Below, in pieces: positions 1-38,915 of a stretch of DNA of 38,915 nucleotides. This stretch comes from Actinomycetes bacterium. GTDB taxonomy: Bacteria > Actinomycetota > Actinomycetes > Streptosporangiales > Streptosporangiaceae. Within the stretch, counting starts at the first letter, position 1. Each line of letters starts with the position of its first letter. Under the pieces are notes generated by a model. That model saw only the letters and a program-made list of their open reading frames with translations, did no database searches and was not told the DNA's origin. Position numbers and translations under genes: made by a program. The DNA is taken from the NCBI GenBank assembly GCA_021792405.1, contig JAJYUU010000030.1, positions 1-38,915 on the forward strand, in the 5' to 3' direction.

Positions 1-2
1 GC

Positions 3-1208
3 GCGGCCGCGCTGGCGGGCGCACTGGGCGCCGGGAGCCTGGCCGGCTGCGGCGCCGGCCAGGCCGCGCCGGTGACGTCCGACGCCGTCGGCAGCGTGGC
101 CTGGTGGCAGCGGCAGAAGTTGCACCACACTGTGAACTTCGCGAACTGGCCCGATTACATCGACGTGCTGAACAACGCGCACCCGACGTTGCAGCACTTC
201 ACAGAGCTGACCGGCATCCGGGTGAACTACAGCGAGCCGATCGCCGAGAACGCGCCGTTCTTTAACGCGATCAGGCCGTCCCTGACGCGCAAGCAGTACA
301 CCGGCTACGACATCGTCGTCCTGACCAACAGCGATCCGCAGCTCGGCGAGATGATGAACAGCGGCTGGCTGGTCCCGCTGGATCAGTCCATGATGAACAA
401 CTTCAGGGCCTACGCGGGCTCGCTGGTGCGCAACCCGCCATGGGATCCCGGCAACACCTACACGATGGCCTGGCAATCCGGCTGGACGGCAGTCGGTTAC
501 AACGCCGCGAAAGTCACGGATCCGGGCGACAGCGTGGGGATCCTGTTTGACAAGCGGTACGCCGGCAAGGTCGGGATGATGTCCGATCCGTACGAGCTTG
601 GCAGCGTCGGCCTGCTGGCCCTCGGCGTCAACCCGGCGACTTCGACGGAAGCGGACTGGCACCAGGCGGCCACGCTGCTGCGGAAGCAGAAAAGCGACGG
701 AATCGTCCGCGGCTACTACGACCAGAGCTACATCGACTACCTGAAGAGCGGCGAGATCATCGTCTCGCAGGCCTTCTCCGGCGACATCTTCCAGGCCAAC
801 CTGCAGCAGCGGTACAAGGACCTGCGGCTGCTGATGCCTGCCGAGGGCGGGATGTTCTGGACCGACAACATGTGCATCCCCGCGTACGTGCAGAACCCCA
901 AGGATGCCATGACCCTGATGGACTACTTCTACCAGCCGCAGATCGAGGCCGTCGTCGAGTACTACAACGACTACGTCTGCCCGGTCCCCGACGCCCGGCT
1001 GGTGCTTCAGCACCCGGTAGGCTGGGCAGCGCAGGAGCTGGCCGCCATGCGGCACGAGATCGGCGAGCCACCGTCGTACACCGCCGATTCGCCGCTGGTG
1101 TTCCCGTCGGCGGAATACCGGGCTCGTTCGAAGGACTACCGTCAGTTCCAGAACGCCGAGGAGCAGGCACTATGGGTCAAGCTGTTCGGGTCGATCCCGG
1201 CCAGCTGA
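3..1208 (+). CDS. Polyamine-type ABC transporter substrate-binding lipoprotein (5' end outside window)
   Basis: This is the extracytoplasmic binding protein of a spermidine/putrescine-type ABC importer (PotD/PotF-like). The reading frame is open from the left edge. It passes through an Ala/Leu/Gly-rich stretch into a lipobox L-A-G-C with the Cys codon at 48-50, so the true start and most of the signal peptide lie upstream. The internal GTG at 72 would miss the lipobox and is rejected. The mature part has typical PotD features: a FANWPDYID segment early, then a GYDIVVLTNS hinge region and a LVPLD segment. The stop at 1206-1208 lies 28 bp before the next gene, an FAD amine oxidoreductase, which fits uptake followed by oxidation of an amine. 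The permease and ATPase genes are presumably upstream, outside the window. The exact substrate cannot be read from the sequence. Confidence 0.88.
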   Translation, partial: AAALAGALGAGSLAGCGAGQAAPVTSDAVGSVAWWQRQKLHHTVNFANWPDYIDVLNNAHPTLQHFTELTGIRVNYSEPIAENAPFFNAIRPSLTRKQYTGYDIVVLTNSDPQLGEMMNSGWLVPLDQSMMNNFRAYAGSLVRNPPWDPGNTYTMAWQSGWTAVGYNAAKVTDPGDSVGILFDKRYAGKVGMMSDPYELGSVGLLALGVNPATSTEADWHQAATLLRKQKSDGIVRGYYDQSYIDYLKSGEIIVSQAFSGDIFQANLQQRYKDLRLLMPAEGGMFWTDNMCIPAYVQNPKDAMTLMDYFYQPQIEAVVEYYNDYVCPVPDARLVLQHPVGWAAQELAAMRHEIGEPPSYTADSPLVFPSAEYRARSKDYRQFQNAEEQALWVKLFGSIPAS

Positions 1209-1236
1209 CGGGCGCCGAGACGCCGATGGGGCGGGC

Positions 1237-2655
1237 ATGACCGGCGTTGAGGTGGCCCGTGCGCTGGCCGCTGCCCGCCCGGTGCCGTTCTGGCTTGACC
1301 AGCCCCACGCGGCTCGGCCGGCTGCTGAGCCCGCGCTGTCCGGTCGCGCGTCCGCCGACCTCGCGGTTGTCGGCGGGGGCTTCACCGGCTTGTGGACGGC
1401 GCTGCAGGCGAAGGAGGCCGACCCCGGACGGGACGTTGTGCTGCTCGAAGGCCGGCGCATCGCCTGGGCGGGCACCGGCCGGAACGGCGGCTTCTGCTCG
1501 GCCAGCCTGACCCACGGCCTGGCGAACGGCCGCGATCGGTTCCCCGCTGAGCTGCCGGAGCTGGAGCGCCTCGGTCACCAGAACCTGGCCGAGATCGAGA
1601 AGACGGTCGCGCGCTATCAGATCGACTGCGATTTCGTCAGGTCCGGAGAGCTGGCGGTGGCGACTGCGCCGTGGCAGGCCGAGAGCTTGCGCGAGGCCGC
1701 GGCAATCGCCGGCCAGCCCGGCACCAGCCTGCGGTTGCTCTCCGCGGATGCGGTTCGCGCCGAGCTGAACTCGCCCGGCTACCTGGCCGGGCTGTGGGAC
1801 GCCGATGGCTGCGCGACCGTCGACCCGGCCCGGCTGGCGTGGGGTCTGCGCCGGGCTTGCCTGGATGCCGGCGTCCGGATCTGCGAGCACACCCCGGTCA
1901 TCGCCGTCAGCGAGGATGCGGACCGGTCGGGTCCGCTCACGCTGGCGACTCCGGGAGGCAGCGTCAGCGCTCGCCGGGTGGCCCTGGCGACCGGAGCGTT
2001 CTCGCCGCTGCTGCGCCGCCTCAGGTACTACCTGCTGCCGGTGTACGACTACGTGCTGATGACCGAGCCGCTGACAGCCGCGCAGCTGGCGAGCATCGGC
2101 TGGCAGCACCGGCAGGGCGTCGGCGACAGCGGGAACCAGTTCCACTATTACCGTCTCACCGCCGACAACAGGATCTTGTGGGGCGGCTACGACGCGATCT
2201 ACTACTTCGGCGGCAAGATCACCGCTGCCCAGGATCAGCGCCCGGCGACCTTCACCAGGCTTGCCGAGCATTTCTTCGCCACTTTCCCGCAGCTCGAGGG
2301 CGTGTCGTTCAGCCACAAGTGGGGCGGAGTGATCGACACCTGCTCCCGGTTCTGCGCGTTCTTCGGCACAGCGCGGGACGGTCGGCTCGCCTATGCGGCC
2401 GGCTATACCGGGCTCGGCGTCGGCGCCAGCCGGTTTGGCGCACGCGTCCTGCTCGACTTGCTCGGCGGCACGCCGACCGAGCTGACCGAGCTGGAGATGG
2501 TGCGCACCAAGCCGATCCCGTTCCCGCCCGAGCCGGTGCGGTCGGCGGGCGTGCAGCTCACCCGGTGGTCCCTGGCCAGGGCAGACGAGCACGACGGCCG
2601 CCGCAACCTGTGGCTGCGCGCCCTTGACCGGGTCGGCCTGGGCTTCGACTCCTGA
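1237..2655 (+). CDS. FAD-dependent amine oxidoreductase (DAO family, PuuB-like)
   Basis: This is a 472-residue flavoprotein of the D-amino-acid-oxidase/glycine-oxidase fold. The N-terminal Rossmann motif is DLAVVGGGFTG, with GGGFTG at residues 46-51. It is followed by a basic strand ending in LLEG and a WAGTGRNGGF segment typical of gamma-glutamylputrescine oxidase relatives. The C-terminal segment YAAGYTGLGVG is the second FAD contact. The family oxidises primary or secondary amines to imine or aldehyde and ammonia. It follows the polyamine-type binding protein in the same direction with a 28-bp gap, so the two are probably cotranscribed. The aldehyde product could feed the MmsA-type dehydrogenase at 6497, but that link is inference. 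The ATG at 1237 has only a weak purine-rich upstream sequence. Confidence 0.85.
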   Translation: MTGVEVARALAAARPVPFWLDQPHAARPAAEPALSGRASADLAVVGGGFTGLWTALQAKEADPGRDVVLLEGRRIAWAGTGRNGGFCSASLTHGLANGRDRFPAELPELERLGHQNLAEIEKTVARYQIDCDFVRSGELAVATAPWQAESLREAAAIAGQPGTSLRLLSADAVRAELNSPGYLAGLWDADGCATVDPARLAWGLRRACLDAGVRICEHTPVIAVSEDADRSGPLTLATPGGSVSARRVALATGAFSPLLRRLRYYLLPVYDYVLMTEPLTAAQLASIGWQHRQGVGDSGNQFHYYRLTADNRILWGGYDAIYYFGGKITAAQDQRPATFTRLAEHFFATFPQLEGVSFSHKWGGVIDTCSRFCAFFGTARDGRLAYAAGYTGLGVGASRFGARVLLDLLGGTPTELTELEMVRTKPIPFPPEPVRSAGVQLTRWSLARADEHDGRRNLWLRALDRVGLGFDS

Positions 2656-2674
2656 CCCTCAGCCGAGGGTCAGG
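2651..2674 (+). terminator. Hairpin terminator embedded in the stop codon
   Basis: There is a perfect 10-bp stem, 2651-2660 paired with 2665-2674, with a 4-nt loop (AGCC). The TGA stop of the FAD oxidoreductase (2653-2655) lies in the 5' arm. No T-run follows, as is common for terminators in GC-rich actinomycetes. Confidence 0.6.
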
Positions 2675-2787
2675 AGCAGTGGCGGCATCGCGTCCGGGCC
2701 GGAGCGGTAACACTTCCGGGCCCGTGATCGCTTCGCGGCTGAACACGGAAAGCCCCGATCCCGTGGGCTCGACTTCGAAGGAGACTC

Positions 2788-3246
2788 ATGCCCGCACTAC
2801 GAGCGTCCCTGCTGGCCAAGGCCGGCTCGGCCGTTGCCGTGGCCGTCCTGGCAGGCAGCGGCGTGGTCGCCAGCACGGCGGCCGCCGACGCCGCCACCGG
2901 CCACCACCACCACCACGCGCTGGCGCCGACGACGCTGTCGATCAGGAACAGGGTGATCGCGCACGCACGGCATCACGCGGACGCGCTGACCGGCGTTCTC
3001 AGGTCACGCCGCAAGGACGTCGCTGGCGCGACCATCGTCCTGGACAGCCGGACCGGCAGGAAGCCCAGGTGGGTTGTGGTAGCGACCGGTACTACCGGAT
3101 CGAACGGCGCGGTCACGTTCATGGTGGCGCCTACCGTGAGGACCCAGTACAAGATGATCTTCCGCGGCGACTCCATGTACCGCAGGAGCCGCAGCAACGT
3201 GATCACCCTCAAGGCTGTCAAGACCTCACATCACCACCGCGGCTGA
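2788..3246 (+). CDS. Small secreted protein with Ig-like fold features and His clusters
   Basis: This is a 152-residue exported protein. The start ATG follows AAGGAG at about 2778. The N-terminus is basic, then a hydrophobic stretch (AVAVAVLAGSGVVAS) leads to an Ala-x-Ala type cleavage region near ADAA, so it is probably a Sec substrate. The predicted mature protein begins with a run of five His residues and ends in three His. The middle has a beta-sandwich look: GATIVLDSR, then WVVVATGTTGSNGAVTF, then YKMIFRGDSMYRRSRSNVI. That last pattern is the F-x-G-D-x-x-Y-x-x-S-x-S signature seen in many actinobacterial Ig-like repeats. The domain call comes from pattern only and the function is unknown. 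A strong hairpin follows. Confidence 0.7.
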   Translation: MPALRASLLAKAGSAVAVAVLAGSGVVASTAAADAATGHHHHHALAPTTLSIRNRVIAHARHHADALTGVLRSRRKDVAGATIVLDSRTGRKPRWVVVATGTTGSNGAVTFMVAPTVRTQYKMIFRGDSMYRRSRSNVITLKAVKTSHHHRG

Positions 3247-3287
3247 CAACGCGGCACCGGGCTGCCTGCGCGCAGCTCAGCACGATC

Positions 3288-3314
3288 GCGGGCGGCCCGT
3301 TCCGGGCCGCCCGC
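3288..3314. terminator. Bidirectional terminator between convergent genes
   Basis: There is a perfect 12-bp GC-rich stem (3288-3299 with 3303-3314) and a 3-nt TTC loop. It sits between the convergent ends of the secreted protein (3246) and the sigma-factor-associated membrane protein (3345), so it could serve both strands. Confidence 0.75.
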
Positions 3315-3344
3315 ACTGCTTTCCGGAAGTTACCGTTTCCGGAG

Positions 3345-4031
3345 TTACCGTTCGGGAGGCCCTGGCGTCCGGCTCGGGTGAGCTTTCGGCTGCGGGCGTG
3401 CGGGATGGGCCCGCTTCGGCTTCTTCGCGTGCTTGCCCGTCTGGCTGCGGTGGCCGCGCCCGTAGATCGCCTTCTTCTTGCCGGGCTTAGCCCGATGTGC
3501 CGGGCTGGTGGCGTGGGTCGGTGACGGCTGCGAGCCGGGGTGCCCGGCCCGAGGCTCGGCAGCGCCGTGAGCGTGATGCGCTGCGTGCTGGGGGGCCGGC
3601 GCGCCGATCATGCGATGCGCGAAACTCTGCAGCGAAGCGGGCAGCGCCCCAGCGTATCCGGCGACGGCCGTGCCGGACAGGGCCATGATGACCGCGGCGA
3701 CCGCGGCAGACAGTCTCGCCCGGCCAGCCCTCAGCCGAATGCGCCGCCGGTGCCCTGGTGACCCGGCGGCCGTCGGCCTGGTGCTGGCCGGCCAGCTTGC
3801 GCGCCTGAAGGCGGCCAGCGCCGCCGCCTGGCCCGGCATCTCACCGGTACCGGGCGGAGTCGCCAGCCCGTCGAAGCTGTCTGCCAGCGCGAGCAGCCCG
3901 GCCGGGGCGCTGGCAGGGAGGGGCTGCCTGTCCAGTATCAGGTCCAGCAGCGGATCGTCTTCATCCCGGCCGGCCCGGCCGGGGAACGGAACCCTGGGCA
4001 TCTTGCCTGACGGAGCGTCTGGCCCGGTCAT
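3345..4031 (-). CDS. Single-pass membrane protein coupled to the ECF sigma factor
   Basis: This is a 228-residue protein whose ATG overlaps the stop of the sigma gene (ATGA, 4028-4031), so translation is coupled. It has an N-terminal cytoplasmic-looking region, one hydrophobic helix (about residues 105-128, LSAAVAAVIMALSGTAVAGYAGAL), a short SLQSFAHRMIGAPAP segment, and a long tail rich in His, Pro, Lys and Arg. The position suggests a regulator of the sigma factor. However, there is no Cys anywhere and hence no zinc anti-sigma (HxxxCxxC) motif, so it is not a ZAS-type anti-sigma factor. Similar sigma-linked proteins with a short Ala/Gly-rich helix are common in actinomycetes. The anti-sigma role is inference. 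Confidence 0.75.
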   Translation of the reverse strand: MTGPDAPSGKMPRVPFPGRAGRDEDDPLLDLILDRQPLPASAPAGLLALADSFDGLATPPGTGEMPGQAAALAAFRRASWPASTRPTAAGSPGHRRRIRLRAGRARLSAAVAAVIMALSGTAVAGYAGALPASLQSFAHRMIGAPAPQHAAHHAHGAAEPRAGHPGSQPSPTHATSPAHRAKPGKKKAIYGRGHRSQTGKHAKKPKRAHPARPQPKAHPSRTPGPPER

Positions 4032-4582
4032 ACCGTTACACCTGGCTGGTCCAGCACCACGGCCAGGCGCCGCAGCCCGCGATGCGCGGCCACCCGCACG
4101 GCGACCGGCGTCTTGCCGACGATCCGCGCGACCGCGGGCGCGTCCAGGCCCGCCACCACGCGCAGCAGGATGATCTCAGCCTGATCCCTTGGCAGTGTGG
4201 CGATCGCCGCCAGGACAGATCGCGTTTCCAGGCGCTCCAGCACCACGTCGGCGGTGTCCGGCATCACCTGCCGGGCGTCGGCCGGGCCAAGCTTCTGCGG
4301 CAGGGCCTGGCGGCGCGCACGGGACCGGGCCCAGTCGATCGTCCGGTGCCGGGCGATCGTGAACAGCCATGCCTTGAAAGCCCGCTCGTCGCCGCGAAAG
4401 CCGGCCAGGCCAGAGATAACCTGCAGCCAGGTCTCGCCCGCCAGGTCATCGGCGGCTTGGCCGGCGATGACCTGCAAATACCGCAGCAATGACGGCTGGA
4501 TATCGCGGAAGAGGGCAGCGAATGCCTCCTGGTCACCAGCTTGCGCCTCAGCGAGAGTCACCTCGAATTGAGCGCCCGGCAC
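4028..4582 (-). CDS. ECF-type RNA polymerase sigma factor
   Basis: The chosen start is a GTG at 4582, giving 184 residues, the usual ECF length. The frame stays open upstream to 4852, but those 90 extra codons overlap the PucR-type gene and look non-coding. Region 2 runs from about residue 10 to 90 (AGDQEAFAALFRDIQPSLLRYL, then DDLAGETWLQVI, then GDERAFKAWLFTIARHRTIDW). Region 4 runs from about 120 to 175 (LPRDQAEIILLRVVAGLDAPAVARIVGKTPVAVRVAAHRGL). The gene starts 61 bp after the PucR-type gene ends and is translationally coupled to the membrane protein downstream. No promoter is obvious in the short gap, so it may be read through from the PucR-type gene. Confidence 0.85.
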   Translation of the reverse strand: MPGAQFEVTLAEAQAGDQEAFAALFRDIQPSLLRYLQVIAGQAADDLAGETWLQVISGLAGFRGDERAFKAWLFTIARHRTIDWARSRARRQALPQKLGPADARQVMPDTADVVLERLETRSVLAAIATLPRDQAEIILLRVVAGLDAPAVARIVGKTPVAVRVAAHRGLRRLAVVLDQPGVTV

Positions 4583-4643
4583 TGGCCCAGTATCGGCCCG
4601 CGGGCGGCCCGCCGCAGCCGGAACCGCAGTTCGGCCGCGCGGC

Positions 4644-6356
4644 TCATGAGCTCCGGCGGCGAACTTCGGTGTCGTCAACGGCTGACGCCGACGATGCTCG
4701 CAGGGCGAGCAGCGCGACATGCAGTGACAGCCGGGACTCCGCCGGGTCCAGTTCCACGCCGAGCACGTCCTCGATCTGCCGCAGCCGCTCGTACATGGTC
4801 GGGCGGGCCAGGTGCGCGCGCTTGGCGGCGGCCGCCTTGTTGCCGCCCGCATCCAGGTACGCGGCCAGGGCAGGGATCAGCGCAGAGCCGGTCGCGTCGT
4901 CGTGTACGAGCAGTTTGCCGAGTTCCCGCTCGGCAAACGCCTGCACGCGCGGATCATTGCGCAGCAGATGCAGCAGCCCGCGCAGGCGCAGGTCCGGCAG
5001 CCGGTAGTAGGCTCGGCCGCCGCCGCCGGTGGCGGCCGCGGCGGCGGCCACGTGGTCGGCTTCGAGCAGCGAGCGCTGCACCGTGGCGACCGAGTCGGCC
5101 GCTGAGCCGGCCCCGATCACGTCGGCCGCGGTCAGCCGTGGCCGCAACTGGCTGGCCAGCCGCGACAGCGCCAGGTCGGGGTCGGCGCGCGGCGGCAGCG
5201 TCAGCAGGGCAGCGACCCGGTGATCGTCGAGCGAGCCGACCAGGGCGGGTACGCGGAGCTGCCGGCAGACCTCGGCGATCGCGTCGGCGACCCCGGCCGC
5301 GCGGGCCGGGGCCGCCAGCGCGGGCTCGACCAGTGCCCGCCCTGGCAGGACGGGAACGCCGCCAGCAGGCCCGGCCGCTGGCGGCCCGCCGGCGGCCTGG
5401 GCGCTGGCAACCCGGACGACAACTGGCACCAGCAGCCGTCCGGCGACCGGCACGCCGAGCGCACGGGCCCTGGCCTCGGCCGCTGCCTGGTCGCCATAGC
5501 CGTTGCCGATGAAGGCGGACAAGATGGTGCGGTGCGCCTGCCGTTCCAGGCTCTCGCGCCGGTGGTCAAGCAGGCGGCCGAGCGCCAGGGTTGTCGCGGC
5601 TCGCTCGATGAGCGCCTGGTCGCCGGGCCGCGGTGCCTCGCCCGTGAGCATGATCAGCCGGCCCCAGTCCTCACCGCGGGCGCCGACGACCGTCACAAGC
5701 CAGCCGGATGCCGCGTCGTAGCCGGTGCGTCCGGCCAGCCTGGCCGATCGGGACCGGCCGGAGAAGCCGGCCAGCAGGCCGGCCGGGTCTGCGCCGAGCG
5801 GGGCGCAGGCGAGCACCTGGTGCGCGAGGTTCTCCAGGATGACCGGGCAGCCTGCCAGCGTGGCGGTCTGCGTCACGACCTCGTCCGCTGCCGCGCCAGA
5901 CACCGCCAGCTCGGTGAAGACCTGATGGAGCCGCTCGGCTGAGCGCAACTCGGCCAGCTGGGCGTCGATGATCCGGGCGTGTACGGCCTCAGTGATCTCG
6001 ATGAAGCGGGTCTCCCGCTCGAACACGATGAGCGGCAGTTGCTGGTCCGCGGCCGCGGCCACGAGCGCGGACGGCAGGCTCCGGGAATAGCGGGAGCCCA
6101 GTTCGACCGCCAGGCCGCTCACGCCGACCGACACCAGCTCAGCGACGTACCGGCTCAGCCCGGCCGCGTCGTCGGGCAGCGCGATCCCGGTTGACAGCAC
6201 GAGCTCGCCGCCGCGCAGCAGGTGAGCGGCCTGCGCCAGCTCGATCACGTGCACCCACCGCACTGGCGCGGATAGCCGCTGGGCGCCGGCCAGCACTCGC
6301 GGCGCACCGCTGCGGACCGCTTCCAGCGCCAGCACCTCGGCGACCGTGGGCAGCAT
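4644..6356 (-). CDS. PucR-family transcriptional regulator
   Basis: The start is an ATG at 6356 preceded by GAGGAGG eight bases upstream. A longer frame to 6401 exists without a comparable RBS. The 570-residue protein begins with a PucR N-terminal domain (MLPTVAEVLALEAVRSG, then the RWVHVIEL segment and LLRGGELVLSTGIAL). It has a long middle domain and ends in the PucR C-terminal helix-turn-helix (GNKAAAAKRAHLARPTMYERL, then LGVELDPAESRLSL). PucR/CdaR-type proteins usually activate nearby purine, amine or amino-acid catabolic genes. This one is divergent from the MmsA-type dehydrogenase across 140 bp, the classic arrangement for a regulator and its target. The effector is unknown; an amine-derived metabolite would fit the neighbours. 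Confidence 0.9.
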   Translation of the reverse strand: MLPTVAEVLALEAVRSGAPRVLAGAQRLSAPVRWVHVIELAQAAHLLRGGELVLSTGIALPDDAAGLSRYVAELVSVGVSGLAVELGSRYSRSLPSALVAAAADQQLPLIVFERETRFIEITEAVHARIIDAQLAELRSAERLHQVFTELAVSGAAADEVVTQTATLAGCPVILENLAHQVLACAPLGADPAGLLAGFSGRSRSARLAGRTGYDAASGWLVTVVGARGEDWGRLIMLTGEAPRPGDQALIERAATTLALGRLLDHRRESLERQAHRTILSAFIGNGYGDQAAAEARARALGVPVAGRLLVPVVVRVASAQAAGGPPAAGPAGGVPVLPGRALVEPALAAPARAAGVADAIAEVCRQLRVPALVGSLDDHRVAALLTLPPRADPDLALSRLASQLRPRLTAADVIGAGSAADSVATVQRSLLEADHVAAAAAATGGGGRAYYRLPDLRLRGLLHLLRNDPRVQAFAERELGKLLVHDDATGSALIPALAAYLDAGGNKAAAAKRAHLARPTMYERLRQIEDVLGVELDPAESRLSLHVALLALRASSASAVDDTEVRRRSS

Positions 6357-6427
6357 GCCGTCCGCCTCCTCGATCTCGCCAATCCGGGCCGGGGCGCACA
6401 CACTGTGCCCTCAACTCGCCCGTTACC

Positions 6428-6440
6428 TTACAGATCGTAA
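6428..6440. promoter_or_regulatory. Inverted repeat in the divergent pucR-type/mmsA promoter region
   Basis: TTAC-N5-GTAA lies midway between the two divergent starts (6356 and 6497), in the most AT-rich part of the intergenic region. It is a candidate operator for the PucR-family protein. A four-base half-site is short, so confidence is low. Confidence 0.3.
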
Positions 6441-6496
6441 TTTGGCTCGACCGCGCGGCAGCGACACACTGTCAGGGAACGATGGGAGACAGCGCA

Positions 6497-8005
6497 ATGG
6501 AGCAGGCAACCACGCATCGCACGCACTGGATCAACGGGAAGCCGTGGACCGGCGCGGCGGCCACCCGCGGCGACATCTACAACCCGGCGACCGGCCGGGT
6601 GTCCGGGACTGTCGACTATGCGACCGCGGCCGAGGTAGACGCCGCGGTGGCGGCGGCAGCCGCGGCCCTGCCTGGCTGGCGCGAAACCTCGCTGGTGCGC
6701 CGGGCCGCAGTGCTGTTCGAGTTCCGCGAGCTGGTCCGTAAGCACTCGGGCGAGCTGGCGGCGCGGATTACCGCTGAGCATGGCAAGGTGGTGTCGGACG
6801 CGGCGGGCGAGGTCGCCCGCGGCCTGGAGGTGGTGGACTTCGCCTGCGGCATCCCGCACCTGCTGAAGGGCGGGTTCTCCGAGAACGTCTCCACCGGCAT
6901 CGACGCGTACTCGATCCGTCAGCCGGTCGGCGTGGTGGCCGGCATCACGCCATTCAACTTCCCGGCCATGGTGCCGATGTGGATGTTCCCGATCGCGCTG
7001 GCTTGCGGGAACACGTTCGTGCTCAAGCCGTCAGAGAAGGACCCGTCGGCCTCGCTGCTGCTCGCCGAATTGCTGGCGCAGGCGGGCCTGCCCGACGGCG
7101 CGTTCAACGTCGTGCACGGCGCGAAGCCCGCCGTCGACGCGCTGCTGTCCCACCCTGACGTGCGCGCGGTGAGCTTCGTCGGCTCGACGCCGATCGCTCG
7201 CTACGTCGCGGAGACCGCGACTAGCCACGGTAAGCGAGTGCAGGCACTCGGCGGCGCCAAGAACCACATGGTGGTGCTGCCCGACGCCGACCTTGACCTG
7301 GCCGCGGACGCCGCGGTGAACGCGGGCTTCGGCTCGGCTGGCGAGCGGTGCATGGCGATCTCGGTCCTGGTGGCCGTCGACCCGATCGGCGACGAACTGG
7401 TCGGCAAGATCGCCGACCGGATCGGGAAGCTGACCGTCGGACCCGGCGATGCGGAGGGCTCCGAGATGGGTCCGCTGGTCACCCGTGACCACCGCGACAA
7501 GGTGGCGAGCTACCTGGACTCTGGCGTGGCCGAGGGCGCGACGCTCGCGGTCGACGGCCGCGACCACCCGGTCACCGGCGGCGCGGCCGACGGTTTCTGG
7601 CTCGGGCCCACGGTGCTGGACCATGTGACCCCTCAGATGCGCGCCTACCAGGACGAGATCTTCGGGCCGGTGCTGTCGGTGGTCAGGGCGGGCAGTTACG
7701 CCCGCGCGCTGGAGATCGTCAATGCCAACCCCTACGGCAACGGCACCGCGATCTTCACCAACGACGGGGGAGCGGCGCGCCGCTTCACGCACGAGGTGGA
7801 GGTTGGCATGGTCGGGGTCAACGTCCCGATCCCGGTGCCGATGGCGTTCTACTCCTTCGGCGGCTGGAAGTCGTCGCTGTTCGGAGACACGCACGTGCAC
7901 GGCACCGAGGGCGTCCATTTCTACACCCGCGGGAAGGCAGTCACCTCGCGCTGGCTCGACCCGAGCCACGGCGGCGTGAACCTGGGCTTCCCGGTCAACC
8001 AGTAG
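6497..8005 (+). CDS. mmsA: CoA-acylating methylmalonate-semialdehyde dehydrogenase type ALDH
   Basis: The ATG at 6497 is chosen because GGGAG (6484-6488) sits eight bases upstream. An in-frame ATG at 6482 would lie inside this RBS region. The 502-residue length is typical of MmsA. Landmarks are GITPFNFPAMVPMW (about 149-162), the NAD-site FVGSTPIARYV, and the nucleophile Cys285 in SAGERCMAI. Where hydrolytic aldehyde dehydrogenases have their general-base Glu, the sequence reads QALGGAKNHM. This is the MmsA-family pattern and fits CoA-dependent rather than hydrolytic deacylation. The family converts methylmalonate or malonate semialdehyde to propionyl- or acetyl-CoA, as in valine, beta-alanine, inositol and polyamine breakdown. 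Given the amine importer and oxidase nearby, a beta-alanine/malonate-semialdehyde route is plausible but unproven. Confidence 0.9.
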   Translation: MEQATTHRTHWINGKPWTGAAATRGDIYNPATGRVSGTVDYATAAEVDAAVAAAAAALPGWRETSLVRRAAVLFEFRELVRKHSGELAARITAEHGKVVSDAAGEVARGLEVVDFACGIPHLLKGGFSENVSTGIDAYSIRQPVGVVAGITPFNFPAMVPMWMFPIALACGNTFVLKPSEKDPSASLLLAELLAQAGLPDGAFNVVHGAKPAVDALLSHPDVRAVSFVGSTPIARYVAETATSHGKRVQALGGAKNHMVVLPDADLDLAADAAVNAGFGSAGERCMAISVLVAVDPIGDELVGKIADRIGKLTVGPGDAEGSEMGPLVTRDHRDKVASYLDSGVAEGATLAVDGRDHPVTGGAADGFWLGPTVLDHVTPQMRAYQDEIFGPVLSVVRAGSYARALEIVNANPYGNGTAIFTNDGGAARRFTHEVEVGMVGVNVPIPVPMAFYSFGGWKSSLFGDTHVHGTEGVHFYTRGKAVTSRWLDPSHGGVNLGFPVNQ

Positions 8006-8020
8006 CATCCCCGGGTGGGC

Positions 8021-8039
8021 GGTGCGCCTGTCGCGCACC
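8021..8039. terminator. Terminator between mmsA and the convergent hypothetical gene
   Basis: A 7-bp perfect stem (8021-8027 with 8033-8039) has a 5-nt loop. It lies 16 bp after the mmsA stop and just past the end of the minus-strand gene at 8057. Confidence 0.5.
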
Positions 8040-8056
8040 CGGTGCGGTGCGGGTCA

Positions 8057-8419
8057 CTAGCGACCGGGAGTGGCCAGGTGCACCGGGCAGGCTGCGTTGA
8101 AGTGCTTGAGGGTCAGCTTCCCGTGTGAATACGCCCACGAGCACGTGCAGAGGTTGGGCGCATGGTCGGACGTTATGACCTCGGCAGGTACGCCGCTCCG
8201 GCGCTCCGCGCGACCGGGCTGGTACTGCCGGGGCTGCCCGATGACGGTAAGAGACGGGCCTTCCGTCCTGACTTCCTGGACAACGCCGTCTGCTCGTGCC
8301 AGCCATTCCCTGGGCCGGGCAGCTGATGAGGCCCCGGCTGGCGGGCGCCGTCTGAGGCGCACCTTAGCTCCGGGGAGCTTGTCACTGGCCCGGACGTCCA
8401 TGTCCTTCATCGTAGTCAC
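8057..8419 (-). CDS. Small Cys/His-containing hypothetical protein
   Basis: This is a 120-residue frame starting GTG at 8419; an ATG at 8410 is an equally good start. I do not recognise a family. The C-terminal third (NLCTCSWAYSHGKLTLKHF followed by NAACPVH) has a C-x-C ... H ... C-x-x-H arrangement that could bind zinc, and its residue mix looks coded. A plus-strand frame over the same bases (8070-8435) shares its third codon positions and has equally high GC3, so composition cannot decide. I prefer the minus strand for the Cys/His pattern. There is no good RBS. It lies divergent from the palindromic promoter region at 8484-8513. Confidence 0.45.
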   Translation of the reverse strand: MTTMKDMDVRASDKLPGAKVRLRRRPPAGASSAARPREWLARADGVVQEVRTEGPSLTVIGQPRQYQPGRAERRSGVPAEVITSDHAPNLCTCSWAYSHGKLTLKHFNAACPVHLATPGR

Positions 8420-8483
8420 TGGCCGCGGCCGGTGACCGTTACGTCGAAGGCGGGTTGCCGGAACATCCTGTTCGAGAGGCGCG

Positions 8484-8513
8484 TTGACAATTACAGGACA
8501 CGATATATCGTGT
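8484..8513 (+). promoter_or_regulatory. Strong promoter overlapped by a perfect 16-bp palindrome
   Basis: A consensus -35 box TTGACA is at 8484-8489. Sixteen bases later is TATCGT (8506-8511), matching the actinobacterial -10 pattern TANNNT. The -10 lies inside a perfect 16-bp palindrome, ACACGATATATCGTGT (8498-8513). A dimeric repressor bound there would block the promoter. The promoter faces the membrane protein gene starting at 8570. No regulator gene is adjacent that obviously belongs to it. Confidence 0.7.
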
Positions 8514-8569
8514 TGCTGTGGGGATAGGCCCGGCCCCCTGGCCTAGTCCGGGCTGGCGAGGTGAGCGTG

Positions 8570-8938
8570 ATGACCGGTTGGCATGCGGAACGGGCGCAGG
8601 GCAGGTCGGCCATGGCCGTGATCGCCGTGACGCTGCTCACACTGCTGCTGCTGGCAGCCGTGCCAGTGGCCGTGCTGGTCGCAGTGATCATGATGATGCT
8701 GGGACACGTCGTCGGCGGGCTCGCGGTGTTCGGCGGCTCGGTGCTCGCCGCCGTCATCGCTGTCGCGCTCGCGGGCCTGACCGGACGGCAGTACCTGCGC
8801 AAGTTGCTTGCCAGGGCCGGGTTCAACGGCGTGCAGCTGGACCACGGACGGTTCACCGGCGACAGCGCGGAGCCGGACGGCAGCGAGTACACCGATGCCG
8901 TGCGGCTCGACCGCAGCCAGTACACCGAAGTTCGCTGA
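8570..8938 (+). CDS. Small membrane protein with two predicted helices
   Basis: This is a 122-residue protein of unknown family. The ATG at 8570 is chosen because GAGG lies eight bases upstream; a GTG at 8561 is also in frame. Two long hydrophobic segments (about residues 15-45 and 48-72, rich in Ala, Val and Leu) are followed by RQYLRKLL and an acidic, Tyr-containing cytoplasmic tail (EPDGSEYTDAVRLDRSQYTEVR). It is the first gene after the palindrome-controlled promoter at 8484-8513 and is probably cotranscribed with the NifX/NifB-type gene 82 bp downstream. No function can be assigned. Confidence 0.7.
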   Translation: MTGWHAERAQGRSAMAVIAVTLLTLLLLAAVPVAVLVAVIMMMLGHVVGGLAVFGGSVLAAVIAVALAGLTGRQYLRKLLARAGFNGVQLDHGRFTGDSAEPDGSEYTDAVRLDRSQYTEVR

Positions 8939-8970
8939 CCTGACCGTCGTACCTGGTTCGATGGGAGTAG

Positions 8971-9000
8971 CGCTACCGTCATGGGTAGCGGCAGTGCCGC
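8971..9000 (+). promoter_or_regulatory. Two overlapping, mutually exclusive hairpins ahead of the NifX-type gene
   Basis: Hairpin A has a 7-bp perfect stem, 8971-8977 with 8984-8990. Hairpin B has a 5-bp GC stem, 8988-8992 with 8996-9000. They share bases 8988-8990, so only one can form fully at a time. Hairpin B ends eight bases before the AGGAGG ribosome-binding site at 9008-9013. This could be a simple attenuator or RNA-stability element, or coincidence. Confidence 0.3.
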
Positions 9001-9020
9001 TGCGCAGAGGAGGGCTTGAG

Positions 9021-9344
9021 GTGAGGGTGTGTGTGCCGGTGACCGCCGATGGCGAAGTCGATCCCCGGTGGGGAAGAGCCGAGCGCGTCGCGGTGGCCGA
9101 CGTGAGCGACGGCGAGATCCGCGGCTGGCAGGAGTTCACGGTCGGCTGGGGAACGCTGCATGACCAGGGCACCGAGGGAGCTCATCATGCCCGCGTGGCG
9201 CGGTTCCTGCGCGAGAATCAGGTTCAGGCGATCGCCGTCGGCCACATCGGCCCGGGCATGCAGCGCATGCTTGACTCGATGTCGATACGGGCCGTCACGG
9301 GCCTCGGCGGGGATGCTCGCAGCGCCGCACGCGCTGCGCAGTGA
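9021..9344 (+). CDS. NifX/NifB-type dinitrogenase iron-molybdenum cofactor domain protein
   Basis: This is a 107-residue stand-alone domain. The GTG at 9021 follows AGGAGG (9008-9013) with a spacing of seven, a very strong site. The fold markers of the FeMo-cofactor biosynthesis family are visible: MRVCVPVTADGEVDPRWGRA at the N-terminus, then FLRENQVQAIAVGHIGPGM with its conserved Gly-rich turn, then AVTGLGGDA. Such orphan domains occur in many organisms without nitrogenase and are thought to bind metal clusters. No nif genes are present here. It probably forms an operon with the membrane protein 82 bp upstream. Confidence 0.8.
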   Translation: MRVCVPVTADGEVDPRWGRAERVAVADVSDGEIRGWQEFTVGWGTLHDQGTEGAHHARVARFLRENQVQAIAVGHIGPGMQRMLDSMSIRAVTGLGGDARSAARAAQ

Positions 9345-9387
9345 TCGCGGGGCTGCGCTCGGCGTGCCGGGCTAGCGCTGAGCGCCA

Positions 9388-9412
9388 GCCGCGTGCTTCC
9401 GCGCGGCGTTTT
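9388..9412 (+). terminator. Rho-independent terminator after the NifX-type gene
   Basis: A 6-bp GC stem (9388-9393 with 9402-9407) has an 8-nt loop and is followed by GTTTTAA, a real T-run. It is 43 bp downstream of the stop at 9344. Confidence 0.55.
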
Positions 9413-9465
9413 AATCCCGGACCGTTCTCACGGGGACTGCCGGGACGGCTGGCCCGGATCACTGG

Positions 9466-9484
9466 ACGGCGCCGGCGCCGCCGT
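9466..9484 (-). terminator. Possible terminator of the minus-strand amidohydrolase
   Basis: A GC-rich hairpin (9466-9471 with 9479-9484) is centred on a GGCGCCGGCGCC palindrome, just past the stop of the amidohydrolase at 9489. It has no clear T-run on the minus strand. Confidence 0.3.
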
Positions 9485-9488
9485 TTGG

Positions 9489-10727
9489 TCATTGCAGGGT
9501 GTTGTGGTGGATGCGGCCCGCATGCATGATCAGCTTCAGGTGCTGGTGCGGCCGGGTCAGCACGCCGATGTCATCGAGCGGGCTGGCATCAAGGACGAGC
9601 AGGTCGGCGAAGGCGTGCTCGCGGATCACCCCGGCCCGGCCGGCAAGATTCACCAGGTCCGCTGCGACGGTAGTGGCGGAGCGGATGATGTCGGCAGCAG
9701 GCTGCACCTGGGCGCGGATGGTGAACTCCCGCAGCTGGTGACGGTGCATGTCGCCGAGCAGGTCGGTACCATAGGCGATCGGCACTCCGCTGCGGTGCGC
9801 TAGCTCCAGGGCATGCAGTCCGGACTCCAGCACGTCGAAGACCTTGCGGTGGCTGGCCGGCGGCAGCCCCGCCGCCAGGCCTTCCTCGGCTAGTGCCTGG
9901 TAGGTCACGAGGGTGGGCACGTAGAACGCGCCGGTCTCCCGGAACAGTGCCGCGCTGGTCTCATCCATCAGGTTGCCGTGCTCGATCGAGCGGACCCCGG
10001 CCCGCAGGCCGCGGTTGACCGCCGCCGCGGTATAGGCGTGGCCCAGGACATAGCGGTTGGCGGCCTGTGCTTCTTCCACGGCCGCCTGGATCTCCTCCAT
10101 CGAGAACTGCGTGCTGTCCACCCGGTCGGTCGGCGATGCGACGCCGCCGCTCAGCATGACCTTGATGTGGTCGGCGCCGCGACGGATCTCATCCCGCACC
10201 GCCCGCCGCACCTCGGCGACTCCGTCCACGATCCGGCCGTGCGAGGGGCGGCAGTAGGCGTCGTCGTAAGCGTCACGGCCGCGCGGCCTGCCATCGCCAT
10301 GCCCGCCGGTCTGAGTCAGCGCCTTGCCCCCGAATAGCAGCCGCGGCCCGGTCAGGTAGCCCTCCTGCACCGCCTGCGCTAGCCCATAGTCCGCGCCCGC
10401 CGCGTCCCGTACCGTGGTGAACCCGCGATCGAGCATGCCCCGCAGGATCTGCCCGGCCCTGGCGGCCACGTAAAACGGGGAGTACTCCGCGGCGGCGGCA
10501 AGATCGGCGGTGTAGGACGTCACGTGCACATGCGCGTCGATCAGCCCCGGCATAAGAATCTGTCCCCGGACGTCGATGGCGCGGGCGCCGGGCGCCCGCA
10601 GGCCGGCATCACCGATCTCCGCGATCTCGGTGCCGCGCACCAGAACCGCTCGGTCAGGGATGATCTCACCCCGTTCGGGATCCAGCACCGAGGCATTGCG
10701 CAACAGCAGCGATGCGCTCTCGCCCAT
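9489..10727 (-). CDS. Metal-dependent amidohydrolase, imidazolonepropionase/prolidase-like
   Basis: This is a 412-residue amidohydrolase-superfamily enzyme. The start ATG at 10727 has AAGGAGG six bases upstream. Metal and catalytic residues are in the expected order: His66 and His68 in GLIDAHVHV, the bridging Lys189 in HIKVMLSGG, His230 in LGHAYT, His250 in SIEHGN, and Asp322 in YGTDLL. The N- and C-terminal beta-sandwich pieces are present (LLLRNASVLDPERGEI; FADLLVLDASPLDDIGVL). The group is mostly annotated as imidazolonepropionase-related and includes enzymes that cleave N-acyl or X-Pro/X-Arg dipeptides. The substrate cannot be read from the sequence. It is transcribed alone, divergent from the exonuclease-peptidase pair. 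Confidence 0.88.
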   Translation of the reverse strand: MGESASLLLRNASVLDPERGEIIPDRAVLVRGTEIAEIGDAGLRAPGARAIDVRGQILMPGLIDAHVHVTSYTADLAAAAEYSPFYVAARAGQILRGMLDRGFTTVRDAAGADYGLAQAVQEGYLTGPRLLFGGKALTQTGGHGDGRPRGRDAYDDAYCRPSHGRIVDGVAEVRRAVRDEIRRGADHIKVMLSGGVASPTDRVDSTQFSMEEIQAAVEEAQAANRYVLGHAYTAAAVNRGLRAGVRSIEHGNLMDETSAALFRETGAFYVPTLVTYQALAEEGLAAGLPPASHRKVFDVLESGLHALELAHRSGVPIAYGTDLLGDMHRHQLREFTIRAQVQPAADIIRSATTVAADLVNLAGRAGVIREHAFADLLVLDASPLDDIGVLTRPHQHLKLIMHAGRIHHNTLQ

Positions 10728-10783
10728 CTCCGTCCTCCTTCCGCCCGGCGGCCGGCGGCCGCACAGGTCCTACGCCATGATGA

Positions 10784-11014
10784 CACCGCAACACCCGGCG
10801 GAAGGATGACGACGGAAGCATCGAGATCGGGCTTCCCGATGCCGGTTTCGGCGGCGCGCAGCCCACCCTTATCCTCAGTCGCAGCAGCGAACCGCGGACC
10901 GGGAAGCTCCGGCTGCACATCGACGTCAACGCCACCGACCGCGACCAGGACGCCGAGCTGCCCCGCTGCGACGAGGATGAGCATGAAGACACCCTGGGTG
11001 TTCGTCGACTGTGA
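10784..11014 (+). pseudogene. Remnant of a VOC (glyoxalase-like) domain gene
   Basis: In the frame starting 10784, just after two in-frame stops (10778-10783), the translation reads DDDGSIEIGLPDAGFGGAQP, then TLILSRSSEPRTGKLRLHID, then VNATDRDQDAELPRC. This matches the middle of actinobacterial VOC proteins, which typically contain KTGKNRLHLDV followed by a DRDQ(D/E)AE helix. There is no start codon with an RBS, the first half of the domain is missing, and after the Cys the frame turns acidic and stops at 11012. The 3' end overlaps the start of the exonuclease gene (10983) in another frame, so that gene appears to have been joined to a broken VOC gene. Confidence 0.55.
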
Positions 11015-11543
11015 GGCACGCGGCATCAGTCCGGTGCACGGTGTGCTGACTGAGTTCGGGGCCGTGCATTACGACACGCGTGACACGTTCCACGGGCGCC
11101 TGTTCCAGGCGACGCCGGACCCGGAGAACCCGGCGATCAGCATCGTCGGCGAGCGCGTCGCGGCCGACAAGGACGTCGCTGAGAGTTTCGCGGCCTGGCT
11201 GCACGAGCACCTCGGCAGCAGTCGGCCTGTCTTTGTGAGCGACAACCCGGCTTATGACTGGCAGTGGATCGCGGGAATGTTCGACCGGGCTGGCATGGAC
11301 AACCCGTTCGGGCACTCAGGCCGCCGTATCAGCGACTTCTGGGCTGGCCTGAACCGGAACTGGAGCGACACGCAGGGCTGGAAGCGGTTCAGGAGAACAG
11401 CCCACGACCACAATCCTGTCAACGACGCGATGGGGAACGTGGAGGCGTTCGAGGAGATCATGCGCCTGGCGCAACCGGGACGCTCATCCAGCGTTGGCGA
11501 GAGTGATCGGCCGACAGTGATCGACGAGGAGCATCCGGCATGA
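10983..11543 (+). CDS. DEDDh-type 3'-5' exonuclease
   Basis: This is a 186-residue DnaQ-fold protein. The start ATG at 10983 has GAGG six bases upstream; an ATG at 10977 is also in frame. The DEDDh motifs are in order: ExoI with Asp9 and Glu11 in VFVDCEARGISPVHG, ExoII with Asp91 in SDNPAYDWQWI, and ExoIII with His142 and Asp147 in DHNPVNDAMGN, the HNPxxDA form of the family. The family removes 3' nucleotides from DNA or RNA; the particular substrate is unknown. The stop overlaps the start of the P1-type peptidase (ATGA, 11540-11543), so the two genes are coupled, an odd pairing with no obvious shared pathway. Confidence 0.8.
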   Translation: MKTPWVFVDCEARGISPVHGVLTEFGAVHYDTRDTFHGRLFQATPDPENPAISIVGERVAADKDVAESFAAWLHEHLGSSRPVFVSDNPAYDWQWIAGMFDRAGMDNPFGHSGRRISDFWAGLNRNWSDTQGWKRFRRTAHDHNPVNDAMGNVEAFEEIMRLAQPGRSSSVGESDRPTVIDEEHPA

Positions 11544-12664
11544 ACGGCGCACTCCCTGCCAGTCCGGTTCGCGCGCGTGACCTGGGGATCCCGTTCGACG
11601 GCAGGCCGGGCCAGTGGAACGCGATTACCGACGTGCCGGGCGTGGAGGTCGGCTACCAGACGCTGATCCGCGGCGATGCGGTGCGTACCGGCGTGACGGC
11701 AATCCACCCGCGTGGCGCGGCCGGGGCCGGCGATCCGGTCACGGCCGGCTTCTTCGCCCAGAACGGCAACGGCGAGATGACGGGCCTGTCCTGGATCGAG
11801 GAATCCGGCACGTTCAGCGGGCCAGTCGGGATCACCAATACTCACGCGGTCGGCGTCGTGCATGCCGGGATCGTGGCGTGGACCGTGCGTCATCATCCGC
11901 ACCTTGCGCAGGTATGGCTGCTCCCGGTTGTTGCCGAGACCTGGGACGGCTACCTCAACGACATCAACGGCCAGCACGTCACGCAGGAGACGGCGATCGC
12001 CGCCCTGGAGGCAGCGGCGACCGGGCCGGTGGCCGAGGGCTCGGTCGGTGGCGGTACCGGGATGAGCTGCTACCACTTCAAGGGCGGCTCGGGAACCTCA
12101 TCGCGGCTGGTCAGCCACGCGGGCACGGACTACGCCCTCGGCGTGTTCGTGCAGGCGAACTTCGGCAGCCGAGCCGAGCTGACGCTGGCCGGCCTGCCGG
12201 TCGGCCGGCTGGTGACTGCGGACGACCCGATGGCCACCTTCAGCCTCGCGCCCGAGGGCTCGGGCTCGGTGATCGCGGTCGTCGGCACGAACGCCCCCTT
12301 GCTTCCCGGCCAGTGCAAGGCGCTCGCCCGCCGGGTGACGCTCGGGCTGGCCCGGACGGGAACGACGGGCTCGCACTTCTCCGGGGACCTGTTCCTGGCC
12401 TTCTCCACCGGCAATCCCGGTGCGATCACGGCGGGAGCCGGCCGGCGCGCTGGTGGCGGGACGGCCGACTACGACATGCTCAGGTTCGTTCCGTGGGGCG
12501 CGCTCGACCCGTTTTACGCTGCGGTCGTGCAGGCTACCGAGGAGGCGGTCGCGAATGCTCTGGTGGCCGGTGAAGACATGACCGGCAGGGACGGCCATCG
12601 CAGTCCGGGGCTGCCGCGGGACCAGGTCGCGTCGCTGTTCCGCGAGCGCGGTTACGGACTGTAA
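11540..12664 (+). CDS. P1-family peptidase (DmpA-type aminopeptidase/D-esterase)
   Basis: This is a 374-residue N-terminal-nucleophile-like hydrolase. The start overlaps the exonuclease stop by four bases, with GAGGAG eight bases upstream. Features of the DmpA/BapA family are the N-terminal WNAITDVPGVEVGY, TGVTAIHP, GFFAQNGNGEMTG, VGITNTHAVG, and GSVGGGTGM at about 168-175. The autocleavage site is expected between Gly242 and Ser243 in APEGSGSVIAVVGTNAPL, freeing Ser243 as nucleophile. The family cleaves N-terminal D- or beta-amino acids from small peptides. Beta-aminopeptidase activity would fit a neighbourhood with a class III aminotransferase, but this is inference. Confidence 0.88.
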   Translation: MNGALPASPVRARDLGIPFDGRPGQWNAITDVPGVEVGYQTLIRGDAVRTGVTAIHPRGAAGAGDPVTAGFFAQNGNGEMTGLSWIEESGTFSGPVGITNTHAVGVVHAGIVAWTVRHHPHLAQVWLLPVVAETWDGYLNDINGQHVTQETAIAALEAAATGPVAEGSVGGGTGMSCYHFKGGSGTSSRLVSHAGTDYALGVFVQANFGSRAELTLAGLPVGRLVTADDPMATFSLAPEGSGSVIAVVGTNAPLLPGQCKALARRVTLGLARTGTTGSHFSGDLFLAFSTGNPGAITAGAGRRAGGGTADYDMLRFVPWGALDPFYAAVVQATEEAVANALVAGEDMTGRDGHRSPGLPRDQVASLFRERGYGL

Positions 12665-12721
12665 GGCGCGGCGGGCAGTGGCCGGCGTTCTGTCAGGGCT
12701 GTCACCGGCCGGGCGCTGCTA

Positions 12722-12736
12722 GGCTGCTGAGCAGCC
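12722..12736 (+). terminator. Possible terminator after the P1 peptidase
   Basis: A 6-bp perfect stem (12722-12727 with 12731-12736) has a 3-nt TGA loop, 58 bp past the peptidase stop. There is no T-run. Confidence 0.3.
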
Positions 12737-12782
12737 AGCCGATGAGCTGGCAGTGAGCCCCCGGACGAGGAAGCTGAGCGCC

Positions 12783-14132
12783 ATGACCGACTATGCCGTC
12801 GACCCGCAGCGCGGGGCCGAGGTCTACGCGACGGACCGGGCGCACGTGTTTCACTCCTGGTCCGCGCAGAAGGCGCTGACGCCGATAGCCGTGGCCGGCG
12901 CCGAAGGCTGCTACTTCTGGGACTACGACGGCAACCGGTACCTGGACTTCTCCAGCCAGCTCGTCAACACCAACATCGGTCACCAGCACCCGAGGGTGAC
13001 GGCGGCGATCGCGGCGCAGGCGGCCAAGCTCTCGACCATCGCGCCCCAGCATGCGAACGAGGCGCGCGGCGAGGCCGCCAGGCGGCTCGCCGAGCTGGCG
13101 CCAGCGGGCTTTCAGAAGGTGTTCTTCACTAACGGCGGCGCGGACGCGAACGAGAACGCGATCCGGATGGCCCGGCTGCACACCGGGCGCAGCAAGGTGC
13201 TCAGCTTCTACCGCTCCTACCACGGGAACACCGGAGCGGCGATCAACTCGACCGGTGACCCGCGCCGCTGGCCGAACGAGTTCGCCGTCGGCCACGTGCA
13301 CTTCTTCGGGCCGTATCTGTACCGGTCGGCGTTCTGGGCGACCACGCCGGAGCAGGAGTGCGAGCGGGCTCTGGCTCACCTGGAGCAGGTCATCCAGATG
13401 GAAGGCCCGGAAACGATCGCCGCTGTCCTGCTGGAATCGATTGTCGGCACGGCGGGCGTGCTGATCCCGCCGCCGGGCTACCTGGCCGGCGTGCGCAGGC
13501 TGTGCGACCGGTACGGCATCGTGTACATCGCTGACGAGGTGATGTGCGGCTTCGGGCGGGCCGGCCGCTGGTTCGCGTTCGAGGACCACGACGTGGTGCC
13601 GGACCTCATCGTCTTCGCCAAGGGGTCCAACTCCGGCTATGTCCCGGCAGGCGGCGTGATCATCTCCGACCCGATCGCGGCCACCTTCGACGAGCGGGTC
13701 TTCCCCGGCGGGCTTACCTATTCGGGGCACCCGCTGGCGTGCGCGTCGATTGTCGCGACGATCGACGCGATGAAAGACGAGGACATCATAGGGAACGCGC
13801 GCACGATCGGCTCGCAGGTGCTCGGGCCGGGCCTGCGTGAGCTGGCAGACCGGCATCCGGTGATCGGCGAGGTACGAGGGACCGCGGTATTCTGGGCCCT
13901 CGATCTGGTGTCCGATCGCGAGAGCAGGGCGATGCTCGCCCCCTACGGCGGTAGCTCGGCGGCGATGACGGCCCTGGTCGCGGAGTGCCGGGCTCGCGGC
14001 CTGGTCCCGTTCACCAACTACAACCGGCTGCACGTGGTACCGCCGTGCACGATCTCAGCGGAGCAGGCCAAGGAAGGGCTCGCGATCCTCGACGAGGCGC
14101 TCGCCGTCGCGGACCGCTACTACCAGGGCTAG
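12783..14132 (+). CDS. Class III PLP-dependent aminotransferase
   Basis: This is a 449-residue fold-type I enzyme. The ATG at 12783 has GAGGAAG nine bases upstream; a GTG at 12753 is less likely. The family landmarks are RAHVFHSWSAQ near the N-terminus, LDFSSQLVNTNIGHQHP, the PLP-phosphate loop FFTNGGADANENAIRMAR, SYHGNTGAAI, Asp251 of DEVMCGFGRAG, and the Schiff-base Lys280 in FAKGSNSGYVPAGG. It belongs to the omega-aminotransferase group, which moves amino groups from amines, beta-amino acids or taurine-like compounds to a keto acid. Together with the DmpA-type peptidase upstream and MmsA, it could make semialdehydes from beta-amino acids or diamines. That chain is inference. Confidence 0.88.
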   Translation: MTDYAVDPQRGAEVYATDRAHVFHSWSAQKALTPIAVAGAEGCYFWDYDGNRYLDFSSQLVNTNIGHQHPRVTAAIAAQAAKLSTIAPQHANEARGEAARRLAELAPAGFQKVFFTNGGADANENAIRMARLHTGRSKVLSFYRSYHGNTGAAINSTGDPRRWPNEFAVGHVHFFGPYLYRSAFWATTPEQECERALAHLEQVIQMEGPETIAAVLLESIVGTAGVLIPPPGYLAGVRRLCDRYGIVYIADEVMCGFGRAGRWFAFEDHDVVPDLIVFAKGSNSGYVPAGGVIISDPIAATFDERVFPGGLTYSGHPLACASIVATIDAMKDEDIIGNARTIGSQVLGPGLRELADRHPVIGEVRGTAVFWALDLVSDRESRAMLAPYGGSSAAMTALVAECRARGLVPFTNYNRLHVVPPCTISAEQAKEGLAILDEALAVADRYYQG

Positions 14133-14144
14133 CCCGGCGGGGCG

Positions 14145-14161
14145 TCACGGATTCTCCGTGA
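14145..14161 (+). terminator. Hairpin after the aminotransferase
   Basis: A 6-bp perfect stem (14145-14150 with 14156-14161) has a 5-nt loop, starting 12 bp after the aminotransferase stop. Confidence 0.4.
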
Positions 14162-14215
14162 GCGGACGGAGTCGGTCGGCCGCCTGCGTTTGGCCGGCTG
14201 GCCGGGCCGGGTAGA

Positions 14216-14241
14216 GCCTTCGTCTGAGTGCAGACGAAGGC
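14216..14241 (+). promoter_or_regulatory. Perfect 11-bp hairpin ahead of the GT-C gene
   Basis: Bases 14216-14226 pair perfectly with 14231-14241 around a 4-nt AGTG loop. It lies 53 bp upstream of the ATG at 14295 with no T-run. It may be a second terminator for the upstream gene or a structured leader of the glycosyltransferase message. Confidence 0.5.
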
Positions 14242-14294
14242 CCGCGCCGCGCGGCACAGTGGCATCGCCGCGAACCCTTCCTCGATAAGGACCA

Positions 14295-15851
14295 ATGACC
14301 GACTCAGTCCGGTTGACGCAGCAGGTCCAGATCTCCGCCAGCACAGCGGCTCAGGGCCGCCCTGTCCGGCTGCTCGGGTGGCTCTCGGGCGTCGGCATCG
14401 GCGGTGCGATCCTGATCATGGTCGGGGCCGCACTGGTCCGCGAGGACTGGATGACACCGCGGATCGCGATGCCAGCTACCGGGCCCCCGTTCGAGTTGCA
14501 CGCTCACGTATCCGGCCGCCTCGCCTCGCAGGCCCTGTGGCTCGCCGCGGTGCTCGCGCTCGGCGGCGTCGCCGCGGGACTGGTAGCCGCCCGCCGGGGC
14601 GCCCGCGGGCCGATCCGCCTCATCCTGGTCGCCGCCGCGGTGGCAGTGCTGGCGCTCACCGTGCTGCCGCCGGCTGGCTCTACCGATGCGCTCGATTACG
14701 CCGCATATGGCCGCCTGGTCCTGGCTGGCGATAACCCGTACGTGGCCACCCCGCTTTTGGTGCGCTTGACCGATCCGGCGTTCGGCATCTCCATCCCAGC
14801 CCTCTGGCAGCACCAGGTCAGCCTCTACGGTCCGGCAGCCACGATCGAGCAGTACCTGGCCGCCAAGCTCGGCGGCAACTCGATGGCACGGGTCGTGTTC
14901 TGGCTGAAACTCTGGAATGCGGCGGCATTCGGCGTGGTGGCGCTGGCGCTCGATCGCGTGCTGCGCTTCAGGCCCGCTGCCCGGCTGCGTGCGCACCTGC
15001 TGTGGACCATCAACCCGCTGCTGCTCTGGGACCTGGTAGCGGCCGGGCACCTGGATGCGGCAGCGGCTGCCGCCGGCATTCTCGGCCTGCTCGCTCTCGG
15101 CGGCCCGCCGACCGGGGCCGGACATCGGCCGCAACTGTGGCGGGCGGTCGCCGCGGGAGCGCTGGTCGGCCTGGCCGCCGCCGTCAAGATCGACTACGCG
15201 CTGTTCGGCATCGCCCTGGCGTGGGCGCTGCGCCGGTCGATGCCGGCGCTGGCCGCGGCCACCGCCGGAGCGCTGGCAGTGGTCGGCCCGACCTACGCAT
15301 GGCTCGGCAAACCCGCCATCCTGGGCTTGTTTGCCCGCACTGACCAGACGACCCAGGACAGCTTCTTCCGGACCGTGCAACTGAACGGCTGGAAATACCT
15401 GGTCATACTCGCGGTGGGGCTGTTCATCGGGATGGCCGCGCTGCTGCTGTGGCGGCTCCCGCCGGGTGACGGGAGGCGCCCGGCAGTCCGGCCGGCGGTC
15501 GCGATGAGCCTGGCCTGGCTCATCGTCTGGCCCTACCAGTTGCCCTGGTACGACGCAATGATCATCTGCGTGCTGGTCCTTTATCCGGCCACCCGGCTCG
15601 ACTGGCTCGTGCTAGTGCGATTGTGCGCAGCCACGATCGCGAACATGCCGGGGGATGTGGCCGGGGTGCCGGTCCGGTCGCTGGCCTCGTTCGACAGGTA
15701 CCTGGTGCAGGGGTTCGCGCCTACCGTGCTGCTGGCCGTCGCGGTCCTGGTCGTGCTGCTCGCCGTCGCGCGCGCCTGGGGCGTGCACCGGGAGCAGGCC
15801 GGCCAGCGGGCAGCCCGGTCCGCCGGAGTGCCAGCCCGGGCCGCCGAGTAG
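14295..15851 (+). CDS. Polytopic GT-C-type glycosyltransferase (GT87/MptB-like)
   Basis: This is a 518-residue membrane protein with about ten hydrophobic segments. The start ATG at 14295 has AAGG five to six bases upstream. Between the second and third helices is STDALDYAAYGRLVLAGDNPY. Its Asp, Tyr and Gly followed by an N-P-Y motif match the first extracellular loop of polyprenyl-phosphate-sugar-dependent mannosyltransferases (GT-C fold, GT87 and MptA/B-like families), where an Asp is catalytic. WTINPLLLWDLVAAGHLDA and AAAVKIDYALFGIALAW are further family-like segments. The likely job is adding mannose or arabinose from a polyprenol carrier to cell-envelope glycans at the outer membrane face. 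The acceptor is unknown, and no envelope genes are adjacent. Confidence 0.75.
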   Translation: MTDSVRLTQQVQISASTAAQGRPVRLLGWLSGVGIGGAILIMVGAALVREDWMTPRIAMPATGPPFELHAHVSGRLASQALWLAAVLALGGVAAGLVAARRGARGPIRLILVAAAVAVLALTVLPPAGSTDALDYAAYGRLVLAGDNPYVATPLLVRLTDPAFGISIPALWQHQVSLYGPAATIEQYLAAKLGGNSMARVVFWLKLWNAAAFGVVALALDRVLRFRPAARLRAHLLWTINPLLLWDLVAAGHLDAAAAAAGILGLLALGGPPTGAGHRPQLWRAVAAGALVGLAAAVKIDYALFGIALAWALRRSMPALAAATAGALAVVGPTYAWLGKPAILGLFARTDQTTQDSFFRTVQLNGWKYLVILAVGLFIGMAALLLWRLPPGDGRRPAVRPAVAMSLAWLIVWPYQLPWYDAMIICVLVLYPATRLDWLVLVRLCAATIANMPGDVAGVPVRSLASFDRYLVQGFAPTVLLAVAVLVVLLAVARAWGVHREQAGQRAARSAGVPARAAE

Positions 15852-15857
15852 TATAAT
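15852..15857 (+). promoter_or_regulatory. Consensus -10 box ahead of the MBL-fold hydrolase
   Basis: TATAAT, a perfect -10 hexamer and rare in this GC-rich sequence, begins right after the glycosyltransferase stop and lies 36 bp before the GTG at 15894. No good -35 is visible at 16-18 bp. It suggests the hydrolase has its own promoter. Confidence 0.4.
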
Positions 15858-15893
15858 CCGCCGGGCTCGTCAGAACCGGGAGGGCGGTGGCCG

Positions 15894-16556
15894 GTGGCAC
15901 TGGAGATCACCCGGCTGGCGCTGGCCAGCCTCCGGGGCGTGGACGGGAACGAGTGGCCGGTGCACGGCTTCGTGGTGCGCTTTCCGGGCGGGGCGGTGCT
16001 CGTCGACACTGGTGTCGGCGGTCCGCAGCGGTGGCTCGACGACTGGCGGGTTGTCAACCGGTCGGTTGCTGACGCGCTGGATGACCTGGGCATGACGCCC
16101 GGCGATATCAGCCTGGTGATCAACACGCACTTGCATTTCGACCACTGCGGGCAGAACGCGGTCTTCAAGCACGCCGCCTTCTGCGTCCAGCGGGCCGAAC
16201 TGGACCGGGCCCGGCGCGAATCGCCCAAGCTGGCCGACTGGTTCGACTTCATGAACGCCAGGTTCGAGTTGCTCGACGGCGATGCCGAGGTCCTGCCTGG
16301 CCTGCGGGTGATCGCGACGCCCGGCCACACCGTGGGTCATCAGTCGGTGTTCGTCGACTCGGCTGACGGCCTGTCCGATGTGCTGGTCGGCGATGCCGCT
16401 TACAAGCCGCGGCAGTACCTGGACCCGGCCAGCGATGACCTGCCCGAGGGTCAGGCCAGCGACGTGGCCGCCTGGCGCGCCTCGCTGACCAGGATCCGCG
16501 AAGCGGCGCCGGACCGAGTCCACTTCTGTCACGACACCGAGATCATCCACTCCTGA
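15894..16556 (+). CDS. Metallo-beta-lactamase-fold hydrolase (lactonase-like)
   Basis: This is a 220-residue MBL-fold protein. The GTG at 15894 is preceded by GGGAGGG ten bases upstream. The zinc ligands are complete: His79, His81, Asp83 and His84 in NTHLHFDHCGQN, His145 in TPGHTVGHQS, Asp167 in LVGDAAY, and His213 in VHFCHD. The size, the Asp/His layout and the lack of extra domains fit the AHL-lactonase-like branch, which opens lactone rings or esters, but no substrate can be named. It has its own apparent -10 element and is followed by a terminator between convergent genes. Confidence 0.85.
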   Translation: MALEITRLALASLRGVDGNEWPVHGFVVRFPGGAVLVDTGVGGPQRWLDDWRVVNRSVADALDDLGMTPGDISLVINTHLHFDHCGQNAVFKHAAFCVQRAELDRARRESPKLADWFDFMNARFELLDGDAEVLPGLRVIATPGHTVGHQSVFVDSADGLSDVLVGDAAYKPRQYLDPASDDLPEGQASDVAAWRASLTRIREAAPDRVHFCHDTEIIHS

Positions 16557-16558
16557 GC

Positions 16559-16573
16559 CCGGGTCGGACCCGG
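16559..16573. terminator. Terminator between convergent genes
   Basis: A 6-bp perfect GC stem (16559-16564 with 16568-16573) has a 3-nt loop. It lies directly after the MBL hydrolase stop and faces the end of the minus-strand transporter at 16626. Confidence 0.5.
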
Positions 16574-16625
16574 TGAGACAGCCGTGACGGCCAGCGGAAG
16601 CGAATGCCGGGCCGAAGACAGCCGC

Positions 16626-17510
16626 TTACCGGGACGTCGCTCTCACGCCAGGGCGGCGAGCCTGATCAGAGTCAGGCGTTCTCGCCTTGCCGTGCGGGCC
16701 AATGCCCGCAAGCAAGGCAGCTCCGAGCACGGCTCCGGTGAACCCCAGACCGCGCAGGATGCCGGGCAGGCCGCCCGGCATCTGCTCGTGGAAGGCGGCC
16801 AAGCCGGCCACGATCGGCAGCAGGTTGGTCAGCAGGCTGGATACCCCGGCCGTGGCCAGGGCGCTGCCGCGCTGGAATGCCAGCTGCAGCGCCACGAAGG
16901 CCAGGCCGTGACAGAGCGGGATCAGAACAGCGAACAGGTACACCGGGTTGATGCCGCTGACCGCCGCTTTGGTGGCGATGTCGCCCGCGGCGTAGAGCAG
17001 GCCGGAGGCGACAGCGAGTCCGGCCCCTGGCCGCAGCGCGACCGCGACGGGACTGGCGGCAAGGCCGGCTGCCAGCAGCGAGGCCAGCACCCAGATCAGC
17101 GGCAAGCCCCAGCCCTTCGCTGCGGTGTGAGCCGTGCCAGCCGGCAGCGAGAGACCGACCAGGAGCAGCCCGCTGACTGCTGCCGCGACGGCCGCCCACT
17201 CGCGCGCTGCCAGGCGGACCCCGCCGGCCCGGACGAGCAGCGCGAGCAGCCCCATCCCACCCGCCGCAGTGGCCTGCACCAGCGACAGCGGTGCCAGCCC
17301 GAGCGCCGCGATGTAGAGCGCCCAGCCGGCCAGGCCGGTCACGAAGCCAGTGACCCAGCGCAGGTTGGAGAACAAGGCGGACAGGGAGGCGAACGGGCGT
17401 CGCACGGTGAGCTCAGGCAGCCGTTGGCTGGCGGCATGCTGCAGGAAGAACCCGCCGTTCAGCGCCGCGGTCGACAGCAGGGCCAGCAAGAGCCCGGCGG
17501 CGAGCATCAT
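16626..17510 (-). CDS. EamA/DMT-superfamily transporter
   Basis: This is a 294-residue protein with about ten predicted helices, the usual drug/metabolite transporter size. It has an internal duplication visible as two halves with similar LAPLSLVQATAAGGMG and GVSSLLTNLLPIVAG segments, the loop before the last helix of each EamA half. The start overlaps the stop of the MprF-like gene by four bases (ATGA, 17507-17510), so it is the last gene of a three-gene operon. The C-terminal tail is basic. In this context it may move a lipid, amino acid or lipid precursor, but DMT transporters have very diverse cargo and nothing in the sequence identifies it. Confidence 0.8.
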   Translation of the reverse strand: MMLAAGLLLALLSTAALNGGFFLQHAASQRLPELTVRRPFASLSALFSNLRWVTGFVTGLAGWALYIAALGLAPLSLVQATAAGGMGLLALLVRAGGVRLAAREWAAVAAAVSGLLLVGLSLPAGTAHTAAKGWGLPLIWVLASLLAAGLAASPVAVALRPGAGLAVASGLLYAAGDIATKAAVSGINPVYLFAVLIPLCHGLAFVALQLAFQRGSALATAGVSSLLTNLLPIVAGLAAFHEQMPGGLPGILRGLGFTGAVLGAALLAGIGPHGKARTPDSDQARRPGVRATSR

Positions 17511-19741
17511 CGCCTGCCCGATTTCCCGGATCCGGCCTGGTGCGCCCCGGCCGGCTCCGCGGCGCCATCGGGTGGCGGCGCTCCCGGCTTGTCGGCGTCC
17601 GGCAGCCAGTTCGCGCCGCGGACCAGGTCGGCGTGCGGCAGGTAGCCTTCGGCGGCCATCGCGGCGAACGCGATGCGCGGCAAGTCGGTCCGGTGCTCTA
17701 CCACCACGTATCTGGACTGCCAGTGCGGACTGAACTGCCGGTCGAACCGCACCAGGTTGTCGAGCTGGAGCGCGAGCGCGTGCTTCAGACTGAGCAGCGC
17801 ACCCCGCTTCAGGCGCTGCGCCGAGGAGCTGGGCGTGCCAGCCGACAGCAGGTCGGCGAATGGCGCGAAGTTCAGCGAGAGGTGCTGGAAGCCGTTACGG
17901 CGCGCCCACCATACTGCGTTCACGATCAGCCAGGCGCTGAACCCGTTCGGCGTTCCTGGCTTGCGGGGCATCGAGGACAGCGACAGCGACCGGCTCGGTC
18001 CGCACACCGCCATGTGCAGGCACCCGGCCAGCTGGCCGCTGGAGTCCCGGCCGATAAGGAAGACCGCGTCGGTGCCGCCGAGCCGGAAGAGGCTGTCAAG
18101 CTCCATCGTGAAGCCCTTCCTGACCCCGCCGCGCAGCCAGGCCTTATCCAGGGCGGCCAGGTCCGCGCGAAGGGCCGGCGGCACGTCGCCCGCCCACATC
18201 GCCTCGGTGCGGTAACCGCGCCGCTCCAGGCGGTGCACGGCCTGCCTGCTCGTGCGCATGGGCCGGCCGTCAAGCGAGAACGAGGGCACATCGATGATCG
18301 CCTCATCGCCATGGTAGATAGGGTGCAGCGCGCGGTCGCGGTAGGTCTGCAGCAGCCGGTCCGACGCGCCGAGCACCGCGACATGCCAGCCGCGGGAACG
18401 GGCGTAGGCCAGGAACTCGTCCAGGGCCTGGCCGGCCTGCTGCGGCGGCCCGACGGGATCGCCGCCTATCACCGCGACGTCGCGCACCACCCGGAACGCG
18501 ATCAGCGTCCGGTGCCTGATGAACCAGTCCTTGTCCGCCCGCATCGCGAACGGTGCGAGCGTGTCAGCGCCCCACTGCCGCACTATTTGCGCGGCACGCT
18601 CGCGGCGCCCGGCGTCGGGGAAGATGCGCTGGCGCCACGGCCGGAGCCACACGTCGGCGGCCCAGATCAGGCCGATTGCCGCGATGGACAGCACGGAAAG
18701 CGGGAACCACCGGGAGAAGCCGCGGCCGAGGTAGGCCTCGCCCGCTGGCCGCATGCCGATGAGCCCTCTCAGCGTGTCTGCGGATGCCGCGGTCAGGCTG
18801 AACGAGACACCGGCTGCCGTCCGGTAAACGAAGATCGCGATCAGCCCGTAGCCCACGGCAAGCGCCAGCAGTCCCGTCAGGCGGACTACCGCGGACGGCT
18901 GAGCGCCGGGATCCCCGCTGAACGGGAAATCCTGGCGCCTGGCGAGCAGGGCTACCGCTATCAGCGCGGTGACGATCGCCGCTGCGTAGTCCGGTCCGCG
19001 AAGCACATGCAGCACGGCTGACATCCCCAGCAAGGCAACCGAAAGCTGCCAGGCGCGCCGGTTTCCGCGCGCCAGCCCGCGGGATGCGATCAGCAGCAGC
19101 GCTCCGACCGGGACGACCAGCACATGCGCGGCGGGGTGCACCACCCCGGGTCCGAGCCGCTCGACCGTGCCGAGGGCCTGGCCAGGGCGCCGGAACAGCG
19201 CCGAGGCAAGGTTGACCAGTCCGCCGACCGCGACCATCGCGGTCAGCAGCCGTGCGGTCCCGGCCGTACGGGCGCTTCCGCCGCGGTGGCCGAGCAGGGC
19301 GCCGCCGGCGCCGGCCATGACCGCGGCGAGATAGATCGCCTGCACCCCGGCTGCCGGGCGGAGCGTTGCCGACAGCGGCTCCTGACGCACGATGAACAGG
19401 CTTACGGCGTCGACGGCGAACAGCCACCCGCCGACTCCGAGAGCCAGGCACAGCCCGGCGGACAGCCGGCTGAGCCGCAGGGCTCTGGTGACCAGGCCCA
19501 GCGTCACTCCGGCGAGCCCGAATGCCATGATGCAGACGATTAGCGGCACGCGGTCGTGTCCGGCCAGTTCGTCCAGCGGGAGCACGTCCGCCGCCCTCGG
19601 TCCTGGCCAGCTCGCGACGGGCTCGCGCACCCAGTACAGCCAGCCGGTGGTGAGTGTCGTGATCAGGATGATCGCGGCGGGCAGCAGCACCGCCCGCCTG
19701 GTGGCGGTCAGCAGTGCCTGCCTCCGGCTAGCCACGGCCAA
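17507..19741 (-). CDS. MprF-like phosphatidylglycerol aminoacyltransferase
   Basis: This is a 744-residue membrane enzyme with two parts: roughly ten hydrophobic segments in residues 1-365 (flippase-like half) and a soluble C-terminal DUF2156 domain from about 385 to 695. The latter contains VIGGDPVGPPQ, GWHVAVLGASDRLL, FTMELDSL, and NAVWWARRNGFQHLSLNFAPF, which are landmarks of the tandem-GNAT aminoacyl-lipid synthases. The family moves an amino acid (often Lys, sometimes Ala) from aminoacyl-tRNA to phosphatidylglycerol, lowering the negative charge of the membrane. There is no fused lysyl-tRNA synthetase domain, unlike mycobacterial LysX. The start is TTG at 19741 with GGAG four bases upstream; GTG at 19735 is an equally likely start. 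It overlaps the esterase gene by 14 bp and the transporter by 4 bp. Confidence 0.85.
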   Translation of the reverse strand: MAVASRRQALLTATRRAVLLPAAIILITTLTTGWLYWVREPVASWPGPRAADVLPLDELAGHDRVPLIVCIMAFGLAGVTLGLVTRALRLSRLSAGLCLALGVGGWLFAVDAVSLFIVRQEPLSATLRPAAGVQAIYLAAVMAGAGGALLGHRGGSARTAGTARLLTAMVAVGGLVNLASALFRRPGQALGTVERLGPGVVHPAAHVLVVPVGALLLIASRGLARGNRRAWQLSVALLGMSAVLHVLRGPDYAAAIVTALIAVALLARRQDFPFSGDPGAQPSAVVRLTGLLALAVGYGLIAIFVYRTAAGVSFSLTAASADTLRGLIGMRPAGEAYLGRGFSRWFPLSVLSIAAIGLIWAADVWLRPWRQRIFPDAGRRERAAQIVRQWGADTLAPFAMRADKDWFIRHRTLIAFRVVRDVAVIGGDPVGPPQQAGQALDEFLAYARSRGWHVAVLGASDRLLQTYRDRALHPIYHGDEAIIDVPSFSLDGRPMRTSRQAVHRLERRGYRTEAMWAGDVPPALRADLAALDKAWLRGGVRKGFTMELDSLFRLGGTDAVFLIGRDSSGQLAGCLHMAVCGPSRSLSLSSMPRKPGTPNGFSAWLIVNAVWWARRNGFQHLSLNFAPFADLLSAGTPSSSAQRLKRGALLSLKHALALQLDNLVRFDRQFSPHWQSRYVVVEHRTDLPRIAFAAMAAEGYLPHADLVRGANWLPDADKPGAPPPDGAAEPAGAHQAGSGKSGRR

Positions 19742-20792
19742 GGTGCTCCGATGCGGTGATCAGCGCCCGCGGCGCGAGCGTCCGCCACATCCCCCAGTCG
19801 TGCGCTCCGGGCCAGCGAAAGTAATGGTGCGCAAGCCCGAGCGTGGTCAACTCGGCATTGAACGCGAGGTTCTGCGGCGTCAGCGGATCGCGGGTGCCGC
19901 TGTAGAACCAGATGTAGGTGCGGTCTGAGCGAAGCTGCCCGGCTGCCGACCGGACGGTGTTGGCAGGGCTGTTGTCGCGCATGAGCTGGCGGTCGCGGCC
20001 GTAGACGGCGGCGATCGGGTCGGCGTGCATGTAGCCGGACCAGCTCTCCAGCAGCCGGAACTCGCCAGGGTGGTGCAGCCCGATGTTCAGCGCGCCGAAG
20101 CCGCCCTCGGACAGGCCGGCGAGGCCGCGCCAGGAGCCGCTGGCGACCGTGCGGTACCGCGCGTCGATGGTGTTGACCAGGTCCCTTGCCACGAATGTCG
20201 CCCAGTCGTTGCCGGGCTGGATCGCGTCCGCCCACTCGTGGTCAGCAAAGAACGAGCGGCCGCCGGCGGGCACTACCAGGATGAGCGGCTTGATCCGGCC
20301 TGCCGCGACGAGTTCGGCCTCAGCCACCCCTATCTGGCCGACAGTCAGGAAGTTAGACGGGTCGCCGGGGCTTCCGGTCAGCAGGTACAGCACCGGATAG
20401 CGCCGGCCAGGGTGGGCCGCGTACCCCGGCGGCAGGACGACGTCGACCGGGTCCCGATAGCCGCCAAGAGCTCGGCTGGCGATCGTGATCTGATGTACCG
20501 ATGCCGGGATCACGGCGACCCGGCGAGCTACCCCGTGCTGCCGCACGACCACGCTGCGGGGCAGGATCGGCTGGGCGAATCCGCGGTACAGCCAGTATGT
20601 GGACACGTAGCGAACTACGCCCAGAATTCCGGCAGTCATTAGCCCGAGGCACACCAGGGCGACTGCGGCGCCGGCGAGCCAACGGATTCGCGCAGATCTG
20701 GCGGCCAGCCAGGCGGCCCGGCGATGCCCTGGCCGCGGCGTGCGCTGTTCGTCCGATTTAGTCTGCTGTGTGCTGGTTCCCGGACACACCAT
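19728..20792 (-). CDS. Membrane-anchored esterase (EsteraseD/Ag85-like alpha/beta hydrolase)
   Basis: This is a 354-residue protein with one N-terminal hydrophobic helix (about residues 37-62), which puts the hydrolase domain outside the membrane. The alpha/beta-hydrolase triad is visible: Ser228 in GLAGLSEGGFGALN, Asp302 in GTRDPLTP, and His331 in GAHDWGMWR. The DVVLPPGYAAHPGRRYPVLY segment is typical of the esterase D/antigen 85 family. It is the first gene of an operon with the MprF-like synthase and a DMT transporter. In several bacteria an alpha/beta hydrolase next to an aminoacyl-phosphatidylglycerol synthase removes the amino acid again. That role is a reasonable inference here, though simple esterase activity is the safe call. 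Confidence 0.82.
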   Translation of the reverse strand: MVCPGTSTQQTKSDEQRTPRPGHRRAAWLAARSARIRWLAGAAVALVCLGLMTAGILGVVRYVSTYWLYRGFAQPILPRSVVVRQHGVARRVAVIPASVHQITIASRALGGYRDPVDVVLPPGYAAHPGRRYPVLYLLTGSPGDPSNFLTVGQIGVAEAELVAAGRIKPLILVVPAGGRSFFADHEWADAIQPGNDWATFVARDLVNTIDARYRTVASGSWRGLAGLSEGGFGALNIGLHHPGEFRLLESWSGYMHADPIAAVYGRDRQLMRDNSPANTVRSAAGQLRSDRTYIWFYSGTRDPLTPQNLAFNAELTTLGLAHHYFRWPGAHDWGMWRTLAPRALITASEHLGRG

Positions 20793-20862
20793 TACTGCCC
20801 CCCGTCCCAGTAGACCCGAGAACCGCTCCAGTCACAAAAGTCCAGGCGAGCGGCCTGAGTCC

Positions 20863-20892
20863 GCGGGCTAGCCTGGCTGCCGGCTAGCCCGC
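20863..20892 (-). terminator. Strong hairpin at the end of the decayed methyltransferase
   Basis: There is a perfect 11-bp stem (20863-20873 with 20882-20892) and an 8-nt loop. The stop codon of the truncated methyltransferase (20884-20886) lies in the stem. Confidence 0.6.
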
Positions 20893-21312
20893 CTGGTCTT
20901 CCAGCGCCCGCTGCATCCGGGCAAGACCGGCCGAGTCGGCGCGCACGTGCTCCAGGAAGCAGAGCAGGCCGCCGGGCCGCAGCACCCGGCGGATCTCGGC
21001 CAGCGCCGCATCCTGATCCGGGACGGAGCACAGGACCAGAGAGACCACCGCGGCGTCGTAGCTGGCGTCCTCGGCGGGCAGCGCGCTGGCGACGCCGTTG
21101 GTGACCTCGATGGGAACGGGGATCTCGCGGGCGGCGGCAATGGCGGCAGCGCGCAGTCGCGGCGCCGGCTCGACCGCCAGTACCCGGCTGACGGTGGCCG
21201 GGTAGTACTTGCGGTGCTCGGCGATCCCGCCGGCCTCCAGGGCCCGGCTCATGGCCGGGAAGGCGCGGGCGAAGATGGGGTGCCTGACCGGATGCGGCGT
21301 CGCTGACTTCAT
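20884..21312 (-). pseudogene. Class I SAM methyltransferase lacking its SAM-binding loop and C-terminus
   Basis: The ATG at 21312 has AAAGG five bases upstream, giving 142 residues. It starts like an intact actinobacterial methyltransferase (HPIFARAFPAMSRALEAGGI, AEHRK) and later has clear downstream motifs: VLAVEPAPRLR (end of strand 2), LPAEDASYDAAVVSLVLCSV (motif II) and EIRRVLRPGGLLCFLEHVRA (motif III). Between AEHRK and YYPATVSRVLAVEP the expected strand 1 and Gly-rich loop (GxGxG) are absent, so roughly 25 codons seem deleted in frame. The protein also stops soon after the RRVLRPGG strand, where homologues continue for about 60 residues. It cannot bind SAM normally. I call it a pseudogene, though it is still an open frame. 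Confidence 0.65.
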
Positions 21313-21412
21313 GGGTGCCTTTGGATGCCTGGGCGTGCGCGGTGACATCGGCCATCGTCGTACTGAGATAACCATACCGGGCAAAGCGCGCTGCGCTACG
21401 CACGACCTGCAC
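21313..21412 (-). pseudogene. Remnant of a TetR-family regulator N-terminus
   Basis: The frame starting GTG at 21412 (bounded upstream by TAG at 21416-21418) reads VVRSAARFARYGYLSTTMAD then VTAHAQASKGTHE. This is the helix-turn-helix of TetR regulators (A-x-x-x-F-x-x-x-G-Y-x-x-T-T-x-x-D-V-x-x-x-A-x-x-S-K-G-T). The similarity ends where the methyltransferase ATG (21312) begins. The residues before the helix and the whole ligand-binding domain are missing. It is therefore a fragment fused by deletion to the methyltransferase region. Confidence 0.6.
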
Positions 21413-21467
21413 CAGCTAGCTGCAGCGGCCGGGCGCGGTCCGCGCTGCGCCGCAGGCATTCGGAGAA

Positions 21468-21599
21468 GTGAAGTCGGGACGACGGGCCGCCGTGCTGCTG
21501 CCCGTCATCGCGCTGGTGATCGCCTGGCGGCTGCGACTGGTGGCGAGTCGGCGAAGGACTGGGTGGGAGGCTGAGACCTCTGATCTGCAGTGCCGCTGA
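21468..21599 (+). CDS. Possible 43-residue single-helix membrane peptide
   Basis: From the GTG at 21468 the plus strand encodes a basic start, one hydrophobic helix (AAVLLPVIALVIAWRLRLV) and a basic/acidic tail ending at 21599. The only purine-rich site (GGAGA) is too close to the GTG to be a normal RBS. It lies in the otherwise empty 200 bp between the TetR remnant and the CLC gene. It could equally be a remnant or chance. Confidence 0.2.
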   Translation: MKSGRRAAVLLPVIALVIAWRLRLVASRRRTGWEAETSDLQCR

Positions 21600-21611
21600 C
21601 CAGAACCCGGC

Positions 21612-23816
21612 TCACACCATCTGGTTCTTGCCCTGCATTTCCGGGGGCTCGGGCGGGCTGGCACCCCGGACCATGCCGCCGATCTGTTCCAGCCTCGCCG
21701 GGCTAGCGAAGATGCTGAGCACGTCGCCATCGCGCAGAATGGTGCCGCCCTCGGCCGGGATGCTTTCCTGACCCCGCTGGATACTGACGATGACGCACTC
21801 AGGCGGCAGTCCAGAGTCTCGGATAGGGCGTCCGGCGAGCGGCGATCCGCTCCCCACTGTCTCCTCGATCGCTACCGCATAGGGGCGGAGCGAGGTGAAC
21901 CGTCGCGCACTGGCCCCTATCGCCTGCTGGAAGCCGCGTACCAGGTCACTGACGGACAGGATGCCCACGACTTTACGCGCGCCGCTCGTCACGGTCAGCC
22001 ATTGCCCGCCAGCGTGAAGGAGGGCGTCGAGGCCAACGTCTAGATTCGCCGACGACGCCACCGTGGCCGTGGTTGCATCAGCGAAAGCGCCGACCCTGGC
22101 GTCGGCCGCCTGCTCGGCCAGTCGTTGCGTCTCGACGGTACCGAGGTAGCTGCCTCGTGAGTCGACCACAGGGGCCCCAGGCAGGTCCTGTTCACGCAGC
22201 ATGTCCAGCGCCTCGGCGCGAGAAGTCTGCTCGTCGAGGACGACCTGTGGCTTGCGCATCACGCCCGAGACCTTGACCGCGGACAGCGATGGCATGCCCG
22301 CCTCGATCCGGCTGGAGGCCGCGTCGGCCTTGCTGCGCAACTGCGAGCGGTAGATGCTGTCGTCGGCGTGCTCGACGATGAACCATGACACAGCGACGGC
22401 GGCCATAGCGGGCCCGAGCAGCGCGATGCTCCCGGTCATTTGCGCCACCATCAGCATCACCGCCAGCGGTGCCCGGGAGATGCCGCCGAACATGGCCATC
22501 ATCCCGACCACGACGAACGGGGCAGGATTGTGCCCCACGTCTGGCGCGATCGGTTCGAGCAGGCGCCAGACGGCGAGGCCGGCGAACGCGCCGATGACCA
22601 TGCCTGGCCCGAACACTCCACCGGAACCGCCGGTGCCGATCGACAGGGCGGTGGCTACGATGCGGGCCAGCGGCAGCACCAGGATGACGTACAGCGGGAC
22701 ATGCAGTAGTTCGTTTGAAAGTCCCTGCTGAACCCAACCGTAGCCGGTGCCGAGCACCTCCGGGAGCCACAGGGCGAGCAGGCCAACGAGCGCTGCGCCG
22801 AGCGCGGGACGCAGCTTTCGGGTGAACGGCAGCCGCACGCTCAGTGCCACCACTCCGTAGAACACCTTCGAGTAGAGCAGGCCGATCCCTCCGGCTAGCA
22901 ACCCGATGATCGCAAACCAGAGCAACTGGATCGGGTGGTCGAAGTGGTAACCGGGGACGGCGAACAGCGGATGGTAGCCGTAAACGCCGCCGAAGATCGC
23001 ATACGCGATGATTGATGCGCAGGTTCCCGGCAGCAGCGCGGAGAACTCGAAGTCGTCTCGGTAGACGATGTCGGCGGCCAGCACGGCCCCGCCCAGCGGG
23101 GCGCTGAAGATCGCGCCGATGCCCGACCCGATACCGACCGACACGGCAATCCGCCCGTCTTCGGGGGACAGGTCAAGCACGCGGGCAAGGAACGAGCCGA
23201 ACCCAGCACTGATCTGCGCGGTCGGTCCCTCACGGCCGCCAGATCCACCCGATCCGATGGTGAGGGCAGAGGCGACTATCTTCACCACCACAGCCCGCAG
23301 GCGGATGCCGCGGGGATTCTTGTGGACAGCGTCGATCGCGGCGTCGGTTCCATGTCCCTCGGCCTCAGGCGCCCAGGTGAATACGATGAACCCGGCCAAT
23401 AGCCCGCCGAGAATCACCACGAGCGGGATCGCCCATGGCCGGACGTAGTGGCCCGTCCCGCCGCCGCCGCCCTCGCCGGCTGGCAGCGGCGGCGAATAGC
23501 CCGCCAGCAGGCCGAGGAACAGGTGCGTGGCCTCTGTCAGTGCCGCGTAGAACACGACGGCCCCGCAGCCGGCGATCACCCCGATCACCGAGGCGAGGAT
23601 CAGCCACTTCGGCAGGTAGGACAGCGAGTTGATCCAGGAACCGACAGCGCTGAGAGCCTTCCGCAAGAAGGACCGGGCGACTCCGGCCAGACGTGCCGTT
23701 GCGCCGCCAGATGAGTGCGTGTGCGCTGACGAATCCCCGGAGGCCGGGGAGTGGAGCCGATCCGCGCTGGAGTCGTTGTCTCCTCCCGAGCTCCCGGCCG
23801 GGCCGCCAACGCTCAT
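21612..23816 (-). CDS. CLC-family chloride channel/antiporter with CBS and RCK-C-like domains
   Basis: This is a 734-residue protein with three parts. Residues 1-65 are a Ser/Gly-rich soluble tail. Residues 70-490 are the CLC membrane domain, with the signature GSGGSGGREGPTAQ whose Glu196 is the gating glutamate, and GTGGSGGVFGPGM forming the second anion-binding loop. Residues about 510-640 are a CBS pair (VSGVMRKPQVVLDE; VVGILSVSDLVRGF). Residues about 645-715 resemble a TrkA-C/RCK-C domain (GRPIRDSGLPPECVIVSIQRG, then GGTILRDGDVLSIFA). The retained gating Glu suggests Cl-/H+ exchange or a gated channel. CBS and RCK-C domains suggest control by nucleotides. It is transcribed alone, and there is no strong RBS before the ATG at 23816. 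Confidence 0.9.
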   Translation of the reverse strand: MSVGGPAGSSGGDNDSSADRLHSPASGDSSAHTHSSGGATARLAGVARSFLRKALSAVGSWINSLSYLPKWLILASVIGVIAGCGAVVFYAALTEATHLFLGLLAGYSPPLPAGEGGGGGTGHYVRPWAIPLVVILGGLLAGFIVFTWAPEAEGHGTDAAIDAVHKNPRGIRLRAVVVKIVASALTIGSGGSGGREGPTAQISAGFGSFLARVLDLSPEDGRIAVSVGIGSGIGAIFSAPLGGAVLAADIVYRDDFEFSALLPGTCASIIAYAIFGGVYGYHPLFAVPGYHFDHPIQLLWFAIIGLLAGGIGLLYSKVFYGVVALSVRLPFTRKLRPALGAALVGLLALWLPEVLGTGYGWVQQGLSNELLHVPLYVILVLPLARIVATALSIGTGGSGGVFGPGMVIGAFAGLAVWRLLEPIAPDVGHNPAPFVVVGMMAMFGGISRAPLAVMLMVAQMTGSIALLGPAMAAVAVSWFIVEHADDSIYRSQLRSKADAASSRIEAGMPSLSAVKVSGVMRKPQVVLDEQTSRAEALDMLREQDLPGAPVVDSRGSYLGTVETQRLAEQAADARVGAFADATTATVASSANLDVGLDALLHAGGQWLTVTSGARKVVGILSVSDLVRGFQQAIGASARRFTSLRPYAVAIEETVGSGSPLAGRPIRDSGLPPECVIVSIQRGQESIPAEGGTILRDGDVLSIFASPARLEQIGGMVRGASPPEPPEMQGKNQMV

Positions 23817-23964
23817 CTACCCGTGAATTCGGGACGGCAGCAGCCTCCGCTCTCCGCTCGCCCGGCGCTGGCGGAAGCCCAGCGGTCCAGCCTGAACATG
23901 GCTGCCAAAAACACGTGCATAGTCGCAGTATTGCATCTGCCAGGAATCAGCCTTTATCCGAGTA

Positions 23965-23982
23965 CTCGGCTAGCTGGCCGAG
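23965..23982 (-). terminator. Possible terminator of the five-gene operon
   Basis: A 6-bp stem (23965-23970 with 23977-23982) has a 6-nt loop, about 90 bp past the last operon gene (stop at 24071) on the minus strand. The rest of the 254-bp gap 23817-24070 shows nothing I can identify. Confidence 0.3.
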
Positions 23983-24070
23983 GGTCGGCGCGGCCGACAC
24001 TGACACCTGGCGTCCAGGCAACCACGCTCAACCGCCGTAGCCACACGGGTGCAGCTGGCGCGGTGTCATG

Positions 24071-25351
24071 TCACGGCGAACAGGAGACGGCATGGCCTGC
24101 CATGACCCTGACGTCGCCGGTGCCGCCGTCGAGCGCGGCAAGCCATTCGCTGGCCGGGGGATACCCGGCAGTGACGGCCGCGACCGGGCAGCCGACCACC
24201 ATCGGCACGCCGAGGCTGCGGGCGACCGTGGCGAGATGCGAGCTGGCCGGGCCAGCCGCCGAGATGACGCCCCGCGCCGCGAACAGCAGCGGCGCGTAGG
24301 CCGCCAGCGGGCGGTCGATCAGCAGCACCGCATCGCGGCAATCCGGCGTGGCCGGCTCGTGCGGACGGCAGGCGACAAGCCGTCCCGCCGTGGCTCCCGG
24401 CGCGGCGGCGATCGCCGGCACCGGCCGGCCGCTGGCCCGTATCGCCTCGGCGAGCGCCAGCACGGACGCATGCGGGGCTGGCCGGGGATGCGCGCCCGGC
24501 GGTCCGGCCGCCACGGCGTCCGGCGAGTCGTCCGGTGCGGCGGGGGAGCGCGGCCGCTCCCGCAGCGACTGCAGCAGCCATATCTCGCCCTGCCAGAGTG
24601 CCCACTCGATCAGGTCATCGCCGAGTACCCGGCAGACGCCCATGGCCAGCTCGGCAACCGCGCGCGCGTGCTCAGCGCCGATCAGCGATACCAGCCCGTT
24701 CCCGCCGGTAAGGGCGATAGCACCACCGCGGAAGCGGGCCGTGGCGCCGTCCGCCGCGCCGGCCAGCAGCGCGCCGGGATGGCCGGCCAGGCCTTCGACC
24801 GTGACCTCGATGTCCCCGTCCGGCTGCGTCGTGACCCTGGCAGTCCCGCCGGCCACCGGGCTGATCTCCGGCTGCAGCAGGACGGCGAGCTCGGCCGCCT
24901 CGAGCGGCAGCCCGCACGAGTCAAGCCGCCGCAGCGGATCGGGCGCCAGCACGGACGCCAGGCAGCTGCGCACGGCTGCGGCGACATCGGCCGGGCCGAC
25001 CTCCGCCACCGAAGAGAAGGCCCCGGACCAGCGCGGGTCTGCCTCAAGCGGACTGGACGAGCGGACGATCACCCGCCCGCGAAGGCGTGTCACCGCCGTT
25101 TCGAGCTCGCCGGCCAGGGCCGGCTCGAGCGGGTAGCCCAGCACCGCCCTGCGCCCCGCTGCGACGCCGTCCGCCCGGATCGCCGCCACGCCCGCGCCGA
25201 TCGCCGGCCGGCCGGCGGCCACCGGAAGCACCCAGCCGGGCAGGACCCTGAACCCGGCCAGGAGCGCCGACGACAGCCGGGCGGCCTTGGCGCCGGCGAT
25301 GACCGGCGGCGGGCCAGAGGTCAGCGGAACCAGCCACCGGAAGCCGCTCAC
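24071..25351 (-). CDS. Minimal PEP-synthase/pyruvate-phosphate-dikinase-like protein
   Basis: This is a 426-residue protein of the dikinase family. The N-terminal ATP-grasp domain spans about 1-285. It has the nucleotide-binding Lys in VIAGAKAARLSSALLAGF, the Arg in RVIVRSSSPLEADPRWSGAF, and the closing strand DLIEWALWQGEIWLLQSLRE. The C-terminal swivelling phosphohistidine domain spans about 330-426 and has its catalytic His in GVISAAGPASSHLATVARSL. There is no room for the large acceptor-binding domain of PEP synthase, PPDK or rifampin phosphotransferase. The GTG start at 25351 lies 16 bp after the M24 gene, so it is the last gene of the operon. The acceptor is unknown; it could phosphorylate a pathway intermediate or partner with another protein. 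Confidence 0.75.
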   Translation of the reverse strand: MSGFRWLVPLTSGPPPVIAGAKAARLSSALLAGFRVLPGWVLPVAAGRPAIGAGVAAIRADGVAAGRRAVLGYPLEPALAGELETAVTRLRGRVIVRSSSPLEADPRWSGAFSSVAEVGPADVAAAVRSCLASVLAPDPLRRLDSCGLPLEAAELAVLLQPEISPVAGGTARVTTQPDGDIEVTVEGLAGHPGALLAGAADGATARFRGGAIALTGGNGLVSLIGAEHARAVAELAMGVCRVLGDDLIEWALWQGEIWLLQSLRERPRSPAAPDDSPDAVAAGPPGAHPRPAPHASVLALAEAIRASGRPVPAIAAAPGATAGRLVACRPHEPATPDCRDAVLLIDRPLAAYAPLLFAARGVISAAGPASSHLATVARSLGVPMVVGCPVAAVTAGYPPASEWLAALDGGTGDVRVMAGHAVSCSP

Positions 25352-25367
25352 CCGGCAGCAACCGGTC

Positions 25368-26606
25368 TCATCCGGTCACGATGATCTGATCGGAGGCATA
25401 GGAGGATAGCAGCTCATGGCCATCGTCGGTGACCAGGAGCATCTCCTCGAGGCGGACGCCGAACTCGTGCACCTTGCCGTGCTGGGTCTCCAGCGCGAAG
25501 ACCATGCCCGGCCGGATCTCCTCGGGGTAGTCCAGCGACCAGATCCGGGAGATGACCGGGCGGTCGTACTGGGCCAGGCCGAGCCCGTGCCCCCACAAGT
25601 TGGCAGCGGCCTGGTCCTCTTCCTCATACCCCCAGGCTTCCATCGCCGACGGCCACTTGCTCGCGATGTCCGCCGTGGTGACACCGGGGCGCACCACCTC
25701 GATCGCGTCCCACAGCCACTTGTGCGCGGTCTGGTAATAGCGCTTCATCTCGTCCGTCGGCTGGCCACCCGCGCAGTACGTTCGGTAGACGCATGACTTG
25801 AAGCCATTCCAGGTGAGCGCGGCCAGGTCGATGATCACGAGCTCGCCCGGCCGGATGATGCGATCGGAGAAGTTGCGCCAGTTCGGCCACGCATTCGGGC
25901 CGGAGGACACGATGATGTCCTCCACGTCCTCCATGCCGGGAATGTTGTAGAGATACTCGAACCCGAACGCGGCCACCTCGTTCTCGGTCAGGCCGGGTCG
26001 CAGGAACTGGGTGAACTCGTAGTGCAGCGAGTCACAGATCGCGCCGACGATCCTGGCCGCCTTCTGCTCGTCCGGGCTCTTGATGGCGCGCGCCTCCATC
26101 ATCGGGGACATCCCGTCGGTCCAGCTCACCCCGGCCCGCTCGAATGCGCGCAGCATGTTGATATCGATGAAATCGACGCCGAGCGGCTTGTCCCGGACGC
26201 CGGCATCCTCCAGGTCGCCGATGAGCGCCGTGACGAACTTGGTCACCTGGGCTTGCGAGGCGGGCCCGGCCGCTCCCTTGATCCAGGCGTAGGAGTGCCG
26301 CACGTTCTGCGGCGGAATCCACGGGTTATGAACCTTGAGGTGGATGCCGATGTCGCCCTGCTCGTAGACGATCGGCTCCTTGCCCTCGCAGAGCACTACG
26401 TATCGCAGTCCCGGCTTCAGCCGGTTCCAGCCCGGCGTGTAGGTCGATGACACATAGCGCATGTTCTCGTCGTACATCAGGAGCAGGGCGCCCAGGCCGT
26501 GCCGGGCCATGGCCTCCCGTGCCCGGCGCAGCCGCCATTCGCGGACGGCCTGCCAGTTGATGCCTTCCTTCCAGTCCGTGCTCAAGCCACCGAAGGCTTC
26601 TCTCAT
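25368..26606 (-). CDS. M24 peptidase-fold protein lacking one metal-binding Asp
   Basis: This is a 412-residue creatinase/aminopeptidase-P ('pita-bread') fold protein. The ATG at 26606 has AAGGA five bases upstream. The N-terminal domain has AMARHGLGALLLMYDENMRYVS. In the catalytic domain Asp260 (VIIDLAALTWNG), His340 (LWGHGLGLAQYDRP), Glu373 (FALETQHG) and Glu387 (GVRLEEMLLVT) align with metal ligands. The second Asp of the usual D-x(10-11)-D pair is replaced by Cys272 in GFKSCVYRTYCAG, and the HE after GHGxG is Y-D. I have seen similar GYRTCYYRT forms in related M24 proteins, so this may be a subfamily trait. It might be a C-N lyase or amidinohydrolase-like enzyme rather than a peptidase. 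Confidence 0.82.
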   Translation of the reverse strand: MREAFGGLSTDWKEGINWQAVREWRLRRAREAMARHGLGALLLMYDENMRYVSSTYTPGWNRLKPGLRYVVLCEGKEPIVYEQGDIGIHLKVHNPWIPPQNVRHSYAWIKGAAGPASQAQVTKFVTALIGDLEDAGVRDKPLGVDFIDINMLRAFERAGVSWTDGMSPMMEARAIKSPDEQKAARIVGAICDSLHYEFTQFLRPGLTENEVAAFGFEYLYNIPGMEDVEDIIVSSGPNAWPNWRNFSDRIIRPGELVIIDLAALTWNGFKSCVYRTYCAGGQPTDEMKRYYQTAHKWLWDAIEVVRPGVTTADIASKWPSAMEAWGYEEEDQAAANLWGHGLGLAQYDRPVISRIWSLDYPEEIRPGMVFALETQHGKVHEFGVRLEEMLLVTDDGHELLSSYASDQIIVTG

Positions 26607-26663
26607 CGACTTCCTTCCAGGGGTAGCGGCTGAGCCGGCCAGGCGGAGCCGGATCCGTGCGTG

Positions 26664-28439
26664 TCAGCCGGGCGGGATGACGGGCACCAGGAGGTAGGGT
26701 CTGCGGTCGGGAGCGGCCCAGAGGGTCTGCGTGCTGCCCGCGAGCGCGGGCGGCCGGTCCACCGGGTCATCGTGCAGGAAGGGCCCGCACCCGGTCATCT
26801 CGTTGACGAACGAGCCAAGCCGGGGGGCACCAGGATGCCGCCTGGCGTAGTCGCGGCCGCGGACCGTGAGCGCCAGCCGGTAGTCCGCGGGAACGACGAT
26901 GCTGGTCGGCCAGATTTCCACATCGGCACGGTATATCTCGCCGGGAACCAGTGGCTGGATCTCGGTATGCGCATGGTAGGGGCGGTACTGCGTGCTCAGG
27001 GTCTCGTCGAGCGTGCGGTGCGACATGCGCAGCCAGCCCTGCGCTACCGGCGTATGGGGGTCGATGGCGCCGGGAAAGGTGACCTCGCCGCCGTCCGGCC
27101 GCAGCAGCCGCAGGACCAGGAACAGGTCCGCATCGTCGGCGGATGAGGAGACGAACAGCCGCGCGGCGACCGGCCCGGTGATCTCGGCCTCGTCGTCAAA
27201 CGGCGGCGTGCGGAAGGTCAGGCCCTCGCCGCCGGCCTGATAGGAGGCTGACTGAAGGCCCCGGTCGCCGGGCTCGGCCCAGGCCAGTTCCAGCGCGTCC
27301 GGCTTCAGCCACAGCTTCCGCCAGCGAGTCCTGGCCAGCGGCCACTCCTGCTCCGGTCGCTGGACGAAGCCATCGAGCGTGCGCACCTGCAGTTGCACCG
27401 GCGGCTGCTGCCGCCAGCGGCTGTCGTCGCCGTGCAGGAAGCAGGCGAAGAAGCGCTTCTGCAGGTCCACGCCATAGTCGGTGTAGAAGTGCGTCCAGTG
27501 CTCCAGGCCGTGCACCTCCAGCCACTTGCGCGGCGAGGCAGCGCGGCAGAACCCCTCGAAGTTGCCGCGGGTATGCAGGCCCTGGCCGCCCCAGTTGGCG
27601 GCGGACAGGAACGGCACGGTGATCTGGCCGAAGTCGGCGGAGCGGATCCGGTGGAATTCGTCATCGAGCGGGTGCTCGCGGATCTGCTCGCCGAACGGCA
27701 CGCGGCTGGCCGCCAGTTCGGCCTCGCTCAGCGTCTGCGGCCCGGCGACGGGCTCGCCGGTGCTGCGGCTGGTCGGCCCGCGCTCACCGACTCCATGCTG
27801 GACGGGCAGGACCTGCTTGCGGTACCAGTTTTCCCAGAACGTGCAGAGGATGCCGCCGTGGTGCGTGCCATCCCGGTAGAAGTCGGACGCGCCTTCCCAG
27901 ATGCACATCGCGGCGAGATGCGGCGGCTGGAGCGAGGCGACGTGCCAGGCGTTCATCGCGTAATAGGAGATCCCGTTCAGGCCGACTTTGCCGGTGCTCC
28001 ATGGCTGCGCCGCCGCCCACTCGATGCACTCGTAGAGGTCGCGAGTTTCCCGTGCCGAGTAGGGATCGAGCAGGCCCGGTGACCGTCCGGCGCCGCGGGA
28101 GTCCACCCGCACGCAGGCGTAGCCGTCCGGGACCCACTTCTCCGGGTCGGCAACCTCCCAGTTCTGGTAGTCGCCGCTCGATCCGCGCGTCACGTCGGGG
28201 TGCGCGCCGACCATCAGCTCCCACTGGTCGGGATAGCCGTCCTGGAAGGCCAGGCCCTTGGCATAAGGCCCGTAGCTGAGCAGCACGGGCCACTGGCCCG
28301 GCCCCGACGGCCGGAACACGTCGGCTCTCAGCACGGCGCCGTCGTCCATGGTCACCGGAACGTCCCACTCGGCCAGCATCACCCCGCCGGGCAGCCGGAC
28401 CTGCGCGACGCTGCCGGGCCGGGCCGGGTCCGCTGTCAT
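26664..28439 (-). CDS. CocE/NonD-family hydrolase (X-Pro dipeptidyl-peptidase S15-like)
   Basis: This is a 591-residue serine hydrolase. The ATG at 28439 has GGGAG seven bases upstream. The N-terminal strand TMDDGAVLRADVFRPSG, the PVLLSYGPYAKG strand, and GYACVRVDSRGAGRSPG are standard for the CocE family. Ser158 in KVGLNGISYYAMNAW is the nucleophile. LEVHGLEHWTHFYTDYGVD carries the likely His. The C-terminal jelly-roll domain (about 350-590) includes LFVSSSADDADLFLVLRLLR and the GEIYRADVEIWPTSIVVPAD segment. The family hydrolyses esters and amides, including cocaine, beta-lactam side-chain esters and X-Pro peptides. In this operon it would cleave an ester or amide in the unknown substrate. 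Confidence 0.87.
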   Translation of the reverse strand: MTADPARPGSVAQVRLPGGVMLAEWDVPVTMDDGAVLRADVFRPSGPGQWPVLLSYGPYAKGLAFQDGYPDQWELMVGAHPDVTRGSSGDYQNWEVADPEKWVPDGYACVRVDSRGAGRSPGLLDPYSARETRDLYECIEWAAAQPWSTGKVGLNGISYYAMNAWHVASLQPPHLAAMCIWEGASDFYRDGTHHGGILCTFWENWYRKQVLPVQHGVGERGPTSRSTGEPVAGPQTLSEAELAASRVPFGEQIREHPLDDEFHRIRSADFGQITVPFLSAANWGGQGLHTRGNFEGFCRAASPRKWLEVHGLEHWTHFYTDYGVDLQKRFFACFLHGDDSRWRQQPPVQLQVRTLDGFVQRPEQEWPLARTRWRKLWLKPDALELAWAEPGDRGLQSASYQAGGEGLTFRTPPFDDEAEITGPVAARLFVSSSADDADLFLVLRLLRPDGGEVTFPGAIDPHTPVAQGWLRMSHRTLDETLSTQYRPYHAHTEIQPLVPGEIYRADVEIWPTSIVVPADYRLALTVRGRDYARRHPGAPRLGSFVNEMTGCGPFLHDDPVDRPPALAGSTQTLWAAPDRRPYLLVPVIPPG

Positions 28440-28456
28440 CTGCCCTCTCCCTTGCG

Positions 28457-29455
28457 TCAGGCCGGAAGGCCAAGGCCGAACAGCCGGCTGGCGTTGCGCC
28501 CGGCGATGCCAGCCAGGTCCGCTTCGCCAAGGCCGGCGCCAGCCGCCTGCTCCCGAACCGGTCCCGCGGCCATGTCGAACGGGAAGTCGGTGCCGAAGAG
28601 CACGCGGTCCGCCCCGGCCATGCTGACCAGGAACGCGAGCGGGGCAGGCGCGTGGGTGACCGAGTCGTACCAGAACCTGCGCAGGTACTGTGAGGGCGGC
28701 CGCAGGCAGCCACGCGACTCGGGCCGAACCTGGTAGCCGTGGTCCAGCCGGCCGATCTGGTACGGGAGATAGCCGCCGCCGTGCATCAGGACCAGGCGCA
28801 GGCCGGGCAGTTCGTCCAGCAGCCCGCTGAAGATCAGGCGAGCCGCGCCCACGGTGGTCGCCAGCGGGTTGCCGACCAGGTTCGTCAGGTAGAAATCCGC
28901 CAGGCCCGGTCGCTGTCCCACGTAATAGGGATGGAGGATCAGCGGGACCCCGAGTCCGGCCGCCGCGGCGAGCACCGGGCGCACCGCGGGATCGTCCAGC
29001 GGGGTGTCCCCGACGTCCGGGCCGATCTCCGCCCCGCGCATGCCAAGGCTGGTCACCGCGCGAGTCAGCTCCGCGACCGCGGCAGCGGGCGCCTGCATCG
29101 GCAGCGTCGCGAGCGCGATCAGCCGGCCGCCCGAGCCGGCCGCCATCGCGGCGAGGAAGTCATTGGCTGCCCGGCAGAACTCGACGGCCTCCGCGCCAGG
29201 TGCCCAGTACATGAACAGCGTCGGGGCAATCGAGATCAGCGCATGGCTGATGCCGCGCTCGTCCATCGATTGCAGCCGCGCGGCCACGTCGAAATAGGCG
29301 GCCGGAACCGGGTAACGGAATCCCTGCCTGTGCACGAGCCAGTCCTGCCCGCCCTGGTGGTCTATCGTCAGCCCATCGAAGCCGGCCCCGCGCCGGGCGT
29401 CGGCGATCACTTGCGCAGGCACGACGTGCGTGTGCACGTCAACGGTCAGCCTCAT
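28457..29455 (-). CDS. Amidohydrolase-2 family protein (ACMSD-like decarboxylase/hydrolase)
   Basis: The start ATG at 29455 overlaps the stop of the dehydrogenase gene by four bases (29452-29455); longer frames upstream are rejected. The 332-residue protein begins with the metal-binding VDVHTHVVP (His8 and His10). Later it has ISIAPTLFMYWAP, a metal-ligand His in LILHPYYVGQ, LVLMHGGGYLPYQIGRLDHG and the catalytic Asp in VLFGTDFPFD. This pattern belongs to the ACMSD group, whose members decarboxylate or hydrolyse aromatic-ring-cleavage acids. The EAVEFCRAANDFLA segment supports that group. The substrate is unknown, and so is whether it decarboxylates or hydrolyses. It is 17 bp upstream of the CocE-like gene. 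Confidence 0.85.
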   Translation of the reverse strand: MRLTVDVHTHVVPAQVIADARRGAGFDGLTIDHQGGQDWLVHRQGFRYPVPAAYFDVAARLQSMDERGISHALISIAPTLFMYWAPGAEAVEFCRAANDFLAAMAAGSGGRLIALATLPMQAPAAAVAELTRAVTSLGMRGAEIGPDVGDTPLDDPAVRPVLAAAAGLGVPLILHPYYVGQRPGLADFYLTNLVGNPLATTVGAARLIFSGLLDELPGLRLVLMHGGGYLPYQIGRLDHGYQVRPESRGCLRPPSQYLRRFWYDSVTHAPAPLAFLVSMAGADRVLFGTDFPFDMAAGPVREQAAGAGLGEADLAGIAGRNASRLFGLGLPA

Positions 29456-30342
29456 CCGGCCGCCAGGCCAGCCTGCTGACGGATGATCGCGTGAACGCAG
29501 GCCGTGTCCTCGTCCCCGCGGCCCTGCGCGAGAGCGGCCTGGTAGAACGCTGTCGCGAGGGTGAACAGCGGCACCGGGGAGCCGGCCTGGCGCGCGAATG
29601 CGGTAATCAGGTCGATGTCCTTGGCGAACAGGCCGGTGCGCATGCCCGGTCCGGCATAGCACCGCGCGGCCATCGCCGGGCCCCGTACCTGGAGCATCCT
29701 GGAACTGCCCGCGCCATCACCGACCGCGGTCAGCACGGTCTGCGGATCCAGGCCGGCGGCCTCGGCCAGCACCAGGGCCTCCGCCGCCGCGACGTTGTGG
29801 ATCGTCACCAGGAGGTTGGCGATCATCTTGACCTTAGTGCCGTTGCCGAACTCGCCGACGTCATGCTGGCTGCGGGTGATCGCGCGCAGCATCCCGGCCG
29901 CCTTGTCCTTGCCAGGCTGCGCGCCGCTGAGATAGGCCACCAGGTCCCTGCTGCGTGCCTGCGCGCCGGTACCGCTCAGCGTGCAGTCCAGCAAGTAAGC
30001 GCCGTGATCCGCGAGCGCCAGGCGGGCCTCCTCCTTGACCTCCAGCGGCAGCGTGCTGGTCTCGACGACGGTCAGGCCGGGCGTGGCGGCGGCGGCGAGA
30101 CCGGCCGGGCCCAGCGTGACGTCCAGCAATGCCTGGCCGCTCGGCAGCGACGTCACCACGATGTCGGCCATCGCGGCCAGCTCGGCCGGACTGCTGACGC
30201 AGGCGCCGCCGCTGGCGCGGTGCGCGTCCAGGCGGGCCGGGTCGATGTCGTACCCGGCCACTGTCCAGCCGGCGGCCAGCAGGTGGCCGCTCATGGCCGA
30301 GCCCATCACGCCGAGCCCGGCGAAGCCCGCCACCCCGGTCAC
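29452..30342 (-). CDS. NAD(P)-dependent beta-hydroxyacid dehydrogenase (HIBADH family)
   Basis: This is a 296-residue enzyme and the first gene of the operon. The Rossmann motif GFAGLGVMGSAM is at residues 6-17. The substrate loop is near DCTLSGTGAQA, where many family members have a D-A-P-V-S-G sequence, so this loop is atypical. The catalytic Lys172 and Asn176 are in GNGTKVKMIANLL. The C-terminal helical domain has KDIDLITAFARQAGSPVP. The family oxidises 3-hydroxyisobutyrate, tartronate semialdehyde and related beta-hydroxyacids, or works as an imine reductase. The start is GTG at 30342, with another GTG four codons later; neither has a clear RBS. It is divergent from the alcohol dehydrogenase at 30440. 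Confidence 0.85.
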   Translation of the reverse strand: MTGVAGFAGLGVMGSAMSGHLLAAGWTVAGYDIDPARLDAHRASGGACVSSPAELAAMADIVVTSLPSGQALLDVTLGPAGLAAAATPGLTVVETSTLPLEVKEEARLALADHGAYLLDCTLSGTGAQARSRDLVAYLSGAQPGKDKAAGMLRAITRSQHDVGEFGNGTKVKMIANLLVTIHNVAAAEALVLAEAAGLDPQTVLTAVGDGAGSSRMLQVRGPAMAARCYAGPGMRTGLFAKDIDLITAFARQAGSPVPLFTLATAFYQAALAQGRGDEDTACVHAIIRQQAGLAAG

Positions 30343-30396
30343 TCGCCGGCCGCTTCCGCCACTCTCGCCTCCGCACGCGCGATCAGATCACCTGAA

Positions 30397-30417
30397 CACT
30401 TCATAGCACCGGAAGTG
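30397..30417. promoter_or_regulatory. Inverted repeat in the divergent promoter region of the catabolic locus
   Basis: CACTTC-N9-GAAGTG lies in the 97 bp between the divergent starts at 30342 and 30440. The half-sites are centred 15 bp apart. It is a candidate operator able to control both the five-gene operon and the alcohol dehydrogenase. No regulator gene is next to it. Confidence 0.45.
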
Positions 30418-30439
30418 CCCACAGTGAAACAATTGCCCG

Positions 30440-31465
30440 ATGCGGGCAGCAGTGATCGAGGGTCCCGGCCGCGTGGCGGTCCGGGATGTCCCGGCAGCGC
30501 GGGCAGCCGACGGCCGGGCCCTGGTGCGGGTGAGCCAGGCCGGTATCTGCGGCACGGATCTCAAGATCGCCGCAGGCGACGTTCCGGTTGTCGCGCCGGT
30601 GGTTCTCGGCCACGAGATGACGGGCCGGGTCGAGATCCCCGGCCGGGGCGGCGCGCTCGGGCCCGGCACCGCCGTGCTGCTCAACCCGTCGCCCTTCTGC
30701 GGCCGCTGTGACCGCTGCCGCCGCGACCTGCCGCACCTGTGCCGGCACGGCCGCCTGCTCGGCCGTGACGCCGACGGCTGCTTCGCCGAGTACATCGCCG
30801 CCGACGAGGCGCTGCTGCATCCGATTCCGGATTCGGTCACGCGCGATGAGGGTGCGCTGCTCCAGGTGCTTTCGACCTGCATTCACGCGCAGTCCGCGAT
30901 CCGGGCGTGGCCGGAAGACGTCGCGGTGGTGATCGGTCTCGGCGTAGCCGGCCTGCTGCACCTGCAGCTACTGCGGGAGCGGGGCGTGCGCAGCATCATC
31001 GCCGTCACCAGGTCGGCCGCCAAGCACGAGCTAGCCCGGCGGTTCGGCGCCAGCGCAGTGGTCGGGCCCGATGAGGCGGACGAGGCGGTCGCGGACGCGA
31101 CGGCTGGCCGGAGCGCGGACATCGTCGTCGAATGCGCTGGGTCGGCGGCCACGCTCGCACAGGCGTTCCGCCTGGCCGGCGCTGGCGCGCAGGTGATGCT
31201 GTTCGGGATCATCACCGGCATCGCCGATACCCGCCCGTACGAGTGGTACTACAAGGAACTGACGATCAAGAGCCCGCGGGCGGCGCGGCCGCGTGACTAC
31301 GACAGCGCCATCGCGCTGTGCGCCCAGCGGAGGCTGGACCTCGCGCCGCTCGTCACCGGCCGGTTCCCGCTCAGCCGGCTGGCGGAGGCGCTTGTCGCCT
31401 GCGCTGACCCCGGCCAGCTGAAGGTCGTTCTCGACATCGACGCCGGCACCGCCTCGGCTGGCTGA
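30440..31465 (+). CDS. Zinc-dependent alcohol dehydrogenase (MDR family)
   Basis: This is a 341-residue medium-chain dehydrogenase. The catalytic zinc ligands are Cys37 (GICGTD), His58 and Glu59 (LGHEM). The structural-zinc lobe has Cys87, Cys90, Cys93 and Cys101. The NAD site is VVIGLGVAGLLHLQLLRERG. The loop after the NAD site, ITGIADTRPYEWYYKELTI, is typical of the sorbitol/threonine-dehydrogenase-like branch. It oxidises a secondary alcohol or polyol to a ketone. It is divergent from the five-gene operon across a short intergenic region with an inverted repeat, which suggests it takes part in the same pathway. Confidence 0.88.
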   Translation: MRAAVIEGPGRVAVRDVPAARAADGRALVRVSQAGICGTDLKIAAGDVPVVAPVVLGHEMTGRVEIPGRGGALGPGTAVLLNPSPFCGRCDRCRRDLPHLCRHGRLLGRDADGCFAEYIAADEALLHPIPDSVTRDEGALLQVLSTCIHAQSAIRAWPEDVAVVIGLGVAGLLHLQLLRERGVRSIIAVTRSAAKHELARRFGASAVVGPDEADEAVADATAGRSADIVVECAGSAATLAQAFRLAGAGAQVMLFGIITGIADTRPYEWYYKELTIKSPRAARPRDYDSAIALCAQRRLDLAPLVTGRFPLSRLAEALVACADPGQLKVVLDIDAGTASAG

Positions 31466-31489
31466 GGCCGGCAGTTTCGGGCGGTGCGC

Positions 31490-32701
31490 TTACTCGTCCT
31501 CCAGCGCGCGGACGTCCTCGGTGGTGCACACCGTGCCCAGGCGCGCGACCGGCAGTCCGGTCGCTGCGCTGCGCGTTGGCCCGGCCACGCGGCGGTCGGC
31601 GGCCAGCTGACGGAGGCTCCCGGTGGCCAGGTGCACTCCGAACACTGCCGTGACAACCAGGCCCGCGACTATCGCTGCGCCCATGACCGGCGGCCCGTCA
31701 TAGGCCAGGCCGAGCACCGACGCGGCGAATGCAAGGTAGGCAACGATGATCAGGACGCCGGCCGGGCGTGACAGGCCGCGGTCACGGTAGGCGATTGACA
31801 ACGCCGCGACGGTCAGGCCGAGGTACCAGACGGCGGTCAGCGCGGTCTGCCCCGACGGCCGGCCCAGTCCGATCAACGCGGCGGGAAGCAGCAGGCCCGC
31901 AACGACGTTCAGCGCGTTGCTGTTCAGCGCGGTGCTGAAGGACGCCGCCGCCCGCCCGCGCCTCGCCAGGTACACGGCGGCGACAGCATTCGGCAGGCTG
32001 GTAACGGCCGCGAGCACCAGGCCGCCGACCACGATCTGAGGTATCGCGAAGCGGCTCCCCAGCACCGAGGCGGCGCGCTCCATCGTCGCGCTGGCAGCGA
32101 CGACGACGACCACCGCCCCGATGGCGATGGCGACATCTGACCGGCGTCTCGGCGCGGGCAGCGGAGCGGCATGCAGTTCTTCCTCCTCTTCGGTCACCGC
32201 CGATTCGAGCCAGGCAGCCCACCACCGCGGCAGCGCCAGCCGGGCCCGGCGCCGGCCGGGGATGCCGAGGGCCGCCAGGTACGCCGCTACGGCAGCCAGC
32301 CCGAGCGGGCAGCCTGCTGCCGGCGGCAGCAGTCCGAGCGTGACCAGCAGGCAGACGGCTGCCACCCAGACCGCGACAGTCCCGCCGAGCAGCACTACCT
32401 TGCGGTGCAGGCCGATCCGCCCGGCTACCACCGCCGCGAGGCCGAGAAGCGCAGCCAGGTTGAAGACGTTGGACCCGATGACCACGCCGGCGCCCAGGCG
32501 CCGCTCGCCGCTCGCCATCGCTGTGACGGCGCTGGTGATCTCGGGGGAGTCCGCCGCCAGTGCAGCGACCACGCCGAGCAGCGCCCCGGACAGACCGAGC
32601 CGCTCTCCGATCCGCTCCAGCCGCGAGACCAGCAGCCAGCTCGCGGTGAGGCTCAGCAAGGCCCCGGCGAGGAAGGCCGCTACCGCGACGACAGCAGTCA
32701 T
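31490..32701 (-). CDS. CaCA-family cation antiporter (Na+/Ca2+ exchanger-like)
   Basis: The start ATG at 32701 has AAGGAGG five bases upstream; a longer frame to 32746 is rejected. The 403-residue protein has about ten helices in two halves with the two alpha-repeat motifs: ALAADSPEITSAVTAMASGE then GVVIGSNVFNL, and VTSLPNAVAAVYLARRGR then STALNSNALNV. In true exchangers the motifs are G(N/D)xxPE and GSNxFN. Here the first repeat keeps Glu of SPE, while the second has Pro-Asn instead of Pro-Glu, so one ion-binding carboxylate is missing and the ion may not be calcium. An acidic loop EEEEE sits between the halves. It is convergent with the alcohol dehydrogenase. Confidence 0.82.
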   Translation of the reverse strand: MTAVVAVAAFLAGALLSLTASWLLVSRLERIGERLGLSGALLGVVAALAADSPEITSAVTAMASGERRLGAGVVIGSNVFNLAALLGLAAVVAGRIGLHRKVVLLGGTVAVWVAAVCLLVTLGLLPPAAGCPLGLAAVAAYLAALGIPGRRRARLALPRWWAAWLESAVTEEEEELHAAPLPAPRRRSDVAIAIGAVVVVVAASATMERAASVLGSRFAIPQIVVGGLVLAAVTSLPNAVAAVYLARRGRAAASFSTALNSNALNVVAGLLLPAALIGLGRPSGQTALTAVWYLGLTVAALSIAYRDRGLSRPAGVLIIVAYLAFAASVLGLAYDGPPVMGAAIVAGLVVTAVFGVHLATGSLRQLAADRRVAGPTRSAATGLPVARLGTVCTTEDVRALEDE

Positions 32702-32780
32702 CCTGGCCTCCTTCTCGCGCCGCCGTTCCGTCCGGCACCCTGGCATCAGCTAGCACCGGCACGACCCCGGCCCGCCGTCC

Positions 32781-32894
32781 GCTGTTGCCATCCTGCGTGA
32801 CATGCCAGGCCGGCAGCGCAAGGCGATCGTGCTGCGCTACGTCGCCGGCCCCGGCGAGCCCGAGATCGCGGCTGTGGCCGGCCAGCCGGGCTGA
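32781..32894 (+). pseudogene. Remnant of an ECF sigma-factor region 4
   Basis: The plus frame ending at the TGA 32892-32894 reads AVAILRDMPGRQRKAIVLRY then VAGPGEPEIAAVAGQPG. This is the start of sigma region 4.2 (L-x-x-L-P-x-R-Q-R-x-x-x-V-L-R-Y-x-x-x-x-x-x-x-E-I-A). The protein is cut at the helix-turn-helix and has no upstream sigma region 2. It is a fragment only, bounded by the antiporter gene. Confidence 0.55.
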
Positions 32895-33075
32895 TGGCCG
32901 CGGCCGGCTAGCTCGGGGTCCCGTCGGTGAATACCTGACGGGTGACGATGCCGTAGCCCGAGCCAGCACCCCAGAGCGTGAACGACCGCCCGGCCATGGC
33001 AGGCGGGCCGATGTGGGACTGCTCGGCCGCGATCCGCCGCCCCTAGCGGCGGCACTTGGCCGGGGAGCGTTGCTC

Positions 33076-33092
33076 ACTACAATAGTTGTAGT
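33076..33092. promoter_or_regulatory. BlaI/CopY-like inverted repeat
   Basis: ACTACAA-N3-TTGTAGT is a perfect 7-bp inverted repeat in a local AT-rich island. TACA...TGTA dyads of this form are the known operators of BlaI/MecI/CopY-type repressors. It exactly fills the 17-bp space between a weak -35 (TTGCTC, 33070-33075) and a weak -10 (TAGCAA, 33093-33098). No BlaI-type gene is present in the window. Downstream on the plus strand lies the class V aminotransferase at 33258. Confidence 0.5.
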
Positions 33093-33174
33093 TAGCAATC
33101 TTCTCAAGTCAGCGATGCTGCACGTAGATTTTCGTCGCCGGCGACGGATTTCTTACCGCCAGGCGGATCAGCGC

Positions 33175-33315
33175 CAGCGCCTGGCCCGGCGGTCGTCCGT
33201 TAGCATTCGGCAGTCACCGGCACCGCGGTTCCGGAGGCGAACGACGAAGGGCGGTCGATGGGCACGAACCCGATCTGGGGCGACGACTGGCCGCAGGTGC
33301 GGCAGGGCTGGCTGC
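33175..33315 (+). repeat. Parent copy A of the chimeric duplicate (start of class V aminotransferase)
   Basis: These 141 bases, covering the upstream region and first codons of the aminotransferase, reappear at 37051-37191 with about ten differences, including a one-base deletion and a one-base insertion. Confidence 0.85.
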
Positions 33316-34427
33316 TCGACCGCGAGGTGGCGCACTGCAATCACGGGTCCTTCGGCGCCGTCCCGGCGCACGTGCTCGAGGCCCAGGACAAGATCCGCAG
33401 GCAGATGGCGGTCAACCCGATGCGATGGTTCGTCCGCGAACTGCCGGGCCTGGTGACCGCCGCCCGCGCCGAGGTGGCCGGCTTCCTTGGTGCCGTTGCT
33501 GATGACCTTGCGTTCGTCAGCAACGTCAGCGCCGGCGTCTCGGCCATCGCGCAGTCGCTGCCGCTGCGTGCGGGCGACGAGGTGCTGTCGAGCGATCATG
33601 CCTACGGAGCGGTGTCCTACGCGCTCGACCGGCTCTGCGCGCGCACCGGCGCGCGGCGGGTTATCGCGACCGTCCCGTACCACAGCACCGACGAGGAGGT
33701 GCTGGCCGCTTTCGCCGGGCAGTGCACGGAGCGGACCCGCTTGGTGGTCGTCGACCAGGTGACGTCGGCGACCGCCCGCCGGTTCCCGGTCGGGGATATT
33801 GCCAGGCTGGCGCATCGGGCCGGCGCGCTGGTGCTGGTGGACGGGGCGCACGCGCCGGGAATGCTCGCCCTCGACGTGCCCGGTCTCGGGGCTGACTTCT
33901 GGGTGGGCAACTTGCACAAGTGGGCCTGCGCGCCGGCCGGCAGCGGCGCGCTCTGGGTCGCACCGCACTGCCAGGACCGGATCCGTTCGCTCGTGGTGTC
34001 CTGGGGCGAGCCCGACGGCTATCCGGCTTCCTTTGACTTGGTGGGCACCGACGACCTGTCCGCGTGGCTGGCGACGCCGGAGGCGCTGCGCGCACTCGGG
34101 GCGCTCGGCTGGGACCGGGTGCGTGCTCACAACGAAGCGCTGGCCGGGTGGGCGCAGTCGAGGGTGGCGGAGATCCTCGGCGTGCCGCCGGGCGACCTGC
34201 GGCATGACCGGGATCTCAGCATGACCCTCGTGCGGCTGCCGCCCGGCAGCGTCGGCAGCCGCGAGCAGGCCAGGAAGTTTCAGGATCTGCTGGCAGAACG
34301 CGGGGTGGAAGCGGCCGTCGGTTACTGGAATGGCCGCGGCTCGATCCGGCTCTCGGCGCAGGTGTACAACCAGCCGGCCGACTACGAGCGGCTCGCGGCC
34401 GGCGCGCGTGACCTGCTGGCCCGGTAG
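33258..34427 (+). CDS. Class V PLP-dependent aminotransferase (isopenicillin-N-epimerase-like)
   Basis: This is a 389-residue fold-type I enzyme. The ATG at 33258 has AAGGG seven bases upstream. N-terminal HCNHGSFGAVP is the CefD-like substrate/PLP segment. Asp195 and His198 are in LVLVDGAHAPG, and Lys221 in WVGNLHKWACAPAG is the Schiff-base lysine. The ISWGEP-like VVSWGEPDGY and DDLSAWLATPEAL also match the isopenicillin-N-epimerase/cysteine-desulfurase-like branch. The reaction is probably an epimerisation or a C-S or C-N lyase step; the substrate is unknown. It is 41 bp upstream of an acyl-ACP thioesterase gene. A second partial copy of its 5' end exists at 37051. Confidence 0.87.
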   Translation: MGTNPIWGDDWPQVRQGWLLDREVAHCNHGSFGAVPAHVLEAQDKIRRQMAVNPMRWFVRELPGLVTAARAEVAGFLGAVADDLAFVSNVSAGVSAIAQSLPLRAGDEVLSSDHAYGAVSYALDRLCARTGARRVIATVPYHSTDEEVLAAFAGQCTERTRLVVVDQVTSATARRFPVGDIARLAHRAGALVLVDGAHAPGMLALDVPGLGADFWVGNLHKWACAPAGSGALWVAPHCQDRIRSLVVSWGEPDGYPASFDLVGTDDLSAWLATPEALRALGALGWDRVRAHNEALAGWAQSRVAEILGVPPGDLRHDRDLSMTLVRLPPGSVGSREQARKFQDLLAERGVEAAVGYWNGRGSIRLSAQVYNQPADYERLAAGARDLLAR

Positions 34428-34468
34428 ACCCCGCTCCGGTAGCGGCAGCGACACGGCAGAATGCCGGG

Positions 34469-35245
34469 ATGCAGATGTTCCGGCCCGAGCCCGCGGCGGG
34501 CCGGGTCTACGCGGCCCGGCGGATCGTTCGCAGCACCGATGTCCTGCCGACCGGGCGGCTCAGGCTTGATGCGCTCGCCCGGTACCTGCAACTGGCCGCC
34601 GAGGATGACCTCGCCGACTCCGGCCTGACCGAGCCGGTCATCTGGCTGGTCCGGCGCTGCGAGCTGCGGGTGCGCTCGCTGCCGTCGATGGGGGACCGGC
34701 TGACCATCGCGACCTTCTGCTCCGGAGTCGGGCCGCGCTGGGCCGAGCGGACCACGACGCTGTCGGGCGCCGGGGGAGCGCCGTTCGTGCAGGCGAACGC
34801 TGTCTGGGCCGCGGTCGGACGGGCCGACGGCCGCCCGGTGCCGCTGTCGCCTGAATTCTGCCGCGTCTATGGCGAGTCGGCAGGTGGTCACGTGGTGTCG
34901 GCGCGCCTGGGCCATCCGCGTCCCGGTACTGCGCGTTCCGGCGGGAACGGGCACGCACCCGCAACTGCCGCTGGCGCGGCGGACCTGCGACGGCGGGACT
35001 GGCCGCTGCGGGCCGCCGACTTCGACGCTGCCGGGCACGTCAACAACGCCGTGCACTGGGCCGCGGTCGAGGACGAGCTAGCAGCCGCTGGTGACTGGGT
35101 GCCGTCGCTCGCCGAGATCGAGTACCACCGGGCGATCTTGCCCGGCTGCACGCCCGAACTCGTCACTGACCGGCGCGCGGGCGAGACTTTGCTCTGGCTG
35201 CAGGCCGCCGGGCGGGTGCTGGCATCAGCGAGGCTCGCCCGGTAA
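34469..35245 (+). CDS. Acyl-ACP thioesterase (FatA/FatB-like double hotdog)
   Basis: This is a 258-residue protein. The N-terminal hotdog runs from about 12 to 135 (ARRIVRSTDVLPTGRLRL, then WLVRRCELRVRSLPSMGDRL). A Gly/Ala-rich linker joins it to a second hotdog from about 172. The active-site segment DFDAAGHVNNAVHWAAVEDE carries the Asn and His that, with Asp, act in plant-type thioesterases. It hydrolyses acyl-ACP to free fatty acid. It is probably cotranscribed with the aminotransferase upstream. The last 93 bases plus the stop are repeated with 98% identity at 37191-37299. Confidence 0.83.
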   Translation: MQMFRPEPAAGRVYAARRIVRSTDVLPTGRLRLDALARYLQLAAEDDLADSGLTEPVIWLVRRCELRVRSLPSMGDRLTIATFCSGVGPRWAERTTTLSGAGGAPFVQANAVWAAVGRADGRPVPLSPEFCRVYGESAGGHVVSARLGHPRPGTARSGGNGHAPATAAGAADLRRRDWPLRAADFDAAGHVNNAVHWAAVEDELAAAGDWVPSLAEIEYHRAILPGCTPELVTDRRAGETLLWLQAAGRVLASARLAR

Positions 35246-35261
35246 CGCCGGCGAACCGGAC
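35153..35261 (+). repeat. Parent copy B of the chimeric duplicate (end of the thioesterase)
   Basis: These 109 bases reappear at 37191-37299 with two differences. Similarity stops sharply at 35261/37299. Confidence 0.9.
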
Positions 35262-35749
35262 CGGATCCAGCAATCGTCCGGGTTCGCGACGCGCTGGACC
35301 GCGTAGCGAGCGCGCTGGGTCGGCCAGGTCCGGCCGCGCTGGTAGCTGTCGCAGCGGCGCGCGAGCTGTCGCTCGCGGCAGGCGAAGCCCTGCAGACAGT
35401 GGTCGGCCAGGCACGCGCGGCCGGGTGCAGCTGGAAGGAGATCGGCGACGTGCTCCAGACGACGCGGCAAGCGGCATTCCAGCGGTTCGGCCGTCCGGTC
35501 GACCCGCGCTCGGGCACGGCGATGAGCCGTCAGACGCTACCGGGCGCGCCGGATATCGCGGTCGCGATCTTCGCGGCAATGTCCGATGGCAACTTCGAGC
35601 GGATGGGCGAGCCGGTTGCCTACCCCATCGGCGAGCACACGGCGGTGGACATACCGCTGCACTTCGAAGCCGGGGACAGGACTGGCCGGGTGACGCTGGA
35701 CAGTGAAGGGAATGTCATCGGGCTCTTCATCCGGCCCGCTGCTCAGTGA
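35262..35749 (+). pseudogene. Collapsed HTH/DUF3887-like gene without a start codon
   Basis: The frame directly after the repeat boundary is open from 35246 (in the same frame as the thioesterase, after its TAA). It reads DPAIVRVRDALDRVASALG and AAGCSWKEIGDVLQTTRQAA then FQRFGRPVDPRSG, a helix-turn-helix seen in a common actinobacterial protein type. It ends in GEPVAYPIGEHTAVDIPLHF and EAGDRTGRVTLDSEGN, the last strands of a DUF3887-like domain. Between IFAAMSDGNFERMG and the expected domain start, roughly 40 residues seem missing. No ATG, GTG or TTG occurs before the GTG at 35399, which would cut the first half off. The gene probably lost its 5' end at the duplication boundary. The 116-residue product from 35399 could still be made. 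Confidence 0.55.
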
Positions 35750-35780
35750 CTCGCGCGAGACGCCGCGGGAAGAAGGACAC

Positions 35781-36002
35781 ATGAACGACGACGGGCCTCA
35801 GCCCGGCGGTCAGGGCAAGCGCCCCTGGTTTGGTCCGAAGCGATTCGGCTACGGCATCCGTCCGCAGACCTGGCAGGGCTATCTTGTCACTGCCGCCTGC
35901 GTCGGGATCGTTATCCTCATCCGCGTCCGGATCGGCAGTTCCGCGCTCGCGGTCATCGGCTCGTGCCGCTGCTGGTCATACTCGTGCCGCTGCTGGTCAT
36001 AA
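35781..36002 (+). CDS. Small membrane protein with a frameshifted C-terminus
   Basis: The ATG at 35781 is preceded by AGAAGGACAC. The 73-residue product starts with RPWFGPKRFGYGIRPQTWQG then YLVTAACVGIVILIRVRIG, a small single-helix protein type widespread in actinomycetes. The current frame ends in an odd Cys/Trp-rich repeat. The +2 frame over the same bases reads VPLLVILVPLLVITVVVLAR then two Arg and a stop at 36029-36031, a proper second helix. The true C-terminus therefore appears to have been lost by a frameshift near 35950-35963, next to a perfect 21-bp tandem duplication. It may no longer be functional. Confidence 0.55.
   Translation: MNDDGPQPGGQGKRPWFGPKRFGYGIRPQTWQGYLVTAACVGIVILIRVRIGSSALAVIGSCRCWSYSCRCWS
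35960..36001 (+). repeat. Perfect 21-bp tandem repeat (two copies)
   Basis: Bases 35960-35980 are repeated exactly at 35981-36001. The unit encodes V-P-L-L-V-I-L in the original frame and S-C-R-C-W-S-Y in the shifted one. A multiple of three, the duplication itself keeps frame; the frameshift lies just before it. Confidence 0.9.
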
Positions 36003-36136
36003 CTGTAGTCGTACTCGCCCGCCGCCGCTGAGCCGGGTGGCCTCGCATCCGTGAGCTGTCGTCGTTGGTGATTTCCTCGGAGTAGCTCAGCTACCGCGCC
36101 TGCCTCCCGTCGCCGCGCATCACGGTCCTGCCTTCG

Positions 36137-36568
36137 TCAGCTCTCAACTGCCTGCGGCGTCCAGGGATTGACGATCTCGATGCCGGTGCCATCGAAGTCG
36201 TGCACGTTGCGAGTGGCAAGTGCCGCGTCGCGGGAGCGGCAGACGGCGGCGATAAGAGCGTCGAAACCAGCGATCGGCCTCCCAGCCCGCTCGCGGCTAC
36301 TGGCGATGATCGCGTACTGCTCAGCGGCTGCGGCGTCGACCGGCAGGATCTGCTCATCGAAGTCCCTGAAGGTGTCGTCCGCGGCGTCTAGCAGGACCTG
36401 CTTCCGGCGGCCCGCAGGCAGCCTGGCGATGCCGAAGCGGATCTCGGCGAGCGTGATCGATGTCATGCGCAGTTCGCGACGGTCCCGTCGGCGCACCCAG
36501 TCAGCAACCTGCGGCGATGGCTCCGAGCGCATCAGTTCAGAAACAACGTTGGTGTCAAGGATGATCAT
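36137..36568 (-). CDS. vapC: VapC-type PIN-domain ribonuclease toxin
   Basis: This is a 143-residue FitB-like PIN domain. Acidic residues in order are Asp5 (MIILDTNVVSE), Glu42 (TLAEIRFG), Asp103 (AGFDALIAA) and Asp124/Asp126 in RNVHDFDGTGI. The Mg2+-binding set is intact, so the protein should be active. VapC toxins cut tRNA or rRNA when not bound by their antitoxin. Its start overlaps the antitoxin stop by four bases (36565-36568), so the antitoxin is made first. There is no sign of decay here, unlike its neighbours. Confidence 0.88.
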   Translation of the reverse strand: MIILDTNVVSELMRSEPSPQVADWVRRRDRRELRMTSITLAEIRFGIARLPAGRRKQVLLDAADDTFRDFDEQILPVDAAAAEQYAIIASSRERAGRPIAGFDALIAAVCRSRDAALATRNVHDFDGTGIEIVNPWTPQAVES

Positions 36569-36810
36569 GCCGAGAAATCCGCAGCGCGGGCAGGCTCCGT
36601 GCGCTCAGGCAGGTCAAGATCTACCCCGCCCAGTGCACCGAACCGATCCAGTACCGCAGTGAACAGCCCGGCAGAGTCAGCGGGCTCCCGTACGGCATCG
36701 GTAAGAATCGCCCGCACTTCCGCCTCCATCGACCGGCCGTGACTTGCCGCGCGGGACTGCAGTCGCCGCTTGACGCTCTCATCAAGATCCCGGATGCTGA
36801 GGGCCGCCAT
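36565..36810 (-). CDS. vapB: VapB/FitA-type ribbon-helix-helix antitoxin
   Basis: This is an 81-residue antitoxin. The ATG at 36810 has AGGAGG eight bases upstream; the GTG at 36819 sits too close to that site. The N-terminal MAALSIRDLDESVKRRLQSR is a FitA-like ribbon-helix-helix DNA-binding domain. The C-terminal half (GLFTAVLDRFGALGGVDLDL) would wrap the toxin. It should repress its own promoter; a direct repeat upstream (36828-36856) may be the operator. Confidence 0.85.
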   Translation of the reverse strand: MAALSIRDLDESVKRRLQSRAASHGRSMEAEVRAILTDAVREPADSAGLFTAVLDRFGALGGVDLDLPERTEPARAADFSA

Positions 36811-36827
36811 TGAAACCACCTCCTGCC

Positions 36828-36856
36828 TGCAATGCTAGCACTCGTCGCTTGCAATG
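36828..36856 (-). promoter_or_regulatory. Direct repeat upstream of vapB (candidate autoregulatory operator)
   Basis: TGCAATG (CATTGCA on the coding strand) occurs at 36828-36834 and again at 36850-36856. The copies are 22 bp apart, about two helical turns, and lie directly upstream of the antitoxin RBS. Confidence 0.35.
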
Positions 36857-37050
36857 TCTTAGCGCCAGCATTCCGCCGGCGACCACGACACCATGGATCA
36901 TCAGCGCGCGGATACCGCTGTGGAATGTCCGGGTCGGCGGGGCTTGCGCGGGCAGGTCAACGATGACCAGTGCACCGGTACTTGAATTGCCGCGACGGAG
37001 GTCCTCCCGCACTCCGGCGCTCGATCACGATCAGTCGCCCTCCTTAGCGG

Positions 37051-37299
37051 CAGCGCCGGGCCCGGCGGTCGTCCGTTAGCATTCGGCGGTCACGGCACTG
37101 CGGTGCCGGCGGCGAGCGACGAAGGGCGGTCGATGGGCACGAACCCCGATCTGGGGCGACGACTGGCCGCGGGTGCGGCCGGGCTGGCTGCCCGAACTCG
37201 TCACTGGCCGGCGCGCGGGCGAGACTTTGCCCTGGCTGCAGGCCGCCGGGCGGGTGCTGGCATCAGCGAGGCTCGCCCGGTAACGCCGGCGAACCGGAC
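37051..37299 (+). pseudogene. Chimeric duplicate: aminotransferase 5' end joined to thioesterase 3' end
   Basis: Bases 37051-37191 match 33175-33315 (upstream region and first codons of the class V aminotransferase). Bases 37191-37299 match 35153-35261 (last codons of the thioesterase plus 16 bp). The 1.8 kb between the parents is missing. An extra C after the copied ATG (37135) shifts the frame, so no normal protein can be made. The left part differs at about ten positions and the right part at two, so the two halves may have different ages. It lies 18 bp before the GlcD-type gene and may supply part of its upstream region. Confidence 0.85.
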
Positions 37300-37317
37300 T
37301 TTCACTGGAGGCGCGTG

Positions 37318-38685
37318 ATGGACGACGAGCTTGACGAACTGCGCGCGGCCGCGCCAGAGGCCCGCGTCATCACCGATGCCGCGGCGATGGAGTCCTACCG
37401 GCGGGATCAGACACCGGTCGTGACACCGGGCCAGCCGCGCTGCGTGCTGCTGGCTGGCAATACGCGGGACGTCATGGCCGCGCTTGCTTGGGCACAGCGG
37501 CACCGGGTGCCGGTCGTGCCCCGCGGCGGCGGCACGAGCCTGGCAGGCGGCGCGACCGCGGTCGACGGCTGCCTGCTGCTGTCGACGGCCCGCATGACCG
37601 CGATCCTCGAAATCGACCCGGCGACCGAGCTGGCAGTGGCGCAGGCTGGCGTCGTCACGGCCGACCTGGACCGGGCGGCTGCGCAGCACGGGCTGATGTA
37701 CGCACCCGATCCGTCCAGCCACGAGATCGCCACCATCGGCGGCAACCTGGCCACGAACGCCGGCGGCCTGCGGTGTGTCAAGTACGGCGTCACCCGCGAC
37801 TCGGTGCTGGGCCTCGAGGTCGTGCTGCCCGGCGGCCGCCTGCTGCGGACCGGGCGGCGGACCGTGAAAGGCGTCGCGGGCTACGACCTGACCGGGCTGT
37901 TCACCGGATCGGAGGGGACGCTCGGCGTGATCACCTCGGCGACGCTGCGGCTGCGGCCGCGGCCGGCCAGGTATCCGGTCACGATGGCGGCCGGATTTGC
38001 CAGCTTCGCCGCCGGCGCGCAGGCGGTGACGTCCATCCTGGCGGCCGGGATCAGGCCGAGCATGCTCGAGCTGATGGACTCGGCCACGCTGCGAGCGATC
38101 GACCAGTGGAAGCGCACTGGCTTCGCCGACGGCGTGCAGGCACTGCTGATCGCCCAGGACGACAGCGAATCGGCCGATCGCGGCGCAGCGCTGATGCGCC
38201 AGGCGTGCCTGGCAGCGGGGGCGTCAACGGCAGAAGTGTCGGCATCCGAGGGCGAGTCACGACAGCTGCTGGAGTTGCGCCGGCTGTCCTACCCGGCGAT
38301 CGAGCGGCTCGGCGTGGCTCTGGTCGAGGACGTGTGCGTGCCGCGGACCCGGCTGCCCGAGATGGTGGCGCGGATCGAGCAGGCAGCCGCCCGGCACGAC
38401 GTCTATATCGCCACGGTGGCGCACGCCGGCGATGGCAACCTGCATCCGGTCTTCGTCTTCGAGCGGGGCCTGCCCGAGGCACCGCCGGCCGTCTGGGCGG
38501 CGGCGGACGAGGTCTTCCGGGCGGCGCTGGAGCTGGGCGGGACGCTCACCGGCGAGCACGGCGTCGGGATGATCAAGCGCCGCTGGCTGGCCGACGAACT
38601 CGGCCCGGAGTCGATGGCAGTACATCAGGCGATCAAGAACGCACTGGACCCGGACGGCATCATGAACCCGGGCAAGGTCCTGTGA
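37318..38685 (+). CDS. glcD: GlcD-type FAD-binding oxidase (glycolate/D-lactate dehydrogenase family)
   Basis: This is a 455-residue flavoenzyme of the VAO/PCMH fold. The ATG at 37318 has GGAGG six bases upstream. FAD-binding elements are VPVVPRGGGTSLAGGATA (about 64-81), DPSSHEIATIGGNLATNAGG, and GYDLTGLFTGSEGTLGVI. The C-terminal cap has VAHAGDGNLHPVFVFERG and LTGEHGVGMIKRRWL, both typical of GlcD and D-lactate dehydrogenases. It oxidises a D-2-hydroxyacid such as glycolate or D-lactate. No GlcE or GlcF partner is present in the window. The usual His ligands of the family are retained, so it looks active. Confidence 0.88.
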   Translation: MDDELDELRAAAPEARVITDAAAMESYRRDQTPVVTPGQPRCVLLAGNTRDVMAALAWAQRHRVPVVPRGGGTSLAGGATAVDGCLLLSTARMTAILEIDPATELAVAQAGVVTADLDRAAAQHGLMYAPDPSSHEIATIGGNLATNAGGLRCVKYGVTRDSVLGLEVVLPGGRLLRTGRRTVKGVAGYDLTGLFTGSEGTLGVITSATLRLRPRPARYPVTMAAGFASFAAGAQAVTSILAAGIRPSMLELMDSATLRAIDQWKRTGFADGVQALLIAQDDSESADRGAALMRQACLAAGASTAEVSASEGESRQLLELRRLSYPAIERLGVALVEDVCVPRTRLPEMVARIEQAAARHDVYIATVAHAGDGNLHPVFVFERGLPEAPPAVWAAADEVFRAALELGGTLTGEHGVGMIKRRWLADELGPESMAVHQAIKNALDPDGIMNPGKVL

Positions 38686-38732
38686 GGCAGGCGCCCGGGC
38701 CGCGGCGCGAATGCTGGCGGGATGATGACTGA

Positions 38733-38753
38733 GCCGGGCGGCTCCGGCATTTT
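38733..38753. terminator. Terminator between convergent genes
   Basis: A 5-bp stem (38733-38737 with 38744-38748) has a 6-nt loop and is followed by ATTTT on the plus strand. It lies between the GlcD stop (38685) and the minus-strand gene ending at 38755. Confidence 0.45.
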
Positions 38754-38754
38754 G

Positions 38755-38915
38755 TCAGCCCGAACCAGGAACCCGGCCGCCCGGCGCGAGCGGCATCGAG
38801 CGCAACCGCCGTCCGCAGGCCCGGAAGATCGCGTTCGCGATCGCCGGGGCGACCGCGATGATCGGTGCCTCGCCGCCGCCGGCCGATGGCTCGTCGGGCC
38901 GGTCGAGCAGGACAA
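38755..38915 (-). CDS. C-terminus of a xanthine-dehydrogenase-type molybdopterin subunit (5' end outside window)
   Basis: The minus frame is open from the right edge and stops at TGA 38755-38757. The 53 visible codons include GGGEAPIIAVAPAIANAIFR and ACGRRLRSMPLAPGG. The G-E-x-x-x-x-x-x-x-P-A-I-A-N-A-I-F pattern is the C-terminal end of molybdopterin-binding large subunits of the xanthine dehydrogenase/isoquinoline 1-oxidoreductase family. Nothing of the active site is in the window, so the substrate cannot be inferred. Confidence 0.75.
   Translation of the reverse strand, partial: VLLDRPDEPSAGGGEAPIIAVAPAIANAIFRACGRRLRSMPLAPGGRVPGSG

Follow-up and report, generated by a model that had tools for sequence, protein, structure and literature searches.

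The window, by which is meant the whole 38,915-nucleotide stretch of DNA analysed, contains five genes packed on the minus strand. In the order of transcription, these encode a HIBADH-family beta-hydroxyacid dehydrogenase (29452–30342, from ORF and Pfam), an ACMSD-like amidohydrolase (28457–29455, from ORF and Pfam Amidohydro_2, its start at 29455 being a position chosen within a longer ORF), a CocE/NonD-type alpha/beta hydrolase (26664–28439), an M24 pita-bread protein of the DddP/creatinase fold (25368–26606; hereafter M24) and a short dikinase (24071–25351; hereafter DIK), with gaps of -4, 17, 57 and 16 bases between them. A zinc-type alcohol dehydrogenase gene (ADH; 30440–31465 on the plus strand; Pfam ADH_N and ADH_zinc_N) starts 97 bases from the HIBADH start and is transcribed divergently; because it begins at 30440, the interval under study, ending at 30439, takes in the intergenic stretch. 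An earlier note on this DNA had described five close-set genes divergent from ADH and had named a type for each of the six proteins; the ORF coordinates bear out the arrangement, and Pfam scores above gathering scores bear out the folds. Scans of the window for promoters and terminators gave 0 sites and 1 site, respectively, no more than in shuffles, and no Rfam family reached threshold within it. The five-gene operon looks built for degrading a small molecule.

The CocE, ACMSD-like and HIBADH proteins are members of their families by fold, and the CocE protein also by family cut-off, with 230.3 bits against TIGR00976 (cut-off 66.3) and Pfam Peptidase_S15 and PepX_C above gathering scores. The ACMSD-like protein matched Amidohydro_2 (PF04909) at 148.2 bits and had ACMSD as its best PDB match (187 bits). 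The HIBADH protein carries NAD_binding_2 and NAD_binding_11 above gathering scores; its best NCBIfam was 2-hydroxy-3-oxopropionate reductase at 155.9 bits (cut-off 340.75), and the other equivalog score in the HIBADH/2-hydroxy-3-oxopropionate reductase test was 131.3 bits (cut-off 291.6). The HIBADH and ADH proteins stayed under all NCBIfam cut-offs and the ACMSD-like protein had no NCBIfam match.

M24 matched Peptidase_M24 at 128.6 bits, together with Creatinase_N, both above gathering scores. Its predicted model (pLDDT 81.9) has the pita-bread fold, superposing on creatinase (7yto and 1kp0) with Z of 31.4 and rmsd of 3.2 over 363 residues. The fold is tied among DddP (4s00, Z 32.6), DoeA (6twj, Z 32.4), a dipeptidase and creatinase (7yto), with Z of 30.8–32.6 and identities of 16–26%, and DddP is the top match in both sequence and fold. 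The metal ligands of DddP have been given as D295, D297, D307, H371, E406 and E421 (available text of PMC4108388). In the alignment of M24 with DddP, the nearest solved relative, D297 and D307 fall at A262 and C272, while D295, H371 and E406 are kept and a Glu stands at or beside E421; the earlier note had seen the loss of a metal ligand, but the count is two of six and not one. A262 and C272 occur in 79 of 80 rows of the M24 alignment, the remaining row being a gap. The proposed base of DddP, D377, aligns with Q346 beside an alignment gap, and an Asp lies two residues further on. Relatives of M24 carry the annotation Xaa-Pro peptidase, which is doubtful in view of the lost ligands. M24 is kept at an identity of at least 63% from alphaproteobacterial MAGs through cultured Phytohabitans. 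Relatives at about 35–38% identity are also without both ligands (in an alignment bearing on them, rows L012 and L013 read the wrong strand and were disregarded); no gene near these relatives was labelled as DIK, so the M24 fold seems to act alone there, and some of them adjoin aldehyde and ketoacid dehydrogenase genes.

DIK, with 426 aa, was modelled by AlphaFold2 (pLDDT 88.2) as two ordered domains, an ATP-grasp domain (about residues 1–268) and a swivel phosphohistidine domain (about residues 293–423), joined by a low-confidence linker (residues 269–292). Both Pfam PPDK_N (33.1 bits) and PEP-utilizers (37.7 bits) exceeded their gathering scores. In VIA-align, the model matched rifampin phosphotransferase (Z 31.6) and PPDK (Z 24.5) over the ATP-grasp and swivel domains, and an acceptor-binding third domain is absent from DIK by both the model and the structure comparison. 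Five residues, K22, R97, E249, Q261 and H372, do not vary in any of the 21 aligned sequences, and we take them to correspond to catalytic residues of PPDK. Against NF004531, presumably the mycobacterial VadK family, DIK scored 26.6 bits, far under the cut-off of 456. In one locus (L039) the DIK reading frame is shifted, and this copy may be broken or misread. An apparent 802-aa dikinase-dehydrogenase fusion in L096 was rejected; it looks frame-shifted in the middle, and most likely the two parts are joined only by an artefact.

Loci elsewhere were found by peptide patterns of the window's M24 protein, and the best 80 of 84 candidates gave 79 loci, a sample that favours close relatives because of this selection. 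In these 79 loci from the best 80 candidates, DIK accompanies M24 in 71 and lies directly downstream of it in 70, the next family counted being ADH (31/79). Actinobacteria, Chloroflexi and Proteobacteria are among the groups given in the titles of the locus records. DIK lies 5 kb from M24 in L075 and elsewhere on the contig in L086, and no DIK was seen on the contigs of L050 and L082. Among 396 genomes of the phylum, M24 was found in seven (E ≤ 1e-150) and DIK in the same seven (at least 261 bits), adjacent to each other in all of them, and the next match to the DIK profile scored 192.4 bits. The probability of such an overlap is 3.5e-15 if the two are independent; since four candidates were scored per genome, an unpaired ortholog could have been missed. 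The M24–DIK pair is the fixed core of the gene set. Correlation of distance trees with M24 gave 0.78 for DIK, 0.87 for the HMGL-like enzyme and 0.78 for HIBADH; DIK does no better than the other two, and this measure does not single it out as the partner of M24. The first reading of the sequence had not singled out this core.

The wider set is looser. Among the same 79 loci (best 80 of 84 candidates, some contigs being short), the exact five-gene block occurs elsewhere only in a close relative, L093, with 89–99% identity; six families are present in two loci, five in one, two to four in 72, and M24 alone in four. In L075, a stretch of no more than 8 kb holds all six genes. In other loci the gene order is shuffled, and an HMGL-like enzyme and a D-2-hydroxyacid dehydrogenase appear as extra enzymes. 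Linkage was examined in 25 genomes, consisting of the window's own and 24 others, mostly long-flanked, chosen among the 79 loci. The window's own genome and that of L093 were left out of the count, leaving 23, in which best matches within 20 kb of M24 were found for CocE in 10 of 16 genomes, ADH in 11 of 14, HIBADH in 6 of 14 and the ACMSD-like protein in 13 of 20. About 0.2 genomes would be expected for each if best matches were placed uniformly, and the linkage is about 38 to 65 times above that assumption. Rows with weak best matches were dropped for ADH (<150 bits; G200, G202, G204 and G211) and HIBADH (<160 bits; G203, G204, G208, G213 and G222); counted as unlinked, they give 11/18 and 6/19. 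Contig C11 of G206 carries an ACMSD-like, an ADH, a CocE and a HIBADH gene within about 13 kb, in the absence of M24. The set of genes is not an accidental grouping. Several loci have ABC (LIV-type) or TctA importers and GntR-type regulators beside it. Further neighbours, many of them scanned through one representative per cluster, include Cyclase (PF04199), isochorismatase-like, Amidohydro_1, PEP_hydrolase and MoCo-binding dehydrogenase genes, and no known pathway could be read from the neighbour genes of the loci. A described pathway or gene set matching the operon was not found in the literature searched, which took in only a minority of subscription papers and no bioRxiv preprints, nor is this set described in the available text of PMC4108388, PMC4844700, PMC12167813 and PMC13400623. 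The earlier note had likewise known of no named pathway and had proposed a five-gene catabolic operon, with a genome search for co-occurrence as a check: the genes are kept together in other genomes and are apparently a recurrent, undescribed catabolic gene set, but not a fixed operon.

The co-occurrence of M24 and DIK in distant bacteria suggests one undescribed ATP-driven enzyme. At a probability of roughly 40%, the operon would be a version of a widespread catabolic set in which M24 and DIK form one two-component ATP-dependent enzyme acting on a small substrate. The folds, the co-occurrence, the adjacency and the invariant residues are observed, whereas we infer the phosphotransfer, the joint enzyme, each reaction and their order, as follows. 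As in its family, DIK would take the beta-phosphoryl of ATP onto His372. As it has no acceptor domain, whatever receives the phosphate must sit on another protein, for which M24, the sole near-constant partner gene, is the candidate. M24 would bind a small polar substrate, DIK would phosphorylate it there, and M24 may next cleave a C-N or similar bond. Release of the substrate from an ester or amide would fall to the CocE hydrolase, and both dehydrogenases and the ACMSD-like enzyme would act on what is produced. The earlier note had suggested that a complex ester or amide is broken down, which would fit the CocE protein and an M24 fold. Against a joint enzyme stand the distant ligand-less relatives with no DIK labelled nearby, the loci in which DIK is apart from M24, unseen or frame-shifted, the tree correlations, and the known two-component dikinases, whose swivel domain goes with the acceptor domain. 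A more specific and tentative version, somewhat unlikely as it stands, is that a dikinase has been split in two, with the M24 fold and its broken metal site as the substrate half; the energy of ATP, delivered by a phosphohistidine carrier, would then serve to activate a stable small molecule inside a creatinase-like pocket and to cleave it.

M24 and DIK could instead act separately, as enzymes of consecutive steps in one pathway, M24 hydrolysing or lysing a small molecule, perhaps without metal, and DIK phosphorylating a later intermediate on another, unlinked protein. This is unlikely, while still a serious contender: it would suit the ligand-less relatives without a labelled DIK nearby, the tie of the M24 fold between four enzymes, and the genomes of L075 and L086, in which the two genes are separated while other genes of the set lie close by. 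It fits poorly with DIK being, of the families counted, the only one near-constant with M24, and with its lack of any acceptor domain. Rather improbable is a role of DIK as a VadK-like regulatory histidine kinase, which would autophosphorylate and tune flux by binding M24 or another enzyme, no metabolite being phosphorylated. VadK has the same two-domain layout (available text of PMC13400623), but the NF004531 score of DIK speaks against the assignment, and a regulator that can be dispensed with should be absent from some genomes, whereas DIK is kept in 7/7 sampled M24 genomes. That the surrounding catabolic genes form an ordinary mosaic and share no pathway, with M24 and DIK alone belonging together, is very improbable; the scarcity of complete sets and of the exact block agrees with it, and the linkage above uniform placement and the M24-free cluster in G206 argue against it. 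Hardly credible is a known osmolyte catabolism with M24 as a DddP-family DMSP lyase or ectoine hydrolase, since, DddP being the top match notwithstanding, M24 scores 118.9 of 600 bits for DddP (NF043017) and 42.3 of 613 for DoeA ectoine hydrolase (TIGR02993), two of the six metal ligands are lost, and Q346 stands in place of the base.

If M24 and DIK do form one enzyme, the pair would represent a new layout among small-molecule dikinases, would give a function to the conserved M24 protein and would point to a small molecule in wide use, for whose degradation no described pathway was found. In the more tentative version, it would also be an ATP-dependent M24 enzyme, another division of a small-molecule dikinase over two proteins and the core of a catabolic pathway spanning several bacterial phyla.

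Among known systems, HpeHI, CreHI and PpsAB are two-component phenolic dikinases that start catabolic pathways, in which the ATP-grasp domain stands alone and the swivel domain is fused to the substrate (acceptor) domain (available text of PMC12167813). The proposed enzyme would likewise be a two-component dikinase in a catabolic pathway, and the ATP-grasp domain of DIK resembles HpeI (9goj, Z 19.1); it differs in that DIK joins ATP-grasp and swivel in one protein and that the proposed partner has an unrelated M24 fold. VadK (Rv1127c) of mycobacteria consists of ATP-grasp and swivel domains with no acceptor domain, has its autophosphorylation site at His422 and was recovered together with enzymes of the methylcitrate cycle in a pull-down; no M24 partner is named for it in the available text (PMC13400623), and DIK lies far below its presumed family cut-off. 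With rifampin phosphotransferase, PEP synthase and PPDK, DIK shares the ATP-grasp and swivel folds and the invariant Lys, Arg, Glu, Gln and His, but not the third, acceptor-binding domain. Creatinase and DoeA work without metal. M24 has the same pita-bread fold as DddP, DoeA/EutD and creatinase, from which it is set apart by its low identity, the loss of two DddP ligands and a gene tied to a dikinase.

The five genes that the earlier note had described as an operon lie on the minus strand at 24071–30342, with gaps of -4, 17, 57 and 16 bases between the genes for a HIBADH-type dehydrogenase (29452–30342), an ACMSD-like protein (28457–29455), a CocE hydrolase (26664–28439), a creatinase/DddP-fold protein (M24; 25368–26606) and a short dikinase (DIK; 24071–25351). 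A zinc-type alcohol dehydrogenase (ADH) gene runs in the opposite direction from 30440 to 31465. The packed layout is present as described, and all six gene families named were matched by Pfam. Among NCBIfam models, a cut-off was passed by the CocE hydrolase only; for HIBADH, M24, DIK and ADH all listed models scored below their cut-offs, and nothing matched the ACMSD-like protein. Elsewhere in the window, 9489–14132 contains closely spaced genes for an Amidohydro_1 protein, a family S58 peptidase and a class III aminotransferase, possibly another amide-degrading cluster.

A search for the M24 protein in genome_contigs (84,980 species) gave 79 loci at 63–99% identity, taken from the best 80 of 84 candidates by peptide patterns, a selection in which close relatives are favoured; the record titles name Actinobacteria, Chloroflexi, Proteobacteria and others. 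With a profile made from M24-linked copies, DIK was found immediately 3' of M24 in 70 of the 79 loci. Among the remaining nine, five (L042, L084, L087, L092 and L116) have <1 kb of sequence remaining, L075 carries DIK 5 kb downstream of M24 and L086 carries it elsewhere on the M24 contig. No DIK was detected by the profile in L050 and L082, and L050 has a Dabb-domain gene in DIK's place after M24. M24 most likely holds the acceptor of DIK, since no other near-constant partner was seen. The acceptor would be a metabolite in the creatinase-like pocket of M24, and the probability that the two proteins work together in this way is put at roughly 0.4. A separate phylum sample of 396 genomes, possibly overlapping with the 79 loci, contained M24 orthologs in seven genomes and DIK orthologs in the same seven, adjacent in 7/7, but the support that this pairing lends is weakened by the scoring of only 4 candidates per genome. 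The next-best DIK-profile match there scored 192.4 bits, and the lesser matches covered mainly the ATP-grasp part. The joint reading is also weakened by Phytohabitans suffuscus (L039:11217-12420), in which the DIK frame breaks after ~195 codons and resumes in another frame, either through a sequencing error or in a broken copy.

In the DIK model (pLDDT 88.2) an ATP-grasp domain is joined to a swivel domain by a low-confidence linker, and no further domain is present. Its alignments across ATP-grasp and swivel extended over 372 residues with rifampin phosphotransferase (Z 31.6) and 351 residues with PPDK (Z 24.5), and residues K22, R97, E249, Q261 and H372 were invariant in 21/21 sequences. The M24 model (pLDDT 81.9) resembled DddP and Xaa-Pro dipeptidase (Z 32.6 each), DoeA (32.4) and creatinase (31.4). 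Alignment to RlDddP, using the ligands listed for RdDddP in part of PMC4108388, indicated that D295, H371 and E406 are kept and that E421 falls at E387/E388. D297 and D307 are replaced by A262 and C272, as in 79/79 rows with a letter, and the proposed base D377 corresponds to Q346, beside an alignment gap. Both ligand losses also occur in 5/5 aligned plasmid-borne relatives (~35–37% identity), annotated mostly as Xaa-Pro peptidases or M24 metallopeptidases. Three relatives (L118, L119, L121) neighbour aldehyde and ketoacid dehydrogenase genes, L120 neighbours an oxidoreductase and a TPP-binding protein, and L117 has neither pair. No dikinase was named in seven such regions, whose gene tables are incomplete. 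DIK and M24 could instead be separate consecutive enzymes, the acceptor of DIK being a later intermediate elsewhere, which is considered less likely. On two Paenarthrobacter plasmids (L137, L138), M24 relatives of ~35% identity are accompanied by genes for RidA, an enoyl-CoA hydratase and an NAD(P)-dependent oxidoreductase, and L137 additionally has cupin and flavin reductase genes. A second M24 protein (37% identity) is encoded in the window's own genome (G000:C283:2455-6114), flanked by genes for a HIBADH-family protein and an aldehyde dehydrogenase; this is a separate catabolic cluster, which resembles those of the plasmid-borne relatives and has no dikinase labelled.

The proposed grouping of the five genes stood in part: the exact block with divergent ADH recurs in a near relative (L093; 89–99% identity), and in L075, an actinomycete MAG at a greater distance (75% identity in M24), all five lie inside 8 kb with ADH and a D-2-hydroxyacid dehydrogenase in a different order, whereas all six families occur in only 2 of the 79 loci. 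Five families were found in one locus, two to four in 72 and M24 alone in four. These counts were made at ≥36% identity; by single family they came to 71 loci for DIK, 31 for ADH, 20 for HIBADH, 19 for ACMSD-like and 14 for CocE, and all are to be read as lower bounds because many contigs are short. L038 has ADH, HIBADH, M24 and DIK. One contig of the L086 genome carries an HMGL-like gene, M24, CocE and HIBADH in a single run; another CocE follows ~30 kb on, along with ACMSD-like, ADH, D-2-hydroxyacid dehydrogenase and DIK. In an order-level sample of 200 genomes, own included, an M24 ortholog (>70% identity) occurred in only three others, all outside the window's family, and its distribution is therefore patchy. 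At 17507–20792 of the window, an esterase-family gene and one for an LPG_synthase_C (phosphatidylglycerol lysyltransferase-like) protein overlap; in L093 both come directly after the operon, and a chloride-channel gene lies in between in the window.

For the linkage count, the window's genome was joined with 24 genomes picked from among the loci; in each of the 25 the M24 ortholog is single-copy (≥812.7 bits versus ≤344.1 for the next match). Leaving out the window's genome and that of L093 (23 remain), the best genome-wide match lay ≤20 kb from M24 in 10/16 genomes with a match for CocE, 13/20 for ACMSD-like, 11/14 for ADH and 6/14 for HIBADH, with ~0.2 expected for each; four ADH best matches <150 bits and five HIBADH <160 bits are dropped here and, taken as unlinked, give 11/18 and 6/19. 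CocE of this type (E ≤ 1e-40) was absent from 7/23 genomes. An HMGL-like relative of homocitrate/isopropylmalate synthases was present in 10/25 genomes (nine ≤20 kb from M24) and in 27/79 loci, and the D-2-hydroxyacid dehydrogenase (≥56% identity) in 14/25 (12 ≤20 kb from M24); a close ortholog of either was not found in the window's genome. These counts and the two further linked enzymes suggest that the gene set belongs to a larger pathway of modular make-up. The HMGL-like protein is ~410 aa long, and its gene lies just upstream of M24 in many Acidimicrobiia loci (L052, L058, L072, L074 and others). A second CocE in the window's own genome (G000:C184:52000-70000; 53% identity) is accompanied by genes for a TPP enzyme, a creatininase-family protein, an MDR-type dehydrogenase, a DHDPS-family protein and a LIV-like ABC importer.

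Every fold in the gene set is already known, and no description of the constant M24–DIK pairing and gene set was found in the literature searched. Passages of PMC12167813 and PMC4844700 describe dikinases in which the beta-phosphoryl of ATP passes to a swivelling His and then to an acceptor on another domain or protein; DIK as modelled lacks an acceptor domain. Less probably still, the acceptor would be the M24 protein itself, with DIK as a regulator like VadK, a two-domain protein that, according to part of PMC13400623, undergoes autophosphorylation and was recovered together with enzymes of the methylcitrate cycle in a pull-down. For M24 and DIK as a joint enzyme, the counterpart would be HpeHI, CreHI and PpsAB, described in part of PMC12167813 as two-component dikinases at the start of catabolic pathways, and these systems and VadK are the two precedents that set out the options for DIK.
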